From a virus, in the IMG/VR virus record IMGVR_UViG_3300044641_007277, positions 1-64,000 of that record: a stretch of DNA of 64,000 nucleotides; one strand, written 5' to 3'. How positions within the stretch are numbered: position 1 is the first letter of the stretch; each line of letters begins with the position of its first letter. The notes under the pieces were generated by a model. That model was not told the DNA's origin, did not search any database, and worked only from the letters and a program-made list of their open reading frames with translations. Positions 1 to 64,000 of this stretch are shown here, piece by piece. The translations under genes and the position numbers were made by a program.

Positions 1-288
1 ATCTAAAATTCCATCTGCTTTATGATTCTTCAAAAAATCATAAGAAATTAAAATAGATTGTAAAACTGAAATATCTTGATTCTTTTCTGAAATAGTTAAT
101 ATCTTTGTGCCATTAATAACATCGTCTGAAAAATAAGTCTTGGTTATTTCTTTTACCAATTCTTCTTTTTTTGATTTATCTTTTTCATCTTTAATTAGTT
201 TTATGGCTTCTTCAGCATTCTGAATTTTTATTTCATTCAAAACGAAATCTGAAAAATTTAGAATAAATCTATTTTTATTTAAATCCAT
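1..288 (-). CDS. Partial peptidoglycan-binding-domain-like protein, paralogue of the next gene (3' end outside window)
   Basis: The frame is open from an ATG at 288 to the left edge (96 codons, no stop), so only the N-terminal part is visible. Residues about 48-96 align by eye with residues 30-80 of the peptidase at 311-1282: both share a FSD[DE] segment, then a run ending in DISVLQSIL here and DVKILQTIL there, then FLKN/YLKN and GILD/GKID. That region in the neighbour looks like a PG_binding_1 fold, so this is probably a second cell-wall-binding or lysis-related protein from tandem duplication. The extreme N-terminus (ILNFSDFVLNE) is absent from the paralogue and resembles a T4 capsid-targeting sequence. 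The catalytic part, if any, is not in the window. Confidence 0.7.
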   Translation of the reverse strand, partial: MDLNKNRFILNFSDFVLNEIKIQNAEEAIKLIKDEKDKSKKEELVKEITKTYFSDDVINGTKILTISEKNQDISVLQSILISYDFLKNHKADGILD

Positions 289-310
289 AACTAATAATTA
301 TTTTTATAAA

Positions 311-1282
311 TCAAACAATATATTGAGTTGATTGAGGTGAAGATAGTTCAAAGTGCATACCGTCCTTTCTTCTTCTATAATGACCGCCCCAATAAAATCC
401 TAATTTATTAGCAATAGGGACAAGTTCTCTAACACTACCTTTTTCTCCAACAGCAGGTGGAGTAACAAATAAACCATTGTATTTTGTATTAATATCAAAA
501 GCAACCCCGAAGGCATGATTACTCAATGTTGTATTACTACCTCTTATAAATCTTGGATAATAACATCCATTAAATGTTATAACTCTTGAAAGCAAACCTG
601 CATTTTCCCACTCTTGCCATAACTGAATCATCGATTTTGCGGCCAATCTATGACATTTCAATCTTGTGGATCTGGGGTTTTGTATTTTAGCAAGTTGAGG
701 GATTTCTATTGTGATGATATTATCTTTTTCAAAATTATTAGTTATGATTATACCACCATCACCTTTTGATTTATATTCTAATGGACCGTAAAGTCTTTGA
801 GCATCTTCAACAGTTAAATATTTTAAGTCTGTCGGCACTGGTGGCCAATTATATCTATCTTCACTCGCTTCTTTTGGAAGGGTAGCAAAAACTTTACTCT
901 TTACTTGTGGACTTTTTGTAATATCTGTAGAGGTTATTGTATAAGTTGTAAATAAATCTATGATACCCTTTCCTATTGGTTGATTTACATCAAATGAAAC
1001 ATTGTATTTAGAACTATATGATTTTATGGCATAAATAGTTTTTTCGTCAATTTTTCCACTCATTTCATTATTTTTCAAATATCCTAAACCACATAGTATT
1101 GTTTGTAAAATTTTAACATCTTGACTTTCATCTCCAATAGCCAATGATAATTGTCCTGATTGAAGTTCATCAGAAAAAAATTCTTTACTCACATATTGAA
1201 CAATAGATTTAGTTTCTTCTGAATTTTTTGAATTACGAAGAGCGTCAATTATGCTTTTAGGGGTTTCTAAATCAACTAACAT
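311..1282 (-). CDS. Peptidoglycan-binding domain plus M15-family (VanY/endolysin-type) peptidase
   Basis: Zinc peptidase expected to cut peptide cross-links or stems of host peptidoglycan, either as endolysin or as a tail-associated lysin. The C-terminal half carries the M15 signature: SNHAFGVAFD (H256, D263) and DGMHFEL (H310), giving the usual His-Asp-His zinc site. Residues about 45-95 resemble a PG_binding_1 domain (DVKILQTIL, GYLKN, GKIDEKTIYAIKSY). No signal peptide or membrane segment is visible. It ends a leftward run that starts with the gene at 3101-3565 and is followed closely by its paralogue. M15 activity is well supported. Lysis versus virion-associated function cannot be decided from sequence; the neighbourhood of structural genes fits either. 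Confidence 0.85.
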   Translation of the reverse strand: MLVDLETPKSIIDALRNSKNSEETKSIVQYVSKEFFSDELQSGQLSLAIGDESQDVKILQTILCGLGYLKNNEMSGKIDEKTIYAIKSYSSKYNVSFDVNQPIGKGIIDLFTTYTITSTDITKSPQVKSKVFATLPKEASEDRYNWPPVPTDLKYLTVEDAQRLYGPLEYKSKGDGGIIITNNFEKDNIITIEIPQLAKIQNPRSTRLKCHRLAAKSMIQLWQEWENAGLLSRVITFNGCYYPRFIRGSNTTLSNHAFGVAFDINTKYNGLFVTPPAVGEKGSVRELVPIANKLGFYWGGHYRRRKDGMHFELSSPQSTQYIV

Positions 1283-1291
1283 ATTTTATTC

Positions 1292-3091
1292 CTATTTCTG
1301 TAATAATTTCAATAAATAATCTGCATATTTATCTACTACCAATTTTAGATATTCTTCAACCGCTTTATTCTTATTACTTATAAAAAAATAATTGCTCGGA
1401 TTTTTATCATAAATAATAAATGAACGATTATTTAATTCATCTCTGAAATATGAATCAGTCGAATTAATCAAATCATAAATCATTTCTTGATTAGCTTGTA
1501 TGATTTTACTCTTTGAAGAATTTTTTATAACTCCAATAAGTTTGCTTTGGGTTTTATCAGGATTCTTGATAACCGATTCAATGTCTTTTATTTGATTATA
1601 AAGTTCCTGATAAAATTGGCTACTATTAACTAATCGTTCTGATTCTGTTTTAGGTGCTTTCTCCTTTTCAGAAGCAATGAACATATCAATTTCATTTTGA
1701 GGTTCTTCTGTATTTTCTGAAGGTGTATTTTCAGATTCAATATCAGAAGGCATTTCACTTGCTAAAGAATCTTTAACGAATGAATAAAAACTATTAAGAA
1801 TTTCTGGATTCTCATTAATAATGGTAGCAAGTTTTAAACCCTCATTATTAGTACCATCCATAAAATAATAAAGACCATCTACCATTTTTGATTTAATGAA
1901 TATCTTCTTTTCAAGAGATTCAGGGCTAATTGTTTTATATTTACCAACCATAATATCATCAAGCATGATACTTATGAATGATGAAATTATTTGCTTTCTT
2001 TGAGTTCCTGAACTTACTTTATTAAAAATGGAATATAGTTTTGTTTGAATTGGAGTTTTGCCTTTTACACTTTCCAATGATAAAGTTGCATTTATTGCAT
2101 TTGTAGTTTCTTCAACAATTAGAGTTTTTCTATCTACATTTTCCTTATCAGAAATTTCATATCCTTTTTCCACCTTTGGTTCAGAAATAGTCTTTTCTTC
2201 AGCACTCGGTTCGCTCTTTTGTTGATTTTGTTGAGGCACACCTGATAAAATTTCATCTTCCATAGATTTTGAAGCATCTATAATTTCTTCTTTTTCTTCT
2301 TGTGGAATTTCTTCTATCTCTTTTTTCCAAGAACTCAAAAGTTCTTTTCTATCATAAGGTGGATTACCAACGATTAAAACTGGACCTTCAATCCCTTCAA
2401 CTGATATATCTACAATATCAACATTTTCAAATTTATTACTCTTAATGAGTTTTTTAAGAGCATTAAAAGGAACTTGTATATTTTGTGAAAGACTTGATAA
2501 AAATATCATCCCTGGAGTATCAGTTGTCTTATCATAATCAAAATAAGGATACTTTACAAGAAAACGAGTCACTTGTACATAAGCATTGTCTATGTTATAT
2601 TCAGGAGTTGAGATTTCTTTATCGCTTTTAAGATATGACATAAAGTCTGAAAATATAGACTCATACATATATCTACTCGTTCTTTTCTTTCTTTTTGTAC
2701 GATAACCACTATATCCAAAATCTTCTATGTAATCTGAAAATGTATTTATATTATAATCAGAAGAAGATTTAGAATAACCTTTACCAATCTTTTCTGAAGG
2801 TAATATTACTAAAACATCCCCACTCCAAACTTTAGAATTAATTTTAATAACTTTGAGATTTTCAATATTGAGTTCTTTTATGACTTTTTTAATATACTTC
2901 TCAGTCGTAACTATAGCTTGAGCAAGTTTTTCCAAAGGACAAAGCCCAGGTAAGCCTGTATTTACTTCATAGCCGTATTGCTTATTATTATTCAAGAATA
3001 CTTGGATACGCTCCAAAGTTTTCTTGTATTCTTTTTGCTTTTTATCTTTTAAAAAATCAAAAAAAGATTCATGCACATTTGAATATCTCAT
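1292..3091 (-). CDS. Hypothetical protein with an internally duplicated N-terminal domain
   Basis: Function not recognised. Two segments, about residues 9-97 and 147-245, look like copies of one fold. Each starts with a FFDFLK or FSDFMSYLK helix, passes an x-PGL/x-PGM turn (TGLPGLCPLEKL and TDTPGMIFLSSL), continues as a helix (IKKVIKEL, LKKLIKSNK) and ends in a strand followed by GDVLVI or GPVLIV. A low-complexity acidic, Gln/Ser/Pro-rich linker follows (about 255-320). The C-terminal 250 residues are helical and Lys/Glu-rich. No signal peptide. It lies 9 nt upstream of the M15 peptidase gene in the same direction, so the two are probably co-transcribed. It is likely a virion or DNA-associated protein, but this is inference. 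Confidence 0.75.
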   Translation of the reverse strand: MRYSNVHESFFDFLKDKKQKEYKKTLERIQVFLNNNKQYGYEVNTGLPGLCPLEKLAQAIVTTEKYIKKVIKELNIENLKVIKINSKVWSGDVLVILPSEKIGKGYSKSSSDYNINTFSDYIEDFGYSGYRTKRKKRTSRYMYESIFSDFMSYLKSDKEISTPEYNIDNAYVQVTRFLVKYPYFDYDKTTDTPGMIFLSSLSQNIQVPFNALKKLIKSNKFENVDIVDISVEGIEGPVLIVGNPPYDRKELLSSWKKEIEEIPQEEKEEIIDASKSMEDEILSGVPQQNQQKSEPSAEEKTISEPKVEKGYEISDKENVDRKTLIVEETTNAINATLSLESVKGKTPIQTKLYSIFNKVSSGTQRKQIISSFISIMLDDIMVGKYKTISPESLEKKIFIKSKMVDGLYYFMDGTNNEGLKLATIINENPEILNSFYSFVKDSLASEMPSDIESENTPSENTEEPQNEIDMFIASEKEKAPKTESERLVNSSQFYQELYNQIKDIESVIKNPDKTQSKLIGVIKNSSKSKIIQANQEMIYDLINSTDSYFRDELNNRSFIIYDKNPSNYFFISNKNKAVEEYLKLVVDKYADYLLKLLQK

Positions 3092-3100
3092 AGTATAAAA

Positions 3101-3565
3101 TTATATTTCTTCGTGGCTGATTACAGCAAATTTAGATTCTCCAACTTCTTCAATAGGCATATTCTCTTCGCTACTGATATAACGAATTGAACCATCTTGA
3201 AGAGTATATTTTCCAGCAGGAAACGAGTTATTGAGATTGTTTTTAGTTGTATAACGAATAAGCAATTCAATTTCTTTTGCATTCTGTTTCCCTACAAGAT
3301 TTGAAACAACAAGATTAATCTGTGCGTATTCAATAGCAGGACCAAATATACCCAATGCACCCCCTGATAAAGGATTAGATGTAAAAGTTTGACTATCACC
3401 ATAATCTCTGTGAAGTGAAAGAATTTCTACTTTAACTTTGTATGGTTTCAATACAACACTATTAATATGCTTTTTAATAGTCTCTAAATCTTCTTTCAAA
3501 GGTTCACCAGCAATAACTTTTGCTTCATTGACCTTGTTCTTCTTGTATTCTTCAAAAATTCTCAT
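3101..3565 (-). CDS. Hypothetical protein with a capsid-targeting-like N-terminus
   Basis: Unrecognised 154-aa protein. The first 15 residues (RIFEEYKKNKVNEA) resemble the T4 internal-protein capsid-targeting sequence, with a possible prohead-protease site at VNE-A. The middle contains a Gly-rich stretch (NPLSGGALGIFGP, about residues 64-76), and the rest looks beta-rich (AQINLVVSNLVG, EIELLIRYTT). It is first in a leftward unit. A GATATATA box lies 27 nt upstream of the ATG, directly abutting the terminator that ends the portal gene, so it probably has its own late promoter. A packaged internal head protein is a plausible role but unproven. Confidence 0.7.
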   Translation of the reverse strand: MRIFEEYKKNKVNEAKVIAGEPLKEDLETIKKHINSVVLKPYKVKVEILSLHRDYGDSQTFTSNPLSGGALGIFGPAIEYAQINLVVSNLVGKQNAKEIELLIRYTTKNNLNNSFPAGKYTLQDGSIRYISSEENMPIEEVGESKFAVISHEEI

Positions 3566-3591
3566 AAAATTGGTCTAATTTTTAGATACCG

Positions 3592-3599
3592 TATATATC
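3592..3599 (-). promoter_or_regulatory. Late-promoter-like GATATATA box
   Basis: GATATATA on the minus strand, 27 nt upstream of the 3565 start. It is fused to the T-tract of the portal terminator, giving TTTTTTTGATATATA. Confidence 0.6.
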
Positions 3600-3624
3600 A
3601 AAAAAACCTCAGAGTTTTCTGAGG
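3600..3624 (-). terminator. Rho-independent terminator after the portal gene
   Basis: In the leftward direction: CCTCAGA, a 4-nt loop, TCTGAGG, then seven T residues. It lies 10 nt after the portal stop codon. Confidence 0.85.
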
Positions 3625-3633
3625 TTATTTTGT

Positions 3634-5265
3634 TTATACAGCAGGCTCTTCAGTTGCTGCTCCTGTTTCAACATCTTCATCACCTGGTTTATCACCAGCT
3701 TTCTTTTCTTTCTCTCTTATCATTGCTTTATTTTCTTGCAATTCATCACGAGTAAGATTCATAAAGTTTTCCATAGCAAAATCTAAATCGAAATAAGCAT
3801 CATCTTTTGTCTTCGGAATATTAAGAAGTTCGTTGATAGCAGAAACACGTTTTTGCATAGTTTCAACCTTTCTTTGAGTATCAAAACTATTATCTCTATT
3901 AAATTTTATACCTACACTTGATCTAAAAAGATGATCTCCTTGAAATTCAGGATATTTCAACAATAGTTGTAAAACCAATGGTTTAAGCATTATTTCTTGA
4001 AAACCTGAACGAAGTCTATTTACAAAATTAAAAAATCTAATTTCGTCTCTTTGGATACCTTCAGCACTTGAACTGAAAGTACCTCCTCCACCCTCTCCAA
4101 AACGACCCAATGGGATTTTAGAAGCTCTACGGAGTTTTAATTCAAAGTATTTCAAGAAATCAGGATTAGATAAATCCACTCCCTGTCCACCAATTACCTC
4201 AACATTAGGTGAATTTCCATCCTTTGATGGAAACATAAAATGCTTAAAGAATGGAATAGATGGTCTTCCGTTAATGCTCAATGTTCCATCAGCATCATTG
4301 AAAAATATTTCTTCTTTATAGTTATTAAGAATTTCAGAAAGTTCTTGTTTTGCTTTTTGAGGTGAATTACTTCCGATTGGTATGGTCATTTTCAAGCGAA
4401 ATTGAGCATACATAATATGCCACATGACTTTTGAGTTCTCTATGAGTCTGAGCAAGTTTAATGGTCTTACAAGACGCTCAACATAACTTACTCTGTCCAT
4501 TTGCATATTTTGAGCATATGCAATGTAAATGACAGATGAATCATAAATAACTCTTTCTACATCATTTCCGATTTTTTGAATCCATACAATATATTCTTCA
4601 CCATCTTCACCGACAATAGTTGATAATTGCAAAGTAGCTGGATCTAATTTATTTAACGCAATTACTTCTTCACCTTCTTCATCAGTTACAATTTCAAATG
4701 CTAAAAATCCATCTACAAGATATTGTCTAAATAGATTCCATGCTTTTGTATTATTGTTAAATCCAAATTTAACATACAATTTTCTAAATTCTTCATGAAT
4801 TGTATTTACAATTTCTTCTTTCTTTTCGTCACTTAAAAAAGATTCTAATCCCTTTGTATCTGGATAACAAAACCAATTCTTATCATCATAAACAATAGCT
4901 TCATCTGAAATTGTATCTAATATCTCTACAACCTCATCATTCAAAGAAAATGAACGCAAGAAATCACGTTTAGTAATATAATTAGAATCATATATAGCAA
5001 GTGCTTTTAGACCACCAATATCTTGAATAGCCATAGCAGAAAGAAGTCTTTGATCCCATTGAGCCGTTGAATATCCACCATATACTGAATGACCTATTGC
5101 TCCAGAACCACCTTGATTGGTTTCGGTTTCACCAGCACCTTGTCTACGCTGAATGATTAAATCATCATAATACATCCCAAAAGAAGACAATTTTCTCACA
5201 TTGTCTGCTGGTCCTGATGTAAAACCATAAGTTTTAGCACCGTCTTTAGAAATAAATCCTGCCAT
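3634..5265 (-). CDS. 20: T4 gp20-like portal vertex protein
   Basis: Portal protein, expected to form the dodecameric ring at one capsid vertex through which DNA is packaged and to which the tail attaches. At 543 aa it is close to T4 gp20 (524 aa). Family-like stretches include RPLNLLRLIENSKVMWHIM (about residues 258-276), the region around FFNDADGTL and the conserved run KLRRASKIPLGRF followed by a Gly-rich loop and SSAEGIQRDEIRFFNFV, typical of the gp20 clip/stem region. The C-terminus is acidic and low-complexity. It is followed by a strong terminator and preceded at 19 nt by the conserved gene at 5284-5895, with which it is probably co-transcribed. No classical Shine-Dalgarno is seen before the ATG. 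Confidence 0.9.
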   Translation of the reverse strand: MAGFISKDGAKTYGFTSGPADNVRKLSSFGMYYDDLIIQRRQGAGETETNQGGSGAIGHSVYGGYSTAQWDQRLLSAMAIQDIGGLKALAIYDSNYITKRDFLRSFSLNDEVVEILDTISDEAIVYDDKNWFCYPDTKGLESFLSDEKKEEIVNTIHEEFRKLYVKFGFNNNTKAWNLFRQYLVDGFLAFEIVTDEEGEEVIALNKLDPATLQLSTIVGEDGEEYIVWIQKIGNDVERVIYDSSVIYIAYAQNMQMDRVSYVERLVRPLNLLRLIENSKVMWHIMYAQFRLKMTIPIGSNSPQKAKQELSEILNNYKEEIFFNDADGTLSINGRPSIPFFKHFMFPSKDGNSPNVEVIGGQGVDLSNPDFLKYFELKLRRASKIPLGRFGEGGGGTFSSSAEGIQRDEIRFFNFVNRLRSGFQEIMLKPLVLQLLLKYPEFQGDHLFRSSVGIKFNRDNSFDTQRKVETMQKRVSAINELLNIPKTKDDAYFDLDFAMENFMNLTRDELQENKAMIREKEKKAGDKPGDEDVETGAATEEPAV

Positions 5266-5283
5266 ATTTTTTCCGTTAAATTA

Positions 5284-5895
5284 TCATAATGATTGAATTT
5301 GCGAAAGACTTTTATCACCTATAACACCGAAAGGTACTAAAAGTGGTAGCCATTTCCAGTCTTCGTAATCTATGGGAACAACACTCGTTATTCTTAGTTT
5401 AGACCAAACATAAGTTTCTCTTGTCTTACTTACATTTAATCCCATATTTCCTATATATCCCTTAACAAAATCATTCAACCCATCCATTGACATTTGGGTG
5501 TAATCAGAATTTTCTAATCTTTTGTGGTTTTCATCAATATAGCGTTGAAAGAAGTGTGCAATGGCATCTATAAACATTGCTCTTTGTGATGAATTCCAAT
5601 AATTAAGATTTAGTCCAAAAAGCATTTGATCTACATTCTTATATGGAACTGCCTCTAAATGAAAAACAATAGGATAAACATCGTAATATCCTTTTTTAGG
5701 AACAGTTTTATTGTCATTTATGGCAAAATATATCTTACCTTTAGGAATTGAACTTGCTTGTGTATAAACTCTATCTTTAGTAGGACGAGACTTCGTAAAG
5801 TATTTCTGACGAAACCACTCCTGTAATTCTTCGCCTAATTCCTTTCGAGCTTCAATTAATCCACCTTTAAGTGTATTTATTGCTTCTATCTTCAT
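5284..5895 (-). CDS. Conserved T4-type virion protein next to portal
   Basis: 203 aa. The block GYYDVYPIVFHLEA followed by FGLNLNYW and QRAMFIDAI resembles a protein conserved among T4-like phages with the pattern PYYDxFPLV...GxNLHYL...RAxLxDAL. That protein is usually annotated only as structural or hypothetical. No catalytic motif is visible and there is no signal peptide. It sits between the portal gene and a glycosyltransferase in a leftward run with gaps of 13-19 nt, which supports a head or neck role. Family resemblance is from memory and motif shape; the exact T4 counterpart is not assigned. Confidence 0.7.
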   Translation of the reverse strand: MKIEAINTLKGGLIEARKELGEELQEWFRQKYFTKSRPTKDRVYTQASSIPKGKIYFAINDNKTVPKKGYYDVYPIVFHLEAVPYKNVDQMLFGLNLNYWNSSQRAMFIDAIAHFFQRYIDENHKRLENSDYTQMSMDGLNDFVKGYIGNMGLNVSKTRETYVWSKLRITSVVPIDYEDWKWLPLLVPFGVIGDKSLSQIQSL

Positions 5896-5908
5896 TTAAC
5901 TTTACAAT

Positions 5909-6679
5909 TTATTGTTTTAATGGATTAAATCCAAATGGAGAATCAACTAATTCATACTCATACCCATGAACACAATCTTTTCCTAAAAATGGTCTTGAAA
6001 AATGGTCTTCAATCAAATCTTCCCATTTTCTTTCATTTTTATGACCCCAACCTCCGACCTTCTTTAATAAATCAGACTTTTTCCTAACCCAAGAAAAATG
6101 GTGAATATAATACTTATTACGATATCCTGCCTTATAAAATCCATCCATCTTATCTATTATCGCATGACCACCTCTATCATATTTAGTAAAGACATTTCTT
6201 TTATTAAGAATATCCCTTTTAACATAAATATGAGCATGCTCTAATGTTTTACTTCTGTATTTGAAGTCTCTGAAATACCAATACATACCAAAGGCGTATG
6301 TTTTATATTTTTGCCAAAAACCATCTTCATTTTCTAAATATGACTGCAAAAATAAATCAGAATCTATGATTTCATCTGAATCAAGTTGCATAATATAGTC
6401 GGTTTTACACTTTTGTATTCCTATCCATCGAGAATAACAATTCCAATAAAAATCAAAAGGAACATCTTTAACCCACTGATATTCAAGAATTTCTATATTT
6501 TTGTATTGTGAACAAAAAGACTTCAATTCATCAATACTTTGTTTATCTTCAGGTTCACCTGTGTATAAATGACTGGAAACTGAAATAAAAATGTTATTTG
6601 CAAACTTTAAGCATTGTTCAATATTCTTTTGAATAAACAATTTATCTAAAGTGCAATAAGGAATAACTACATCAATCAT
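5909..6679 (-). CDS. GT-A glycosyltransferase (family 2-like)
   Basis: 256 aa, one GT-A domain. It begins with the usual first strand of a nucleotide-sugar fold (MIDVVIPYC) and has a metal-binding DxD motif in YIMQLDSDEI (about residues 93-102). A further region, HAHIYVKRDI, contains the His/Arg pattern often seen in small phage GT2 enzymes. It would transfer a sugar from an NDP-sugar to an unknown acceptor in the cytoplasm of the infected cell. It is embedded between portal-region genes and gp4, so the acceptor may be a virion protein. Acceptor and sugar cannot be predicted. Confidence 0.75.
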   Translation of the reverse strand: MIDVVIPYCTLDKLFIQKNIEQCLKFANNIFISVSSHLYTGEPEDKQSIDELKSFCSQYKNIEILEYQWVKDVPFDFYWNCYSRWIGIQKCKTDYIMQLDSDEIIDSDLFLQSYLENEDGFWQKYKTYAFGMYWYFRDFKYRSKTLEHAHIYVKRDILNKRNVFTKYDRGGHAIIDKMDGFYKAGYRNKYYIHHFSWVRKKSDLLKKVGGWGHKNERKWEDLIEDHFSRPFLGKDCVHGYEYELVDSPFGFNPLKQ

Positions 6680-6684
6680 TATTA

Positions 6685-7179
6685 TTATCTCTTAAATGGC
6701 CAATTTTCTTCGGTTAATACAACATATTTCATATTTCTGTCAAGAGCCCATTTCATAGCAGCAATTTGTTTAGCTTTATTGACATGATACATTTTAGTTA
6801 GTTCTGCATGACGAAGGAGTTTCTTTTCAGTTACTCTACCTTCCAAAACAGGTTCTCTGCTAATTTGATTACTAGGTTTTATTTCTACAATATAACGATT
6901 TATTTTGTTATCATTATCCAAAACCTCTATAAAAAAATCTACATTATAGATATGTTCTCTATGGTCTATTGGTGAAATATATTTGATTTTAACTGGCTCT
7001 GAACCCCATCTAGTTATTTGGGGAGTTAAATCACAAAGAATCATAAATTTACGCTCCCATGATGAACGAAATATAACAACTCTCGGATCACCTGCATATT
7101 TTTCAGGATTATTAACCTTGTAATATCCCTGAACGAATGGTCCGTTTGAATTAGGTTTAAGTTTCTTTATATCTTTCAT
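6685..7179 (-). CDS. 4: T4 gp4-like head completion nuclease
   Basis: Head-completion protein that acts on the DNA-filled head before tail joining. It has a PD-(D/E)xK/TnsA-like nuclease core: FRSSWERKF (E42), a NVDFFIEV strand (D81) and IVEIKP (E99, K101). The N-terminal FVQGYYKVNNPEKYAGD and the WGSEPVKIKYISPID segment fit the gp4 family closely. 164 aa is the normal size. Start is ATG at 7179. It is the first gene of the leftward portal-region run, divergent from 7242-7619, with a short AT-rich shared promoter region between them. Confidence 0.9.
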   Translation of the reverse strand: MKDIKKLKPNSNGPFVQGYYKVNNPEKYAGDPRVVIFRSSWERKFMILCDLTPQITRWGSEPVKIKYISPIDHREHIYNVDFFIEVLDNDNKINRYIVEIKPSNQISREPVLEGRVTEKKLLRHAELTKMYHVNKAKQIAAMKWALDRNMKYVVLTEENWPFKR

Positions 7180-7200
7180 ATATTACTCTTTTCTATTTTA

Positions 7201-7208
7201 GATATATA
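7201..7208 (+). promoter_or_regulatory. Late-promoter-like GATATATA box
   Basis: Plus-strand GATATATA, 33 nt upstream of the ATG at 7242, in the divergent gap with gp4. The same bases read outwards as TATATATC, so a leftward role is possible but less clear. Confidence 0.5.
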
Positions 7209-7241
7209 TTTACATTATGTTCAACAATTTTTTTAAGTTTT

Positions 7242-7619
7242 ATGGCAAATAATAAATTTCTTAGTGATGCTAAAAACGCATTTAAACAAATACAAAAAGA
7301 ACTTATCAGTAAAGAAGAAGAAGAGGTAATGCAGAAAATCGCAGATAGATTAAACATTTCTTATGAAAGTGATAAATTAGAAGAAGAAAAAGCCAAAAAG
7401 AAGAAAATAAAACGATCCATTACCCTTGACGAAGAATCTTTAACCTTTGCAAATCAAACTCAACTATTAAGAGCTATTCTATCAAATGATATGGCAAAAA
7501 GAGAAGGTTTGACAGAATTTATAAAAAATCTCATAAAAGAAGAATGGAAAAGACTATTCACAACTTATGAGAACATAAGAAAAGATATTGAAAACGAGGA
7601 AAAAAACAATTTGCAATAG
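7242..7619 (+). CDS. Small charged helical protein, unknown
   Basis: 125 aa, very rich in Lys and Glu, predicted almost entirely helical with coiled-coil character (for example the KLEEEKAKKKKIKR stretch near residue 45-60). No motif recognised. It is the first of three short rightward genes between two leftward blocks. A GATATATA box lies upstream and no Shine-Dalgarno is visible before ATG. Composition and the promoter box suggest a late, possibly DNA- or scaffold-associated protein, which is speculative. Confidence 0.65.
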   Translation: MANNKFLSDAKNAFKQIQKELISKEEEEVMQKIADRLNISYESDKLEEEKAKKKKIKRSITLDEESLTFANQTQLLRAILSNDMAKREGLTEFIKNLIKEEWKRLFTTYENIRKDIENEEKNNLQ

Positions 7620-7626
7620 ATTATTT

Positions 7627-7634
7627 GATATATA
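7627..7634 (+). promoter_or_regulatory. Late-promoter-like GATATATA box
   Basis: TTTGATATATAG, 27 nt upstream of the ATG at 7662; separates this gene from 7242-7619. Confidence 0.6.
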
Positions 7635-7661
7635 GAAATAGTAACTAAAATATATTTTTCT

Positions 7662-7853
7662 ATGAAAACATTTACACAAACAACTGAACAATTTCGCAAA
7701 CGTATCTATGAACAAGATGCAGATGCAGCAAGAGAACAAGCTGTTAAAAACTATTTGACCAAACTTTATGAGTTCAATATTAATTCTATTACTGAACTTA
7801 ATGAAGAAGAATTGGTTCAATTCATTCATAGTCTTAAATCTTTAGAGGGATAA
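7662..7853 (+). CDS. Small hypothetical protein
   Basis: 63 aa. It starts MKTFTQTTEQF, faintly like the capsid-targeting segments noted elsewhere but without a clear LxE site. The rest is helical and acidic. It has its own GATATATA box. Its last codons supply the AGAGGG Shine-Dalgarno of the next gene, which begins 1 nt after its stop, so the two are translationally linked. Function unknown. Confidence 0.65.
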   Translation: MKTFTQTTEQFRKRIYEQDADAAREQAVKNYLTKLYEFNINSITELNEEELVQFIHSLKSLEG

Positions 7854-7854
7854 T

Positions 7855-8184
7855 ATGCTAAAATTTTTTCGGCAATTATTTAAGAGAAAGCCGAAACAAT
7901 CCAAGACTATTGAGATAGTCGAAGTTTCAGAAGATAATGGTAGAAATATCCATAATTTCAACGGATTTTCTGATTCTAATTATTGCACGATTTTAGGAGC
8001 AGTTGATTCAAATATCCATAGAGGATATGATATGCTCAAAATTGTTTGGAAAAGCCCATCAAAGATAAAAATCGGTGATTTAATAATTTTATCTAAAAAT
8101 GGTGAAAGAAAAACTATGAGACTTTTAGAAGTTTTGAGTGAAACAAACGAAGAAAAAATCGGAATTGCCTCTGCCTTGAAATAG
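7855..8184 (+). CDS. Small hypothetical protein with basic N-terminus
   Basis: 109 aa. The first 18 residues are strongly basic (MLKFFRQLFKRKPKQSK), followed by beta-strand-like segments (TILGAVDSNIHRGYDML, IKIGDLIIL) that suggest a small barrel. It starts 1 nt after the preceding stop with an unusually good Shine-Dalgarno (AGAGGG) and ends directly in a bidirectional terminator. Function not recognised; a small DNA-binding or capsid-associated protein would fit the charge pattern. Confidence 0.65.
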   Translation: MLKFFRQLFKRKPKQSKTIEIVEVSEDNGRNIHNFNGFSDSNYCTILGAVDSNIHRGYDMLKIVWKSPSKIKIGDLIILSKNGERKTMRLLEVLSETNEEKIGIASALK

Positions 8185-8212
8185 AAAAGCCCATCAAAAG
8201 ATGGGCTTTTTT
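8185..8212. terminator. Bidirectional rho-independent terminator
   Basis: AAAAGCCCAT, a 6-nt loop, ATGGGCTTTTTT. It is symmetrical, with A-tract and T-tract on either side, and separates convergent genes ending at 8184 and 8233. Confidence 0.9.
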
Positions 8213-8232
8213 ATTGCGCTTATATTCAAAGA

Positions 8233-8979
8233 TTAACTGATTGTAGCACCAAGAACATTTGTCAAAATCCAAGCAGTGCCTGTCCAACGAAGTTGAACTG
8301 ATTGATAATCATATGGGGAATTACTGAAATGAACTGTTTGCGTTGTTAGATTTGCAATATTAACATTATCCATAAACACATTAGAAACAACACCTGTCTT
8401 TACAATAATTTCCAATGTTTGACCAGTCGTATTACCAACAGGAAGTTCAAATGATACTACATCTTTAGTAGTTCCGTTGTAAGTTGTAAAGTCAAGTAAA
8501 ATTGAATGAACGCCAACAACTGCAAGTGTTGCTTGTGTTCCACTTACGGTACTAAAGGATGCAGGATCAGCAGCTTCAATAAAAGAATTTCCAAAGTCTT
8601 TACAAACAATCTCACCATCAAGAACGAGTTTACCACTAATATCAAGTTTGTTAGAAGCATTACTTAAAAGTACATCACCACCTGTTACTGTAATACCTGT
8701 TGAAGCAGAAATAGAAGTTGAACTCAAACCGCTTGTTCCACTGATAGAGAGATTCCCTCCAAATACACCCGATGCTTCACATGTGAAGAGGGTTGTAGAA
8801 GTAGGATTTGAACCTCTTTCAATATATTCAGATGTGGATGTGATAGCACCTGTTGATGAATTCAAATATCCCTCAAGAGCATCAATAGATGTCTTTACAG
8901 CAGTAAAGTTATTATTAATAATTGTTCTTGAAGCTGAAAACGAATTCGTTGCCAAAATTGTTTGTAATGTAATTGCCAT
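8233..8979 (-). CDS. Tail/baseplate-associated structural protein
   Basis: 248 aa, Ser/Thr/Gly-rich and beta-rich, typical of phage fibre or baseplate-attachment proteins. The N-terminal segment (ATNSFSASRTIINNNFTAV) is a pattern seen at the start of many phage fibre-type structural proteins. The middle (ISGTSGLSSTSISASTG) suggests a repetitive beta-helix or beta-prism, and the C-terminal domain ends in a WTGTAWILTNV strand. No cysteine-rich or enzymatic motif. It has its own GATATATA box and ends at the shared terminator. It may be a short fibre or a fibre-anchoring protein; this is inferred from composition. Confidence 0.6.
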   Translation of the reverse strand: MAITLQTILATNSFSASRTIINNNFTAVKTSIDALEGYLNSSTGAITSTSEYIERGSNPTSTTLFTCEASGVFGGNLSISGTSGLSSTSISASTGITVTGGDVLLSNASNKLDISGKLVLDGEIVCKDFGNSFIEAADPASFSTVSGTQATLAVVGVHSILLDFTTYNGTTKDVVSFELPVGNTTGQTLEIIVKTGVVSNVFMDNVNIANLTTQTVHFSNSPYDYQSVQLRWTGTAWILTNVLGATIS

Positions 8980-9007
8980 GATATTTCAGTATTTTATTAT
9001 TTTATTC

Positions 9008-9015
9008 TATATATC
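9008..9015 (-). promoter_or_regulatory. Late-promoter-like GATATATA box
   Basis: Minus-strand GATATATA, 28 nt upstream of the 8979 start. Confidence 0.6.
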
Positions 9016-9031
9016 TATTTTATAAAAAGAT

Positions 9032-9688
9032 TTAATTTTTACTATAGAGAAACCATGTATTTTCGGTATCTAAATTATTTTCTTCTATATTTTCATATTC
9101 CCAATCTTCACCTAGCCATTCCATTTGACCTATTATTACAGCACTAAAAGTTTTATCATTAATAAGTTGTATCGGCTGAAATTCAATCAATTTAAAGGGA
9201 TTATCTTCAGAATAAAGCAACACTTTTGAAAAATTAAACTCTGTTTTTTCTAATTTATTTTCCAAAGTTATAATCCAATTATTTTCCTCATCATCCTTTT
9301 TAATAAATGCTCTACTTGCAGGGTTTTTGGTAAAAGCATTAGATTCTGAATCATGAGTATCTTTTAAGTCTCCTTTCATATCTTCAAGCAGACATTTGAA
9401 AAGAACAAGATAAATAATAGCATCATTGATTCTTTCTTCAATTGGTTCTGATGTTGTAGAAGGCATTGAAGGATTTTTACCTATTGCCCCTAAAATTGAC
9501 ATCGCTTGTTTTCCGAAATAAACACCCCATTTTTGAAAAGGTGTAAGACCCAATGCTTCTGCATCCTGACTTTTAAAGTTTGAAAGAGCATCGGAATTAG
9601 TAGCATAATCTTTGGCTTTTCCATATTGAAGTTCTAAACAAGATTCAAAAAGTTCTTTAAATACTTCATTTTTTCTGTCGTGTGTCAT
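9032..9688 (-). CDS. MazG-like/DUF1599-type N-terminal domain protein
   Basis: 218 aa in two parts. Residues about 1-105 resemble the all-alpha MazG-like or DUF1599-type phage proteins: KAKDYATNSDALSNFK, then GLTPFQKWGVYFGKQ, then EERINDAIIYLVL. These are the helix positions that carry the acidic metal/nucleotide site. Residues about 130-218 form a separate beta-rich domain I do not recognise. If the family call is right, it could hydrolyse or bind nucleoside triphosphates in the cytoplasm. A near-match box (GATATATC) lies about 22 nt upstream of the ATG. The family call is from motif shape only. Confidence 0.6.
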   Translation of the reverse strand: MTHDRKNEVFKELFESCLELQYGKAKDYATNSDALSNFKSQDAEALGLTPFQKWGVYFGKQAMSILGAIGKNPSMPSTTSEPIEERINDAIIYLVLFKCLLEDMKGDLKDTHDSESNAFTKNPASRAFIKKDDEENNWIITLENKLEKTEFNFSKVLLYSEDNPFKLIEFQPIQLINDKTFSAVIIGQMEWLGEDWEYENIEENNLDTENTWFLYSKN

Positions 9689-9737
9689 AAATCTTTAAAC
9701 AAAAAGTGGATATATCTTTATTGTAATTTACGAAATT

Positions 9738-10040
9738 TTAATTAAAATCTCTCCATTTTTTTGAAAGAGCAAAATTATTATGCCTTTTTATACTCTTTAC
9801 TGAATCAATGATGTAATTCATTAACACTTCCATCAAACTAATAAGAGCCACTCTTTTAGGTTCACTTAATATAGAAGCACTAATAGACCTTAGAAATACA
9901 TTATTTCTATAATCATAACCTATATTCTTTATATCATTCTTTCTTGAAAGAGCATAATCTTTGTATGTAGGTCTAATATCACCATCAGTAATATCTAAAT
10001 ACTTTTCCCAGAACTCGTTATTTGAAATTTCATCTTTCAT
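9738..10040 (-). CDS. Small hypothetical protein
   Basis: 100 aa, mixed charge and largely helical. Tyr/Asn-rich in the middle (TYKDYALSRKN), with a hydrophobic helix near residues 65-80 (ALISLMEVLMNYIIDSV) that looks amphipathic rather than transmembrane. No family recognised. It has its own GATATATA box in the 33-nt gap after the preceding gene. Confidence 0.6.
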   Translation of the reverse strand: MKDEISNNEFWEKYLDITDGDIRPTYKDYALSRKNDIKNIGYDYRNNVFLRSISASILSEPKRVALISLMEVLMNYIIDSVKSIKRHNNFALSKKWRDFN

Positions 10041-10063
10041 AGAAATAGATTATTTTACTGATG

Positions 10064-10071
10064 TATATATC
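10064..10071 (-). promoter_or_regulatory. Late-promoter-like GATATATA box
   Basis: Minus-strand GATATATA, 23 nt upstream of the 10040 start, wedged in the 33-nt gap between two genes. Confidence 0.6.
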
Positions 10072-10073
10072 TT

Positions 10074-10472
10074 TTATTCCTCTTCATCCAAAGAATCTTT
10101 GATATTAATATCTGCTAAATTCTCAATACCATCCTTTTCATCTTCATTTGTTATTTCAATTTCAATAGGAGGAACATGAGATATGATATTTTTACAAATA
10201 AATTCATATAACTCAAAAGGTATTCTGGCTTCCTGTAATGCTTTTGGCTGACCATTTTCATCTATATTATCTTTACCTAACAATCCTTCCAATTCTTCTC
10301 TATAATTGGCAGAAATTTGATACAATATAGTACGCATAGCAGTTTGTTTTAGCATATCCTCAATGTCTTCAGGTAATATGCCATCTTCAATATTAATACT
10401 ATTGAGTTTTTCATCATCAAGTTGCATCCATACACTTGATGGTACATTATTTAGTTCTTCAGTATTTTCCAT
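10074..10472 (-). CDS. Acidic hypothetical protein
   Basis: 132 aa, strongly acidic, especially at the C-terminus (DINIKDSLDEEE). It lies 10 nt after the gene at 10483-11310 and probably belongs to the tail/baseplate operon that starts near 18413. No motif recognised. Acidic small proteins of this kind are often assembly chaperones, but nothing here shows that directly. Confidence 0.6.
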   Translation of the reverse strand: MENTEELNNVPSSVWMQLDDEKLNSINIEDGILPEDIEDMLKQTAMRTILYQISANYREELEGLLGKDNIDENGQPKALQEARIPFELYEFICKNIISHVPPIEIEITNEDEKDGIENLADINIKDSLDEEE

Positions 10473-10482
10473 ATTTTTTCAA

Positions 10483-11310
10483 TTAAGTTTGTAAAAATCG
10501 TATGTAATAAAATTCTGGTCTTGAACCCACTTTATCAATAGCATATTCTTGAGAGAGTGCTATGGATAAATCATCTGTTTTTTCAGAAATTTCCATCGTC
10601 ATAGTATTATATACCATTACAATACCAGGAGTTGATTCTTCTACCACTTGCGAACTCGCTATTAAGCAGAGTGAATCTGTATCAAGGTATTCTGATAAAA
10701 GTTGATACTTGATTTGTTTATGATTCACTACTATATAGTCTTCTTTTATAGAATCTTTAATCTTATCAAATATAAATTGAGATAAGATTATGTGCTTTAA
10801 TCCTATGTTATTAAGTTCTTTTAATGCTGAATCACAAGATGCTAATCTGTAAAGTATTGCATCACCATTTGTATCTTTTGATATGGTAAAATTACCAATA
10901 TTTTGTTTAATTTGACCATACCCACTTGCAGTTATCCTACCCATTTCAGACATTAGAAAAAGAGACTCTTTGTCTAAATCTTCTGATATTTTTTCTTGTA
11001 GAAGTTTTATTCCATTTTGTAAAAGACTTTCTCTTCCGATATCTTTAACTTCATTTTGATTAAAAGTCAAAGTCTTTTCAATCTTTCTCGTTGTAGTTAC
11101 AACATTATACAAATCTTCTTTTTTGAAGTTTATGGTATTCTTAAATTTATGCGCAATTATATTCTTTGTATAAATTCTTGCTGAAGTATTATTATCCAAA
11201 GAATAATGAGCAATATTTACAAAACTACTAGTTATTGGTCGTAATTTGTAAATTTGCCCATTCTTTTCAGAAAAGATTCTTTTTATTTTATGTGCAATTT
11301 GTTCAATCAT
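10483..11310 (-). CDS. Hypothetical, possibly virion protein
   Basis: 275 aa, not recognised. The second half has alternating strands and helices (LKHIILSQFIFDKIKDSI, SLCLIASSQVVEESTPGIV, then PEFYYIRFL at the C-terminus). This vaguely resembles the P-domain/A-domain order of HK97-fold shell proteins, but no diagnostic motif is present. Its ATG overlaps the stop of the upstream glycosyltransferase (ATGA, 11307-11310), implying translational coupling. Confidence 0.55.
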   Translation of the reverse strand: MIEQIAHKIKRIFSEKNGQIYKLRPITSSFVNIAHYSLDNNTSARIYTKNIIAHKFKNTINFKKEDLYNVVTTTRKIEKTLTFNQNEVKDIGRESLLQNGIKLLQEKISEDLDKESLFLMSEMGRITASGYGQIKQNIGNFTISKDTNGDAILYRLASCDSALKELNNIGLKHIILSQFIFDKIKDSIKEDYIVVNHKQIKYQLLSEYLDTDSLCLIASSQVVEESTPGIVMVYNTMTMEISEKTDDLSIALSQEYAIDKVGSRPEFYYIRFLQT

Positions 11311-12548
11311 TCTGATGCAAGGGGATCAAATGTATAATTTGCAAAATTTTCTGCCTTTGGTTTTTCTGACCAAAGATTAGCAGACCATCCAAGTTCATCT
11401 GACCAAGCATCATCATGAATACCCAATTCTACAAAACGATTATGTATATCGTTATCATAACGCTGTCTTACAAACCTTACAAGGCGTTGGATTTCTTGTC
11501 TTCTATAATTTTGAGTATTATCTCCACCTGCATTCATCCATTGAATATAACCAAGTTGAGCAATTCTCACAAATTTAGTCTTTAAAAATGTACGAATAAT
11601 AATCTCATAGTCGTCACATACTCCAAGCATAGGACTATGCCCATTGATGTCTTTGTAAATATCGGCTCTCCAAGCCCTTATATGATTCGGAACACCTACA
11701 ATGTGCCTAATTGTTCGAGGATTGATATTACAACTTATATGAGTGAGATATGACCTATCTTTATACCAATCAACTTTATATGAACCATAGCCCATTGCAA
11801 AACCTTCGCCATAGACTACGCATTTACCATCCTCTTCATAAATTTCAGTACAATCTGTATAATAAAATCCTGCATCTGGAAATTTCTTATACGCTTGACT
11901 TATCCAATCTAAAGCATTTTCAGTTAATTCATCATCGTGGTCAAGTTCAAGGACAATTTGTCCCTGACAAAGATTTGCAGCATAAAATTTAGTTTCTCCA
12001 ACTCTACCGCTATTTCTTCTACCTCTGAATATTTTTATTCTATGGTCTTTACTTGCCATATCTTCAAGCATATTCCATGTTTCATTATTATCATCGGAAT
12101 CATCATAAATTATCCATTCCCAATTATTAAATGTTCCATTTTTGAGAGAATTATAAGGACGTTGGAGTTTTTCTCCAGTTCTGTAAACAGGTGTAAATAT
12201 GCTGATTAAAGGTACTGAATCCAAACGATTGACAGAAGCATTAATAAATACTTTATATGCAGACTCTCCAATTTCAACAGGATTTGCATCTTCACTAAAA
12301 CTTATCCATCTTCTTCTATCTTCATAAGGCAAATTCATAAGACCTTGCCATAAAGAATCATCACCTATTGAAACTATGACTTGTGGTCTGATATCTGCAA
12401 ATATCTCATAAAGATTGTCATCATTAGTAAATCTACGAATATCAAAATCAAGTGGTTCCCAAGCACCAATGTCTCGTGTTTTAATAGAAATAGTCTCTCC
12501 TTCTTTTTGAAAGAGAGCTAAAATCGGAAGACCTCTTTTAGTATCCAT
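11307..12548 (-). CDS. GT-A glycosyltransferase (family 2) with N-terminal extension
   Basis: 413 aa from the ATG at 12548. The open frame extends further upstream to 12656, but that would run into the end of the hub gene (12608), and only the shorter start gives a normal N-terminus. Residues about 110-330 are a GT2 domain: PLISIFTPVYRTGE, IIYDDSDD, and the metal-binding LELDHDDEL near residue 200. The first 110 residues form an unrecognised domain, and the C-terminus contains WSDELGWSANLW. It is expected to transfer sugar from an NDP-sugar to an unknown acceptor. It sits inside the baseplate gene cluster, coupled by ATGA overlap to 10483-11310. Confidence 0.8.
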   Translation of the reverse strand: MDTKRGLPILALFQKEGETISIKTRDIGAWEPLDFDIRRFTNDDNLYEIFADIRPQVIVSIGDDSLWQGLMNLPYEDRRRWISFSEDANPVEIGESAYKVFINASVNRLDSVPLISIFTPVYRTGEKLQRPYNSLKNGTFNNWEWIIYDDSDDNNETWNMLEDMASKDHRIKIFRGRRNSGRVGETKFYAANLCQGQIVLELDHDDELTENALDWISQAYKKFPDAGFYYTDCTEIYEEDGKCVVYGEGFAMGYGSYKVDWYKDRSYLTHISCNINPRTIRHIVGVPNHIRAWRADIYKDINGHSPMLGVCDDYEIIIRTFLKTKFVRIAQLGYIQWMNAGGDNTQNYRRQEIQRLVRFVRQRYDNDIHNRFVELGIHDDAWSDELGWSANLWSEKPKAENFANYTFDPLASE

Positions 12549-12607
12549 AAGTAATTGAAAAGTGTGTAAATGAATATTATAGATAAATATACAAAATTGT
12601 TTTCTAA

Positions 12608-14086
12608 TTAAAAACTTTCTTCTGATTGAGGAACTCCCCATTCCCTTCTTGTACAACGATATTTGGCTATCGTTCTACCAAGTTTTAAGTCATAATATAA
12701 TTTAAAACCTTCAATTAAATAAAATCCACTTAAAAATCTATCAACGCTAATAGTTAAATTTGTTATAGGGCTAAGAAAATTTTCTTCGTTATCCTTTATT
12801 TCCTTTTCACTCATAAAGTTTTTATTATCATTAAAATTATTTAAAACAGTTATCAAAATAGGAATTCTTTCCATTTTTATAACAGCAGGATTCCAAGACC
12901 ATAAATCAATATCAAGATACATTTTCTCAAGTTCTTTATTATTAACATAGTTTTGATATTGAGCAAGAGCAAAATTTTGATGTACATTACCACTTGGTAG
13001 AGAATATTGAATGCCGTACCAATTATTACGCAAATGTTCCTTTTCTATAGTTTCATCTTTTAATCCACGTAATCTAATTTTAGTATCTTCTGTTCCAGGT
13101 GTAGCTAAAGGATTAAAAGTAATAAGATTTTCTTCACCGATAGTTTGTAATGTATGGTCATAAAAATACATCCTTTTACCATATCCTTGAGAATATGATA
13201 TAGCTGAAGAATTATTAATAAGATTGTAGTCTATAATTCTGTTATTAGAATTAGATGTAGATTCAAAATTCGATAATATCAAAGGAGCAGGAGAATTTGG
13301 TTGTTCATCTACTGGCATTGCTGGATTGAAATCGTCAATAATATCTCTTTCAAATATAATTAAAGCCTCATCAAATTCTTTAGTTTGGTCTAGTTGTTTT
13401 TCTACTTCAATATAATTTACATTATAAAAAATATCAATAAATACTCTATAAAAAGTGTTTTCATTTTTCCAAGCATGATTTGCTATATGTAAAATAAAAT
13501 CTTTATAAGATTTCCAATCACATATCCATGTCATTTCATCGTTAGTAACATCATCAATATTAGTAGCAAAACCCAATTCTAATTCAGTAGCAACTTTTTT
13601 AATAACATCTAATGATGTTCCCTTAAAAGCCTTGTTTTTTTCAATCCATATTTTTTTTATATTCAATATCCCACTTATTGTAAAAATTGTAAATGTACTT
13701 TCATCATTCAAGTTTTCAGTTTCTACACGAGTTATGAGATAATCATTTCTAATGGGTTTATATGTGTCATTATGACTTCTGATATAAACCGAAACAATAT
13801 CCCCATCTTTAGGAATATTTTTTGATATGAAAGATTTTCTTGTTATAATAAGTTTAAGATGAATTATTGGTAAAAAATTAGTACAATCTATTTCTAAATT
13901 ACCAATCTCTTCTTGTAGAAATCTCGTATTATTAATTAAAATATATGGAAATAATTTACCTAAAAACTTATCACTTTTATAGCCATCTGAATTTTTAAGA
14001 TCAAGCATTTTTTGCTCTTGATCCATATCAATCAGTATTATAGTAGGATTTGATACTGTTCTAATTTTGGTTTTTTCAAAAGCCAT
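12608..14086 (-). CDS. Baseplate hub-like protein
   Basis: 492 aa. The central segment, KGTSLDVIKKVATELELGF followed by DEMTWICDWKSYKDFILHI, matches the layout of phage tail-hub proteins (gp27/gpD/VgrG-hub type), where a helix pair precedes a W-rich segment. The N-terminal part is a beta-barrel-like region with SVYIRSHNDTYKPIRNDY. The C-terminal part has further strands ending in a Cys/Arg-rich strand (IAKYRCTRREWG). It should sit at the centre of the baseplate and connect the tube to the spike. It is tightly packed, 1 nt from the LysM-like gene. Hub identity is inferred from motif and context. Confidence 0.65.
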   Translation of the reverse strand: MAFEKTKIRTVSNPTIILIDMDQEQKMLDLKNSDGYKSDKFLGKLFPYILINNTRFLQEEIGNLEIDCTNFLPIIHLKLIITRKSFISKNIPKDGDIVSVYIRSHNDTYKPIRNDYLITRVETENLNDESTFTIFTISGILNIKKIWIEKNKAFKGTSLDVIKKVATELELGFATNIDDVTNDEMTWICDWKSYKDFILHIANHAWKNENTFYRVFIDIFYNVNYIEVEKQLDQTKEFDEALIIFERDIIDDFNPAMPVDEQPNSPAPLILSNFESTSNSNNRIIDYNLINNSSAISYSQGYGKRMYFYDHTLQTIGEENLITFNPLATPGTEDTKIRLRGLKDETIEKEHLRNNWYGIQYSLPSGNVHQNFALAQYQNYVNNKELEKMYLDIDLWSWNPAVIKMERIPILITVLNNFNDNKNFMSEKEIKDNEENFLSPITNLTISVDRFLSGFYLIEGFKLYYDLKLGRTIAKYRCTRREWGVPQSEESF

Positions 14087-14087
14087 A

Positions 14088-14702
14088 TTATGAATTCAAT
14101 TTGTTTTTCAATACTTGACTTATTAATTCTGCTTTACTAATCGGTTCAGTAGAACATTCAGAAGCATTTCTACCAACACCAGGAGCGAATCTTACTTTGT
14201 TATTGATAACTTCAACTTCACCTTGACCAAATTCGTTAAAATTAGGTGGTAAATTACTTGGAGATGGAGCAAGTGTATCTTTAGATAAATCTTTAAGGAA
14301 ATTAAATTTATTAGAAAGTTTTTTAATATTAGAATCAGGTGTTGCAGCTTTATCTGGGTTAACATAACTATTCCTAACATCCGCATCTGAATCGTCACTT
14401 GTTGATTTAGGTGTAACTATAAGTGATGTAAAATTATTAGGGATAAATATAACATCATCTGTATCTAATGTAAATGGATTTGATATTGAATTACTTTTTA
14501 ATAATTCAATAAAATCACCCATTTGACCTGTATCCAAAGACAATATGTCTGGTCTCATAATATGATTAAATTCTACAATATATTTTTCGCTAAAATTATA
14601 ATTACCAATATAGTTCATAGATTGAGATGTCAAGTCAACAATTTTTTCTTGATTCTTTTCTATTTCTAACTTTTCCTGTAATATTTTAATATTTAAAGGC
14701 AT
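14088..14702 (-). CDS. Baseplate wedge/LysM-like (gp53-like) protein
   Basis: 204 aa. Residues about 48-90 have the arrangement of gp53 and LysM-type baseplate proteins: IMRPDILSLDTGQMGDFIELL, then NSISNPFTL and DVIFIPN (compare RPDxI...Y...LL..N.I.NPF.....IxIP). The rest is Ser/Asn/Pro-rich and probably flexible. It lies between the hub gene (1-nt gap) and a large tail protein (5-nt gap) in one leftward operon. The role as a wedge or tail-tip connector is inferred from that motif and context. Confidence 0.6.
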   Translation of the reverse strand: MPLNIKILQEKLEIEKNQEKIVDLTSQSMNYIGNYNFSEKYIVEFNHIMRPDILSLDTGQMGDFIELLKSNSISNPFTLDTDDVIFIPNNFTSLIVTPKSTSDDSDADVRNSYVNPDKAATPDSNIKKLSNKFNFLKDLSKDTLAPSPSNLPPNFNEFGQGEVEVINNKVRFAPGVGRNASECSTEPISKAELISQVLKNKLNS

Positions 14703-14707
14703 TACTT

Positions 14708-16639
14708 TTATATTTTTGTTTTAATGGGCTGAAATAAACCTGTCTTAAAATCATTCTTACTTTTAACCAATTCAAATGGTTTACTTCCAGAAGAATCTAC
14801 TGATGTTGATCCAAAAGCATTTAATGTGGTTAATTCCTTTTGTCTTAAACTCATACCTGAACTATATGTTGAACTTGATTTATTTACATCAACATCCGAT
14901 TTTTCAGGATAGTAAATTCTACCACCACCCCCATTAAATAGAGATTGAATATCACTTGCATCTCTAGATCTTCCTGGCTCTAATGTACATGAAAATTTTA
15001 ATTCCGTTGGAAAATCATCAACAGATAACTCATCGTTGAATTCATAGTCACATTGTGTACACCACAGATTTCCAATCATCATTATAGGTGCAAATGGATT
15101 ACCAACTTGTAAATGCCATTCACCAGTTGGAGCACCCGTTAATTCCCCTACGGTTCCTTGTAAAACAGCTAATAAATTAGTCTTTAATTCTGCATTATTT
15201 TTTAACAAATATTGTGAGATATATTCAGCAGCAGCACTTACATTCTCACCCTTTAATAACTCTGAAGGATTTGTTGTTAAATCTTTTATTATCTTTCCTA
15301 TGGTTCCACCAGCAAAATTTGCAGTTTTGGCTAATTCATTAACAGTATCTTTGTAATTTCCAGTACCAATATCATTTAATAACTTAAACATTGCTTCAGC
15401 CCTAACCAATGGGAAATTTCTCCTATCTATCAAAAACCTATTTTCTCCACCCCAAAATTGAGCATGATTATATGTTAAAGTTAACATATTCGAAAAAATA
15501 TCAAGCATAGCTGCTTTCTGATTTACATGTTCAATCGTTTTAGAAGAGTATTCAAATGTAACTTTTAAACCTGGTGTATGACTAAATGTAAGACCTCTAT
15601 CTCTAACTTTTGATCCTCTAATGACATTCACAGGTCCATATACTAAATCTTTAAGTGGACCATTTTTCCAAGGATCATATGCAGATGTCCATGTATTTAA
15701 AGTATCAGTTCTATCATTACCAGATAAAAGAGATAATAATTTCACACCAACGTTATTTTCTGTACTTTCAGTCGCACTCAATCCAAATAAATTTCCGATT
15801 TCTTTGACTGTGATATTATTAACCCCAGAGGTCTCTCCAATATTTTTAGTTTCTATTTTTACTGTACCTTTTGTCAAAGAATTAAGACTATTTGATGAAT
15901 AATCTAAATAAGTTAAAGCCTGTGCTATAGGTCTTCTTAAAGATGGTTTCGCATCTTGTTTTTTTAAAGCTATTCTACATTCATCATAAACTGGAACCAT
16001 AAATCTTCTTAAAGTAATCAATCTATTATTATTGAATGGATGATAGTGCTTAAGGTATAGAAAATCTGAATATCTATAAACTTTTTCATATTGTTCATAT
16101 TTTTTACCATCTCCCTCATTAAAATAATAAACTAAAAAACTTGTACTAGGATTTTTATATGCTTCATTATCAGCTACACCTGTATAATTGCTTTCATCAT
16201 TTGCTACACCTAAATTACCAAAATGATTAGGGTTTTCATTAGTCGCTTTAGATAAAGAATGAATACGAACAAGATGATAAGGATTAATTAAACTCGGTGT
16301 TCCTCTAAAATTGACATCAGTAGCACTGGAATTTGCTTGGGGATCATTAATATTAGTTCCAACTTCGGAAGGTTCTCTATATTCTGCTGGATAAATTCTT
16401 TCTAATTCTACTGGGTTTTCGGCTCCTCCACCTGGACCACTTTGTTGTCTTGCACGACTTGGATCATAACCCGAAGTAGAATTAGCACCCGCATTGTTAT
16501 CATTATTTACTCTAACATCAGTCTTTTTTTGAAGATCTTTAATTAAACTATTTCCTCCCCCAGCTAAATTATCTTTGGGATTCCCACTATTTGTTAAGTA
16601 ATTTTTACCAGCGTCCACTAAAGATGTATAAAAACTCAT
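14708..16639 (-). CDS. Large tail/baseplate structural protein
   Basis: 643 aa. The N-terminal 110 residues are Gly/Asn/Pro-rich and disordered. A distinctive block near residues 515-585 reads GEWHLQVGNPFAPIMMIGNL, then DDFPTELKFSCTLEPGRSRD, then FNGGGGRIYYP. This has the look of a tail-tube-related or tube-initiator fold found in large myoviruses, comparable in role to T4 gp48/gp54. The C-terminal tail is Ser-rich. It is contiguous with the LysM-like and hub genes. Family assignment is uncertain; placement in the baseplate/tail-tube assembly is well supported by context. Confidence 0.6.
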   Translation of the reverse strand: MSFYTSLVDAGKNYLTNSGNPKDNLAGGGNSLIKDLQKKTDVRVNNDNNAGANSTSGYDPSRARQQSGPGGGAENPVELERIYPAEYREPSEVGTNINDPQANSSATDVNFRGTPSLINPYHLVRIHSLSKATNENPNHFGNLGVANDESNYTGVADNEAYKNPSTSFLVYYFNEGDGKKYEQYEKVYRYSDFLYLKHYHPFNNNRLITLRRFMVPVYDECRIALKKQDAKPSLRRPIAQALTYLDYSSNSLNSLTKGTVKIETKNIGETSGVNNITVKEIGNLFGLSATESTENNVGVKLLSLLSGNDRTDTLNTWTSAYDPWKNGPLKDLVYGPVNVIRGSKVRDRGLTFSHTPGLKVTFEYSSKTIEHVNQKAAMLDIFSNMLTLTYNHAQFWGGENRFLIDRRNFPLVRAEAMFKLLNDIGTGNYKDTVNELAKTANFAGGTIGKIIKDLTTNPSELLKGENVSAAAEYISQYLLKNNAELKTNLLAVLQGTVGELTGAPTGEWHLQVGNPFAPIMMIGNLWCTQCDYEFNDELSVDDFPTELKFSCTLEPGRSRDASDIQSLFNGGGGRIYYPEKSDVDVNKSSSTYSSGMSLRQKELTTLNAFGSTSVDSSGSKPFELVKSKNDFKTGLFQPIKTKI

Positions 16640-16655
16640 TTAATTAAACTTCATT

Positions 16656-17018
16656 TTAAATCATCAAGAGACCTACTACTAAATCTACTTGAATATTATT
16701 TTTTTTGAGAATTTCACTCACTGATTTTTTTATATCAGGAGTATATTTTGGAACGATATAAATTACATCTTTTTGATTTTCAAGAAGTTTTTCAAGTAAT
16801 AAACGTTCAAGTTCTCGTGTTAAAATAAAATGTGCAACTTCTGACATTTCACCTTTAACATCATATCCTAAATTTGATGCAACAGTCATCACATCTAAAT
16901 ATTCAACATTTAAACCTCTAAACCTCTTCTTGATAACTTTTAGAGAACCCTCTTCAATAGTAACTACCATTCCAAGACTATCTTTTTTGTTTTCATACAT
17001 TTTTTCCAACATTATCAT
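16656..17018 (-). CDS. Small hypothetical protein
   Basis: 120 aa, alternating helices and strands (GLNVEYLDVMTVASNLGYD, DVIYIVPKYTPDIKKSV). The start ATG overlaps the upstream stop as ATGA (17015-17018), so it is translationally coupled to 17015-17518. No motif recognised. Located at the head of the tail operon. Confidence 0.6.
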   Translation of the reverse strand: MIMLEKMYENKKDSLGMVVTIEEGSLKVIKKRFRGLNVEYLDVMTVASNLGYDVKGEMSEVAHFILTRELERLLLEKLLENQKDVIYIVPKYTPDIKKSVSEILKKNNIQVDLVVGLLMI

Positions 17019-17518
17019 TCCACCTCTTTGGATTCAGTATGAATTTTGATAAGTAGTTTCAAAATAGCAGCAACCGTAGTTGAATCTTCTATGCTATTTA
17101 ATGAACTTAATGGAAGTATTATAACATCATTACTTGAAAGAACACTTGATGAATCTTTCATTGAATTTATGTCTAATCCCCAAACACATTCTGTTAATTC
17201 TAAAAGTGGATGAGATTTCCAAAAACCTAAATGAATAAAGTTTTCTTCTGAAACATCCCAATCTAATGAATTACAATAATTAACAGATTCTGTTAATTGA
17301 TTAAGGGATTGAGTTGTATATTGTAGTATATTTTCACTTTCTTTTGAAAGAACTATAGCTTCAATTATTCCGTTCTTTGCCAAAAATGGTAAAATCTTTC
17401 CGTGATTTTCTTTTAATCTAATAGACTTTTTCCCATCTTCATTAAAGATTGTGAAATCTTCACATGAATAAAGAATCTTATCTTCTATTTTTTGCTCGGC
17501 ATATTCTGATATTTTCAT
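17015..17518 (-). CDS. Hypothetical protein
   Basis: 167 aa, acidic, mixed alpha/beta, no motif recognised. The middle holds HLGFWKSHPLLELTECVWGLD. Coupled to the next gene by ATGA overlap and 4 nt downstream of 17523-18413. Confidence 0.6.
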   Translation of the reverse strand: MKISEYAEQKIEDKILYSCEDFTIFNEDGKKSIRLKENHGKILPFLAKNGIIEAIVLSKESENILQYTTQSLNQLTESVNYCNSLDWDVSEENFIHLGFWKSHPLLELTECVWGLDINSMKDSSSVLSSNDVIILPLSSLNSIEDSTTVAAILKLLIKIHTESKEVE

Positions 17519-17522
17519 TCAA

Positions 17523-18413
17523 TTATTCTGATTTTTCAAGTATTATCATGTCAGGTTCTTTATATATCGTTTTTTCTTCAAACTCATCATTTGTAAGACT
17601 TCTACCCTCATTTTTATAATAAAGGTTTAATTCATGTTGAATTGCTTTTTTAACATCTTCTATAGTTATATTATTCATAACATGTTCAACAACATAATCA
17701 ATAGCATTCTCATATGAATCATCAATTATTTTGTAAAAATCTCTTTTTACTAAATCTATCGTCAAATTAATAGACATAGCAGTAGGGTTTTTCTTTCTTG
17801 AAGATAATAATTCTCTCAAAGGACTATTAGGTAAAGAACTTTGATATTTCTCTACTTGTTTTTGAGGTTGAATGTTCTTTGGTTTTTCTTCGACTTTATG
17901 AGTTTGTTGGGGAGTTTCAATAACTTCTTCAGACATTGATGAATAACTATCATAAATAAACATAGAATCTAATTCATCCAAAAGAATAGAAACACCATCA
18001 TTCATAGTGATTTCTAATTCATCACCTCTCATTTGACATGATGCTATTGAAACTATTTTGCCAAAATTTTCTGCCGTAATATATTTATATGTTCTACCTA
18101 TCAAATCAGCATTAGCTTTCTGTAAAATTTCATTTGATGACAATTTCTGCTGTGGAACAGACTTTTGTTGCTCTTTTCTTTTCTGCGCTTCTTTTTGCAT
18201 TCTACGCTGTTCAATAATATGTCTATTTTCTTCCGTCAATAAATCAAAAGGTGGAATTGACTCTATTTTACCCATAGGTCTTCCATCTTGACCAATATTA
18301 ACGGCTCTTTCCATACCTTGTGATTCGTAGTTGCTTCCACCTGAAACTGGAACCATACTAACATTAATATCAGGCATTCCGCCAGTTGTGTTGCTTGATG
18401 CAGTAAAACTCAT
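17523..18413 (-). CDS. Probable virion or assembly protein, unknown
   Basis: 296 aa. The first 80 residues are disordered and Gly/Ser/Pro-rich, followed by a basic Gln-rich helix (QRRMQKEAQKRKEQQK). A compact domain near residues 100-155 contains RTYKYITAENFGKIVSI and looks like a small beta-barrel. A second Pro/Gln linker leads to a helical C-terminal domain (about 210-296). An AAGG-type ribosome site precedes the ATG. It is the first gene of the baseplate/tail run. Modular disordered-plus-domain architecture fits a scaffold or chaperone, but no family is recognised. Confidence 0.6.
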   Translation of the reverse strand: MSFTASSNTTGGMPDINVSMVPVSGGSNYESQGMERAVNIGQDGRPMGKIESIPPFDLLTEENRHIIEQRRMQKEAQKRKEQQKSVPQQKLSSNEILQKANADLIGRTYKYITAENFGKIVSIASCQMRGDELEITMNDGVSILLDELDSMFIYDSYSSMSEEVIETPQQTHKVEEKPKNIQPQKQVEKYQSSLPNSPLRELLSSRKKNPTAMSINLTIDLVKRDFYKIIDDSYENAIDYVVEHVMNNITIEDVKKAIQHELNLYYKNEGRSLTNDEFEEKTIYKEPDMIILEKSE

Positions 18414-18436
18414 ATGTTTACCTTTAAATTAAAATA

Positions 18437-18781
18437 TTATGAAATAATTCTATCGCCATATTGCTTCTTATATTTCTCTTTCCAATCATCAGAATAGCCG
18501 TATTCTTGATAATTTTTATAATGAAGGACAAAGCGTTCTAATGTCTTTAGAAAATGATCTCTGATATTTTCTCCATGTATCTTGTCAATTATATCAGTTT
18601 CAATTTTGAAAGTATGTTCAGTACCAGCCACACGCCATACTAAACATTCAATTCCAGCATCAATATTATAGGAGTATTCTATATCAATGGGATACCAACC
18701 ATCAGGTTGTAATCCACGCATAACTCCGTGAGAATGCGGATTGACTTGATTTAAGTCGTAAAATGTTATAATTTTAGACAT
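18437..18781 (-). CDS. Small hypothetical protein
   Basis: 114 aa, aromatic-rich, with a beta-rich N-terminal half (GLQPDGWYPIDIEYSYN, CLVWRVAGTEHTFKIET) and a helical, Lys/Tyr-rich C-terminal half. It has its own GATATATA box and lies divergent to the helicase gene. Not recognised. Confidence 0.65.
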   Translation of the reverse strand: MSKIITFYDLNQVNPHSHGVMRGLQPDGWYPIDIEYSYNIDAGIECLVWRVAGTEHTFKIETDIIDKIHGENIRDHFLKTLERFVLHYKNYQEYGYSDDWKEKYKKQYGDRIIS

Positions 18782-18812
18782 ATTTTTCCGATAAATGTAA
18801 AACTACATACTT

Positions 18813-18820
18813 TATATATC
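18813..18820 (-). promoter_or_regulatory. Late-promoter-like GATATATA box
   Basis: Minus-strand GATATATA, 31 nt upstream of the 18781 start. Confidence 0.6.
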
Positions 18821-18835
18821 TATTTCTAAATTTTG

Positions 18836-18865
18836 TTGTAAATTTAGTTATATTTATTATTTTTG
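18836..18865 (+). promoter_or_regulatory. Bacteroidota-like host promoter before the helicase
   Basis: TTG at 18836-18838, a 19-nt spacer, then TATTTTTG at 18858-18865, matching TTG-N19-TAnnTTTG, the -33/-7 arrangement of Bacteroidota housekeeping promoters. It lies 28 nt before the helicase ATG. In such AT-rich DNA a chance match is possible. Confidence 0.4.
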
Positions 18866-18893
18866 TACATTCGATTCATTTTAAGTATAAAAT

Positions 18894-20333
18894 ATGTTTA
18901 AGCCAAGTATTTATCAAGAAGCCATATTTAATCACATCAAAAATTCTACTGAGCATGCAGTTATAGAGGCAGTAGCTGGGTCAGGGAAAACTACCACTTT
19001 AGTAGAATCCCTGAAAATATGTGGTACAAGTGATGTTATTTTTGTTGCTTTTAACAAACATATAGCCGATGAATTAGTACCTAAAGTTCCCAAAGGTGTA
19101 AAAGTAACTACAATGCACTCTTTTGGCTTTTCTCAAATAAAAAGAGCATATCCAAAAGCAGTATTGAATAATGATAAGGCTCGAAAAATTATCATTGAAA
19201 ACATATCCAATCTTAATATGGAGAATGTTAATGATAAATTTGAGTATATGAATAATTTGGTTTCTATTATTGATTTACTTCGTCTTAATCTATGTTCGGA
19301 TAATGAAAGTGCTAAAAACATCATACTAAAACATTCTTTAGAATATAGAGAATCTATTTTAGAAGATGCCTTCAAAATCATTAAATTAATGAATCAAAGT
19401 AGAGATATTATCGATTTTGTTGATATGATTTATATTCCTGCTATTGAAGATATAAGAATTAATGAATATAGTTTGGTATTGGTAGATGAATGTCAAGATT
19501 TATCAAAATGTCAAATAAAATTACTTTCAAAGATGGTTAATTCTAATGGTAGAATTTTAGCCGTTGGTGATAGGCATCAAGCAATTTATGGTTTTGGTGG
19601 GGCTGATACTGAATCCTTTGATACTTTGTGTAATATGGATAATACAGTTTTATTACCTTTGAGTATTAGTTATAGATGTAGTAAAAAAGTAGTTGAAAGA
19701 GCACAGATGATAGTCCCTACTATTCAATACGCTGAAAATGCAATTATTGGTAATGTTAATATGAATGGTTCTTTGAAATCAGTTAATTACGGAGATTTCA
19801 TTCTATGTAGAACAAATGCACCTTTGATTTCTTTGGCATTAAAAATGATTTCGGAAGGTAAAAAAGCAACAGTAAAGGGACTCGACATTGGTAAAAAACT
19901 ATTAAATAATCTAAAATCAACCAAGACTAATAAAGTAGAAGATGCCATTGATGTGTTATGGGAAAGATACTTTATAGCAAAAGATGAATTAGATAATTCT
20001 GAATTTAATATGAAATCCAAATTGGTGCTTCTTAATATGGAAGATATGATTCAAGCAACTATAGCTATATCAAATGGTTGCAGAACTTTTGATGAGGTTA
20101 GTGATAAAATAAATAAGGTATTTAGTGATACTAAAAATAGCGGAATTACACTTTCTACTGTTCATAAAGCAAAAGGATTAGAAGCCGATAATGTTCATAT
20201 TATAAAACCTCAACTTTTACCTTTAAAGAATCTAACTTTAAGTTGGGAAATAGAACAGGAGGATAATTTGCATTATGTAGCTATAACAAGAGCCAAAGAA
20301 AATCTTTACTATATTCCTGATGAAAAAGAATAA
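18894..20333 (+). CDS. UvrD/Rep-type SF1A DNA helicase
   Basis: 479-aa ATP-dependent 3'-5' type helicase core. Motif I is AVAGSGKTTT (about residues 26-35), motif II VLVDECQDLS (about 200-209), motif III AVGDRHQAIYGFGGA, motif IV region LSISYRC, motif V TVHKAKGLEADNV and motif VI VAITRAKENLYYI near the C-terminus. It is compact compared with UvrD (about 700 aa), similar to phage recombination/replication helicases. It is the only gene of its block pointing right, has no GATATATA box and instead a host-like promoter, so it may be expressed early. A hairpin terminator follows directly. Confidence 0.9.
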   Translation: MFKPSIYQEAIFNHIKNSTEHAVIEAVAGSGKTTTLVESLKICGTSDVIFVAFNKHIADELVPKVPKGVKVTTMHSFGFSQIKRAYPKAVLNNDKARKIIIENISNLNMENVNDKFEYMNNLVSIIDLLRLNLCSDNESAKNIILKHSLEYRESILEDAFKIIKLMNQSRDIIDFVDMIYIPAIEDIRINEYSLVLVDECQDLSKCQIKLLSKMVNSNGRILAVGDRHQAIYGFGGADTESFDTLCNMDNTVLLPLSISYRCSKKVVERAQMIVPTIQYAENAIIGNVNMNGSLKSVNYGDFILCRTNAPLISLALKMISEGKKATVKGLDIGKKLLNNLKSTKTNKVEDAIDVLWERYFIAKDELDNSEFNMKSKLVLLNMEDMIQATIAISNGCRTFDEVSDKINKVFSDTKNSGITLSTVHKAKGLEADNVHIIKPQLLPLKNLTLSWEIEQEDNLHYVAITRAKENLYYIPDEKE

Positions 20334-20356
20334 AGCCAGTATAAACTGGCTTTTTT
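20332..20356. terminator. Bidirectional terminator
   Basis: AAAGCCAGT, loop ATAA, ACTGGCTTTTTT. It lies between the convergent helicase (stop 20333) and ATP-grasp gene (stop 20358). Confidence 0.85.
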
Positions 20357-20357
20357 A

Positions 20358-21758
20358 TTATTCTTCTGTTTCGTCTGTAATAACAAATGCTTTATTTGCA
20401 TTTACAACCAAACCTAATCTTCGCATCAATGCTCTATTTATAAGAATAGGTGTGCTTTTGCTTGCTCTATCTGTGGGAGAGAATCTAACATTTTTTACAA
20501 GTACATCATTGAAAACTACATCCATTTTAATAACTGGTCTTTCATGTATTTCAGTTCCAACAGCAGTTTTTGAATATCCTACAATATCGTGTACAAATTT
20601 CTTATCTCCTATTGACCACTTTAGTTTTCCATCTTTTTCTTCAACCGAATCGGCATGAATACTACATGATTTGGAACTATTACCAGTATCAAATTTAGCA
20701 ACCATTATTCCAACATTTGGTATTTCCATATTTTCAAGATAACCTACTTCTAAATTATAATATGACCAATTTGATTTATCGGTCACATAATCTATTATTT
20801 TAGATACAATAGGTGAACCTAAAACTTTTGAAATACCTTCAGTCCCAGGTGAAGAGTTCACTTCTAAAATATATGGTTTTTTTGTATTTTTATCAATCAT
20901 TATATCAACACCTGACCAATGACAACCAACTGCTGTCGCCGCTTCAAATGCCAACTCTTCTAGTTCTGGTGTCAATTCATAAGTATCTACGGTTCCACCC
21001 AAAGAATAATTCGTTCTAAAATCATTTTCAACTGATGTTCTTTTCATAGAACCTAAGATAATTTTATTATCTGCTTTTTCAGTTAATGGATTGAATTTTT
21101 TAACCAATGTCTGAATTCTAATGTCAAAATCAGCTTCAATTTTTTCTTGAATTAAAATTTCGCTCTCTGGGTTTAGTTTCTTAATTGTTTGATATACCGA
21201 TTTCAAAGATTGATATGAATCTACAACTGATACTCCAATACCTTGAGTCCCTGAAATAAGTTTTACAATTACTGGGAATTTATTTCCAATAATTTCTAAT
21301 GCTTTATCTATAAATTTTTCATCAGGAACTAAAGAATACTTTGGAACAGGGAGTCCATATTCTTCAAGAATTTGTGAAGTAATATATTTGTTTTCACAAG
21401 TTTTGATTGAATCTAATGAATTTACAATAAAATATCTTGCCTTTTCAAGTTGATAAAATAAACGGCGAGTGTGAGAGTTTTCTATAACCCCCCTTCTAGG
21501 AATGATTGCAGTTGTATCGGGATCAATAAGAATTCTCTGTTCTTTATAGTGTATCAGATGTCCATTGTATACTTTTTCAAGCAAAGCGTTATTTATATTA
21601 ATAACATAACATTCAATACCTCTTTCTTTACATACCTCTTCAAAGGATTTAGTAGTTGAACTACCATTGGCTTTTCCAGTAAAGATAATTATTTTCATGT
21701 CCTTTTGTTTTGATTCATTTAAGAATGAAGTGTAGTCGAGAATATTCTTATTAAACAT
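20358..21758 (-). CDS. RimK-like ATP-grasp ligase fused to RimB-like aspartic protease domain
   Basis: 466 aa from the ATG at 21758; an in-frame TTG at 21770 is a weaker start. Residues about 20-315 are a RimK-type ATP-grasp ligase: FPVIVKLISGTQGIGV, the LIQEKI strand, SMKRTSVENDFRTNYSLGG and YILEVNSSPGTEGI, all key ATP/Mg positions of ribosomal protein S6 glutamate ligase. Residues about 340-460 match the PF05618 'ATP-dependent zinc protease'/RimB family, a retropepsin-like fold with FDTGNSSKSCSIHA (catalytic-type Asp near 357), ERPVIKMDV and SPTDRASKSTPILINRALM. In bacteria RimK and RimB are separate proteins that tune S6 glutamylation. The N-terminus (LDYTSFLNES) looks like a T4 capsid-targeting sequence. 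It has a GATATATA box. Confidence 0.85.
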   Translation of the reverse strand: MFNKNILDYTSFLNESKQKDMKIIIFTGKANGSSTTKSFEEVCKERGIECYVININNALLEKVYNGHLIHYKEQRILIDPDTTAIIPRRGVIENSHTRRLFYQLEKARYFIVNSLDSIKTCENKYITSQILEEYGLPVPKYSLVPDEKFIDKALEIIGNKFPVIVKLISGTQGIGVSVVDSYQSLKSVYQTIKKLNPESEILIQEKIEADFDIRIQTLVKKFNPLTEKADNKIILGSMKRTSVENDFRTNYSLGGTVDTYELTPELEELAFEAATAVGCHWSGVDIMIDKNTKKPYILEVNSSPGTEGISKVLGSPIVSKIIDYVTDKSNWSYYNLEVGYLENMEIPNVGIMVAKFDTGNSSKSCSIHADSVEEKDGKLKWSIGDKKFVHDIVGYSKTAVGTEIHERPVIKMDVVFNDVLVKNVRFSPTDRASKSTPILINRALMRRLGLVVNANKAFVITDETEE

Positions 21759-21790
21759 AATATTGGTCAAGTTTAAAACTTACAACATCA

Positions 21791-21798
21791 TATATATC
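21791..21798 (-). promoter_or_regulatory. Late-promoter-like GATATATA box
   Basis: ATTTTTTGATATATA on the minus strand, 32 nt upstream of the ATG at 21758 and just after the sHSP terminator. Confidence 0.6.
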
Positions 21799-21812
21799 AA
21801 AAAATATCAAAG

Positions 21813-21836
21813 AAAAAGCCCATATTTCTATGGGCT
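21813..21836 (-). terminator. Terminator after the small heat-shock gene
   Basis: Leftward AAGCCCATA, loop GAAA, TATGGGCTTTTTC, 5 nt after the stop at 21842. Confidence 0.8.
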
Positions 21837-21841
21837 TCAAA

Positions 21842-22240
21842 TTATTTTATCTTAACTTCTATAAGTTTATGTTTCTCCTTTTTCTTTGGAATTCTAAGTT
21901 CAAGGACACCATTTTCATAAGAAGCATCGATATTCGTTGAATCTACATCTCGATTAAGTTTGAACTTTCGCTCATATTTATCTTGATGATCTTCGCTAGA
22001 GTATTTTTTAGATTTATATCTCAATTCCTTTTTTGCTTCAATTTTAAGATATGAATCCTCAAAAGTGATTGAAATATCTTCCTTTTTAACTCCAGGTATT
22101 TCGGAAAGAATTACCCATTCATTTTCCTTCTCAATTATATCTGTTGAAGGAAGGTAAGTATGAGACTCAAGATTTTGGTTGAGATACATACGTTCTGCCA
22201 AATCCATTTGGCGCAGTAGTGATGTGAATGTGTCTAACAT
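21842..22240 (-). CDS. Hsp20/alpha-crystallin small heat-shock protein
   Basis: 132 aa, ATP-independent holdase expected to bind unfolding proteins in the host cytoplasm. The alpha-crystallin domain spans about residues 33-126: VILSEIPGVKKEDISITFED, YERKFKLNRDVD, the diagnostic ENGVLELRIPK near 108-118, and a C-terminal VKIK tail resembling the IxI motif. Small size is normal for the class. sHSPs occur in several T4-like phages, where stabilisation of virion or host proteins during infection is proposed. A perfect 16-bp palindrome lies 24-39 bp upstream of the start, and a terminator follows the stop. Confidence 0.92.
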   Translation of the reverse strand: MLDTFTSLLRQMDLAERMYLNQNLESHTYLPSTDIIEKENEWVILSEIPGVKKEDISITFEDSYLKIEAKKELRYKSKKYSSEDHQDKYERKFKLNRDVDSTNIDASYENGVLELRIPKKKEKHKLIEVKIK

Positions 22241-22263
22241 AATATTAAATGGTTATTTTTAGG

Positions 22264-22279
22264 GTTCAAAAATTTGAAC
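22264..22279. promoter_or_regulatory. Perfect palindrome GTTCAAAAATTTGAAC upstream of sHSP
   Basis: Seven-base arms GTTCAAA/TTTGAAC around AA, 24-39 bp before the sHSP ATG and in the gap shared with the rightward glycosyltransferase. It could be an operator. It lacks a T-tract and so is not an obvious terminator, and it does not match CIRCE. Confidence 0.35.
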
Positions 22280-22415
22280 TTACAAATATGATAATCAAAA
22301 CCATGCCAAACGATTTATTTTATTATTTTTTGCCATTTTTTCATATTTTTGTAAAATATTGACATATCATTATGACAACTTTTCTTAATAAAATTCTAAA
22401 TTGTCAGAGGACAAT

Positions 22416-23342
22416 ATGAAAAATACTTATAGTGTAGGTCTTATAACCTATAATTATCTTGATAGATTTAGAGAATGTATATCTCATATACCAAATATGA
22501 AGGGTAAGCCTTTTGTTGTTGTAAATGATGGAATCCCCTATGAATCAAAGGAATATAGGGATGATATGATTGTCTTACAACACGCCACAAATAAAAAAAT
22601 AGCTATAAGTAAAAATGATGCTTTGCGTTATCTTTTAACATATGACACAGAATGGATTTTCATTATGGAAAATGATATGAAGATTTTAGATTCTGCTGTT
22701 TTTGATTATTATATTGAAGTTGCAAATAAAAGTGGATTACGACACTTAAATTTTGCTTTACATGGAAAAGATAATTGGAATGAAGAAAGAACAGATGTTG
22801 CTCCTAGATTAATCTATGATAATGGCATATCGCTTTACAATTATGCTGGAGGATGTTTTCAACTTTATCATCGTTCAATATTTGATAAAGTTGGACTTTA
22901 CGATGAGTTCTATAAGAATTGTTGGGAACATTTAGATATGACTTATCGTACTACTCTTGCAGGATTCCATACGCCGTTTTGGCTCTCTGCTGATGTCAAT
23001 AATTCGCACCATTATTTAGAACAAATTGACTATAAAGAACAATCTGATGTAAGTTCAAAAGATATAAACCCAAATTATTATGAAGGTCTATTTTATTGGA
23101 AATTCAAATTCGGTTCTTGGGTTGCAAATATACCTGAATGGATTAATGAAACTTATCATACAAATATTGTAATGGAAATGTTTCAAGAAAGACGATATGA
23201 AGAACTCTCAAAACTCTTTATGAATTATTATAGAAATGAACAAAGCCCATTCTTTAACACAGAATACAAATACGGAAATGTCTATGATAATGTATGGGGA
23301 AAGGTTGATGATAGCGGTAACCTTATGATTTTCCATAATTAG
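22416..23342 (+). CDS. GT-A glycosyltransferase (family 2-like)
   Basis: 308 aa from ATG 22416, which has a clear AGAGGA ribosome site 5 nt upstream; the open frame reaches a TTG at 22401. GT-A fold: SVGLITYNYLDRF at the start, FVVVNDGI, KNDALRYLL and the metal-binding motif END in WIFIMENDMKIL (about residue 85). CWEHLDMTYRTTLAG resembles the catalytic ED region of GT2 enzymes. Sugar and acceptor unknown. It is isolated among leftward genes; its 3' end overlaps the convergent RuvC-like gene by 20 bp with no terminator between them, so opposing transcription may interfere. Confidence 0.75.
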   Translation: MKNTYSVGLITYNYLDRFRECISHIPNMKGKPFVVVNDGIPYESKEYRDDMIVLQHATNKKIAISKNDALRYLLTYDTEWIFIMENDMKILDSAVFDYYIEVANKSGLRHLNFALHGKDNWNEERTDVAPRLIYDNGISLYNYAGGCFQLYHRSIFDKVGLYDEFYKNCWEHLDMTYRTTLAGFHTPFWLSADVNNSHHYLEQIDYKEQSDVSSKDINPNYYEGLFYWKFKFGSWVANIPEWINETYHTNIVMEMFQERRYEELSKLFMNYYRNEQSPFFNTEYKYGNVYDNVWGKVDDSGNLMIFHN

Positions 23343-23946
23343 ATTCAGCGCACTTTGCTATCCAAAATGAATCGGCTATATCATCAATCGGCTTAATCCA
23401 ATTTTTAGTTTTTTTGAAAAAAGTTATTTCGTTTGTAAGTTTATCTTGAATCTTTAAATTTACTCCAGTTAGTTCTTTATCTAAAAATGTTTCGATCATC
23501 TTATTCTTATCAAACTTACCACTTCCTGCTCTCGCTTTTACACTCATAGCAGCATAGAAATAAATATTAGTTGAACCATATCTATTTACCAATCGTTCTC
23601 TGAGAATATATTGATAACCAGCAATTTCTGCCAATCTATTTGAACTCGCTGAAAATGCAAGATTTTCTAATGCAATTATATCTAAACCCTCTGGAAGATT
23701 TTGCATAATACATTCTGAAAGAATTATAGCATTAGTTGTTGATAAACGCTCTCTATCTGTGGTAGTCATCCCATTTTGAACATCAAATCTTTGGATGTCA
23801 ATAGTTGTAACTTCGGTATCTTGTAAATTATTATGTCCTTTAGATTTTTCTTTGGGAAAAATTAAAAATGAACATTCTTTTGATTCTGTATCATAAATAC
23901 ATATCGATGGGTGGTTGATTGAAAAATCAATTCCTGCAATTTTCAT
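23323..23946 (-). CDS. RuvC-like Holliday junction resolvase
   Basis: 207 aa, RNase H-fold nuclease. The acidic catalytic set is visible: GIDFS (D7), an internal strand ending IIALENLAFS (E94) and the C-terminal DDIADSFWIA (D188, D189, D192). This is the usual RuvC/poxvirus-resolvase arrangement. It would cut branched DNA during recombination-dependent replication or before packaging, complementing the helicase at 18894-20333 and gp46/47. It ends within the convergent glycosyltransferase gene (20-bp overlap) and is preceded by 23951-24361 at 4 nt. Confidence 0.8.
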   Translation of the reverse strand: MKIAGIDFSINHPSICIYDTESKECSFLIFPKEKSKGHNNLQDTEVTTIDIQRFDVQNGMTTTDRERLSTTNAIILSECIMQNLPEGLDIIALENLAFSASSNRLAEIAGYQYILRERLVNRYGSTNIYFYAAMSVKARAGSGKFDKNKMIETFLDKELTGVNLKIQDKLTNEITFFKKTKNWIKPIDDIADSFWIAKCAESNYGKS

Positions 23947-23950
23947 GGTT

Positions 23951-24361
23951 TTACTTTGATGATTCTAAAATATAAACAAATTCACTAAAAGAAGATACTG
24001 AGGATTCTGCAAGTTTAACAATGCTACCTGCATCAATTCTAACTCTCTTTCCATTATGAATAATATAAATCTTATCTAATTGTCCTTCATTATATGTTAT
24101 ACTCACAATTCTACCTCTTATTGAAGTTTCATCATCAAGTCTTTTTGCTGATACATAATCTCCAATTTGAAAGCGAGTTACAATTCTATCCTGATCTTTA
24201 TCTTTTTGAAATTCTAAATAACCTCTGTTATTAATTCTACCTAAATCAAATGCTGGGTTTTCTGCACTCAATCGAGAATAATTTGAACCCCAACGATTCA
24301 AAATATCCGATGGTGTCCATGTAGCACCTGAAGTTTTTAGTGATGATTGTATTTGTGGCAT
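23951..24361 (-). CDS. Hypothetical protein with small SH3/Tudor-like barrel
   Basis: 136 aa. Residues about 66-118 (FQIGDYVSAKRLDDETSIRG then RIVSITYNEG and KIYIIHNGKRVRIDAGSI) look like a five-stranded SH3/KOW/Tudor-type barrel, similar in layout to the two copies in 38036-40771. The N-terminus has WTPSDILNRWGSNYSRL. Located between the collagen-like fibre gene and the RuvC-like gene in the same direction. No function assigned. Confidence 0.6.
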   Translation of the reverse strand: MPQIQSSLKTSGATWTPSDILNRWGSNYSRLSAENPAFDLGRINNRGYLEFQKDKDQDRIVTRFQIGDYVSAKRLDDETSIRGRIVSITYNEGQLDKIYIIHNGKRVRIDAGSIVKLAESSVSSFSEFVYILESSK

Positions 24362-24376
24362 AGTTTTATATTAATG

Positions 24377-26014
24377 TTATCCTTTCACTTGAACGATTTC
24401 AGCACTTACAACCCAATATATTGTCTTTCCATTTTGTCCTGTTACTGTAAAAACTGGTCCACCATTTGAAGTATTAGCAGTCACATTAATATCCCAGTTA
24501 GAATCATCTTCGGCTATAACTGTCTTTGAAACTGTCCCAACTAAAGCAACACTACCTGCTAATGAAATTCTATCCATAACGAAACTTAAAATATATCCAG
24601 CAGATTCTCCATCAGCATCAGTTCTTCTTGCACTACAAACAGCGTGAACAGTCCAAGTAGTATCACCTGGTAAAGAAAGGTATTGTGAACTACCATCCAT
24701 AAAAAGATCTGTTGGTGTATTATCGGTAGTCGTATTCCTTAAAATAACCTTCATAGATTGAGCATCACCAGTTTCTGCAAAATATCCAGAAGAATGATTT
24801 ATACTACCATATTCTGTTCCTTTTGCTCCATAACCTAATGCTACAGAATATTGTCCTGTTGCTGTGTTTTCTCTACCTCCAACAATAGTAGTATTGTTTC
24901 CACTTGCTACTTGAGTTGAAAGTGCTCTTTGTCTTTGTAAATCTACAGCATATGAACCTCTTTTATTTCCACCTGTTGATGTGCCATCGGGAAGTGCAGC
25001 TAATATGGCACCTATTGTTTTAGGTTGTATTACAATATCTCCTGCTGGAGAAACAACATCAACAAGAAGTTGAGAAGCATGCACTGTATTATTTGGTGAA
25101 CTTGTATTTTCAGTTGTTGTAAAACCATTCAAATCACCTTGATTACCCTGATTTCCTTGATTTCCTTGATTACCCTGATTTCCTTGACGACCTTGATTAC
25201 CCTGATTACCATTAGTACCACTATCGCCTTGATTACCTTGGAAACCATCAATACTTTGAGGTCCTTGTGTACCTACAGTTCCTTGTCTTCCTTGAAATCC
25301 TTGACGACCTTGATTACCTTGATCACCTACATTACCTTGATTACCCTGACGACCTTGATTACCTTGCTGTCCTTGATTTCCTTGATTTCCATCAATACTT
25401 TGCGGACCCTGTCTACCTTGATTACCCTGCTGTCCTTGATTTCCTTGTCCACCCTGTTGTCCTTGATTTCCTTGTCGCCCTTGATTTCCTTGGTTGCCTT
25501 GATTGCCTTGATTTCCTTGAGGTCCTTGTCTTCCTAATAAACCTTGAGCACCAGAATCACCTTTTAGTCCTTGAAATCCTCTTAAACCTTGAACGCCTTG
25601 AAGACCTCGAACCCCTTGATCTCCATCTTGACCTTGAATACCTTGAAATCCTTGAGTTCCACGAACACCTTGAGAACCTTGAGTTCCAAGAGAACCTTGT
25701 CTTCCTTGCATACCTTGAATACCACGAATTCCCTGTGAACCTTGAATACCTTGAATTCCTTGTAAACCACGAACACCTTGATTACCTTGAGAACCTTGAA
25801 TACCTAATAATCCTTGAATCCCCTGTGTTCCTTGAGTTCCTAGAATACCTTGAGAACCCTGTGTTCCAGTTGTTCCTTGTATACCTCGGATACCTTGCGT
25901 TCCTTGTACACCTTGAGAACCTTGTGTTCCTAGATTACCTTGCAAACCTATCCCAGTGGGTCCTTGTACACCTTGTGTTCCTTGTACGCCTTGCGTTCCT
26001 TGTGCTCCGTCCAT
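24377..26014 (-). CDS. Collagen-like tail fibre with YadA-like head
   Basis: 545 aa. Residues 2 to about 295 are almost uninterrupted Gly-X-Gln/Gly-X-Arg triplets (GTQGVQGTQG), able to form a collagen triple helix. Residues about 300-545 are globular: a QPKTIGAILAALPDG segment, then GGRENTATGQYSVALGYGAKG and INHSSGYFAETGDAQSM, a YadA-head-like repeat pattern, then a beta-sandwich ending WVVSAEIVQVKG. The trimer head should project from the shaft and contact the host or an attachment point. Proline is scarce, so stability must come from Gln/Arg rather than hydroxyproline. It has its own GATATATA box and is probably followed by co-transcription with 23951-24361. Confidence 0.85.
   Translation of the reverse strand: MDGAQGTQGVQGTQGVQGPTGIGLQGNLGTQGSQGVQGTQGIRGIQGTTGTQGSQGILGTQGTQGIQGLLGIQGSQGNQGVRGLQGIQGIQGSQGIRGIQGMQGRQGSLGTQGSQGVRGTQGFQGIQGQDGDQGVRGLQGVQGLRGFQGLKGDSGAQGLLGRQGPQGNQGNQGNQGNQGRQGNQGQQGGQGNQGQQGNQGRQGPQSIDGNQGNQGQQGNQGRQGNQGNVGDQGNQGRQGFQGRQGTVGTQGPQSIDGFQGNQGDSGTNGNQGNQGRQGNQGNQGNQGNQGNQGDLNGFTTTENTSSPNNTVHASQLLVDVVSPAGDIVIQPKTIGAILAALPDGTSTGGNKRGSYAVDLQRQRALSTQVASGNNTTIVGGRENTATGQYSVALGYGAKGTEYGSINHSSGYFAETGDAQSMKVILRNTTTDNTPTDLFMDGSSQYLSLPGDTTWTVHAVCSARRTDADGESAGYILSFVMDRISLAGSVALVGTVSKTVIAEDDSNWDINVTANTSNGGPVFTVTGQNGKTIYWVVSAEIVQVKG
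25131..26011 (-). repeat. 9-nt collagen-coding repeat tract, about 293 residues
   Basis: In-frame Gly-X-Gln triplets of the fibre at 24377-26014. The tract is less homogeneous than those in the 2261-aa fibre and includes Arg and Leu in the variable positions. Confidence 0.9.
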
Positions 26015-26042
26015 TGATATGGTTTTTTGTTATTATTAAGTC

Positions 26043-26050
26043 TATATATC
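26043..26050 (-). promoter_or_regulatory. Late-promoter-like GATATATA box
   Basis: Minus-strand TTTTTTGATATATA, 28 nt upstream of the 26014 start. Confidence 0.65.
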
Positions 26051-26090
26051 AAAAAATATTTCAGCAAATTTTATAGTTTTGAAATTATAG

Positions 26091-26098
26091 GATATATA
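26091..26098 (+). promoter_or_regulatory. Late-promoter-like GATATATA box
   Basis: AGGATATATAG, 39 nt upstream of the ATG at 26138. It forms a divergent pair with the box at 26043-26050. Confidence 0.6.
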
Positions 26099-26137
26099 GT
26101 ATTGAAATAATAATTATTTACTTTAAGGTTCAATAAT

Positions 26138-27163
26138 ATGAATGAAGAACAAGCAAAAAATCTCTTAGCACAAAGAGATAGCCAATTCAACTCAGTAAGA
26201 GAGGTAGGAGAAGATGTTAAATTAAGTTCCCCTACAATTCCTCCACCAAAACCAAAAGAAAAAAAGGTAGAAGATTTGCCAAGAGAAGAATATCGTGCTC
26301 CTATTGTTGAGAGCGATACACAACCTGCCATCAAATCATTACATAGTAATTTTGATATCGGTTGGTATGAAGTTCCTCTTGAATCTCTTCCGACACAGGG
26401 TCTATTTTATCCCGATGGTTCAAGACTTTTAATTAAACCAGCAAATGTTTCAATTATCAGACATTTTTCAACTGTAGATGATACAAATCCTCTTGAATTA
26501 AATGATGCTTTTGATTACATTTTAGAAAATCTCGTAAGATTCAATGTTCCTGGTATGCCTGCATCCTATAAGAATTTGAAAGATATTGATAAATTATCAG
26601 TTATCCTTCATGTTCGTGATGCAACATTTAAAAATGGAGAATCAAGAATTGTAAGTGATATTGCTTGCTCATGTGGTCATGTTGATGAAAAGGTACTAAA
26701 ATGGAATGATTTTGAGTTCTTTCATTTTTCTTCTGAACTGATGAAATACTATAATCCTGAAGCAAAAATATTTCAAGTAAAATTCAACGATCCTATGGAA
26801 TCCGATATTGGTTTAACATTACCTTCAATCGGAATTAGAAATTTTATTCAAAAATATGTAACTGCTAAAATCAGACAGAAGAAATCTTATGATAGAGCAT
26901 TTGCAAATGTTGCTCCATTTATTATGGATGATTGGTCAAATATCAATGATACGATGTATGAACAAGAATTGGAAAATTCTGGAACATGGAGTACGAATCA
27001 ATTTGCGGCATTTATCAGAATAGTTGATTTAGTTAAAAAATCTACAATATCAAGAATCAAGCACAAGTGTACAAGTTGCGGTGCAGAGGTCACCGCCCCA
27101 AGTTCCTTTCGAGGAGGAATTAAGTCTCTCTTTATTCCAGACTTACAAAGTATCACTAGATAG
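26138..27163 (+). CDS. Baseplate hub assembly (T4 gp26-like) protein
   Basis: 341 aa. After a disordered Pro/Lys-rich N-terminus, the segment VPLESLPTQGLFYPDGS, then SIIRHFSTVDDTNPLELNDA, then YILENLV fits the gp26-type phage baseplate family with its LPSxGxxY opening. Two CxCG/CxxCG pairs (SDIACSCGHVDEK and KHKCTSCGAEV) would bind zinc. The 3' end overlaps the next frame by 83 nt, and the order gp26-like protein, short ORF, long coil-rich protein is reminiscent of tail-assembly chaperone followed by tape measure. AAGG precedes the ATG. Family fit is by motif shape. Confidence 0.65.
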   Translation: MNEEQAKNLLAQRDSQFNSVREVGEDVKLSSPTIPPPKPKEKKVEDLPREEYRAPIVESDTQPAIKSLHSNFDIGWYEVPLESLPTQGLFYPDGSRLLIKPANVSIIRHFSTVDDTNPLELNDAFDYILENLVRFNVPGMPASYKNLKDIDKLSVILHVRDATFKNGESRIVSDIACSCGHVDEKVLKWNDFEFFHFSSELMKYYNPEAKIFQVKFNDPMESDIGLTLPSIGIRNFIQKYVTAKIRQKKSYDRAFANVAPFIMDDWSNINDTMYEQELENSGTWSTNQFAAFIRIVDLVKKSTISRIKHKCTSCGAEVTAPSSFRGGIKSLFIPDLQSITR

Positions 27164-27380
27164 ATTAGAGGATAATATATTCACTTTATCTATACAGGGA
27201 TTCGGTATAAATGAATTTGAAGATATGCCTTATTGGAGATATGAGACAATCGTTGAAAAATCAATTCAATGGATTGAAACTCTGAAAAAGCGTAAGCAAA
27301 GTAAAGAAAATGCAAATGAATCAAATACTCAATTTGAATTAGATATAAATAAAAATCCTGATACATGGAAGATCAGTTAA
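27081..27380 (+). CDS. Short ORF overlapping the gp26-like gene; candidate frameshift extension
   Basis: The frame is open from GTG 27081 to the stop at 27378-27380, +1 relative to the upstream gene. The part after 27163 looks like genuine protein (GFGINEFEDMPYWRYE, then VEKSIQWIETLKKRKQ), while the overlapped part does not. No good start codon is present near the strong internal GAGGAGG at 27111-27117, and the GTG lacks a ribosome site. It may therefore be reached by programmed frameshifting (+1 or -2) from the gp26-like gene, as in tail-assembly chaperone pairs, or by an unusual start. The MPYWRYE helix resembles chaperone C-termini. Its 3' end overlaps the next gene. Confidence 0.55.
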   Translation: MQRSPPQVPFEEELSLSLFQTYKVSLDRLEDNIFTLSIQGFGINEFEDMPYWRYETIVEKSIQWIETLKKRKQSKENANESNTQFELDINKNPDTWKIS

Positions 27381-29710
27381 TGGAACAAATTATCAGTTCC
27401 GATGAATTGATAAATAAAAATATAGAAGAAAGTAATAGAAGAATGTCTGAATCTTTTCAGGATCAGTTTTCTTCTATTATGTCTATGACTTCAATTAACA
27501 GTCAAAAATTAGAGAACCAACTTCAAATACAGGGTGAGAGAGAAGCCGAAGGTATAAAAGGTAATCTTACTCAGAATCTATCACAAGTCGGTAATTTAAG
27601 TATTGAAGAAATTGCAGAAAGCACAATTCCAACAGAATCAGGGACACTTTCAAATGATACCATAAATAATCTTGTACAAGTTATAAGTGATTTACAAGGA
27701 GTGATTAACAATCTTAATCTAACTCCATCACCGACTGAAACTCCTACAGCTACTCAAACGGCTTCAATAGAGGGTGTGAACATTGAAAACATATCAGGTT
27801 TAATTGATGATTTCAAAACTCTTTCAAGTTTAACTTGGTGTGCAGATTGGTTGCAATGTTTAGAAAAAATTGTTGAACAAGCAGATACAGTAAATAAAGC
27901 ATTATCTTCTATACCTGAGGATAAGAAAATTAATTTTGGTGTAAATAATGAATCTCTTGAAAATGTTGATAAATCTATTCAAAAGGTAAAAGAAAATATA
28001 AATGCCGAAATTAATCTATCCACTAAAAGAGAGGAAATAGCCGAACAGCAAGTTGCACCTGAAACTCAACTTTCCCCTGCTTTTCTAAATAGCTTCTCTG
28101 ATTTTAATGATAAACTATCTTCTGTTGTAGATAAAATTGATAAGAATACTATTTCTTCTGAATCTTTTGTAAGTAAAATATCAGAATTTTCTGAAAATAC
28201 TATAAAAACCATAGATACTAGTTTTACTGAAATAAGTAACACTACAAAAGAAATAATTGAAAGACCTGTTGGTGCTGAAAATACATTATTATCTTTACAA
28301 TCAAGTATTAAAGAAATAGAAACTGGTGTTAAGGAAGAAAAACCCGAACCCTTATCATTGAAGATGGTTGAAAATGTGATAAAAGTTCCACCCCCTGAAC
28401 TATCATTTGAAGCATTTGGCGGAATAATGCCTCCTATTGCTCAACAAATGCCCGTAGTTCAGCAAATACCTCCTATTTCTCAACAAATGTCTATGGTTCA
28501 ACCAAATGTTCAAAATATAAATACTCCTTTGACTTTAGGTGAAACTCGTACTATACCTCCTATTGCTCAACAAATGCCCACAGTTCAATCAAATGTTCAA
28601 AGTGCAGTTACTTTACCTATTCCACCTCCTTTGACCTTTAGTGAGGTTGGAGGAGTTATGCCACCTTTATTTGAATCTCAAACGAGAACACTCACAGGAA
28701 TAGAAGGTGAAACTCCAATAAATGCATCAGAAACTCGTGAAAGAGTAACACCTCCACCTGCACCTATGCCGATGATGTCTGAAACTCTTATGGGTATTCA
28801 AATGCCTATGGGTATAACTCCTCTTCCATTTGGAATGGAGACTTTCGGATTTCCCTTACCTCCAAGAGAAAGAAGAATGGGTGAAAATACAGGAAATATG
28901 AATACAACGACAAATATCGGTGGACAACTTGAAAAGCCCATTGCCCCTCCTACCGCACTTTTTGAATCCATTCCTTTTTTGGAAGATATTACCAAAAATA
29001 GTATTTTAGAAAATGTAGGAGAAGCAACTCAAATTGTAACAGAAAGTGAAGTTGGCTTTAATCCTTTAAATTTTGAGAATTTGCTTCCAAGTTTCAATGA
29101 ATCAAAGAACATAGGAACTCAAATTCAATCAGCAACAATTCCAAATAATCAAATATCTAATATTGGTTCATTACAAAACTTAATAAGTTCTACAATCGAA
29201 ACCGAAGGAGTAATGCCAATACAAGTCGGAGCAAAAGAAACAAATCCGATAGTTCCTAATATAGAAGATATATTTATTAGAAGTCAAGAAACTACTGCAC
29301 CAAGTTTGGCAACAGCAGTAACTAAATTAGAAACATCAACTCCCGAAGCTACATCAGAAATGTTAGCAAATTCACAGGTAGAAATGAATCAAGTAAATTT
29401 TGAACCATTGAACAAAACATTAACTTCTTCTATATCTACTTTAGGAGATACTTTAAAAAGTCAAAGGGAAATGGTATCAACTCCAACACCAACTGAAACT
29501 ATATCAAGCGGTCAAAATGAAACTATGACACAAATTCTCGCAATGCTTACAAAATTAGATGAAACTTTAACTAATTTTGGTCAAACTCAAAAGCAACCTA
29601 TAGGAACTATTCCTTCACTTGGTTCATCTATGAGTGATAGTCAAGCAAGAATGATTGGAAGACAAATTGCATCGGAACTAAAAGATAATTTTGCAAAACT
29701 TTATATTTAA
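27365..29710 (+). CDS. Long coil-rich tail protein, tape-measure/hub candidate
   Basis: 781 aa if started at ATG 27365; an alternative ATG at 27380 uses the TAATG junction with the preceding stop and would drop five residues. The first 300 residues are helical with many Ser/Asn/Glu. Residues about 335-500 are Pro/Gln-rich repeats (PPIAQQMPVVQQIPPISQ and close variants, several copies). The C-terminal 280 residues are helical again. No membrane segment or enzymatic motif. Position after a gp26-like gene and a chaperone-like ORF, and before IF-3, suggests a tape-measure or gp29-like hub protein, but sequence alone does not prove it. Confidence 0.6.
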   Translation: MEDQLMEQIISSDELINKNIEESNRRMSESFQDQFSSIMSMTSINSQKLENQLQIQGEREAEGIKGNLTQNLSQVGNLSIEEIAESTIPTESGTLSNDTINNLVQVISDLQGVINNLNLTPSPTETPTATQTASIEGVNIENISGLIDDFKTLSSLTWCADWLQCLEKIVEQADTVNKALSSIPEDKKINFGVNNESLENVDKSIQKVKENINAEINLSTKREEIAEQQVAPETQLSPAFLNSFSDFNDKLSSVVDKIDKNTISSESFVSKISEFSENTIKTIDTSFTEISNTTKEIIERPVGAENTLLSLQSSIKEIETGVKEEKPEPLSLKMVENVIKVPPPELSFEAFGGIMPPIAQQMPVVQQIPPISQQMSMVQPNVQNINTPLTLGETRTIPPIAQQMPTVQSNVQSAVTLPIPPPLTFSEVGGVMPPLFESQTRTLTGIEGETPINASETRERVTPPPAPMPMMSETLMGIQMPMGITPLPFGMETFGFPLPPRERRMGENTGNMNTTTNIGGQLEKPIAPPTALFESIPFLEDITKNSILENVGEATQIVTESEVGFNPLNFENLLPSFNESKNIGTQIQSATIPNNQISNIGSLQNLISSTIETEGVMPIQVGAKETNPIVPNIEDIFIRSQETTAPSLATAVTKLETSTPEATSEMLANSQVEMNQVNFEPLNKTLTSSISTLGDTLKSQREMVSTPTPTETISSGQNETMTQILAMLTKLDETLTNFGQTQKQPIGTIPSLGSSMSDSQARMIGRQIASELKDNFAKLYI

Positions 29711-29734
29711 TTTTTAAACATTTAGGAATAATTC

Positions 29735-30265
29735 GTGAAAGAACAGTATTCTCTTCAGAATAAAAACAAAAAGGAAAACATTAGAATGAATTCTGATATT
29801 TCCGCAAAAACTGTAAGAGTTGTTGATGAAGAAGGTAATCAATTAGGAATAATGTCTATTGAAGATGCCTTATTGCAAGCTGAATCTTCTGATAAAGATT
29901 TGATTGAAATATCGCCAGAAGCTAATCCCCCCGTAGTTAAAATTATTGATTATGGTAAATGGAGATATAATAAAATAAAATCTGAACAAAAAAATACAAA
30001 AGAAAGAAAAACCACTAAAGAAGTTCGCTTTTCTATAAGTATTAGTGAAAACGATTTAAATACAAAATTAAAGATGGTTGAAAAATTCTTAAAGCAAGGC
30101 GATAATGTTTTGGTAAAAGTTATATTAAAAGGTAGAGAAAGGATAAGAGAACAATTAGGAAAAGAAAAGATAGAGAAAATTGTTACTATAGTTAAACCAA
30201 TTGCTAAAAGCGTTGGGGAAATAAAAATAGAGAAGAATGTCATTCAATGCCTGTTCTTCTCCTAA
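29735..30265 (+). CDS. infC: Translation initiation factor IF-3
   Basis: 176 aa, full-length two-domain IF-3. N-terminal domain about residues 18-85: VRVVDEEGNQLGIMS, LIEISPEANPPVVKIIDYGK; linker KSEQKNTKERKTTKE; C-terminal domain about 92-176: EVRFSISISENDLNTKL, KFLKQGDNVLVKVILKGRER. In bacteria IF-3 binds the 30S platform, keeps subunits apart and proofreads the start codon and initiator tRNA. The start is GTG 29735 with AGGA upstream; ATG 29786 (M18) is an alternative. It is the last gene of the rightward tail cassette and ends in a strong terminator. A phage-borne copy could bias initiation towards phage mRNAs. Confidence 0.93.
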   Translation: MKEQYSLQNKNKKENIRMNSDISAKTVRVVDEEGNQLGIMSIEDALLQAESSDKDLIEISPEANPPVVKIIDYGKWRYNKIKSEQKNTKERKTTKEVRFSISISENDLNTKLKMVEKFLKQGDNVLVKVILKGRERIREQLGKEKIEKIVTIVKPIAKSVGEIKIEKNVIQCLFFS

Positions 30266-30268
30266 ACA

Positions 30269-30294
30269 AAAGCCGAGTTAAACTCGGCTTTTTT
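30269..30294 (+). terminator. Rho-independent terminator after IF-3
   Basis: AGCCGAGTT and AACTCGGCT arms followed by six T residues. A-rich on the left, so it could also serve the leftward gene ending at 30323. Confidence 0.88.
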
Positions 30295-30322
30295 ATATTA
30301 TAAAATTTTATTTATGTATATT

Positions 30323-30895
30323 TTATGCATATGATATAAGATTAAGCCATACTTCTTTATTTTTTTCAAAGTTTTTCCAAGTTAAATCTTCAGAATCAAG
30401 GACAAATGGAGTTTGTTCACCCATTTGTATTATACCTATACCATAGTCTATATCAAAAACAAACATTCTTAAATCTTTTCTTTTTCTAAATTCCATCCAC
30501 GCTTTCCATACATCTCCAGTCCAAACTTTAGTTTGTCTGGGTACAATTTGCTCTAATTCAGTTTTTGGAAGACAATCATGGACTATAATCATACCACCTT
30601 TATTAAGAACCTTTAATGAATTTTGTATATCCTTAACAACTTGGTCAGAATGATGTAAGCCATCTATAAAAATAATATCAAATGTTTTGTTATTATGTAA
30701 GAAGAACTCGTCTGATGTCATCTTATGAGTTACATAGTTTGATATGGAATACGGATCAACTCCAACTTTATATTCAGACTGTATTTGTCTAAAACAAACC
30801 CCTTCATCTATTCCTATTTCTAAATAACTCTTATAATTATATCTTTTAATATAATTATTTATCATCTTTATGTGATAATTTATGAAATCCTTCAT
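30323..30895 (-). CDS. Class I SAM-dependent methyltransferase
   Basis: 190 aa. Rossmann-type MTase: SYLEIGIDEGVCFRQ (motif I, about residues 23-37), GVDPYS (acidic loop) and FDIIFIDGLHHSDQV (about 72-86), then GGMIIVHDC. The pattern fits the Methyltransf_24 family, often found beside glycosyltransferases. Substrate unknown; a sugar or sugar-bearing protein would fit its neighbours. Its 5' end overlaps the DUF616-like gene by 41 bp, indicating tight coupling. Confidence 0.8.
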   Translation of the reverse strand: MKDFINYHIKMINNYIKRYNYKSYLEIGIDEGVCFRQIQSEYKVGVDPYSISNYVTHKMTSDEFFLHNNKTFDIIFIDGLHHSDQVVKDIQNSLKVLNKGGMIIVHDCLPKTELEQIVPRQTKVWTGDVWKAWMEFRKRKDLRMFVFDIDYGIGIIQMGEQTPFVLDSEDLTWKNFEKNKEVWLNLISYA

Positions 30896-31427
30896 ATGGT
30901 CTTTGGTAAAGTATATTTAAATTATGTTTTGATTGAACATAATTAAAAAAAAGTTGGTCTCTTAATGAATTATTTTTTACTTCATCCCACCACTCATAGC
31001 AAAAGTTTCTAACTTTTTCTGTATTCTTACGAATTAAATAACCAGATGCTAATAAACCATTATGTTCTGGATAATTTTCTAATCTATAACGATGCAAAAC
31101 ATCAAAAACTATTTCTGGTTCTTCTTTTTTTAATCTAATACAAGCCATCCCTTCATCATATATACAATCTCTTTCAGGATGTTTCCATGTTACAATGTCA
31201 TAGTTAAAATCAAATTTAGGAGAAACTATCTCTATATTTGAATCTATCCATATAGAGTAATCGTGATCAGGCAAAAACTCAAATGGTTTTAATTTTATTT
31301 CTCTCGCTAGTAATCTTGGATTTTTTTCATTATTTACAGATATACGATAAAAAGGATATTCAAGATTATTCATTTGAATATCATCATCATAATTACCAAT
31401 ATTTGCTGTATAAATAATTACTTTCAT
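30855..31427 (-). CDS. DUF616/TOD1-like glycosyltransferase
   Basis: 190 aa. Starts KVIIYTANIGNYDD and has SIWIDSNIEI (D62) as the metal/nucleotide-sugar motif, HPERDCIYDEGMACI and LRDQLFFNYV, all positions typical of DUF616-family enzymes. It is embedded between a GT-A enzyme (ATGA overlap at 31424-31427) and a methyltransferase (41-bp overlap), forming a three-gene sugar-modification cassette. Acceptor unknown. Confidence 0.72.
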   Translation of the reverse strand: MKVIIYTANIGNYDDDIQMNNLEYPFYRISVNNEKNPRLLAREIKLKPFEFLPDHDYSIWIDSNIEIVSPKFDFNYDIVTWKHPERDCIYDEGMACIRLKKEEPEIVFDVLHRYRLENYPEHNGLLASGYLIRKNTEKVRNFCYEWWDEVKNNSLRDQLFFNYVQSKHNLNILYQRPYEGFHKLSHKDDK

Positions 31428-31972
31428 TTTAGTAAATGCTTTTTGCTTTCTAAACTTCTTGACATGTCTCCTCCTCTATACCAATGGTATAAATAAACAC
31501 CATTCATTCTATAAATTATCTTGTTTTGAGAAAGAGCTTTGAAATATAACTCATTATCTACCCCAAGCATACCTGATTCTTTAAAACCGCCTATATCTGT
31601 CCATACTTTTTTAGATATTAATATAAGAACTCCACTTAAAGCATTCACAGGATCTTGAATTTGTGTTACTGAATCATAAAATTCTTCATATAACTTTTTA
31701 CCCCAATCTCTATGCTCTTGTAAATTATCCGATTGTATATTTCCTGATAATTGCCAAGAACAACCAACTCTGTTTGTTACACAAGTAAAAAAACCACATT
31801 CTTTATATTGATTAGCAATATCTTCCAATTGTTTCCCAAAGAATGTGGTCGTAAATATTGCATCAGCATCTATAAAACAAACATAATCATCATCGCTGAT
31901 TAAATTCATCATTTGATTGTAATAAATACCTATATTTTTATCAGTATTCCAAGGTATAGAATAATAAATCAT
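31424..31972 (-). CDS. GT-A glycosyltransferase, galactosyltransferase-like C-terminus
   Basis: 182 aa. It is shorter at the N-terminus than standard GT2 enzymes and starts close to the catalytic core: YVCFIDADAIF (DxD at D35/D37), then VNALSGVLILISKKVWTDIGGF and GVDNELYFKAL, a C-terminal motif of GT2 enzymes that bind the acceptor. Head of the 30323-31972 cassette. The missing first strands raise the possibility of an N-terminal truncation, but no upstream extension is visible. Confidence 0.7.
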   Translation of the reverse strand: MIYYSIPWNTDKNIGIYYNQMMNLISDDDYVCFIDADAIFTTTFFGKQLEDIANQYKECGFFTCVTNRVGCSWQLSGNIQSDNLQEHRDWGKKLYEEFYDSVTQIQDPVNALSGVLILISKKVWTDIGGFKESGMLGVDNELYFKALSQNKIIYRMNGVYLYHWYRGGDMSRSLESKKHLLK

Positions 31973-32000
31973 TTTATAACTTTATAGGAGAAAAGATTGA

Positions 32001-32507
32001 TTACATCGAATAGAATTTATTCAAAATTTGTTCTTCAATCATTTCCCAATTTTTCTCATAAAATTCTTCACTTTCTTCATCCATAAACCAACTTGGTTCA
32101 AAACTATATTCTACATTTCTACCAGTATGAAATGGAAGCAAGTAACCTGAAAACTGATAAAAATTTTCATCATCTTGATATACATAAGAAATTTCATATT
32201 GATCTTTATAATTCTTTGAAATTTCTATTTCAAGACCTTCGATATGAGAACTTTCGTTCATAGACTTGTCTTTTTTAGAATATGTCTTTTTATATCTATC
32301 CATGAATTTCTTAAAGGAAGTTGTAATCAAAGGAGATTCCGACTTTGTAGCAATTTCCTTTGCTTTCTTATATTGTTCTTCAGCATAAGGATAAAGAGTT
32401 TCACCTTCGTGAGGTTTTATAAGATATTTTGGAGGTGGATAATTTTCAGTTTCTCCTGATTTGACTTCTCCAAGTTTTTTCATATCGCCAACATTTTTGA
32501 TGTCCAT
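32001..32507 (-). CDS. Hypothetical protein
   Basis: 168 aa, Lys/Glu/Tyr-rich. The first 90 residues are basic and probably disordered, the rest beta-rich with aromatic residues (YEISYVYQDDENFYQFSGY). No motif recognised. It sits downstream of two very small genes and upstream of the glycosyltransferase cassette. Confidence 0.6.
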   Translation of the reverse strand: MDIKNVGDMKKLGEVKSGETENYPPPKYLIKPHEGETLYPYAEEQYKKAKEIATKSESPLITTSFKKFMDRYKKTYSKKDKSMNESSHIEGLEIEISKNYKDQYEISYVYQDDENFYQFSGYLLPFHTGRNVEYSFEPSWFMDEESEEFYEKNWEMIEEQILNKFYSM

Positions 32508-32517
32508 AGTTTTTTAT

Positions 32518-32610
32518 TTATTTTTTTATACGTAATGCTTGCTCTATTTTTACCACATTTTCGGTAATCTCTTCTATTTGTTCTTTTATAATTACAATAG
32601 CGGTGTGCAT
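32518..32610 (-). CDS. Possible 30-aa coiled-coil peptide
   Basis: A 30-codon frame starting 3 nt after the stop of 32614-32802. It encodes one amphipathic helix (IKEQIEEITENVVKIEQAL) with hydrophobic spacing of about 3-4 residues. Its position allows translational coupling. It could equally be chance sequence. Confidence 0.35.
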   Translation of the reverse strand: MHTAIVIIKEQIEEITENVVKIEQALRIKK

Positions 32611-32613
32611 ATT

Positions 32614-32802
32614 CTAAGTATAATAGCCATTTACATCATCTAAAAGTTGATTACGAATAGGTTCAATAATAGTATTTATTCTGTGAATTGTTTCATCAAT
32701 AATTTCGAGGTCTTTTTTGCCTTCTTCTCTTAGGTCAAAAGAATTTTCTTTAGTTGATTTACCATATTCCTCAAAGAGTAAAATTGATTTTTTGTTTTCC
32801 AT
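32614..32802 (-). CDS. Small hypothetical protein
   Basis: 62 aa, charged helix with the start MENKKSILLFEEYGKSTKEN, weakly similar to the capsid-targeting-like termini found elsewhere in the window (aromatic-x-x-aromatic). Own GATATATA box. Confidence 0.6.
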   Translation of the reverse strand: MENKKSILLFEEYGKSTKENSFDLREEGKKDLEIIDETIHRINTIIEPIRNQLLDDVNGYYT

Positions 32803-32826
32803 AATAGTTAAGTTTATTTGTAAATC

Positions 32827-32834
32827 TATATATC
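32827..32834 (-). promoter_or_regulatory. Late-promoter-like GATATATA box
   Basis: Minus-strand TTTTTTGATATATA, 24 nt upstream of the 32802 start. Confidence 0.6.
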
Positions 32835-32849
32835 AAAAAATGTAGAGGT

Positions 32850-35810
32850 TTAAATAGGATCTCTTAAAAAACCTCCGCCATTTTTTCCAGCAGCACACCA
32901 TTTCCATAAAAATAAGAGTAATGGAATATTTAACAGACTCAATCTCTCCCATGTTGGTAAATCATCAATATACAAAGGCATGAGTTTTGTTATTTCAGGA
33001 TCTAACTCATTTTTTGCTGGTGTCGTTGGAGAAGGTGGAGGTAAAGATGCACATAAAGTAAATCCTAATGGCAAACTAAAAACATTTATTTTATTCAAAA
33101 GACCTGTATTCTGCTGTTGTAATATTATATTTTGCTTTTGTTTTTCTGCCAAATCTCTCGCTTCTTGCTCTATATCAGCTTGTCTTTTTTTGATAGATGC
33201 TTCTAAATCCTGCTGATTAAATGATTGCTTCTTTAACTCATCTTCTTTGTCTTTAATATCTTTCTCATAACTTGAAATAGAATTTTTTAAGTTAGCATTT
33301 TCATTAAGTTTAGATGTCACTTCACTCTGTTTCTGTGTTATATTATTTTGAGCTTGTTGTATTTTTTCATTTACATTTGGGTCAGGAGGTTGTTGATTTT
33401 TTAGTGATTCTATTTCTTGCTTTTTTGCTTCTATTTCAGATTTAGCAGCATTTATTTTACTTAAATTGTCTGCTATTTTATTAACAAATTCTGAAACTTT
33501 TTGCACAGCGTTAGAAATAGATTGAGTTAATGAAGCAATTTTATTCTGTATATCATTTACTTTTTTACCTTTTTCTAACACTTCATTTTTTTTAGATTCT
33601 ATATTTTGTTTTTTTCTTTCTATTTCATCAATATTGTTTTTCATTCGTTGTATATTGTCACTAACTATTTTTTGAATATCTTTTATATGTTTTTCCAAAT
33701 CTGATGGATTTAACATAGGAATATTTATTTCAGGGGAAGCATCTAATCGTTTACTTGTTGGATCATCTTTTATTTTACACATTGGACGAATAGCAACTGG
33801 AAACCATGCACTTTTAGGTCCAATAGGTCCAAGTGGACAATCAGATGTATTTAATATAAAAACAAAGGGAGATGGCAATACACCACATTGTCCTATTAAT
33901 ACGACTATTAGGGCAACAGGAGTATTTATAACTACAAGTGGTATCCATATTATTGGACATGGTATAAATAAAGGTTTTGGAATTATTGGAAGAATTAAAC
34001 CAACTGGCCAATGAATTGGCACTAAATTCATAATCGTAGCAAGTGAACAAAATTTCCTCCACCATCTCAAATCAAATATATTTGGACTTTGAGATGCGTC
34101 CATAGGAATTCCTTTATAATTAACATCATTTCCAGCAGCAGTTTCTGGATCTTTTAATTCAGGTAATTCACATCCTTGTTCGGCTAATTTATCTTTAATA
34201 GATGTATTTAATTCATCAAAATACTTTTGTATTTCTATTTCTTCTTTTTGAATATCTTCTAACTCTTTTGATAGAGGTTCATAAGTATCTTTAAGTTTCA
34301 TTCCAACTTTATTATAATAAGATTTTACAAAACTTAATCTATCTCCGCCTTGAGTAATAGCTTCAATTCCCCATGCAGAACCATATTTTTGAACCACTTC
34401 AATAGAAGTATTTATTTCTTTTTCAAATTCTTCGTCAGTTTTTTTTGCTTTTTCTATAACTTTTTGAACACCTCCATCCCCACCTATATCAATCAAACCT
34501 ATATCTAATACTAAATCATTTTGTAATTTTTGTATCCTTTTATCTGAATTAGTTGAAGATTTTGTTTTATCATAAATGAAATCAGGTGTATTATACTTAT
34601 CATATTTTATGTCAATTTCAGATGTAAGCTCTTTAACATTTTTATTCAGAATATCCTTTAAAGACATCAATTCAACAAATACTTTAGGATTAAATGATGC
34701 TTTAATTATTTCAGTTTGCTTTTTGTTAATCTGGTCTATTTCTGCTGATAAACGATTTCTTTTAATTATGTTTAATACAAATGTATTATCCTTTTCTTTT
34801 TGCTTCTCGTTCTTTTGTTTGGCAAGATCATTTAACAATTTGAATTTAGGATTATTTAGAGTATCATTTACACTCTCCCAAAATGCCAAAAAAATACTTC
34901 CGATTTTTGCTTCTTGTTTAATTTGGGATATTCTCGTCTTTACTTCATTTAGTCTTGCACCTTTCTTTTGAGATTCTTCAATAATTGGTTGTAGTATTTT
35001 AACACAATCGATAGCTAAAGTATCAGTAGGTCTTGGTGGAGCATCATTTAAGGAATTTATATCAGAATTATTAATATCAGAACGAAGATTACTTGGAATA
35101 TCTCCAGAACTCTTCAAATTTTCACTTGCAACTAATAATATATTACCAATATCAGTTTTACTCAATTCTTCTAATAAAACATCTTCAGGATTTCCAAATG
35201 TATTTAATTTAGATAAAGCATCTATTACTTGTCCCATTTGAGAAGTTCTGTCTTCTAATGATAATGGGTTATCTTCAGGTAATTCTGTATTTATATCCTT
35301 AAAAGCATCATCAAGATTAGGTAAAGGAGTTTCTTCTAATTCTTTTGATGGTTTTAATGGTGGAGTAACTGCTTCACATAATTTCAAAAAATCTTCAAAA
35401 GAGACTTGTGGTGCTGGTGGTTCTTCTGGCTTACAAAATTCCACTAATTGTATATCTTCAGGACTTATTGATATAGGAGGTTGAATAGAATTTTCATCTT
35501 TTACTAAACAGAAAGCGTCAATCATATCTTGAGGTGTTATAACATCCAAATCATTTGGAAGTTCTGGTACTTTAGCACCTTCTAATAATGATGTGAAATT
35601 ACCAAAACCTAAATCACTTATAGTTGTATCAAGTTTTATGAGGTTTTCAATAGAATTTCCCTCAATAAAAGGTAATTGATAATCTCCTACTTGAACACTT
35701 TGTTCTTTAGTTGATTTTTGAAATTCTTTAATAGTTTCTTGTGAATTAGTAGCCAATTCACTTAAAACTTTTATATTTCCATCAATCTGTGCTTTGAAAT
35801 CGTATGACAT
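32850..35810 (-). CDS. Large virion protein with Pro-rich hydrophobic core and long coiled coils
   Basis: 986 aa. Residues 1-300 are acidic and Pro-containing. About 300-570 is helical coiled coil. About 590-680 is a strikingly hydrophobic, proline-rich stretch (WPVGLILPIIPKPLFIP, then IIWIPLVVINTPVALIVVLI) able to enter membranes. About 700-930 is a long Lys/Glu/Gln coiled coil. A short hydrophobic segment near the C-terminus (LLNIPLLLFLWKWC) follows. No signal peptide. Coiled coil plus central hydrophobic segments is a known layout for tape-measure proteins and could also fit a DNA-injection protein. It has its own GATATATA box and follows a terminator, so it is separately expressed. Confidence 0.7.
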   Translation of the reverse strand: MSYDFKAQIDGNIKVLSELATNSQETIKEFQKSTKEQSVQVGDYQLPFIEGNSIENLIKLDTTISDLGFGNFTSLLEGAKVPELPNDLDVITPQDMIDAFCLVKDENSIQPPISISPEDIQLVEFCKPEEPPAPQVSFEDFLKLCEAVTPPLKPSKELEETPLPNLDDAFKDINTELPEDNPLSLEDRTSQMGQVIDALSKLNTFGNPEDVLLEELSKTDIGNILLVASENLKSSGDIPSNLRSDINNSDINSLNDAPPRPTDTLAIDCVKILQPIIEESQKKGARLNEVKTRISQIKQEAKIGSIFLAFWESVNDTLNNPKFKLLNDLAKQKNEKQKEKDNTFVLNIIKRNRLSAEIDQINKKQTEIIKASFNPKVFVELMSLKDILNKNVKELTSEIDIKYDKYNTPDFIYDKTKSSTNSDKRIQKLQNDLVLDIGLIDIGGDGGVQKVIEKAKKTDEEFEKEINTSIEVVQKYGSAWGIEAITQGGDRLSFVKSYYNKVGMKLKDTYEPLSKELEDIQKEEIEIQKYFDELNTSIKDKLAEQGCELPELKDPETAAGNDVNYKGIPMDASQSPNIFDLRWWRKFCSLATIMNLVPIHWPVGLILPIIPKPLFIPCPIIWIPLVVINTPVALIVVLIGQCGVLPSPFVFILNTSDCPLGPIGPKSAWFPVAIRPMCKIKDDPTSKRLDASPEINIPMLNPSDLEKHIKDIQKIVSDNIQRMKNNIDEIERKKQNIESKKNEVLEKGKKVNDIQNKIASLTQSISNAVQKVSEFVNKIADNLSKINAAKSEIEAKKQEIESLKNQQPPDPNVNEKIQQAQNNITQKQSEVTSKLNENANLKNSISSYEKDIKDKEDELKKQSFNQQDLEASIKKRQADIEQEARDLAEKQKQNIILQQQNTGLLNKINVFSLPLGFTLCASLPPPSPTTPAKNELDPEITKLMPLYIDDLPTWERLSLLNIPLLLFLWKWCAAGKNGGGFLRDPI

Positions 35811-35834
35811 AATTTATCCGAAATAATATTAAAC

Positions 35835-35842
35835 TATATATC
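35835..35842 (-). promoter_or_regulatory. Late-promoter-like GATATATA box
   Basis: Minus-strand GATATATA, 24 nt upstream of the 35810 start and 16 nt after a terminator. Confidence 0.6.
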
Positions 35843-35858
35843 CTTATTTTTAGAAAAG

Positions 35859-35888
35859 AAAAAACCCAAGAATTTTAATCCTTGGGTT
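35859..35888 (-). terminator. Terminator after the ferritin-like gene
   Basis: Leftward AACCCAAG, 10-nt loop, CTTGGGTT and a T-tract. Confidence 0.8.
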
Positions 35889-35914
35889 TAATTATCTTTG
35901 CAAAGAAAACTGAT

Positions 35915-36286
35915 TTATTTAAGACGTAAAAGATAAACCAACTTATGTGTTTCGTTTATCATATCAATTACGATATCTTGAACATCAATTTGTGAAGAAA
36001 TTTCTTCGCTATTTGCCCAATCTAAAAGATATTGTGCCCATTCAGAATATTGTGCTTCTAAATCAACTCCAACAATCCCTTTGATTTCAATAGGTGCATG
36101 TTCTAAAGCTGGTTTTGCTCCGCCTTTGTTCTTACCTTTTGTTATCTCAACAAAACGGTCAGTAAATCCTTGAATTGCTTCATAATAACCACCTAAAGCA
36201 ACATGAGTTGCATAATGGTTAGTTTGCCAATGCCAAAGCTGCGTTTGAGCTTGTAATTGCAAAAGGAAAGGTATTGATTGTTCCAT
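35915..36286 (-). CDS. DUF5856/Dps-like ferritin-fold protein
   Basis: 123 aa, four-helix type. LLQLQAQTQLWHWQTNHYATH in the first helix resembles the HWxxxG region of Dps proteins and of the phage DUF5856 family. Acidic and His residues follow (ALGGYYEAIQGFTDRFVE). Metal or DNA binding is possible but not shown. It may protect phage DNA or be structural. Own GATATATA box and terminator, so it is a monocistronic late gene. Confidence 0.7.
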   Translation of the reverse strand: MEQSIPFLLQLQAQTQLWHWQTNHYATHVALGGYYEAIQGFTDRFVEITKGKNKGGAKPALEHAPIEIKGIVGVDLEAQYSEWAQYLLDWANSEEISSQIDVQDIVIDMINETHKLVYLLRLK

Positions 36287-36317
36287 AATCCAATTTTTGT
36301 TATTTTGTTACAAAGTG

Positions 36318-36325
36318 TATATATC
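36318..36325 (-). promoter_or_regulatory. Late-promoter-like GATATATA box
   Basis: Minus-strand TTGATATATA, 31 nt upstream of the 36286 start. Confidence 0.6.
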
Positions 36326-36342
36326 AATTTTTTTTTGCATTT

Positions 36343-36693
36343 TTAAAGCAAATTTACATTTGCTTCTATTGCACGGTCTCTTTGTTGAAGCTCAATATCT
36401 CTTCGTAAGTCTCTAAGGGACTCAAATCTCGCTTCTTCAAGTTCCAATTCATTTTGAAAACTTAACAAAGTTCTTTCATTTTCAACAAAATTTGCTGATT
36501 CAAGCAATACATTTTTAAGGTATCTTTCTCGTTCTTCAGCATTTTTACCATAATTACCGCCACTGGATTCAATTGCTCTCATTTCGATTTTAAATCGGTC
36601 TGAATCAATTGAATTTTTTAGATTTCTAATGCTGTTTCTAATTTCAGCAATTCTTAGTCTAGATTCTACAATAGCTTCTACGCTGTACTGCAT
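36343..36693 (-). CDS. Small coiled-coil protein
   Basis: 116 aa, almost entirely Arg/Glu-rich helix (RLRIAEIRNSIRNLKNSID, then RFESLRDLRRDIELQQRDR). It resembles assembly scaffolds or tail-completion factors in composition only. It ends 57 nt before the ferritin-like gene. Confidence 0.6.
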   Translation of the reverse strand: MQYSVEAIVESRLRIAEIRNSIRNLKNSIDSDRFKIEMRAIESSGGNYGKNAEERERYLKNVLLESANFVENERTLLSFQNELELEEARFESLRDLRRDIELQQRDRAIEANVNLL

Positions 36694-36715
36694 TATCTCG
36701 CCTCAATAAAAGTGA

Positions 36716-36922
36716 TTAATTAAGTCTTGCTTGTACTAATTCTACTCGCAAGTCATCTAGTTGTTCTGATGTATATTTATTCCAACCATAACGCTCTATG
36801 GTCTTTTTTATTTGTTCAATATTTTGTGGTATTGGGAAATACATATACAATGCTAAAATAATCATTTTTTCATAATTTGTCAAGTCTTCAAATGATTTTT
36901 CTGTTGATTTTCTTGTTTCCAT
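36716..36922 (-). CDS. Small hypothetical protein
   Basis: 68 aa, helical, with a YEKMIILALYMYFPIP segment that is amphipathic or membrane-active. An imperfect box (GTTATATATG) lies about 28 nt upstream. Not recognised. Confidence 0.55.
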   Translation of the reverse strand: METRKSTEKSFEDLTNYEKMIILALYMYFPIPQNIEQIKKTIERYGWNKYTSEQLDDLRVELVQARLN

Positions 36923-37002
36923 AATCTTACATTATGTTTAAATGTAATCATATATAACTATTTATGATAGCAAGAAAATGACTATTTTGTAGATTTAGAA
37001 AA

Positions 37003-37347
37003 TTAAATTGAAAAGTATAATTGAAGTTCTTTAAGATTTTCAATGTAAGACTTATTTAGGGGCTTATAGTTAAATTTAGCCATAATTTGAGTAATCATTT
37101 CTTGTAAATTTTGGCTAATATTCTCACAAGGTAAAGAAATTATAACCTTTGATTTTTGTACATCTGAACTTGTTAAAAATCTTATTTTATTGACATCAAA
37201 TGGTTGTGAACCTTTTAATTCACTTGATAGAGAAATAATAACCCTAATTATCTGATGCTCCAAAGGAGGTTCATGTTGTTGGGTATATCTTGCTATTTCT
37301 GATTGTAAATCATCAGATACATTTCTAAAAGCAAATCCTGAATGCAT
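37003..37347 (-). CDS. Small hypothetical protein downstream of gp55
   Basis: 114 aa, no motif. Starts 7 nt after the gp55 stop in the same direction, so it is probably co-transcribed with it. The end is hydrophobic and aromatic (LKELQLYFSI). A role linked to late transcription (for example a gp33-like co-activator) is tempting from position only; sequence does not support it. Confidence 0.6.
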   Translation of the reverse strand: MHSGFAFRNVSDDLQSEIARYTQQHEPPLEHQIIRVIISLSSELKGSQPFDVNKIRFLTSSDVQKSKVIISLPCENISQNLQEMITQIMAKFNYKPLNKSYIENLKELQLYFSI

Positions 37348-37354
37348 AGTTTAT

Positions 37355-37699
37355 TTATATGTTTCTAAAGAAATCATCATCAATTGATACAAAGTCTGTT
37401 GATTTATGATTATGAATAATATTCCATGTTTTTGCCATACCATTTTTAATTACCTGTGAGTAATAAGCAAATACATTCTCAGATTTTTGAGGATCAAAGT
37501 TTCTCCAATGTCTCATAACATCCGCTATACCTGATGCTACACAATCCTCACGATCTTCAGGATATTTGTATTTCAGAATTTTAGATAGTTCATTTGACAT
37601 TTTACAAATAAGTTCAACTGCTCTTGGAGTTAATTCATCTCTTTTTTTAGATTCAATTATCTCTTTAAGAAGTTCTTTATTATTGACATATTGTGCCAT
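37355..37699 (-). CDS. 55: T4 gp55-like late sigma factor
   Basis: 114 aa. The N-terminal YVNNKELLKEIIESKK closely matches the start of T4 gp55 (YVNNKELLQAIIDWK). The region about 45-97 is sigma region 2-like: YPEDREDCVASGIADVMRHW, then NFDPQKSENVFAYYSQVIKNG. It is shorter than T4 gp55 (185 aa) and lacks most of the C-terminal part. gp55 binds host RNA polymerase and recognises an eight-base -10 element (TATAAATA in T4); here the GATATATA octamers are the probable counterpart. The gene itself has no such box and lies after a terminator, consistent with expression before the late phase. Confidence 0.88.
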   Translation of the reverse strand: MAQYVNNKELLKEIIESKKRDELTPRAVELICKMSNELSKILKYKYPEDREDCVASGIADVMRHWRNFDPQKSENVFAYYSQVIKNGMAKTWNIIHNHKSTDFVSIDDDFFRNI

Positions 37700-37741
37700 T
37701 TAGATTGAGATTATTTTTGTTCCCTTTTTTAGAAATTGAAT

Positions 37742-37778
37742 AAAAAAAGTTCGCAAACTTTTGAAATTTGCGAACTTT
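37742..37778 (-). terminator. Terminator between 37785-38039 and gp55
   Basis: Leftward AAAGTTCGCAAA, 9-nt loop, TTTGCGAACTTTTTTT: long stem and T-tract. Confidence 0.9.
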
Positions 37779-37784
37779 ATGTTT

Positions 37785-38039
37785 TTATGCTGTAATCTCT
37801 TTTTTGTACATTTCTACAAGTTTTTCGAGACTTTGAGCTGAATTTTTAAGTTTGGTGCTATTTAAACTTGCCGATTCGAGTTTTTGAGCCAAATCTTTAA
37901 GATTTGATATTATCCCAGGTAACTGGCTAATCGCTTGATTCATTATTGTAATCGCTTTTGCTTTATCTGGGGTAGCATAGATGCTACTATTATCAACCTC
38001 TACAAGTTTATTATTTAAAAATTGTTCATATGATATCAT
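37785..38039 (-). CDS. Small protein with capsid-targeting-like N-terminus
   Basis: 84 aa. The first 16 residues, ISYEQFLNNKLVEVDN, carry aromatic-x-x-F and an LVE site, resembling the T4 internal-protein targeting and gp21 cleavage motif. The remainder is helical (ISQLPGIISNLKDLAQKLES). Coupled to the large gene 38036-40771 by ATGA overlap. Probably a small internal head protein or scaffold component; inference from the terminus. Confidence 0.65.
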   Translation of the reverse strand: MISYEQFLNNKLVEVDNSSIYATPDKAKAITIMNQAISQLPGIISNLKDLAQKLESASLNSTKLKNSAQSLEKLVEMYKKEITA

Positions 38040-40771
38040 TTCTTAGAAACTTTTATTAAATCGCTTTTAGGAACGAAATCAAACATTCCTTCAAATTCAA
38101 TTTCAACAGCTTCATCGCCACTCGCCATTTCAAACTTTTCTTCATCTACAAAAACTTCTTTATTAACCAAGTCTCCGTTATGCATACCTGTTACAACAAC
38201 TGAAATTTTGTTGATTGGTTCTTCTGTTGAAACTTCAACTTCAGGTTCTTCGCTATACAATTTAAATTTAGAGGTTACAAATGGAGATTTCATTTTAGAT
38301 TCTTCCTCAATTTCTTCACCTTTAATTTCTGTTTCTTGGTCTAATTCTGTATCCATAAATTTTTCAGGATGAGATTCGGTTGGAGAATATTCAGGTTCCC
38401 ATTCTTTATCTTCTTCTTCAGGTGAATATTTATATGGATCTTTTACCAATGTATCTTCAAGATATTTCTTGAAACTATGAGGAACTGATGACCACTTTTG
38501 AGCAATTTCCATATCTTTCATAGTTGGTTCTTCATTAGTATAGTCAGGGTTTTCATCAATAGTGATGTCATCAATAATATCAATATCATCAATAACTTCT
38601 GCATTATTAGATTCTAATGGTTGCTCACTCATATTTGGCTGGCTTCCCATTTCTATACCCATCATATAATTTTCTTCGCCTTGTGATTCGATTTCAGATT
38701 CTTTTGATTTAAGATTTGAAAATTCTTCTTCTGATTGTTGACCATTTTGTAACATAATGATTGCAATGTGTCTAATAGAATCTATCGCTGTAATTTTACC
38801 TATACCTTTACCCATAACTACCACAGTTTCACCAACTTGGAAATCTCTCTTAGGTAACTCTTGAACATAGGTAGAAGATGTCTTTTTCTTCAAATTTTTT
38901 AACTCTTCCATATTTTCTGTATATTCCTCTTCATCTTGGATTTCTTCTTGTGAAGCCAATCTTAATTGAGGAAACTCAAATTTGGATTGCTTACCATTAT
39001 TGAATATAACAGTAGCGATTTTTTGAGAAGCATCAATTGCTGTAATTTTACCTACACCCATTTCTGCTGTTTCTACTGAATCACCGATATTAAAAAGTCT
39101 TTCAGGTGTTTCTTGAACAAATGCTGAAACTCCTTTAGAACCTTTTGTTTTTTTAGATTCTGTTACGAAATCATCAACTTCATAACCAAAATCCTCTATT
39201 TCTCCATCATCATAGAATTCGTCTTCTTCTGTTTCAAATTCTTCTCTTTCATACTGCTTCAAAGAATTTAATGCACTTGTCTTTTCTGCATATTCAGATT
39301 TAAGTTTATTAATTTCTCGTTTGAGTTCCTTCTTGAGTGTGAAAATTTCTTCTGAACCAGAAAGGAGAATGTCTTGCTGTGCTTCTTCAATTTTTTGAAT
39401 ATTTTCTTTATATTCTTCTATTCTATTGAGAATAACTCTTCTTTCGCTTTCAATTTGCTTGATTTTTTGCTCTTCAACAGCCAAGAAATCGTGCATACTT
39501 TCAGAAATATCATAGTTCAAGAATTCAAGTACGAGGTCTCTTGCTTGAGTACCATTCATAGAAGAAAATACTTTATTTTCATTCATATATGGGTTACTCT
39601 TAATAACTGTTACTGAATCACCTAAACGGATAACACTCGCTTTGATACTTGTGTGTTTTTTAGAAACAATAGTTTTTGCAAAATCAATTTCACAAAGAGT
39701 ATCAATGTTTTCAAAAATAAGATTAAAATTGTTCAGGTCATCTTGTTGATTCCAACGGAAAATACCTGATTCCAATAATTGTCTATTTACTTCTTCAAGT
39801 TTTGTTGAACTACCATTTAAATTGATAGATTTATCAGAAAGATTAATACTAATCTTATTATTTCCATAACGATATGTAAGTGTTTCTTTATCAATACTTA
39901 CATTTTCTTCATTCAATATATTATTGAGAGTTACAAAACTATCATTAATTCTTGCCATTGCATCAATATCGATAGGAGTAACTTGTTCGTTAATTTTCTT
40001 AAAATAATGATTATCTACAACAAAGTAATCAGCGTTCTTTTCTACTAAAACAAAAGAATATACTGAATTTACTGAACATTCTGTTGAACCATTAGTAATA
40101 TTGAATTTAGAAGTATTTGTATTAGATTCAAATGTTTTCAAAACATTTTGAAGATTGCGAATAACTGGCTCATAAGCATATGTTTCCATTTCTGCAATCA
40201 ATCCTGAACGATTCGCATCTGACTTATTTTCCAAATAAGAATGCATACTTTCAAGAAGTGGCTTGTAAAACTTTGATGAACGAGAATTTTCTAACAAATG
40301 TATTGTATTTGCAACTGCAATTTCTTCTGCCATCATAGTTTGCATTTTAGAAACTACTTGTACTGCCTCATTGATAGAAGGATCAAAGCAAAATGGCTTC
40401 ATTTGACCAATAAATTGCTCTACAATAAGAAAATCAGGTGTATTAGTAAGTTTAGACTTCTCATACCACTCACTCACATATTGTATTCTTGGATTATGTT
40501 CCCATACTCCTGTATATTTAATTCTATCAAGAGCACGAGAAATTCCCATATCATCAAGACGAGAAATGTGCTTTTCTGTTTCTAAAAACTTCTCAACAAG
40601 AGAATCTTTCTTTTTGAAATTATTAAGACGTTCTCTTGTAATTGAACTGAGTTTTTGCTCGGAAACATTTCCAGCAAATTCAAGGATGTTTTCTAACACT
40701 TCACGAACCTCTACATCCGAAGTTTGGTTCTTTAGTTTTTCAATTCTATTCTTTAAGGAAGACATCGTCAT
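38036..40771 (-). CDS. Large protein with two Tudor/SH3-like repeats, probable virion or head protein
   Basis: 911 aa. Helical N-terminal 430 residues of unknown fold; a coiled coil about 430-500; an acidic stretch (TEEDEFYDDGEIEDFGYEVD). Then two related 50-60-residue barrels follow: NIGDSVETAEMGVGKITAID...ATVIFNNGKQ and QVGETVVVMGKGIGKITAID...IAIIMLQNGQQ. These resemble the Tudor-like domain at the C-terminus of UvrD/CarD proteins. The last 250 residues are acidic and disordered apart from a terminal strand domain. The ATG at 40771 has AAAGGA close by; M3 (40765) has better spacing. Own GATATATA box. Confidence 0.65.
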   Translation of the reverse strand: MTMSSLKNRIEKLKNQTSDVEVREVLENILEFAGNVSEQKLSSITRERLNNFKKKDSLVEKFLETEKHISRLDDMGISRALDRIKYTGVWEHNPRIQYVSEWYEKSKLTNTPDFLIVEQFIGQMKPFCFDPSINEAVQVVSKMQTMMAEEIAVANTIHLLENSRSSKFYKPLLESMHSYLENKSDANRSGLIAEMETYAYEPVIRNLQNVLKTFESNTNTSKFNITNGSTECSVNSVYSFVLVEKNADYFVVDNHYFKKINEQVTPIDIDAMARINDSFVTLNNILNEENVSIDKETLTYRYGNNKISINLSDKSINLNGSSTKLEEVNRQLLESGIFRWNQQDDLNNFNLIFENIDTLCEIDFAKTIVSKKHTSIKASVIRLGDSVTVIKSNPYMNENKVFSSMNGTQARDLVLEFLNYDISESMHDFLAVEEQKIKQIESERRVILNRIEEYKENIQKIEEAQQDILLSGSEEIFTLKKELKREINKLKSEYAEKTSALNSLKQYEREEFETEEDEFYDDGEIEDFGYEVDDFVTESKKTKGSKGVSAFVQETPERLFNIGDSVETAEMGVGKITAIDASQKIATVIFNNGKQSKFEFPQLRLASQEEIQDEEEYTENMEELKNLKKKTSSTYVQELPKRDFQVGETVVVMGKGIGKITAIDSIRHIAIIMLQNGQQSEEEFSNLKSKESEIESQGEENYMMGIEMGSQPNMSEQPLESNNAEVIDDIDIIDDITIDENPDYTNEEPTMKDMEIAQKWSSVPHSFKKYLEDTLVKDPYKYSPEEEDKEWEPEYSPTESHPEKFMDTELDQETEIKGEEIEEESKMKSPFVTSKFKLYSEEPEVEVSTEEPINKISVVVTGMHNGDLVNKEVFVDEEKFEMASGDEAVEIEFEGMFDFVPKSDLIKVSKK

Positions 40772-40812
40772 ATCCTTTTATTTTTAATATACAAAAGTAT
40801 AGGTTTAATTAC

Positions 40813-40820
40813 TATATATC
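40813..40820 (-). promoter_or_regulatory. Late-promoter-like GATATATA box
   Basis: Minus-strand TTGATATATA, 41 nt upstream of the 40771 start. Confidence 0.55.
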
Positions 40821-40838
40821 AATAATTAAAATGTTTTT

Positions 40839-41723
40839 TTATGATTCTGTATCATTATTTTGCGTAATATTTTCTAAACCTACCTGATTCGCTAAATTTA
40901 GACTATTAATCGCCGCCCCATTTTTTATCTGAATATTAACTTTATCATCTATAAACACAATATTTCCTTCTGCATCACGAGTGATGGCATCCGATGAAAC
41001 AAAATCAAGAATTTGATTTCCTTTGAAAAATTGCGTGTTTTTATCAAATATTGGAAAATATGTTTCCAATTCAAGATTAAACTTCAAATTGATATTTACA
41101 TTTTGGGATGTAACTGAACCAAAAGACCACTGATATAACTTTTCTGAAGGAAAATCAGCAGGGAATCCGATTTGAAAAGGAATCCTTACATAATTCCAAC
41201 GCACTGATGAAGCAATAGTTGGCCAAAAGACCTCAATTAGTTTTTCCCATATTTTCCATGAATCTTCTTGGGTATCAGATTGTATTTCAATCTCAAATGC
41301 CATTTTAAGAGGAATTGAATGTAATTTGGCACTATATGTAAGAAGTTGGTCATTTTCATCTTCTTTAACAAACTCACCTCTTACGAGATAATTAGTCATA
41401 GATGAGGTATTAATATTGACACTATTCATTTTCACCATACCTCTTGGCAAAACATCTATATTACCATCAACCTTCTTAGGTTGAACACAATCGTTCCATT
41501 GAATATAGAAATCCTGCAAAGTCCTTTCATCACCAGTCAATGAATAATAAAAAGGAACATAGTGCGTTTTGGTTTCAGTATCTGAAAGTCGGTAGGTAAG
41601 GAAAACTCTGTCATTCAGGATATTTATGACACCTGCTATAACAGTTCTGATAAAGATATTATCGTAGTTGTATTTATGATTAACCCCATCAATCGCTTGA
41701 ACTGGCGTAGGAACTCCACTCAT
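40839..41723 (-). CDS. 15: T4 gp15-like proximal tail sheath stabiliser
   Basis: 294 aa (T4 gp15 is 272). gp15-type layout: FIRTVIAGVINILNDRVFL and THYVPFYYSL at the start, LPRGMVKMNSVNI, then SIPLKMAFEIEIQSDTQED, WEKLIEVFWPTI and a late RIPFQIGFPADFPS...WSFGSVT segment. These line up with the LPRI..., YELSIFTRYEDD...QILPYFQP parts of T4 gp15. It should form a ring at the head-proximal end of the tail, stabilising the sheath and linking to the neck. It is followed after 9 nt by a small gene and then gp46. Confidence 0.72.
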   Translation of the reverse strand: MSGVPTPVQAIDGVNHKYNYDNIFIRTVIAGVINILNDRVFLTYRLSDTETKTHYVPFYYSLTGDERTLQDFYIQWNDCVQPKKVDGNIDVLPRGMVKMNSVNINTSSMTNYLVRGEFVKEDENDQLLTYSAKLHSIPLKMAFEIEIQSDTQEDSWKIWEKLIEVFWPTIASSVRWNYVRIPFQIGFPADFPSEKLYQWSFGSVTSQNVNINLKFNLELETYFPIFDKNTQFFKGNQILDFVSSDAITRDAEGNIVFIDDKVNIQIKNGAAINSLNLANQVGLENITQNNDTES

Positions 41724-41732
41724 AGTAGATTT

Positions 41733-41990
41733 TTATTTTTGCATCTTCACATCAACACGAGATTCACTCAAAAGTATATTCAAAGATTTTTCTTCATAGT
41801 TTATGATAATTCTATCAACTTTGTAATATATTTTTTTGAATAGTATTATGTCTCCCAATCGAGGAAGAAAGTCATTATCTTTTATATATCCCGAAAGTTC
41901 TTTGTCATCTGAATATGATATCTTTCCAAAGTCATCTACACTTTTTAAGATATACACTTCTACATCAAACTTGCTTTTTTTATTAAACAT
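41733..41990 (-). CDS. Small hypothetical protein
   Basis: 85 aa, beta-rich and charged (FDVEVYILKSVDDFGKISYS, YYKVDRIIINYEEKSLNILL). It fits tightly (4-nt gap) between gp46 and the gp15-like gene in one leftward operon. No family recognised. Confidence 0.6.
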   Translation of the reverse strand: MFNKKSKFDVEVYILKSVDDFGKISYSDDKELSGYIKDNDFLPRLGDIILFKKIYYKVDRIIINYEEKSLNILLSESRVDVKMQK

Positions 41991-41994
41991 AACT

Positions 41995-43665
41995 TTATAT
42001 ACATTTTTCTACAATCAGATTTGAAAAGTTATCTTTCAAAGCCGTTGAGATAGTCCAATCAAATAATTCAGTTGGAAGTGGAGCATGATTAATAACCATA
42101 ATATTCATATTATACTCTTTGGCTATTTTACGCAAAATATGAACAATCCTTGATATGTTATTCGGATCAAGAGAACTGAATATCTCATCCAAGAATAAAA
42201 TATTAAGTGTAGGGAATTTTAATTTAAGCATTTTAATAATTGCAAGAAGAACAGCAAAATCAAGCATCTTTAATTGACCTGTTGAAAGTTCTTCTGTGCT
42301 TATTTCATATCCAAGTTGAGTAAGTTTAGCATCAAACTGACCATCAAATTGAACTTTGAAGGGAAGTTCAAGTTGTGCAAGAATACTATTAATTTGAGTA
42401 TTCATAGGTTTGACAATATGTTCCATAACAGATTTTTTCAATCCATTATCACCAAGAACTTCTTCAGCCAACCGATTAATACCATCTTTTTTCATCAACT
42501 CTCTTCTTTGCTCTTGAAGTTCATCTAACTTTGTAGAGTTTTGTTCAATGATTCTTCTTATACCTTCTGTTTGCTGATTTATTTTAACAGATTCAGCTTC
42601 CTTTATCATTGAAGTAATCGTTCTTGATTTTGATTCTATATCAAGTAATCTTGATTCACATTCCTTGAGTGCAGTTTTTGCTTTCTGCATTCTATCATCA
42701 AGTTGAATAGTTTTTTCTTGAATCTCTTGAAGTTGAAGTCTATAACTTTCTTCTTCACTTAGAATTTCCTCAAACTTATGTTTATGCTCGTCAGTAGTTA
42801 AAGCAGAACCACAAGTTGGACATTTATCAGATTCATAGAGTTTTTTCTGTTTGGCAATAGAATTTAAGTTAGATACAAGTTCTTGTTTATTTTTAATAAT
42901 TTTTCTTTCAAATTCTTCTAACTTTTGTTTTGAATCCGATGCCTTTAATTTCTTTTCATTTAATGGTTCCTTTTTACTAATCAATTCGTTGTATTTTTCT
43001 TTTAAAGCAACAATCTTTTCACTATTGTCTTCTTCCACTTTACTTTCAACAAGAATTAATTCTTCATTAGCTTTATTAATACTATCCTCAACGAAACGGA
43101 TATTATCTTCATATTTGGCAAGAGCACCCTTTGTTTCGTTGATTTCTTGTCTAATCAATTTTAACATTTTATTTATAGACTCTAAGCCAAATATTTTATC
43201 AACAATATCCTTTTTATCGCTTGGACTCATCTTTAAGAATGATTTGAAATCATTAATAGAAAGACTTACAGAATTATTAAAGATATTTTGAGGAATTCCT
43301 ATAAGATTTTCTTCAAGATATTCTTGAACATTCTTTACACCTGCTTGTTTATATTCATTACCAGCAACTTTAAGAGTAAAGTTATTAGGAAGAAATGTTC
43401 TATCTACATTTATAGTTCCCAATCTTGTTTCAAATTGAATACTCACTTCACCAGATTTATTGATGCGATTTACACATTTAGAAATAGTTTTACCTTGTAC
43501 TTTACCGTATAAGCCAAGTTTTAATACTTGGCTTATAGTGGACTTTCCAGTTCCATTTTCACCGCAAATTTGATATAATCCAGGATTATTTGGGTCAAAT
43601 GAAATCGTTTGCCATCTGTTCCCATATGAATTGATATTCCTAAATTTAACTTGTGTGAGTTGCAT
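41995..43665 (-). CDS. 46: T4 gp46-like SbcC/Rad50-type recombination ATPase
   Basis: 556 aa SMC/Rad50-like ATPase, partner of gp47 in resecting DNA ends for recombination-dependent replication. Walker A GENGTGKST (residues 35-43), a central coiled coil about 170-390 broken by a zinc-hook CPTCG near 280, ABC signature STEELSTGQLKMLDF, and Walker B/D-loop ILFLDEIFSSLDP near 488. Size matches T4 gp46 (560 aa). An AGGAT ribosome site lies upstream of the ATG. It is the third gene of the gp47-phosphoesterase-gp46 run. Confidence 0.93.
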   Translation of the reverse strand: MQLTQVKFRNINSYGNRWQTISFDPNNPGLYQICGENGTGKSTISQVLKLGLYGKVQGKTISKCVNRINKSGEVSIQFETRLGTINVDRTFLPNNFTLKVAGNEYKQAGVKNVQEYLEENLIGIPQNIFNNSVSLSINDFKSFLKMSPSDKKDIVDKIFGLESINKMLKLIRQEINETKGALAKYEDNIRFVEDSINKANEELILVESKVEEDNSEKIVALKEKYNELISKKEPLNEKKLKASDSKQKLEEFERKIIKNKQELVSNLNSIAKQKKLYESDKCPTCGSALTTDEHKHKFEEILSEEESYRLQLQEIQEKTIQLDDRMQKAKTALKECESRLLDIESKSRTITSMIKEAESVKINQQTEGIRRIIEQNSTKLDELQEQRRELMKKDGINRLAEEVLGDNGLKKSVMEHIVKPMNTQINSILAQLELPFKVQFDGQFDAKLTQLGYEISTEELSTGQLKMLDFAVLLAIIKMLKLKFPTLNILFLDEIFSSLDPNNISRIVHILRKIAKEYNMNIMVINHAPLPTELFDWTISTALKDNFSNLIVEKCI

Positions 43666-43691
43666 AAGTAACTATCCTAAAATGGAGCATC

Positions 43692-45587
43692 TTAAAATAA
43701 AGTAATTTTCTTAAAATCAAAACCTAAACCAAATTCTGCTTGATGACCAAGAATAATACCTGGTTGTGAGTTTTGAGCAAATTCAGTAATTGAATATGTA
43801 TCTGCTGAACAAACAGAAGGTAAAGTCATACTGATAAAGTTTGTACCTTCTTTACATTCAAGGTGATGATAATGACCTTTCAATACAAGGTGATAATGCT
43901 TTTTACCATCACCAAATAAATTGACAAGTTCTTCACCTTTTTTCTTTGCCAAATTAGCATCACCATGATGAGAAATAATACAAATATTTTCTCTCGTCTG
44001 ATTAATTATACCTTCTTCTGCCAAAATAACACTTATCTTGTCTTTCCATTCTCTTTTGATAAATCTATAAATGATTTTTGCAGCTGTTCTATTTTTGTCG
44101 TCATGTCTTTGAGAACCTATTCTGTCGTGATTTCCTTCTAATCCGAGAAGTTCTATAGATTTGAAATTAGTATTCTCTAAGATAGTTGAGAATAGCATAT
44201 GAAACAAATCAACAGTATACATAATTTGATCATCTTGGAATAAATCCATGTATTTATGAATACCATGATGCAATCCATCTTCTTGAATAGATTCGGTTAA
44301 ATCTCCACCACAAAGAATGGTTAAATGTTCATATTTATCAGCTTCTCTACAAATATGAAATGCAATTTGTTCAAATCTTTCTTTTGCTATTTCTTTGCTA
44401 AATCCTCTTCCATAAATAGGATTTTCATAAAATTTACCAATGTGTAAATCACTCATAAAACAATATAAACGAGTGTGTTTATCTTTTGATTTTGAGTTAG
44501 AGGTATCTATTGATGAAAATTTTATAGTTTCTGTAGAGCGTGGACGATTTTCTTCAAAATACTTATTAAGTAAATTTTCAATCCACTTCTGTTCATCTTG
44601 AATAACAAGAAGATTTTTTTGAGTATCTTTAAATCGCTTTTCATAATATTCGGACTTCTTCTCAACCATTCTTTTCATACCAGCAGATTCTTTCGCCTTT
44701 AAAGCAAATTCTGCCAATTGTTCTTCAGTATGACTTTCAACAATATGAAGTGGGAAGAGTTTATCCTTTGTAATATTAAAGCATCGCAAAATCTTTTTTA
44801 ATTCTGAAAAAGTCAAATAAGGAAAATCTTGACTAATAGTGTTTTGCGTCACATATGGATATTTTCTATAAATTTCTTCCATCTGTGAAGGTGAAAGAGT
44901 ACCTCTAAACGGAGGGTTGTCTCTTACAAGAATATTATAGTTATATCGTGTAATATTACCATAATCATCTCTATCTACCCACCATTTAGAACGATCATCA
45001 TATTCATCGTTCATATCTTTAATGTTTTTAGCATCATTTAACAAAGAAAATAGAGGATCATCGATTGATGAAGAGTTATCACTATTTTTTACGCTTGATG
45101 CTGAATACATATAATTTGGATCGTATTCTCCACCCATTTCAAAAAATATACGAGTATAATTTCTCGCAGTCCTCTGAGAGAATGGTAAGCTCGTTTCTAT
45201 GAAACGAAGATATGAACCATCTGGAAGAATGTTTTTTAGTATTACTAAAAGTTCTCCAATACGATATGATCTCTTTTTATCAGTATCAATTACTTTAATA
45301 CTAGATATTTTAGTAATCTCTTCTACAATTGATTCAATTTGATTCGTATCGTAGACATCATCTACTCCTGTTGGATAATTACATTCTTTCAAAGAATTTT
45401 GATATCGTTCCCAATCTGCTTTTGATATTCTATCTTTAGAATATGCTGCTTCAATTTTAGATTGTAAATCAATCCACCATTCTTCACTATATCCATAGTG
45501 ACGCATAGATTGATTAAATGTGATACTATTTTCGATTGCATAATCAATAATATCAAGAACGATTTGGAATTGGCGTAAATCTAACAT
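43692..45587 (-). CDS. DUF3102/HTH-like domain fused to calcineurin-like phosphoesterase
   Basis: 631 aa. N-terminal 1-100 helical, then about 105-150 GELLVILKNILPDGSYLRFI followed by SLPFSQRTARNYTRIFF, a DUF3102-like DNA-binding-type pattern. A helix-rich region about 250-360 contains LTFSELKKILRCFNITKDK. The C-terminal 260 residues hold all phosphoesterase motifs: FMSDLHIGKF, GGDLTES, LEGNHDR, ISHHGDA and KGHYHH. It is thus a metal-dependent nuclease or phosphatase with a DNA-binding front end. It sits between gp46 and gp47, which are usually neighbours, so it may add a sequence- or structure-specific cut to the same pathway. Confidence 0.8.
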   Translation of the reverse strand: MLDLRQFQIVLDIIDYAIENSITFNQSMRHYGYSEEWWIDLQSKIEAAYSKDRISKADWERYQNSLKECNYPTGVDDVYDTNQIESIVEEITKISSIKVIDTDKKRSYRIGELLVILKNILPDGSYLRFIETSLPFSQRTARNYTRIFFEMGGEYDPNYMYSASSVKNSDNSSSIDDPLFSLLNDAKNIKDMNDEYDDRSKWWVDRDDYGNITRYNYNILVRDNPPFRGTLSPSQMEEIYRKYPYVTQNTISQDFPYLTFSELKKILRCFNITKDKLFPLHIVESHTEEQLAEFALKAKESAGMKRMVEKKSEYYEKRFKDTQKNLLVIQDEQKWIENLLNKYFEENRPRSTETIKFSSIDTSNSKSKDKHTRLYCFMSDLHIGKFYENPIYGRGFSKEIAKERFEQIAFHICREADKYEHLTILCGGDLTESIQEDGLHHGIHKYMDLFQDDQIMYTVDLFHMLFSTILENTNFKSIELLGLEGNHDRIGSQRHDDKNRTAAKIIYRFIKREWKDKISVILAEEGIINQTRENICIISHHGDANLAKKKGEELVNLFGDGKKHYHLVLKGHYHHLECKEGTNFISMTLPSVCSADTYSITEFAQNSQPGIILGHQAEFGLGFDFKKITLF

Positions 45588-45611
45588 AGTATAAAGTTTT
45601 TTTAGAGATGA

Positions 45612-46718
45612 TTACTCATCTTCGTTAATAATATCAAAAAGCGATTGTATTTTAGTTTCTACTTTGCTTTTTGTTTCTTCATCATATTCTAATGTTGTTA
45701 TGAGTTCTCTTGATAAAGTTAGAATGTCAAATTTAGGGGTTGCCTCATCAACAAAATCTATGTCAAAAGATTCATTTAAATTGAGTGTTTCATCGTCATC
45801 AATTTCTTGTATTTCGATAGAACGCTGTGTATTTAGGGATTGAACAAATCCTGATATGTCTAATTCTTCTAGCCACTTTCTTGTAACTTTCAAATCTACA
45901 AATTTATTTTGAAATATTCTCAAAATTTCTGTTCTCGGAAGTTCAAGTATAGATTCAAAGTTTGCAGATAAAAATTCTGGTGAATGAGTATTTTCAAAAA
46001 ATGTTTCTTCTTTAGATTCTAAATCTAAAAGATATACTCCCTTTTTATTACCTAAATCACTCCTCGTCATTTGATAAGGACTACCAATGAGAGTAATAAA
46101 ATCATTGACTTTTTGTCTATAATGAATATGCCCACCATAAACTCTTTTATGTCTTCTATACGATTCGGGATTATTACCATGCTCTACTTTAGCCTTACTA
46201 TTAAAACGAGCTTCTCGTATATCAGTATGGACAAAAAGAACATCTGAAGATGTTGATTCTAAAAATTCCTTTTCTTCTTCGGAGTTCATACCCCAAGGAA
46301 ATATCAACAAATTACCATGATTTGTTTTAATTGTACATGGTTCATTATAAACATAAGTATTTGAAATACCTGAAAGGCAAGTTAAGGAGTGTACTTTAGC
46401 TGAATCTTTTGTCCAGCAATCATGGTTTCCAGTCATTACATAAACCCCTGTATCTTTGAAAATTTCAGCAAGTTCTCTGAAAATCTCTATACAAGTATTC
46501 ATAACAAGAATATTAATTGATTGCCTTGAATCAAATATATCACCTAAAATAAAACAAGCATCCCCATCTTTTTTGAGTTGTTTTACAAGAGGAAAAAAAT
46601 AATTATAGAAGTAATCTTTCTGGATATTTAACCATTCAGGAGAATTAGCCCTTACTCCAAAATGAAGATCTGAAATCATAAATAAGCGTTGGATATTCTT
46701 ATTGTCTGATGTAATCAC
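45612..46718 (-). CDS. 47: T4 gp47-like SbcD/Mre11-type nuclease
   Basis: 368 aa, nuclease subunit of the gp46/47 complex. Metal-binding motifs: MISDLHFGV, FILGDIFDS, MTGNHDCW, LFVHTDI, GGHIHYRQ, in the order of Mre11/SbcD. The C-terminal 120 residues are acidic and probably contact gp46. Starts with GTG at 46718, with AGG 8-10 nt upstream. It opens the recombination run 41995-46718. Confidence 0.92.
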   Translation of the reverse strand: MITSDNKNIQRLFMISDLHFGVRANSPEWLNIQKDYFYNYFFPLVKQLKKDGDACFILGDIFDSRQSINILVMNTCIEIFRELAEIFKDTGVYVMTGNHDCWTKDSAKVHSLTCLSGISNTYVYNEPCTIKTNHGNLLIFPWGMNSEEEKEFLESTSSDVLFVHTDIREARFNSKAKVEHGNNPESYRRHKRVYGGHIHYRQKVNDFITLIGSPYQMTRSDLGNKKGVYLLDLESKEETFFENTHSPEFLSANFESILELPRTEILRIFQNKFVDLKVTRKWLEELDISGFVQSLNTQRSIEIQEIDDDETLNLNESFDIDFVDEATPKFDILTLSRELITTLEYDEETKSKVETKIQSLFDIINEDE

Positions 46719-46744
46719 AAAAAATACCTATGATAAGTGGGAAA

Positions 46745-47122
46745 TTAACGAATAGCAACATTAGTAATAAAATCAACACAACATCTATAAACAGACTCTA
46801 AACGAGAATCCCCACCGAACTGACATAATATTTTTGGTTCAATGGTGTTATCTGTTTTTTGATGAAGTTCCGCTATAAAACATGAACTCCCTTTAATTAC
46901 AAGTTGTACCTTTTCTATTTTTTCTATTTCGTCTACAATAAGCATCAACTGATTCCAATCTCTCTCTGGACACCAAGTTTCTGTAAGAGGAACTCCTTCA
47001 AAAGCAAGGAATGATATTCCATTTATTTCTTTTGTAGGGATATTAGAAAATTTAGATAATCTATGATTTGAACGCTCTGCGACAAACTCAATCGGTTTTA
47101 AATAAATATCATCTCTAAACAT
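46745..47122 (-). CDS. Hypothetical protein, possible ABA-sandwich phage domain
   Basis: 125 aa. The pattern ETWCPERDWNQLMLIVDEIE followed by GGDSRLESVYRCCVDFI loosely resembles small 'phage ABA sandwich' proteins, where a W-rich strand precedes a helix ending in A/C-rich residues. Not certain. An imperfect box, GATATAAA, lies just upstream. It precedes gp47 by 26 nt. Confidence 0.55.
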   Translation of the reverse strand: MFRDDIYLKPIEFVAERSNHRLSKFSNIPTKEINGISFLAFEGVPLTETWCPERDWNQLMLIVDEIEKIEKVQLVIKGSSCFIAELHQKTDNTIEPKILCQFGGDSRLESVYRCCVDFITNVAIR

Positions 47123-47127
47123 ATTCT

Positions 47128-47343
47128 TTATATCAATTTATTTTGGTTATCTTCAAGAATCTTTTGAAAATCAAATGTTTGATTATCTATACATAGAACA
47201 GCATAATCATTTTGTTCAAGGTTTTCATCAAAAATCCAAGCATCTATTTCTTCATAAGAAGAAAAGACTCGATTCTTGTCTCCGTCCTTTATTATCGTTA
47301 TATCACAAATATCGCAATTTATTTTCAAAATAACAAATTTCAT
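47128..47343 (-). CDS. Small acidic protein
   Basis: 71 aa, acidic, beta-alpha pattern (KFVILKINCDICDITIIK then EEIDAWIFDEN). A CDIC motif is present but a single pair cannot hold zinc alone. 5 nt from the next gene. Unknown. Confidence 0.55.
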   Translation of the reverse strand: MKFVILKINCDICDITIIKDGDKNRVFSSYEEIDAWIFDENLEQNDYAVLCIDNQTFDFQKILEDNQNKLI

Positions 47344-47352
47344 AAAAAATTT

Positions 47353-47877
47353 TTATTTATCATCGCTTGGATTATTATCTACATCATCACTTGTACCATC
47401 ATTTAAACCACCACTTATACCATCAATTATACCATCAATTTCATCTTCTTCATCAAACATTTCATCTTCTAATTCTAATTCAAAGTCTTGAACTTTAGAA
47501 AACTCATATAATCCTTTGTCTATACATTCTCTTGTAAAATCATATTCAATTTGAGCTTCAGTTGGTTGATGCCAACTTGTATTTGTTATGATAGCCATAG
47601 CAGCACTAATCGGAACTTCTAAATTTACATTCTCAAAGTTACTCATTGTTGATATTTTTTCAAACAAATCTACTAAAAAATTTTCAGCACTTGATTTCAA
47701 AGTCGCTGAATATTTGTTTTTAAGTATTATATCTCTATCTTTTATTGTATTGTCCTTTTCTGTTATTATCTTAGGGGTAGTTATCTTTTGTAAATTTCCT
47801 TCTAATTTTATGGGCGTTTTTGACCTTTTTTCGTCATTATTGTTAAATTTACCATTATTTCCTTTATGTTCTTTCAT
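47353..47877 (-). CDS. Hypothetical protein with basic N-terminus and acidic tail
   Basis: 174 aa. Residues 1-60 are basic and Asn-rich, 65-130 is a compact domain containing PISAAMAIITNTSWHQPTEA, and the last 40 residues are nearly all Asp/Glu/Gly/Asn. Own GATATATA box. Not recognised. Confidence 0.6.
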   Translation of the reverse strand: MKEHKGNNGKFNNNDEKRSKTPIKLEGNLQKITTPKIITEKDNTIKDRDIILKNKYSATLKSSAENFLVDLFEKISTMSNFENVNLEVPISAAMAIITNTSWHQPTEAQIEYDFTRECIDKGLYEFSKVQDFELELEDEMFDEEDEIDGIIDGISGGLNDGTSDDVDNNPSDDK

Positions 47878-47906
47878 AAATTTGGTGTTATGTTTAAGAT
47901 ATTCCT

Positions 47907-47914
47907 TATATATC
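47907..47914 (-). promoter_or_regulatory. Late-promoter-like GATATATA box
   Basis: Minus-strand GATATATA, 29 nt upstream of the 47877 start. Confidence 0.6.
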
Positions 47915-47958
47915 CAATATAGATTTTTTTATGTTTTTGAAATTTTAATGAATTTTTT

Positions 47959-47966
47959 GATATATA
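47959..47966 (+). promoter_or_regulatory. Late-promoter-like GATATATA box
   Basis: Plus-strand TTTTTTGATATATAG, 21 nt upstream of the ATG at 47988. Together with 47907-47914 it forms a divergent late promoter pair. Confidence 0.65.
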
Positions 47967-47987
47967 GAGTAAAATGACAATTATTAG

Positions 47988-48260
47988 ATGGCAAACAAAA
48001 TCGTAAAAACCTTTGAAGAGTTTCTTTCTATTGAGATTGAAAATTCTGATGTCCATTTACATTTTAATGGTTCTGAAGAACCTAAAATGATTGAACCTGA
48101 AACAATGGGTACTCAAGATGAAATCATCATTGATAGTCCAACTATTGCATTGACACCTAAATCTCACATAGAATATGGTGAAGAAGAAATGGATTCTGAT
48201 GAAGAAGAGTATAAAGAAGAGGAAGAAGAAAGCGGAGAAGAAGATTCTGATGAAGAATAA
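47988..48260 (+). CDS. Acidic protein with T4 internal-protein-like N-terminus
   Basis: 90 aa. IVKTFEEFLSIEIEN (residues 5-19) closely resembles the T4 internal-protein targeting sequence MKTYQEFIAE, with possible cleavage after SIE or EIE. The rest is acidic, ending in a run of Glu/Asp/Ser (residues about 65-90). A proteolysed, packaged internal head protein is the best guess. Strong GATATATA box upstream and a bidirectional terminator right after the stop. Confidence 0.65.
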   Translation: MANKIVKTFEEFLSIEIENSDVHLHFNGSEEPKMIEPETMGTQDEIIIDSPTIALTPKSHIEYGEEEMDSDEEEYKEEEEESGEEDSDEE

Positions 48261-48285
48261 AAAAAGCCCCATAAGGGGCTTTTTT
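48261..48285. terminator. Bidirectional terminator
   Basis: AAAAAGCCCC, loop ATAA, GGGGCTTTTT. Overlaps the stop of the convergent thioredoxin gene. Confidence 0.9.
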
Positions 48286-48574
48286 ATTGGAATCCATTAA
48301 TTAGCGTATTTTTATCTTGCATTCCTTGCATCCTATTGACTATCTCACCATTTCTAAAAAATATTAGAGTTGGAATACTTCTAATACTATTCTGAACAGC
48401 AAGTTCTTGATTTTCATCTACATCAATTTTTATTACCTTAATATCTGTAGTTTCCTCAATTTCCGCTAAAATAGGATTTAAAATTCTACAAGGACCACAC
48501 CATGTTGCATTAAAATCAACAATAACTTTTTCATTATTTTTGATTTCTTCCATAGATTCAAGGGACATTTCCAT
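48284..48574 (-). CDS. Thioredoxin
   Basis: 96 aa, near-minimal thioredoxin. Active site WCGPC (residues 25-29) and the cis-proline in IRSIPTLIFF (P67), with the FRNGEIV turn. It would reduce disulfides in the cytoplasm, perhaps supporting phage ribonucleotide reductase or a polymerase as in other phages, though neither partner is in this window. Preceded by a GIY-YIG-type gene at 11 nt. Confidence 0.93.
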   Translation of the reverse strand: MEMSLESMEEIKNNEKVIVDFNATWCGPCRILNPILAEIEETTDIKVIKIDVDENQELAVQNSIRSIPTLIFFRNGEIVNRMQGMQDKNTLINGFQ

Positions 48575-48585
48575 TCTATTTACCT

Positions 48586-48903
48586 TTATTTGATAATTAA
48601 TTTTTTGTAAGAACTTTTATCTAATGATTCAATAATATCAAAATTCCATGAATTATCAATATATTTTATTATTTCATCGTTGTATGCAAACCATTCTCCT
48701 CTAATACGATACTGAGAAAAATGCTCATGGATTTGATTCTCTGTTTGCCTATCTCCATATATCACACCCAAAATTTTCAGTTCATTTGGGCTTCCTATTT
48801 GTAATTGAATAATTCTCTTTTTTAAGTTATTTAAGGTACTATATCCTATTTTAACAGCATTAGAATTAGTGTCTAAAATGAAGTATATTATATCTTCATT
48901 CAT
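48586..48903 (-). CDS. T5orf172/MUG113-type GIY-YIG-like protein
   Basis: 105 aa. YFILDTNSNAVKIGYST, KRIIQLQIGSPNELKIL and TENQIHEHFSQYRIRGEWF are the characteristic T5orf172/MUG113 blocks, a branch of the GIY-YIG nuclease fold. The arginine and glutamate positions of that fold are present (R29-type and E in TENQIH). It may cut DNA or be a regulator; these proteins are common in phages with unknown roles. An imperfect box (TATATATT read on the plus strand) lies 24 nt upstream. Confidence 0.8.
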   Translation of the reverse strand: MNEDIIYFILDTNSNAVKIGYSTLNNLKKRIIQLQIGSPNELKILGVIYGDRQTENQIHEHFSQYRIRGEWFAYNDEIIKYIDNSWNFDIIESLDKSSYKKLIIK

Positions 48904-48944
48904 TTTTATAGATTTATTTTCAAATCTATATATTCACTTAATTT

Positions 48945-49586
48945 TTAGTTTGTAATTTTCTTTTCCCAAACCATAAAATTTACATCAAATCTCCTTGGAT
49001 ATGGATGTTCAGCAACAAGATTGAATTTTTTTGAGATCATTTCATTGATATTAATACCATCATCTTCCCAATAAATAAGACCTGCGTTTTTATCATCTAT
49101 CCCAACTGGAATAAATCTCTTATTTTCATTAACAGTAATAAATTTACCATCATTCTTTAATGAATCGTAGATGAAATCAATATCTTCTTCTGGAGTTGGA
49201 CTATGTTGCAAAACATAAATTGATAGAATTGTATCGAATTTTTGGAAAAAGTTAATTTTTTCATCCTCTGTTAAAGGTGTTGAAATTGGTATAAACTTTT
49301 TACTTGCAACGAATTGAGTTGCTGCTTGGAGCATAGGCAAACTAAAATCAAAACCATAACAAGTACATCCTAAAGTGCTTATAAGCCCCTTTGATATTCT
49401 TCCTACTCCACAACCAAAATCTCCAATTACAGCATCATTAAATGCATATACATTATCTATGAAAAGTTTTACAGTTGCTTGAGTTTCCATATCAAATTTG
49501 TAGGAAACTCCTGGTTCTGGTGAAAGACAAATTTCTTTAGCATGACCAATATCTCTTGGGTAAAACGCTTCTTTAATGTAATTCAT
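48945..49586 (-). CDS. Class I SAM-dependent methyltransferase
   Basis: 213 aa. Motif I VIGDFGCGVGRISKGL (about residues 53-68), acidic loop CYGFDFSLPML and motif IV-like FDTILSIYVLQHSP. UbiE/Methyltransf_11 layout, usually small-molecule or sugar methylation. Ends 41 nt before the T5orf172 gene and follows the GT9-like gene by 4 nt, which suggests the pair modifies the same glycan. Confidence 0.82.
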   Translation of the reverse strand: MNYIKEAFYPRDIGHAKEICLSPEPGVSYKFDMETQATVKLFIDNVYAFNDAVIGDFGCGVGRISKGLISTLGCTCYGFDFSLPMLQAATQFVASKKFIPISTPLTEDEKINFFQKFDTILSIYVLQHSPTPEEDIDFIYDSLKNDGKFITVNENKRFIPVGIDDKNAGLIYWEDDGININEMISKKFNLVAEHPYPRRFDVNFMVWEKKITN

Positions 49587-49590
49587 AAAA

Positions 49591-50601
49591 TTATCCTTTA
49601 CTAAATTCTTCCGCTAAGGTAGTTAGTTCTTCTCTTATTTTTTGAAATGGAACATCCCATTCACCATATTTGACTTGTCTAAATAATTTAACAGAATCAT
49701 ACCATTTTGAAGTTTCTTCAGGAACTGCCCATGTATAATATGGCATAACTGGTGTAACAATCCATGTAGGAATTCCCATAGCTCCTGCCAAATGTGCTAT
49801 AGAAGTACAAGAAGTTATTACTAAATCAAGACTAGCTATTATATTTGCTGTATCTTCCCAAGATTTTAAAGAATCTCTTAAATCTGAAAAAGGTAAGCCA
49901 TCTATACAATTTTCATCTCTTTGAAGAGAATAAAATGTTGTATTTGGAACATCGTGCAAATTAATCATTAATTCAGGTGGGAATCTTCTATGTTGTTCAT
50001 CTTCAAATTTAGGATTACCACTCCAACGTATTCCAACCTTTAAGGTATTTGTTTTTGCATAGAGTTTTGTTGGGCTTTGGGGGATTATAAAAGGTGATCC
50101 ATCTAAATCATCATATTCCATATTTAATAGAAACGGAGAAGACATAGCTGGAACCCAATAATCATAATGAGCACCCATAACAATTTCATTATCTACACAA
50201 ATATATCCATGTCTAGAAAATAACTCTTTTAATTCAGGGGCGCATGATACAAGAACTCTCGCTCCCATATCTATAAATCTTTTAGCGAAACGAAAATTTG
50301 CTATTTGATCTCCAAATCCACCTTCACACCTAAAAAGAAGGGTTTTATTATCTAATGACTCATCTTTCCAAATTTGTCCTGGTACTGCTGGTAAACCGAA
50401 TACATCAATATATCTGCCATAATTAAAATGTTCAAATGCCTTTTTCATATTTCTATGACGCATTTCATGCCAACCTAAATTAAAAAGGACTCTTAAATCA
50501 TCTTGAGGTTGATTACGAAGTATGTCTTCACTAATTTCTGGGAATCCATTTTTAGAAGCACTTAATGCCATATCTAATGGATGTATAGTTTGTTTTTGCA
50601 T
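49591..50601 (-). CDS. GT9-like (heptosyltransferase-type) glycosyltransferase with N-terminal helical repeat
   Basis: 336 aa. Residues about 20-65 look like a TPR-type helical pair (ISEDILRNQPQDDLRVLF, MKKAFEHFNYGRYI). The rest is GT-B: EGGFGDQIANFRFAK (the GxGD...FLR motif of ADP-heptose-type transferases), LKVGIRWSGNPKFED, and the C-terminal donor site DLVITSCTSIAHLAGAMG. Such TPR-GT9 proteins occur in protein-glycosylation systems. Directly upstream of the RCC1/collagen adhesin genes' 3' side, so a fibre acceptor is possible. Imperfect box (GATATAAT) about 31 nt upstream. Confidence 0.8.
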   Translation of the reverse strand: MQKQTIHPLDMALSASKNGFPEISEDILRNQPQDDLRVLFNLGWHEMRHRNMKKAFEHFNYGRYIDVFGLPAVPGQIWKDESLDNKTLLFRCEGGFGDQIANFRFAKRFIDMGARVLVSCAPELKELFSRHGYICVDNEIVMGAHYDYWVPAMSSPFLLNMEYDDLDGSPFIIPQSPTKLYAKTNTLKVGIRWSGNPKFEDEQHRRFPPELMINLHDVPNTTFYSLQRDENCIDGLPFSDLRDSLKSWEDTANIIASLDLVITSCTSIAHLAGAMGIPTWIVTPVMPYYTWAVPEETSKWYDSVKLFRQVKYGEWDVPFQKIREELTTLAEEFSKG

Positions 50602-50660
50602 AATGTTATAAATAATAAATATAATAATACATTATATCAAATATACAAATTTTGTTCTTA

Positions 50661-53600
50661 TTAACTTGAAATAAAGATACTATGTGAATTACCTACGCTA
50701 ACATGCTTCCAATTTGTAAGCGTTCCTATTTGAACGGGGGATGATAATGTTGTTACGCCACCATTACCCAGTTGCCCTGAAGTATTTAATCCCCAGCCCC
50801 ATAATGTACCATCGGTTTTAATTGCCATAGTATGACTATTATTTGCAGAAACACTTTGCCAATTTGTGAGTGTTCCTATTTGAACTGGGGATGATAAATT
50901 TGAAAGCCCACCTGTACCTAATTGTCCAGACCCATTAAACCCCCAGCCCCATAGGGTACCATTTGTCTTTATAGCCATTGTATATAATTGACCACAAGAA
51001 ACACTTTGCCAGTCTGTAAGTAAACCTACTTGCGTTGGATTTAAAAGAAGTGAAGATGCCCCTAATCCAAGCTGACCAAGATTATTTTGACCCCAACCCC
51101 ATAGAGTCCCATCTGTTCTAATTGCCATAGTATGATTAGCACCTCCGCCACCTCCAGCTGAAACACTTTGCCAATTTGTAAGCGTTCCTATTTGAACTGG
51201 AGATGATGAATTTGAAACCCCACCTGTACCTAATTGTCCTGATCCACCAAAACCCCAGCCCCATAGGGTACCATTTGTTCTTATTGCCATTGTATGTGTA
51301 TCCCCTGTTGAAACACTTTGCCATATTGTCACTGTACCTACTTGAACTGGAGATGAATATGATGTAGTATTATTCGTTCCTAACCTACCTGATCCATTAG
51401 ACCCCCAGCCCCATAGGGTACCGTCGGTTCTTATAGCCATAGAATGTTGAGAACTTGTAGATATTTTAGACCAACTTGTTAATGTACCTACTTGAGTAGG
51501 TGATGACCTTATAACTAAATCGTTTAGCCCTAATTGACCTGAACTATTTAAACCCCATGACCAAAGGGTACCATCCGTTTTAATAGCTAATGTATGTTCA
51601 TTACCTGCATATATAGATGACCAATCTGTTAATGTTCCAACTTGAACTGGGGATGACGTTAAAGTTCTTATATTACCTGTAAGTAATACATTATTACCAG
51701 TAGCATATATTTCATTAGATGTATTAATTGCTACAGTATGACTCCCAGCTGCAGATACATTCTGCCAATTAGTAGATGTTCCTATTTGAACTGGAGATGA
51801 AATTGAAGTGTTAGTTCCATCTCCTAATTGGAAAACAGAATTATCTCCCCAGCCCCATAGACTACCATCGGTTTTTATTGCCATGGTATGTGATATTTTC
51901 GTTGAAACTTTTGACCAATCTGTTAGCGTTCCTATTTGAACTGGAGACGAGTAAGTTGTCTTATTTCCAGTTCCTAATTGTCCTGATGAATTTTCACCCC
52001 AGCCCCATAGGGTACCATCGGTTTTGACAGCCATTGTACTACTCAAATATGAAGAAGCAACTGACCAATTTGTAAGTAAACCTATTTTACCAAGTATTGT
52101 ATTATTTAAATCATCAGAACCTATTTCATTTATAGAATTACTACCCCATCCCCATAGAGTTCCATCTACCTTAACTGCCATACTATGACTATCACCTGCT
52201 GAAACACTTTGCCAATTTGTAAGTGTTCCTATTTGTACTGGAGATGAATAAGTTGTGGTATCGCTTGTACCCAATCTACCTAAGAGATTATTACCCCATC
52301 CCCAAAGAGTCCCGTCTGTTTTAATTGCCATAGTACGACTATCATTAGATGATACTTTTGACCAATTTGTAAGCGTTCCTATTTGAACTGGTAAAGAATA
52401 TGTTGTAGTATTATTCGTTCCAAGTTGTCCTAATGAATTAAATCCCCAGCCCCATAGACTACCATCTGTCTTTATAGCCATAGTGTGATTAGATGTTTCA
52501 GTAGCCGATACACTCTGCCAATTTGTAAGCGTTCCTATTTGAACGGGGGATGATACTGAATCTGTTGGTCTTCCTACATAAAAACCCGCAGTATAAATTT
52601 CATTAGATGTATTAATTGATACTACATTAAGATTACCAGTATCTATACTACTCCAATTTGTAAGCGTTCCTATTTGTACTGGGGAAGATACTGATGTTCC
52701 CATTAAACCTATAAAATCTCCTCCCCAACTCCATAGGGTACCATTTGTTTTAATAGCCATTGTATAACTTTCACCTGCTGAAATACTTTGCCAATCTGTA
52801 AGCGTTCCTATTTGAACTGGAGATGATATTGATGTTAAACTACTATTTCCTAATTGTCCTAAACTGTTTAGACCCCATCCCCATAGGGTACCATCAGTTT
52901 TGATTGCCATTGTATGACGACTGCCTGTCGAAATATTTTGCCAATCATTAAGTGAACCGATTTGAACTGGAGACGAATAATATGTTATATTTCCAGTTCC
53001 TAATTCCCCATAAAAATTACCACCCCATCCCCATAGAGTTCCATCTGTTTTTATAGCCATTGTATAACTTAAACCCGCTGAAACATTTTGCCAATTTGTA
53101 AGCGTTCCTATTTGTACTGGAGATGAGTAAGTTGTTGTGTTTCCAGTTCCTAATTGTCCTACAGTGTTTTGACCCCAACCCCATAGACTACCATCTGTCT
53201 TTATAGACATTGTATAAAAATTTCCACCAGAAACACTCTGCCAATCTGTAAGTGTTCCTATTTGAACTGGAGATGATATTGATGTTAAACTACTATTTCC
53301 TAATTGTCCTAAACTGTTTAGACCCCATCCCCAAAGTGTACCATTGGTTTTAATAGCCATTGTATGACTAATACCAGCATAAACATTCTGCCAATCTGAA
53401 AGTGCTCCTATTTGAACTGGAGACGAATAAGTTGTTGTGTTTTCAGTTCCTAATTCTCCTGATGTATTGTTACCCCATCCCCATAGAGTTCCATCTGTTT
53501 TTATAGCTAATGTGTGTGTAGATCTCCTCGAAGAAGCACTTAACCATGTTGTTAGAGTCCCAACTTGAATTAATAAAGTGCCTAATAAAGTCTCGGAACC

Positions 53601-54881
53601 AAGTTTACCCGAAGCGTTACTCCCCCATCCCCATAGAGTTCCGTCTGTTTTTATAGCCATACTATAAAATTGACCACAGGAAACACTTTGCCAATTTGTT
53701 AGTAAACCTATTTGAACTGGAGACGAATAAGTTGTTGTGTTTCCAGTTCCTAATTGTCCTGATGAATTTTCACCCCAGCCCCATAGGGTACCATCGGTTT
53801 TTATAGAAATAGTATGGTTAGTTCCACCTGAAACACTTTGCCAATTTGTTAGTAAACCTATTTGAATAGGAGATGAGTATGTTGTAGTATTATTCGTTCC
53901 TAATTGTCCTGATGCATTTAAGCCCCAGCCCCATAGGGTACCATTTGTTCTTATTGCCATTGTATAATTATTACCTGCTGATATACTCTGCCAATTTGTA
54001 AGCGTTCCTATTTGAACTGGGGATGATATTGATGTTAAACTACTATTTCCTAATTGTCCTGATGTATTTAATCCCCAACCCCAAAGAGTACCATTTGTTC
54101 TTATTGCCATCGTATAACTTCTACCCGCTGAAACACTTTGCCATATTGTTACTGTTCCTACTTGAACTGGAGAGCTTGTAGATGTAGTAGGTCTACCTAT
54201 GAGATTAGATGCACCAGCACTATAAATTTCATTTAGTGTATTAATCGCAATAGTATAATTAGTTCCTAAAGCTACGCTTCTCCAATTTGTAGAACCTCCT
54301 ATTTGAACTGGAGACGATATTGATACTATGGTACCTCTACCTAATTGACCTGATGTGTTTAGCCCCCATCCCCAAAGGGTTCCATTAGTTTTTATAGCCA
54401 TTGTATGACTAACACCAGCATAAACATTCTGCCAGTCCGTTAATACACCTACTTGAATCGGAGAAGATGTTGATGTAGTATTACTCCTCCCTTGTTTACC
54501 AGCCGTATTACTACCCCAAGCCCAAAGAGTACCATTAGTTCTTATAGCCATTGTATAATCTGCCCCAGCTGAAACACTTTGCCATCCAGTAAGCGCACCT
54601 ATCTGGATTGGAGAAGAAGGGCTTACAAATCTATTATTATTTCCCAACTGACCGCTACTATTTGTACCCCATCCCCATAGTGTACCATTAGTTTTAATAG
54701 ACATTGTAAATTGATTACCAGCCGAAACACTTTGCCAATTTGAAAGATTATCTATTTTTGATAATTTAACCATTATGGTTTCATCACCCTTTTGTCCATA
54801 TAAGCTTGAACCTGTTGTAGAGAGATATTTATTTATTATTTCAACTATTTTTCTGGCTTGAATTATAATATCCTTTATCAT
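50661..54881 (-). CDS. Giant RCC1-repeat beta-propeller protein
   Basis: 1406 aa. The first 48 residues are a helical leader (IIIQARKIVEIINKYL). Then about 50-residue RCC1-type repeats follow to the end, each of the form NWQSVSAGNxYTMAIKTDG then TLWGWGxNxxGQLG then SSPVQIGTLT. I count 27 complete repeats and a partial C-terminal one (NWKHVSVGNSHSIFISS), which could close a blade by the usual Velcro arrangement, giving 28 blades or four seven-bladed propellers. Repeats 4, 15 and 21 are divergent (INTSNEIY instead of IKTDGTLWGWG). A secretion signal is absent. Neighbours are fibre proteins and a fibre chaperone, so it is probably a virion adhesin or fibre tip. Confidence 0.85.
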   Translation of the reverse strand: MIKDIIIQARKIVEIINKYLSTTGSSLYGQKGDETIMVKLSKIDNLSNWQSVSAGNQFTMSIKTNGTLWGWGTNSSGQLGNNNRFVSPSSPIQIGALTGWQSVSAGADYTMAIRTNGTLWAWGSNTAGKQGRSNTTSTSSPIQVGVLTDWQNVYAGVSHTMAIKTNGTLWGWGLNTSGQLGRGTIVSISSPVQIGGSTNWRSVALGTNYTIAINTLNEIYSAGASNLIGRPTTSTSSPVQVGTVTIWQSVSAGRSYTMAIRTNGTLWGWGLNTSGQLGNSSLTSISSPVQIGTLTNWQSISAGNNYTMAIRTNGTLWGWGLNASGQLGTNNTTTYSSPIQIGLLTNWQSVSGGTNHTISIKTDGTLWGWGENSSGQLGTGNTTTYSSPVQIGLLTNWQSVSCGQFYSMAIKTDGTLWGWGSNASGKLGSETLLGTLLIQVGTLTTWLSASSRRSTHTLAIKTDGTLWGWGNNTSGELGTENTTTYSSPVQIGALSDWQNVYAGISHTMAIKTNGTLWGWGLNSLGQLGNSSLTSISSPVQIGTLTDWQSVSGGNFYTMSIKTDGSLWGWGQNTVGQLGTGNTTTYSSPVQIGTLTNWQNVSAGLSYTMAIKTDGTLWGWGGNFYGELGTGNITYYSSPVQIGSLNDWQNISTGSRHTMAIKTDGTLWGWGLNSLGQLGNSSLTSISSPVQIGTLTDWQSISAGESYTMAIKTNGTLWSWGGDFIGLMGTSVSSPVQIGTLTNWSSIDTGNLNVVSINTSNEIYTAGFYVGRPTDSVSSPVQIGTLTNWQSVSATETSNHTMAIKTDGSLWGWGFNSLGQLGTNNTTTYSLPVQIGTLTNWSKVSSNDSRTMAIKTDGTLWGWGNNLLGRLGTSDTTTYSSPVQIGTLTNWQSVSAGDSHSMAVKVDGTLWGWGSNSINEIGSDDLNNTILGKIGLLTNWSVASSYLSSTMAVKTDGTLWGWGENSSGQLGTGNKTTYSSPVQIGTLTDWSKVSTKISHTMAIKTDGSLWGWGDNSVFQLGDGTNTSISSPVQIGTSTNWQNVSAAGSHTVAINTSNEIYATGNNVLLTGNIRTLTSSPVQVGTLTDWSSIYAGNEHTLAIKTDGTLWSWGLNSSGQLGLNDLVIRSSPTQVGTLTSWSKISTSSQHSMAIRTDGTLWGWGSNGSGRLGTNNTTSYSSPVQVGTVTIWQSVSTGDTHTMAIRTNGTLWGWGFGGSGQLGTGGVSNSSSPVQIGTLTNWQSVSAGGGGGANHTMAIRTDGTLWGWGQNNLGQLGLGASSLLLNPTQVGLLTDWQSVSCGQLYTMAIKTNGTLWGWGFNGSGQLGTGGLSNLSSPVQIGTLTNWQSVSANNSHTMAIKTDGTLWGWGLNTSGQLGNGGVTTLSSPVQIGTLTNWKHVSVGNSHSIFISS
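50664..54740 (-). repeat. RCC1-coding tandem repeat array (about 150-nt unit)
   Basis: About 27 imperfect 135-165-nt units, some nearly identical over long stretches (for example near 51940-52030 and 53700-53800; 52800-52900 and 53240-53340), suggesting recent expansion or exchange within the gene. Confidence 0.85.
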
Positions 54882-54899
54882 AAATAAGTAACCTTATAT

Positions 54900-55349
54900 T
54901 TATAATGGTTCACTTGGCCATATAACATGATCAGGTGAATCATAATTCGTTACATCTCTTAATTCCTGACGATAAGTCTTCCATTCTAATCTCTTCTCCT
55001 CACTTAAAGGAGAGTCTGAAAGTTGAGTCCAATCACATTCAAATAATAACCTATTACGCTTTTCTCTGATTTCTCTCCATTTCTGCTCAGTCTCCTCTTG
55101 TATTTCTTGTTCCGTTTTAGGTCTTCTTGTTTGATATTCAACAACTTCATCTTCATTTATCTCAAAATAAGAACCGCTAATCACAGAATTATCTATATTA
55201 GGAGCTTCAACGAATCTAAAAGGATACCACCCATATTCTTTTAATGTTTGATTATCAAATAAATAAAAATTAGAGAAGTTTTCCCAATTTTTAGGCAAAT
55301 CTCTGTTATAATCTACAACTTGATTATTTTCTACTCTTGCGTATTTCAT
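54900..55349 (-). CDS. Tail fibre assembly chaperone
   Basis: 149 aa. The C-terminal half, REKRNRLLFECDWTQLSDSP then YRQELRDVTNYDSPDHVIWP, is the well-known phage tail-fibre assembly chaperone pattern (R..R..LL..CDWTQL.D.PL.....W..YRQ.LRD). The N-terminal half (WENFSNFYLFDNQTLKEYGW) is an Asn-rich domain typical of the same family. It should assist trimerisation of the adjacent fibre proteins. Located between the RCC1 gene (18 nt) and two small fibre-domain genes. Confidence 0.85.
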   Translation of the reverse strand: MKYARVENNQVVDYNRDLPKNWENFSNFYLFDNQTLKEYGWYPFRFVEAPNIDNSVISGSYFEINEDEVVEYQTRRPKTEQEIQEETEQKWREIREKRNRLLFECDWTQLSDSPLSEEKRLEWKTYRQELRDVTNYDSPDHVIWPSEPL

Positions 55350-55355
55350 ACTACA

Positions 55356-55727
55356 TTATATATTTTGACCACCAACAAAACCGTACCAGTTCGTTCCACC
55401 ATCTGTTGTTACAAAAGAAAATACATCTCGTTTTCCATTTGTACTTGTTAAAGTAGGTGCAGTACCACTTGGCCATTTGATTGCAGGTGCCCACGCTACA
55501 CCTCTTGCTGTCCCATCTGCTGTAAAAATCAAACTAAAATTAGCAGCAAAGGAACTTGATGGAACATTTGTAATAGTCATAATTGTAATATTAGCATTCA
55601 AACTCACATTAAAAACATTACCATTAGACAAATTCAATGTAAGTTGTCCAGTTGATATAGTAGGAGAAGTATAAATCTCTTTATAATTCTTTAATGTTCC
55701 TTTATCTATCGTTACTAAAAATTCCAT
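55356..55727 (-). CDS. Small fibre-domain protein
   Basis: 123 aa. Residues 30-123 match a recurrent phage fibre domain: LNANITIMTITNVP, FSLIFTADGTARGVAWAPAI, KWPSGTAPTLTSTNGKRD and FVTTDGGTNWYGFVGG. Usually a C-terminal tip or shaft module; here it stands as a separate gene, 6 nt from the chaperone gene. It could bind the end of a larger fibre. Confidence 0.72.
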   Translation of the reverse strand: MEFLVTIDKGTLKNYKEIYTSPTISTGQLTLNLSNGNVFNVSLNANITIMTITNVPSSSFAANFSLIFTADGTARGVAWAPAIKWPSGTAPTLTSTNGKRDVFSFVTTDGGTNWYGFVGGQNI

Positions 55728-55746
55728 TTTAAAACATTATTTTTAC

Positions 55747-56007
55747 TTAGTTTGTAGGGTTCATTATATGAATTATATAGTTCTTATCAGATGTAGGAAT
55801 CGCTGCGAATGTTACAGTCACCGTATCGGCAGATGCTGCATCTATATCTACCATAATTTGTTCTAAAGTATCTTCATCCCATACCTGAACAATTAAAAAT
55901 TGCCAACCAAGATTATGCGTAATAGTAAAAGTAGAATTTATACCATCAGCATCAAACCTTTGTCTATAATGACCTATTCCACTACTTGTTGTTACTATTC
56001 CTGCCAT
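55747..56007 (-). CDS. Small fibre-domain protein with beta-sandwich fold
   Basis: 86 aa. FTITHNLGWQFLIVQVWDED and VTVTFAAIPTSDKNYIIHI follow the FxxxHNLxxxxVxVxVxD pattern found in phage fibre and baseplate modules. It lies 14 nt after the 2261-aa fibre, probably the same transcript, and may be a fibre tip subunit. Confidence 0.68.
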   Translation of the reverse strand: MAGIVTTSSGIGHYRQRFDADGINSTFTITHNLGWQFLIVQVWDEDTLEQIMVDIDAASADTVTVTFAAIPTSDKNYIIHIMNPTN

Positions 56008-56021
56008 ATCTTACTTTAATT

Positions 56022-59000
56022 TTATACTACTCTAAATTGTCCACTTGAACTTACAACAACCCAAGTTGTATTTGTTACTATACATACAATCTCAATAGCA
56101 CCATGTGATGTTATTCTTTCTATATATCCACCTGTACCAAGTGTTGTAGGTAAGGATTGGAATTGTATTTGCTGACCTGCATTTTGAGCAATTTTATACC
56201 CAAGTCCACTTATATCAACAATCCTAAATGAATTACCTACACTTGCTGTTGAAGGCAAAGTAAATGTCAATTGACTTGCAGCAGTAAGAGAATCTGAAAT
56301 ATAATTTGTATTTGCTACTATTGTAGTATTCGTAGTTACAGCAATCCATCCACTACTTCCTCCAGATGGACCTTGATTACCTTGAACACCTAATATACCT
56401 TGGATACCTTGAACTCCTTGAGTTCCCTGATTGCCTTGGTTGCCTTGAGCTCCAACATTACCTTGGTTGCCTTGAGCACCTTGCGTTCCTTGAACGCCTT
56501 GATCGCCCTGAGTACCTTGATTACCTTGTGTACCTTGATTACCTTGGTTGCCTTGAGCACCTTGGGTTCCTTGAACGCCTTGATCGCCCTGAGTACCTTG
56601 ATTACCTTGTGTACCTTGGGTTCCTTGAGTTCCTTGTGGACCCTGAGTACCTTGATTTCCTTGGTTACCTTGAGTTCCTTGAGTACCTTGGTTACCTTGA
56701 TTACCCTGAGCACCAACATTGCCTTGATTTCCTTGGTTGCCTTGATTACCCTGAGCACCAACATTGCCTTGATTTCCTTGGTTGCCTTGTCTTCCTTGAA
56801 CTCCTTGAGTTCCTTGAGTACCTTGCACACCTTGAGTGCCTTGGTTACCTTGGTTTCCTTGATTACCTTGTCTACCCTGAGTACCTTGAACTCCTTGAGT
56901 ACCTTGGTTACCTTGGTTTCCTTGATTTCCTTGGTTGCCCTGAGCACCAACATTGCCTTGATTACCTTGATTACCCTGAGCACCAACATTGCCTTGAGTA
57001 CCCTGTGTCCCTTGGACTCCTTGATTACCTTGGGTTCCCTGAGTTCCTTGAGTACCTTGATTACCTTGATTACCCTGAGCACCAACATTGCCTTGATTAC
57101 CTTGGTTTCCTTGATTACCTTGGGTTCCCTGAGTTCCTTGAGTACCTTGATTACCTTGGGTTCCCTGAGTTCCTTGAGTACCTTGAGTACCTTGAGTACC
57201 CTGAGCACCAACATTGCCTTGATTCCCTTGGTTTCCTTGATTACCTTGAGTACCTTGAGTTCCTTGCACACCTTGAGTACCTTGGTTTCCTTGGTTACCT
57301 TGTCTACCCTGTACACCCTGTACACCCTGTACACCCTGTACACCCTGTGTACCCTGAGTTCCTTGGTTACCTTGAGTTCCTTGAACACCTTGCGTTCCTT
57401 GCGTTCCTTGCGTTCCTTGATTTCCTTGATTTCCTTGGTTACCCTGAGTTCCTTGAACACCTTGCGTTCCTTGGTTACCTTGTCTACCCTGTACACCCTG
57501 TACACCCTGTACACCCTGTGTACCCTGAGTTCCTTGGTTACCTTGAGTACCTTGAACACCTTGCGTTCCTTGGTTACCTTGGTTACCTTGCACTCCTTGA
57601 TTTCCTTGATTTCCTTGGTTACCCTGAGTTCCTTGTGTACCTTGATTACCTTGGTTTCCTTGATTGCCCTGAGTACCTTGAGTACCTTGAGTCCCTTGTG
57701 TACCTTGAACACCTTGAGTACCTTGAACACCTTGCGTTCCTTGGTTACCTTGGTTACCTTGCACTCCTTGAGTACCCTGAGTACCTTGCACTCCTTGAGT
57801 CCCTTGAGTACCTTGCACTCCTTGAGTACCCTGAGCTCCTTGAGTACCTTGCACTCCTTGAGTACCTTGATTCCCTTGGTTGCCCTGATTACCCTGGGTT
57901 CCTTGAACACCTTGAGTACCTTGGTTTCCTTGGTTTCCTTGGTTACCTTGGTTGCCTTGAGTACCTTGGGTTCCTTGAACACCTTGAGTTCCTTGATTAC
58001 CTTGATTGCCTTGGTTGCCTTGATTACCTTGGGTTCCTTGGGTTCCTTGAATCCCCTGAGTACCTTGAGCACCTTGGGTTCCTTGGTTACCTTGGTTACC
58101 TTGAGTACCTTGGGTTCCTTGAACACCTTGAGTTCCTTGATTGCCTTGGTTGCCTTGATTACCTTGATTACCTTGATTGCCTTGATTGCCCTGTACACCT
58201 TGAGTACCTTGGTTGCCCTGAGTACCTTGAACTCCTTGATTACCCTGATTACCTTGGTTACCTTGATTACCCTGAGCACCTTGAGTGCCCTGTACACCTT
58301 GAGTGCCTTGATTACCTTGGTTACCCTGAGTACCTTGAACTCCTTGAGTTCCCTGATTACCCTGATTACCTTGGTTACCTTGGGTTCCCTGAGTGCCTTG
58401 AACTCCTTGAGTTCCCTGATTACCCTGATTACCTTGGTTACCTTGAGTTCCCTGAGTGCCTTGAACTCCTTGAGTTCCCTGATTACCTTGGTTGCCCTGG
58501 GTTCCTTGAACTCCTTGAACTCCTTGAATTCCTTGTGTACCCTGACTTCCCTGGTTACCTTGTGGACCTTGAGTACCTGTTGGACCTAAAGTTGTAACTA
58601 CATAAGAATAATGTATAGTACCTTCGGTATAAAATGTAACACTTCTATTTTGATTATCTAAATTATTCAGATATAAATTAAGTATTAACCTATCTGTTAA
58701 ATTTAGAGAAGCAGTTGTTGCTACGGCATTTGCCTTTACTTCAACTGGTGTAGTATTATTTACTGACCATCCAATAGCAACTGCATCCGAAGTAAACAAC
58801 AATGTAGTAGTTGCTCCATCATATTTAGATACAGTAAAGTAATACTCTAAATCATCATTTTCAGTATTTTTAGTCCAATAGATATAAGCGTGCCAAAGAC
58901 CATTTGGAATCAAAATAACATTCGGATCCCCAGAATTTGTGATCCAGCCTGAATCAACAAGAACATTTTGTTGATTAGCAGTCAAATTGGTTACTACTGT

Positions 59001-62000
59001 CGTTTGTCCAGCAGTAGTTGTAGATTTTGATAATTGAAGATAAGGACTCGGTGTTTGTGATACAGAAGAATTTAGGAAATAGCTTATACCTCCAGAAATT
59101 CCACTTATACCTTCATTTCCTTGGGTACCTTGAACTCCTTGAACCCCTTGGACACCTTGTGTACCTTGAGTTCCTTGGTTACCTTGATTACCCTGATTTC
59201 CTTGATTACCTTGGTTACCTTGGTTACCTTGGTTGCCCTGAACGCCTTGTGTACCTTGAGTTCCTTGATTGCCTTGGTTACCCTGATTTCCTTGATTACC
59301 TTGAGTACCTTGAACCCCTTGAGTTCCTTGATTACCTTGGTTACCCTGATTTCCTTGATTACCTTGAGTACCTTGAACCCCTTGAGTTCCTTGATTACCT
59401 TGATTTCCTTGGTTGCCCTGAACGCCTTGTGTACCTTGAGTTCCTTGATTACCTTGGGTACCTTGGGTTCCTTGATTGCCCTGATTACCTTGGTTACCTT
59501 GATTACCTTGGGTTCCTTGGGTTCCTTGAACGCCTTGGTCACCCTGAGTACCTTGGTTGCCTTGGTTGCCTTGGTTGCCTTGGTTGCCTTGATCACCTTG
59601 AGTACCTTGGGTTCCATCATAACCCTGATCACCTTGAGTACCTTGGGTTCCATCATAACCCTGATCACCTTGAGTACCTTGGGTTCCATCATAACCCTGA
59701 TCACCCTGAGTACCTTGGTTACCTTGAGTTCCATCATAACCCTGATCACCTTGAGTACCTTGAGTTCCATCATAACCCTGATCACCTTGAGTACCTTGGA
59801 TTCCATCATAACCCTGATCACCTTGAGTACCTTGGGTTCCATCATAACCCTGATCACCTTGAGTTCCTTGAACGCCTTGATCGCCCTGAGTACCTTGATT
59901 GCCTTGGTTTCCTTGCACGCCTTGGTCTCCCTGTGTCCCTTGATTACCTTGGTTACCTTGGTTGCCTTGGTTACCTTGATTACCTTGAGATCCAACGTTA
60001 CCTTGATTACCTTGAGCTCCAATGTTACCTTGGTTGCCCTGGTTACCTTGGTTACCTTGAGTACCTTGGTTACCCTGAGTACCATCATAACCCTGATCAC
60101 CCTGAGTACCTTGAGTTCCATCATAACCCTGATCACCTTGAGTACCTTGGTTGCCTTGATTACCTTGAGTCCCTTGGTTACCTTGGTTGCCTTGAGTCCC
60201 TTGTGTACCTTGTACACCCTGCGTTCCTTGGTTTCCTTGGTTGCCTTGATTACCTTGAGTCCCTTGTGTACCTTGTACACCCTGCGTTCCTTGGTTACCT
60301 TGCACACCTTGATTACCTTGGGTTCCTTGATTACCTTGATTTCCTTGATTTCCTTGGTTACCTTGGTTACCTTGAGTACCCTGATTTCCTTGGGTGCCTT
60401 GAGTTCCTTGGTTACCCTGATTTCCTTGGGTGCCTTGAACTCCTTGATCTCCTTGCGTACCTTGATTACCCTGATTGCCTTGGGTACCTTGAACACCCTG
60501 ATCTCCTTGGGTTCCTTGAGTACCCTGAACACCTTGATCTCCTTGGGCCCCTTGAGTACCTTGTACACCTTGAGTACCTTGAGTACCTTGGTTGCCTTGA
60601 TTTCCTTGAGTCCCTTGAACCCCTTGAGACCCTTGGCTACCTTGAGTACCCTGAACACCTTGATCTCCTTGTGTACCTTGGTTTCCTTGATTACCTTGGG
60701 TTCCCTGAGTACCTTGGTTTCCTTGATTACCCTGGTTACCCTGGGTTCCTTGAACACCTTGAGTACCTTGAGTACCTTGGTTGCCTTGATTGCCCTGATT
60801 ACCCTGGTTACCCTGGGTTCCTTGAACACCTTGAGTACCTTGAGTACCCTGTTCACCATTCAATCCATTAAAACCAGAAATACCTTGTAAACCAGTTATA
60901 CCCTGAATACCCTGTGTCCCTTGTGGACCCTGAGTACCTTGATTTCCTTGGTTTCCTTGGTTACCCTGTCTTCCTTGGTTACCTTGGTTACCTTGGTTAC
61001 CTTGAGTACCCTGTATGCCTTGAGTTCCTTGAGTTCCTTGATTCCCTTGGTTACCCTGGTTCCCTTGATTACCTTGAACCCCCTGTGTTCCTTGATTCCC
61101 TTGGTTACCTTGATTTCCTTGATTCCCTTGGTTACCTTGGTTACCTTGGTTACCTTGAGTTCCCTGATTACCTTGAGTTCCCTGAACACCCTGTGTTCCT
61201 TGAGCACCATCAAAACCTAAAGTCCCTTGAACACCTTGCGTACCTTGAGCACCATCAAAACCTAAAGTCCCTTGAACACCTTGCGTACCTTGAGTACCAT
61301 CAAAACCTAAAGTCCCTTGAACACCTTGAGCACCTTGAGTACCTTGATTACCTTGAACTCCCGTATCACCTTGTGTACCCTGGACACCTTGAGCACCTTG
61401 AGCACCATCTAATGGAGCTGGATAATCTATCCATAGTCCAGTGGAAGTTTGATAACCCAAATATGCACCATCAGCTGGTGTTGTTATTGTAACATCATTT
61501 AAATCATCTAAATTAATAGTAGTAACCGATTCTCCTCCACCAGAAGAAAGGCTTCGTATTAATCCACCTTGAATAAAAATCGCATCACTACCACTTGATA
61601 AATCAGTTGCCCCACCTCTTACTACTAGATACCCAAGAAAAACAGCATTTTGTAAAGTTATAGGGGATTCAACAAATGCTTCATAAGGAAGTCCATTTAA
61701 AGCAGAACCTAAACTTGAATACTCCTTAACACCATAATAAACAATGATATCACTAGCTGAATCTGGTATTTGAAATAATCTCTGTACAGACCATTTATTA
61801 GTAGATACAGTAGCTAATGTTCCATCTCCATCATCATAACTTGCTGGATCTATATCTGTGTAAAAAGATCCTGAATTATTATCATATACAAATCCACCAC
61901 TTCCGTCTGCATACATCCTACATAAACTTGAAGGTGTACTTGGTGATAATGTAGTTATATCGGGTTCAAATGGATCAGTCCAATAATTATTACCTATAAT

Positions 62001-62807
62001 ATATGCTTTACCCGATGCTCTGTCTATTCTGAGATTATTACCATTTGCAGATATATTTAAACCTTCTTTTTTAATAGGTCCAAGTGTATTTAAGATTTCA
62101 TATACCTTATGATTTACACCATATGTAGTAAATGAATCTGTTGTTACTAAATTTACATTTGTAAGATTAATATGACATAAGTGACCGATAACAATATAAT
62201 TCTTATAATCACTATCTGTAAATGGTGTTGTTTTTTGTTGTAGAGTTCCAGTACTATCAATATAAATATAAGTAAATGGGTCAGTTAATAAATTCGTGAT
62301 AGTTTGGTTTACAAATGCATTCCATTTTACTTCGGTAATATCTTGTGAAAGTTCCCCTGAAACAATTGAGTGTGTGACTATTTGACCTTGACCTTCTGAT
62401 ATGTTAAATGTAGTTCCACCGATTGTAGCACTTAAAAACCCCCCTGTTTTTATACCTGTAATTTCTATTCCTTCTATATTATTATTCTCTTCTACTAACC
62501 ATTTATTATCCCCATAGTATACAATAGTTATACCCTGACCTTTACCATCCCATAAATACTGCGAATTACCTTGAATAGTAGCACCACTATCACTACCATT
62601 AGGTTGAATTATAATATTACTTACATAATTTGCAGTATCTAATATATGTAACTTATAGCCAAAAGAAATTATACTCCCAGACGCTGTAATCTGAGGTAGC
62701 GTTAATATAGAACCCCCAGCATTAGAACCAGTTACTCGAACTAATTCATAAAGTTGATTTATACTGAGATTACCAGTTGACCAATTATATGTATTTTTAT
62801 ACCCCAT
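56022..62807 (-). CDS. 2261-aa collagen-like tail fibre
   Basis: Layout: residues 1-466 globular and beta-rich, ending with a typical pre-shaft segment (NLDDLNDVTITTPADGAYLG); 467-1232 Gly-X-Gln collagen triplets; 1233-1406 a beta-sandwich (VILIPNGLWHAYIYWTKN, LNLTDRLILNLYLNNLD); 1407-2149 collagen again; 2150-2261 a C-terminal domain (IAVTTNTTIVANTNYI, GNSFRIVDISGLGYKI). X is mostly Thr, Asn, Val, Asp or Ala and Y almost always Gln; proline is nearly absent. At 0.286 nm per residue the two shafts would be about 219 and 212 nm. No signal peptide. The N-terminus probably attaches to the baseplate and the C-terminal domain trimerises or contacts the host. A GATATATA box lies 66 nt upstream. Confidence 0.9.
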   Translation of the reverse strand: MGYKNTYNWSTGNLSINQLYELVRVTGSNAGGSILTLPQITASGSIISFGYKLHILDTANYVSNIIIQPNGSDSGATIQGNSQYLWDGKGQGITIVYYGDNKWLVEENNNIEGIEITGIKTGGFLSATIGGTTFNISEGQGQIVTHSIVSGELSQDITEVKWNAFVNQTITNLLTDPFTYIYIDSTGTLQQKTTPFTDSDYKNYIVIGHLCHINLTNVNLVTTDSFTTYGVNHKVYEILNTLGPIKKEGLNISANGNNLRIDRASGKAYIIGNNYWTDPFEPDITTLSPSTPSSLCRMYADGSGGFVYDNNSGSFYTDIDPASYDDGDGTLATVSTNKWSVQRLFQIPDSASDIIVYYGVKEYSSLGSALNGLPYEAFVESPITLQNAVFLGYLVVRGGATDLSSGSDAIFIQGGLIRSLSSGGGESVTTINLDDLNDVTITTPADGAYLGYQTSTGLWIDYPAPLDGAQGAQGVQGTQGDTGVQGNQGTQGAQGVQGTLGFDGTQGTQGVQGTLGFDGAQGTQGVQGTLGFDGAQGTQGVQGTQGNQGTQGNQGNQGNQGNQGNQGNQGNQGTQGVQGNQGNQGNQGNQGTQGTQGIQGTQGNQGNQGNQGRQGNQGNQGNQGTQGPQGTQGIQGITGLQGISGFNGLNGEQGTQGTQGVQGTQGNQGNQGNQGNQGTQGTQGVQGTQGNQGNQGNQGTQGTQGNQGNQGTQGDQGVQGTQGSQGSQGVQGTQGNQGNQGTQGTQGVQGTQGAQGDQGVQGTQGTQGDQGVQGTQGNQGNQGTQGDQGVQGTQGNQGNQGTQGTQGNQGTQGNQGNQGNQGNQGNQGTQGNQGVQGNQGTQGVQGTQGTQGNQGNQGNQGTQGVQGTQGTQGNQGNQGTQGNQGNQGTQGDQGYDGTQGTQGDQGYDGTQGNQGTQGNQGNQGNQGNIGAQGNQGNVGSQGNQGNQGNQGNQGNQGTQGDQGVQGNQGNQGTQGDQGVQGTQGDQGYDGTQGTQGDQGYDGIQGTQGDQGYDGTQGTQGDQGYDGTQGNQGTQGDQGYDGTQGTQGDQGYDGTQGTQGDQGYDGTQGTQGDQGNQGNQGNQGNQGTQGDQGVQGTQGTQGNQGNQGNQGNQGTQGTQGNQGTQGTQGVQGNQGNQGNQGTQGVQGTQGNQGNQGNQGNQGTQGVQGTQGNQGNQGNQGNQGTQGTQGVQGNQGNQGNQGNQGNQGNQGNQGTQGTQGVQGVQGVQGTQGNEGISGISGGISYFLNSSVSQTPSPYLQLSKSTTTAGQTTVVTNLTANQQNVLVDSGWITNSGDPNVILIPNGLWHAYIYWTKNTENDDLEYYFTVSKYDGATTTLLFTSDAVAIGWSVNNTTPVEVKANAVATTASLNLTDRLILNLYLNNLDNQNRSVTFYTEGTIHYSYVVTTLGPTGTQGPQGNQGSQGTQGIQGVQGVQGTQGNQGNQGTQGVQGTQGTQGNQGNQGNQGTQGVQGTQGTQGNQGNQGNQGTQGVQGTQGNQGNQGTQGVQGTQGAQGNQGNQGNQGNQGVQGTQGNQGTQGVQGNQGNQGNQGNQGNQGNQGTQGVQGTQGTQGNQGNQGTQGAQGTQGIQGTQGTQGNQGNQGNQGNQGTQGVQGTQGTQGNQGNQGNQGNQGTQGVQGTQGNQGNQGNQGTQGVQGTQGAQGTQGVQGTQGTQGVQGTQGTQGVQGNQGNQGTQGVQGTQGVQGTQGTQGTQGTQGNQGNQGNQGTQGTQGNQGNQGNQGVQGNQGNQGTQGVQGTQGNQGTQGTQGVQGVQGVQGRQGNQGTQGVQGTQGNQGNQGNQGTQGTQGTQGVQGTQGNQGTQGTQGVQGVQGVQGVQGRQGNQGNQGTQGVQGTQGTQGNQGNQGNQGNVGAQGTQGTQGTQGTQGTQGNQGTQGTQGTQGNQGNQGNQGNVGAQGNQGNQGTQGTQGTQGNQGVQGTQGTQGNVGAQGNQGNQGNVGAQGNQGNQGNQGNQGTQGVQGTQGRQGNQGNQGNQGTQGVQGTQGTQGVQGRQGNQGNQGNVGAQGNQGNQGNQGNVGAQGNQGNQGTQGTQGNQGNQGTQGPQGTQGTQGTQGNQGTQGDQGVQGTQGAQGNQGNQGTQGNQGTQGDQGVQGTQGAQGNQGNVGAQGNQGNQGTQGVQGIQGILGVQGNQGPSGGSSGWIAVTTNTTIVANTNYISDSLTAASQLTFTLPSTASVGNSFRIVDISGLGYKIAQNAGQQIQFQSLPTTLGTGGYIERITSHGAIEIVCIVTNTTWVVVSSSGQFRVV
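56363..58588 (-). repeat. C-proximal collagen-coding tract of the giant fibre
   Basis: About 742 residues of Gly-X-Gln. The 9-nt coding unit gives long near-identical runs at the DNA level and spurious open frames on the other strand. Confidence 0.92.
59113..61408 (-). repeat. N-proximal collagen-coding tract of the giant fibre
   Basis: About 766 residues of Gly-X-Gln, including a subregion of nine GYDG interruptions (about 59610-60135) and three LGFDG interruptions near the N-terminal start (61205-61320). Confidence 0.92.
59605..60140 (-). repeat. GDQGYDGTQG higher-order repeat inside the collagen tract
   Basis: Nine copies of GDQGYDG[TI]QG; several adjacent copies are 36 nt apart and almost identical in DNA. 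Tyr-Asp replaces the usual X-Gln, making a chemically distinct patch in the shaft. Confidence 0.85.
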
Positions 62808-62838
62808 TGGGTATTGATTTTTATTTTATTTGGGATTA

Positions 62839-62852
62839 TACCTTTATAGGTA
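62839..62852. other. Small inverted repeat in the 5' leader of the giant fibre gene
   Basis: TACCT, loop TTAT, AGGTA, 32-45 nt upstream of the start at 62807 and downstream of the GATATATA box, so it would be in the leader RNA. Stem is only 5 bp. Confidence 0.25.
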
Positions 62853-62873
62853 CAATTTATGTTCTCCTTTGCC

Positions 62874-62881
62874 TATATATC
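62874..62881 (-). promoter_or_regulatory. Late-promoter-like GATATATA box
   Basis: Minus-strand GATATATA, 66 nt upstream of the 62807 start, giving a longer leader than at other sites. The 148-nt gap 62808-62955 holds nothing else recognisable besides the small inverted repeat. Confidence 0.5.
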
Positions 62882-62955
62882 TTAAAATTAAAGTCTAAAC
62901 TATAGTCATAGACATTATTAAGAATTAAGAAATTTATTCTCAATTATTTTCAAAT

Positions 62956-64000
62956 TTAAATGACTGATCCAGTTCCAAGATAAGTCCAATTTTGACCATT
63001 TAGGTCTCCTCTCCATACTCTACTTGTTGTAGATGCAGCTTGAGCAACTGATGGCACATTATATGGTCCTACGGTTCCTTCTCCTGTCGTTTTGACTCTT
63101 GTTTCGACATATTGATATTGTGAATCTCTATACAAATTTAATACATATGTTCTTGGAGATGTTGTATTTCCAAATCTACCGCAATACACTATATTTTTAA
63201 TAGAGTATTTAGAACCTTGATTATCTATTTTATAATACCAGTTTTGAGTATCACCATCAGTATTAACTAATCCTTTCGCCAACCATAAGTCTGCTGAATT
63301 TCCTGCTATTGTTGCAGATGCTGAACCTGATGCAGGCATTGGAGTTGAGTTAATAGCACCACTACCTGCATTTAATGTGATATACCCATTTGTACTCAAA
63401 TATAGATTTGTACTTGATACGCCATTAGATGCAAAGGTTGGAATTGTTATAGCTGTAGAACTATTACCATCATCTGAACTTGTAAATGTGCCTGAATAGA
63501 GAGTATAACCAGTAATACTTGATGGAAATGCTATTGTATCTGTTGAGAATCTCCACCCGAATCTTGGTGCTATTGCATTATAGTTTTGTAAAATTTCAGT
63601 TGAAGTTAAAGCTCTATTATAAACCTGAACAATAGGAATTTTACCATCAATTGTTTCTAAATCGTCCCATCTCCGAGCAATATAGTACCCTAATCCACTT
63701 GATAATGGAGTTACACTTGTTGTAAGTGTAGATTCTTGAGTTCCATTTCTGTATAGCCTTACAGTTGTTCCATCATATGTAACAGAAGCATTATACCAAA
63801 CATTAGCTGAAGGAGTAAACCCAGTAGGAACTTTGAATCCATCGGCAGAAGTAAAAAATCCACCTGTTATTTTTCCATCCCAAGGACTTGCACAAAATCC
63901 CAAAACAAAATTTATATTACTCGCATCAACATATCGTTCTGTTATAATTTGAGGGATTACATTTGTTGAAGGAATGGAGTCTAACTTAAACCAAGCATTT
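62956..64000 (-). CDS. LamG/concanavalin-A-like lectin domain protein (5' end outside window)
   Basis: The frame is open to the right edge (further residues before the TTG at 63903 read ...ITERYVDASNINFVLGF), so the start is not in the window and a TTG start is not needed. The visible region 1-150 is a Laminin-G-like jelly roll: ITGGFFTSADGFKVPTGFTP, WYNASVTYDGTTVRLYRNG and the closing LTSTEILQNYNA motif typical of these domains. Residues about 165-345 form a second beta domain (SSITGYTLYSGTFTSSDDG, YYKIDNQGSKYSIKNIVY, TYVLNLYRDSQYQYVETRVK). Likely glycan-binding part of a tail fibre or receptor-binding protein. Confidence 0.8.
   Translation of the reverse strand, partial: NAWFKLDSIPSTNVIPQIITERYVDASNINFVLGFCASPWDGKITGGFFTSADGFKVPTGFTPSANVWYNASVTYDGTTVRLYRNGTQESTLTTSVTPLSSGLGYYIARRWDDLETIDGKIPIVQVYNRALTSTEILQNYNAIAPRFGWRFSTDTIAFPSSITGYTLYSGTFTSSDDGNSSTAITIPTFASNGVSSTNLYLSTNGYITLNAGSGAINSTPMPASGSASATIAGNSADLWLAKGLVNTDGDTQNWYYKIDNQGSKYSIKNIVYCGRFGNTTSPRTYVLNLYRDSQYQYVETRVKTTGEGTVGPYNVPSVAQAASTTSRVWRGDLNGQNWTYLGTGSVI

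What the first reader, a model, noticed from the sequence alone, without database searches (positions are those of the whole stretch)
20358..21758. RimK glutamate ligase fused to a RimB-like protease in one phage protein
The N-terminal half has the RimK ATP-grasp motifs and the C-terminal 120 residues match PF05618/RimB, which in bacteria is a separate protein regulating RimK and S6 glutamylation. The fusion couples writer and modulator or eraser in one chain. With IF-3 in the same genome this points to ribosome modification as an infection strategy.
Basis: partly seen in the sequence, partly recalled or inferred. Interest (0 to 1): 0.8.

Follow-up and report, generated by a model that had tools for sequence, protein, structure and literature searches.

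The report
Phage polyglutamate enzyme with head-packaging tag
A large phage encodes one protein that looks able both to add and to cut glutamate chains on proteins, and a short front-end tag shared by most of its relatives suggests it is packed in the virus head and injected into the bacterium, possibly to retune its ribosomes.

Summary
The 466-aa protein (20358-21758, minus strand) is a RimK ATP-grasp ligase joined to a C-terminal retropepsin-like RimB/RloA domain. Both active sites are intact: the ligase Mg/ATP residues and the protease Asp357. It is not a one-off: viral contigs hold hundreds of relatives. Two corrections. First, RimB-RimK fusions are already known in bacteria (RimBK; JBC 2025), but all 12 I examined have RimB first. 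The phage order is reversed. Second, IF-3 is really in this genome but in only 4 of 20 records carrying this gene or its RimK-only relative, so it is weak support for a ribosome target. The new finding lies outside the ligase and protease. A 15-residue N-terminal tag (MFNKNILDYTSFLNE|S) matches T4's capsid-targeting sequence plus prohead-protease site. A strict form occurs in 17 of 28 fusion clusters (0.10 expected from shuffling) and in 1.5% of other genes of these phages. The same cleavage context sits in the phages' own capsid proteins, and every near-complete record has the matching protease. Best reading: a head-packaged, injected polyglutamylation writer plus eraser/modulator. Packaging and substrate (S6 or other) are inferred, not shown. 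New variant of a known kind.

The parts
20358..21758 (-). RimK-RimB (K-B order) fusion gene, 466 aa
21714..21758 (-). residues 1-15 MFNKNILDYTSFLNE: capsid-targeting-like tag, predicted prohead-protease cut E15|S16; disordered in the model (mean pLDDT 42-46 over residues 1-20)
20760..21698 (-). residues 21-333: RimK pre-ATP-grasp and ATP-grasp domains; Mg ligands D285, E299, N301 conserved, also R88, R214, R240, R248, N250
20376..20762 (-). residues 333-461: retropepsin-like RimB/RloA domain
20688..20690 (-). catalytic Asp357 of the DTG motif
   Evidence: alignment to RloA2
21842..22240 (-). Hsp20-type small heat shock gene directly upstream, same neighbour in L005 and L006
29735..30265 (+). 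translation initiation factor IF-3 gene (context only)
47988..48260 (+). 90-aa acidic protein with tag-like start MANKIVKTFEEFLSIE and end GEEDSDEE; candidate phage substrate or core protein; homologue in G001 at 124328-124576
   Evidence: no Pfam match
3634..5265 (-). T4-type portal protein gp20 (places the phage among T4-like myoviruses)
   Evidence: PF07230 E=5e-66

Best explanation
The gene encodes a bifunctional polyglutamylation enzyme. The RimK half ligates glutamate onto protein C-termini or makes poly-alpha-glutamate; the RimB half trims the chain and/or stimulates the ligase. The N-terminal 15 residues are a capsid-targeting propeptide: they draw the enzyme into the prohead core, the phage S77 prohead protease cuts after LNE, and the mature enzyme is ejected into the host with the DNA, where it acts from the first minutes. 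Confidence by step: two intact enzymatic folds, shown by sequence and model (0.9); glutamate is the ligated residue (0.75, inferred); the tag is a capsid-targeting and cleavage sequence (0.65, inferred from pattern and context); host ribosomal S6 is a main substrate (0.35, inferred by analogy).
For: Folds and active sites. Mg ligands D248/E260/N262 and poly-Glu contacts R64, R189, N262 of Pseudomonas RimK (contact residues from PMC10092738; alignment; Mg-ligand roles from general ATP-grasp knowledge) map to D285/E299/N301, R88, R214, N301. In the RimB half, two conserved Arg (R407, R431) fall where RloA has polyglutamate-coordinating Arg (PMC12239564; mapping by spacing, inferred). Tag: strict [FYW]xx[FYWM][LIVM]xE within the first 30 residues in 17 of 28 clusters (70% identity), 0.10 expected from shuffling, 17 of 1125 other ORFs of the six genomes; the residue after E is A or S in 14 of 17. 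It matches T4 IpII/IpIII, read here as MKTYQEFIAE|A; there residues 4 and 7 target, 8 and 10 allow cleavage, and the prohead protease cuts after L/I-x-E (PMC9026906). gp23 of the same phages has LNE|S (G001, G003) or FLSE|A (Mosig, Melnitz) at its likely propeptide end, as T4 has FLTE|A. S77 protease present in 18 of 18 records above 130 kb. The fusion lies 5-11 kb from that protease in 6 of 17 fusion-bearing records (positions), and a gene that reads as gp23 is within 4 kb in 8 of 43 loci. YerA41 homologue found in virions by LC-MS/MS (PMC7354516).
Against: No experiment on this protein. The YerA41 virion preparation held 63 proteins including many replication enzymes, so carry-over is possible, and the YerA41 homologue lacks the strict tag. 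Seven of 28 clusters fail even the relaxed tag, among them the L117/L118/L132 clade, which has a different N-terminus. In the window clade and pelagiphages the gene sits among replication or unrelated genes, not head genes. Homologues share ancestry, so the Fisher p overstates independence. One other tagged protein looks like an endolysin, so the tag may not mean 'internal head protein' in every case. The window record is a 65-kb fragment in which no S77 protease was seen. The one bacterial RimBK assayed did not glutamylate S6.
Confidence: 0.55

Rival explanations
1. A non-packaged, early/middle-expressed auxiliary enzyme that modifies host ribosomal protein S6 (or free poly-Glu pools) after synthesis in the cell; the N-terminal tag does something else, such as docking to another phage protein.
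For: In pelagiphage Mosig the gene sits in a replication cluster, next to the translation-repressor gene and near the DNA polymerase gene, and YerA41 g112 is middle-expressed; cyanophage RimK genes without any tag exist.
Against: The tag is kept over wide divergence with the prohead-protease cleavage context, and in several clades the gene is in the head cluster.
Confidence: 0.25
2. The enzyme works on phage proteins during head assembly: it lengthens or trims Glu-rich tails of acidic prohead-core proteins, tuning core charge or disassembly.
For: A very Glu-rich protein with a tag-like start lies directly upstream in the L119/L122/L124/L125/L132 loci; the window and G001 each have an acidic tagged protein ending in GEEDSDEE or DGEEDEE; T4 gp67 is a comparably acidic core protein; RimB cleaves polyglutamate runs, internal ones included (PMC11957791).
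Against: No such protein found in Mosig or Melnitz; outside one clade it is not adjacent; RloA-type proteases spared genome-encoded acidic stretches (PMC12239564).
Confidence: 0.15
3. The ligase adds another amino acid or makes a small metabolite (LysX/MptN/CofF-like), and the retropepsin domain is only structural.
For: The MptN profile scores nearly as high as the RimK subfamily profile and the S6-ligase equivalog cut-off is not met (105 against 331); substrate-side residues S68, H215 and R216 of RimK are not conserved.
Against: Fused RimB-type protease with intact Asp and conserved basic residues points to poly-Glu chemistry.
Confidence: 0.15

Closest known systems
RimBK hybrid of Desulfotalea psychrophila and Flavobacteriales/Rhodobacterales (PMC11957791)
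   Same: RimB-type retropepsin and RimK ATP-grasp in one chain; protease domain active on poly-Glu
   Different: RimB is N-terminal there, C-terminal in phages; no N-terminal tag; bacterial chromosomal genes
Separate RimK and RimB of Pseudomonas
   Same: Same two activities, which form a complex
   Different: Two genes, in some species with rimA; c-di-GMP stimulates RimK there
Cyanophage 'ribosomal protein S6 glutaminyl transferase' (phrog_2599) and Melnitz RimK
   Same: Phage RimK
   Different: No RimB domain; the cyanophage genes have no N-terminal extension, the Melnitz one has a tag
T4 internal proteins IpI-III and Alt
   Same: N-terminal propeptide removed by the prohead protease, head-packaged and injected; Alt modifies a host protein
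   Different: No shared catalytic domain; packaging of the phage fusion is inferred only

Membership tests
RimK family alpha-L-glutamate ligase (TIGR00768 subfamily) | Score above curated subfamily cut-off and ATP-grasp fold | tested here: met
   150.5 bits against 143.4; Z about 30 to RimK structures
RimK family alpha-L-glutamate ligase (TIGR00768 subfamily) | Mg/ATP ligands D, E, N | tested here: met
   D285, E299, N301 invariant in 28 homologues
S6--L-glutamate ligase (equivalog NF007764) | Score above the equivalog cut-off | tested here: not met
   105.2 against 331 bits
S6--L-glutamate ligase (equivalog NF007764) | Glutamylates S6 | not testable with these tools
   no assay
RimB/RloA retropepsin-like peptidase (PF05618) | Fold of RloA/Lpg0085 and retropepsins | tested here: met
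   Z 15.5-16.8 to RloA and Lpg0085, about 8.8 to HIV protease
RimB/RloA retropepsin-like peptidase (PF05618) | Catalytic DTG | tested here: met
   D357-T358-G359
RimB/RloA retropepsin-like peptidase (PF05618) | Pfam gathering score on the single sequence | tested here: not met
   18.1 against 27 bits; 15 of 28 relatives match at E<0.01, best 4e-9
Bacterial RimBK hybrid | RimB domain N-terminal to RimK | tested here: not met
   Order reversed; 12 of 12 bacterial fusions examined are B-K
T4-type capsid-targeted internal protein | N-terminal propeptide with aromatic/hydrophobic pair and L/I-x-E cleavage site | tested here: met
   YTSFLNE|S; T4 YQEFIAE|A
T4-type capsid-targeted internal protein | Phage encodes the S77 prohead protease | tested here: inconclusive
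   Not seen in the 65-kb window fragment; present in 18 of 18 related records above 130 kb
T4-type capsid-targeted internal protein | Found cleaved inside the virion | not testable with these tools
   Only the YerA41 homologue is reported in virions (PMC7354516)

The most novel reading that the evidence does not exclude
A whole lineage of large T4-like phages, pelagiphages included, delivers a preformed polyglutamylation writer-eraser from the capsid to reprogram the host ribosome (or another Glu-tailed host protein) at the start of infection, the translation counterpart of T4 Alt acting on RNA polymerase.
Probability: 0.3. Interest if true: 0.87.

Novelty: new variant of a known kind. Interest (0 to 1): 0.62.

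Why it matters
If right, it gives a concrete, quickly testable case of a virion-injected protein modifier aimed at polyglutamate chemistry in widespread aquatic phages, and a cleavable packaging tag by which other injected effectors of these phages could be listed. It would also give the reverse-order fusion a setting distinct from the bacterial one.

Tried and rejected
(1) IF-3 as a linked partner: in only 4 of 20 records. (2) The fusion as unique to one phage: rejected, hundreds of viral stretches. (3) Phage-type fusion as a common bacterial gene: a scan of 84,980 species genomes with phage-specific patterns gave 9 loci. One (L233) is an ordinary RimK, four are small contigs that look viral and carry the full fusion or a fragment of it, and four are Flavobacteriales/Bacteroidetes proteins with a degenerate RimK half. 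The scan uses phage-like motifs, so diverged bacterial K-B fusions could be missed. (4) YerA41-like relatives in IMG/VR: none found. (5) Function of other tagged proteins by PHROGs: mostly unknown, one endolysin-like. (6) The fold search with the whole model was filled by the RimK half; the C-terminal domain had to be folded alone (then 96-105). (7) Literature: no paper in the library on phage RimK-RimB fusions or on their packaging was found.

Full report
What is there. The minus-strand frame 20358-21758 encodes 466 residues. The window belongs to a 65.7-kb IMG/VR viral record with a T4-type portal (PF07230), so it is a fragment of a larger T4-like myovirus. Residues 21-333 are RimK: PF08443 E=1.2e-34 and TIGR00768 just above its cut-off; the model aligns with Pseudomonas and E. 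coli RimK at Z about 30. Residues 333-461 are a RimB/RloA-type retropepsin. The single sequence is below Pfam's threshold, but the family profile finds the solved RloA2, RloA and Lpg0085 chains at E about 1e-9, and the domain folded alone (pLDDT 89.5) matches them at Z 15.5-16.8 and HIV protease at about 8.8.

Active sites. From the alignment with P. aeruginosa RimK and the residue list of PMC10092738, D248, E260 and N262 (Mg ligands in ATP-grasp ligases, from general knowledge of the fold) map to D285, E299 and N301, all invariant in 28 homologues. Poly-Glu contacts R64, R189 and N262 are kept; S14 is Thr; S68, H215 and R216 are not kept. The protease DTG is at 357-359. Of the RloA residues that hold polyglutamate (PMC12239564), two Arg have conserved counterparts, R407 and R431 (mapping by spacing: inference). 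Both halves therefore look active; activity itself was not testable.

How common. Among GenBank phages the full K-B architecture occurs in Pelagibacter phage Mosig and Yersinia phages YerA41 and GN1; Melnitz and cyanophages have RimK without RimB. The phage type is nearly absent from 84,980 species genomes, within the limits of motif-based scanning.

Order of domains. [quoted passage not shown] I examined 12 bacterial fusions from samples of 295 Bacteroidia and 240 Alphaproteobacteria genomes; all are B-K. The phage fusion is K-B, so it most likely arose independently.

The N-terminal tag. Ahead of RimK strand 1 the phage proteins have an extension of about 20 residues that cyanophage RimK lacks. 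Its core, [FY]xx[FY][LI]xE|[AS], recurs across proteins only 35-45% identical: YTSFLNE|S (window), FWSFLNE|A (L067), FSQFLNE|A (L088), FRSFITE|E (L141), FKNYLEE|A (Mosig). Read from the T4 record, IpII and IpIII begin MKTYQEFIAE|A. In T4, residues 4 and 7 of that peptide govern targeting and 8 and 10 cleavage, and gp21 cuts after L/I-x-E (PMC9026906). A ten-residue sequence of this kind suffices to package foreign proteins (PMC10229621, PMC7697877). A strict pattern was found in 17 of 28 clusters, against 0.10 expected from shuffling the same N-termini and 17 of 1125 other ORFs in the six genomes; a relaxed pattern gave 21 of 28. In the window and in Mosig the fusion is the only ORF with the strict tag in the first scan. 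The predicted propeptide ends of the major capsid proteins in these phages carry the same context (LNE|S in G001 and G003, FLSE|A in Mosig and Melnitz), as does T4 gp23 (FLTE|A). All 18 related records above 130 kb encode an S77 prohead protease. In six of 17 fusion-bearing records the fusion gene is 5-11 kb from it (positions) and in 8 of 43 loci a gene that reads as gp23 is within 4 kb. The tag is disordered in the model, as expected of a removable peptide.

Virion evidence. The YerA41 homologue, listed as 'ribosomal protein modification protein', is middle-expressed and marked as phage-particle-associated by LC-MS/MS (PMC7354516). This is suggestive only: that preparation also contained many replication enzymes, and the YerA41 protein lacks the strict tag. 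The link between g112 of the paper and the annotated gene YerA41_066 is by function name and neighbours (ribonucleotide reductase genes g109-g110), not by a printed cross-reference.

Mechanism. Most likely a bifunctional polyglutamylation enzyme that is packaged, trimmed after LNE and injected. What is shown: domain identity, intact residues, domain order, recurrence of the tag and of the matching protease. What is inferred: glutamate as substrate, packaging, injection and target. S6 is the natural candidate by analogy, but the S6-ligase equivalog cut-off is not met and the only assayed hybrid did not modify S6. Phage acidic proteins are a second candidate. IF-3 occurs here but in only 4 of 20 records and adds little.

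Verdict. Observation confirmed; interpretation partly supported; the fusion as such is a new variant of a known kind. The more surprising part is the likely head-packaging tag, which makes the idea of an injected translation modifier directly testable in a cultured pelagiphage.

Noticed in passing
L226:3263-4474, L227:3377-4588, L228:3263-4444, L229:1295-2476: Flavobacteriales/Bacteroidetes MAGs encode 393-403 aa proteins with a degenerate RimK half (ATP-grasp core largely lost) and a phage-type DTGN retropepsin domain; possibly domesticated from phage.
   Followed up: partly
L007:7262-7843 (also L119, L122, L124, L125, L132): An extremely Glu-rich protein (21-49% E) with tag-like start (KILSFEEFS in most) lies directly upstream of the fusion in one jumbo-phage clade; comparable in acidity to T4 gp67.
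   Followed up: partly
window 47988-48260 (+): 90-aa acidic protein with tag-like N-terminus and C-terminal GEEDSDEE; one homologue in G001.
   Followed up: partly
window 50661-54881 (-): 1406-aa protein made largely of RCC1 repeats (PF00415 E=2e-234), unusual in a phage; perhaps a tail or receptor-binding propeller.
   Followed up: no
window 24377-26014 (-): Collagen-repeat tail fibre gene near the fusion (PF01391 E=1.6e-43).
   Followed up: no
L076:5480-5707 and about nine similar loci: A 59-76 aa protein (EKIQVLLSxEDLxxLxxKIxKxAL...SHYVR, possibly ribbon-helix-helix) is conserved directly downstream of the fusion in one clade.
   Followed up: no
L018:11018-11920, L019:3887-4972, L021:9572-10504, L033:2267-3082, L106:5435-5881, L104:3707-3982: Many unannotated phage proteins carry the same N-terminal tag; a list of candidate internal or injected proteins for these phages.
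   Followed up: partly
L016:1333-2211: Cyanophage S-RIM32 RimK-only gene lies three small genes downstream of the major capsid gene, yet has no tag.
   Followed up: no
window 56022-62807: A 2261-aa frame overlaps very long frames on the other strand (743, 729, 614 aa), the mark of a repetitive, compositionally biased tail protein.
   Followed up: no

Follow-up and report, generated by a model that had tools for sequence, protein, structure and literature searches.

The window analyzed here, a stretch of 64,000 nucleotides (positions 1 to 64,000 of a viral contig of 65,665 bases), contains on its minus strand a gene for a collagen-like fiber protein (56022–62807). This gene forms one open frame of 6.8 kb, with 2,261 codons from ATG to stop, and was defined from the ORF list, its translation, and Pfam collagen matches along its length. 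Its position and 2,261-aa product are those given in an earlier sequence-only reading. The protein comprises an N-terminal non-collagen region (residues 1–467; 61407–62807, with PHROG and tblastn matches), a first collagen tract (residues 468–1241; 59085–61406), a connector domain predicted to be a β jelly roll (residues 1242–1407; 58587–59084), a second collagen tract (residues 1408–2151; 56355–58586), and a 110-residue C-terminal tip domain (residues 2152–2261; 56022–56354), all on the minus strand. Two very long collagen blocks had been proposed before; they are present, at 774 and 744 residues rather than the 766 and 743 first counted. Large antisense ORFs at 56366–58597 and 59027–60871 were rejected as genes, being by-products of the repeat.

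In translation both tracts are unbroken, with 258 Gly-X-Y triplets in the first and 248 in the second. When the residues of the protein were shuffled 500 times, the longest run obtained was 11 triplets, against the 258 observed. In the record, 39 PF01391 matches exceed the Pfam Collagen cut-off, 33 of them in the fiber gene. Most triplets (411 of 506, 81%) read GNQ, GTQ, or GVQ, and the 1,012 X and Y positions hold five prolines (0.5%), 39 charged residues (about 4%), and no cysteine, which agrees with the Gly-(Thr/Asn/Val)-Gln, almost proline-free composition described previously. The longest run of triplets without proline is 213. In the PDB, the best sequence match for the GXQ tracts is entry 8zxl; this repeat contains proline and matches via composition, and it was disregarded. 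At 0.286 nm per residue the tracts would measure 221 and 213 nm, about 434 nm in total; shafts of 210–220 nm and a span of more than 400 nm, as the sequence-only reading proposed, hold only if both tracts are fully triple-helical. A native triple helix is not guaranteed, since proline and charge pairs, the two best-known stabilizers of collagen, are nearly absent. By host–guest stability values, Gln may be favorable at the collagen Y position. The Gly-X-Gln bias is compatible with the suggestion that Gln/Thr side-chains, glycosylation, or ions may provide stability.

The connector (166 residues) is present in 59 IMG/VR loci, 30 of them non-redundant at 95%, and its pairing with collagen is obligate: collagen immediately precedes the connector in 59/59 loci, and follows it in 50 of the 51 loci that allowed the test. 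An AlphaFold2 model built from 33 aligned sequences (pLDDT 91.9, pTM 0.89), which replaced an earlier model from a shallow alignment (pLDDT 74), predicts a β jelly roll and so bears out the β-sandwich expected between the tracts. The closest fold is the C-terminal jelly roll of CocE/X-Pro dipeptidyl peptidase (PepX) type hydrolases (PDB entry 3puh; Z score 14.8, RMSD 2.7, 163 of 174 residues aligned). At 12% identity the likeness is one of fold only, and the connector, unlike the hydrolase domain, lies between collagen tracts without a catalytic domain. As regards the C1q/TNF jelly roll of trimerization heads, Foldseek matches the connector to TNF family members at a TM of only about 0.25–0.33. 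The closest BFVD structures (TM 0.90–0.91) include "Collagen triple helix repeat" proteins of uncultured Caudovirales; UniProt entries A0A6J5SWS4, A0A6J5NH96, and A0A6J5N627 display the same connector fold at 27–34% identity and carry a collagen annotation, made from sequence only and without a described function. The window copy has no Pfam match above chance level, and searches for the connector gave no notable sequence match in the PDB and no copy in named phage records or bacterial genomes. In three loci (L046, L075, L076) the protein bears an additional, divergent copy of the connector, 36–39% identical to the window domain, and the connector/collagen protein of L080 also holds a CBM_5_12 carbohydrate-binding module.

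On a sister contig from IMG/VR metagenome 3300032295 (199,927 bases; loci L010, L019, and L031), a colinear gene encodes a 2,146-aa protein of the same architecture, its tracts having 236 and 231 triplets. In the codon alignment the two proteins are 96.4% identical over the N-terminal region, 95.8% over the connector, and 87–89.5% over the tracts. The C-terminal tip is the fastest-diverging part, at 65% compared with 87–96% elsewhere. Differences at aligned Gly codons (n = 455) comprise 146 silent and no replacement changes, those at tract Y positions 79 silent and 11 replacement, and those at X positions 64 silent and 149 replacement, all of these counts possibly being inflated where repeat units are aligned to non-orthologous neighbors. 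The zero glycine loss stays informative despite this caution. Indels within the tracts all add or remove whole triplets (multiples of three codons), a pattern that slippage of triplet units alone could also yield. The tract is real and, as judged from these substitutions, its glycine register is under purifying selection.

Glycine at every third position is shared by other folds, and the Gly-X-Gln tracts might instead adopt a polyglycine-II bundle or a non-twisting trimer, or form a partly disordered, flexible linker. The scarcity of proline and charge would fit such structures. Polyglycine-II type helices occur in the tail fiber adhesin of phage S16 and in antifreeze proteins, a collagen trimer that does not twist is known (PMC11869133), and proline-free collagen regions are expected to take 10/3 rather than 7/2 symmetry (PMC13138384). 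However, a chain with 258 and 248 triplets and no turn or break cannot fold back into a short bundle, and the absence of glycine replacements over 455 aligned positions argues against a loose linker. A structure other than the canonical collagen triple helix is considered rather unlikely.

The N-terminal region and the genes around the fiber point to the phage tail. Residues 175–426 match the PHROG tail fiber family phrog_16641 (E = 3e-14) and residues 122–282 match phrog_5668 (E = 1e-7). By tblastn the N-terminal region matches a tail fiber gene of Stenotrophomonas phage DLP6, and also fiber/tailspike or hypothetical genes of Streptomyces phages, with identities over fiber-type genes in the range of 23–29%. 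The fiber gene is followed, on the same strand, by an 86-aa ORF directly downstream (55747–56007), possibly a small tip or tail protein, whose DNA is partly conserved in the sister (the match was made in a shifted frame), then by a 123-aa tail fiber domain protein (55356–55727; PHROG tail fiber), a 149-aa tail fiber assembly chaperone (54900–55349; Phage_tail_APC, E = 3e-18, and phrog_4912), and a 1,406-aa protein composed almost entirely of RCC1 repeats (50661–54881), a type that adjoins collagen fiber genes in several relatives. In L039 and L040 the collagen/connector protein has a homolog of the 123-aa protein as its C-terminal domain, which ties this separate gene to the fiber. Directly upstream, also on the minus strand, is a 554-codon ORF with a Laminin_G_3/ConA-like domain (62956–64000, running past the window; record positions 62959–64620). 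The neighborhood is conserved, parts of the cluster recurring beside collagen fibers in L033/L021, L039, and L040/L041. At the end of one relative stands Peptidase_S74 (chaperone of endosialidase), a hallmark of trimeric tail fibers and spikes. The relatives of the C-terminal tip are C-terminal domains of other phage proteins; this, together with its fast divergence, would fit a host-contacting module. Profile comparison gave no support for a kinship of the tip with the N-terminal 112 residues (probability 6.5%).

Another reading is a collagen-like head fiber or capsid decoration serving weak adhesion of the capsid to surfaces. In SPP1, gp12 trimers of collagen-like fold attach to the capsid (PMC6316719), capsid fibers occur on some marine Bacteroidota jumbo phages (PMC13282480), and the LamG-type protein encoded upstream matches a PHROG virion structural (head) family. 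Against a place on the capsid, the N-terminal region and the neighbors match tail fiber and tail fiber chaperone families, and a relative carries Peptidase_S74. Tenacibaculum phage PTm1, which has capsid fibers and was tried and rejected as a cultured relative, has no collagen match in its genome. On balance a capsid location seems improbable. That the long tract is an artefact of assembly or repeat collapse is scarcely credible: assemblers do break at collagen genes, since 41 of the 59 related ORFs run off the contig end and the record of the window itself ends inside another collagen gene, but the longest exact repeat in the fiber gene is 80 nt, the frame stays open over its full 6.8 kb, and a gene from a separate metagenome shares the architecture, its N-terminal region and connector differing from those of the window protein at about 4% of amino acids.

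The fiber is one member of a sub-family of phage collagens, so far undescribed, in aquatic viruses, and is neither a freak nor an assembly error. The sub-family is marked by unusually long, proline-poor, and charge-poor tracts and by the conserved connector. Its longest member (L078) has at least 3,393 aa, ending at the contig end, with one run of 470 triplets; further long runs comprise 370 (L069), 319 (L077), 278 (L073), and 266 triplets (L083). The protein of the window is long, but is not the extreme of its family, and the sequence-only view of an exceptional fiber, taken to mean one that stands alone, is not supported. In the relatives the triplets are Gly-Thr-Ser, Gly-Ser-Ser, Gly-Leu-Ser, or Gly-X-Gln (the last including Gly-Leu-Gln), so that Gln is not essential to the family, and proline makes up about 1.5% of their X and 0.4% of their Y positions.

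Compared with this family, the phage and bacterial collagens described in the literature contain more proline or more charge. The collagen-like proteins of E. coli O157:H7 prophages (EPclA and others; PMC3368898) likewise place a phage Gly-X-Y domain in tail fiber-type proteins, and the collagen domain of EPclA is reported to melt at 42 °C without hydroxyproline. However, these prophage proteins have 48% proline in X and many charges, in contrast to 0.5% proline in X and Y and about 4% charge in the window protein; viral collagens have 22% proline in X and Gram-positive ones 31% (PMC3368898). SPP1 gp12, a capsid accessory protein (PMC6316719), likewise provides a collagen-like fold in a phage virion trimer, but has 64 residues and sits on the capsid, whereas the window protein has 2,261 residues and tail fiber neighbors. 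In the tail fiber FibU of Staphylococcus phage 80alpha (PMC7048315) the predicted collagen-like segment spans about 31 residues (178–208). The literature, as far as it was covered, which was in part and so amounts to weak evidence, yielded no description of a proline-poor class of phage collagens.

The portal of the virus is of the T4 type, and its nearest relatives are those of uncultured huge phages and of Prevotella Lak phages (32–39% identity). Collagen and connector are both absent from the nearest portal relatives tested (LR756500, LR745206, and Prevotella phage Lak-A1). A Shine–Dalgarno-like motif precedes only 4 of 36 genes; this scarcity and the low G+C content weakly suggest a Bacteroidota host. 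Two further collagen-like genes accompany the fiber gene. The first (24377–26014, minus strand) encodes a 545-aa protein whose triplets vary more and whose C-terminal part is not collagen, and the sister has a 545-codon collagen frame in the 102.5-kb region of its contig (G001). The other lies beyond the window (positions 64607–65665 of the record, G000, minus strand) and is cut by the contig end; its sister counterpart has 1,377 aa and a 276-triplet run. Glycosyltransferase family 2-like genes are located at 11307–12656 (minus strand) and 22401–23342 (plus strand), and their products might glycosylate the Thr-rich fibers. The window also encodes a RimK-like ATP-grasp ligase, which may include a zinc protease-like segment at its C-terminus by a weak match (20358–21770, minus strand), and, near the portal gene, a protein with a TnsA-like endonuclease N-terminal domain (6685–7179, minus strand).

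These observations are probably best explained by a homotrimeric collagen-like virion fiber, most likely one of the long tail fibers, that belongs to a large myovirus with a T4-type portal. Along such a fiber the N-terminal region would be virion-proximal, followed by the 258-triplet shaft, the connector, the 248-triplet shaft, and the C-terminal tip. Three chains would associate, with the connector and terminal domains holding their register; the role of the jelly roll would be to keep the chains together and in register mid-shaft. As rods, the tracts may then hold the tip at a distance from the virion, where it would contact the host. Recombination between repeats may let the tracts grow and shrink by whole triplets while Gly is kept at every third position, and lengthening and shortening of this kind would make the reach of the fiber evolutionarily adjustable.

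Proline, hydroxyproline, and salt bridges are the usual explanation for the stability of collagen. Tracts that lack nearly all of these stabilizers, yet keep a perfect Gly register, would allow a direct test of the minimal needs of the triple helix. For biomaterials, the family may offer genetically simple, hydroxylation-free scaffolds, and the modular connector marks its members in metagenomes. More tentatively, large aquatic phages may possess a fiber class in which triple helices almost free of proline and of charge extend for hundreds of nanometers, the connector re-aligns the chains, and triplet expansion tunes their reach. The tail fibers of T4 measure about 150 nm; for phage biology, the family predicts fibers several times longer in environmental jumbo-like phages.
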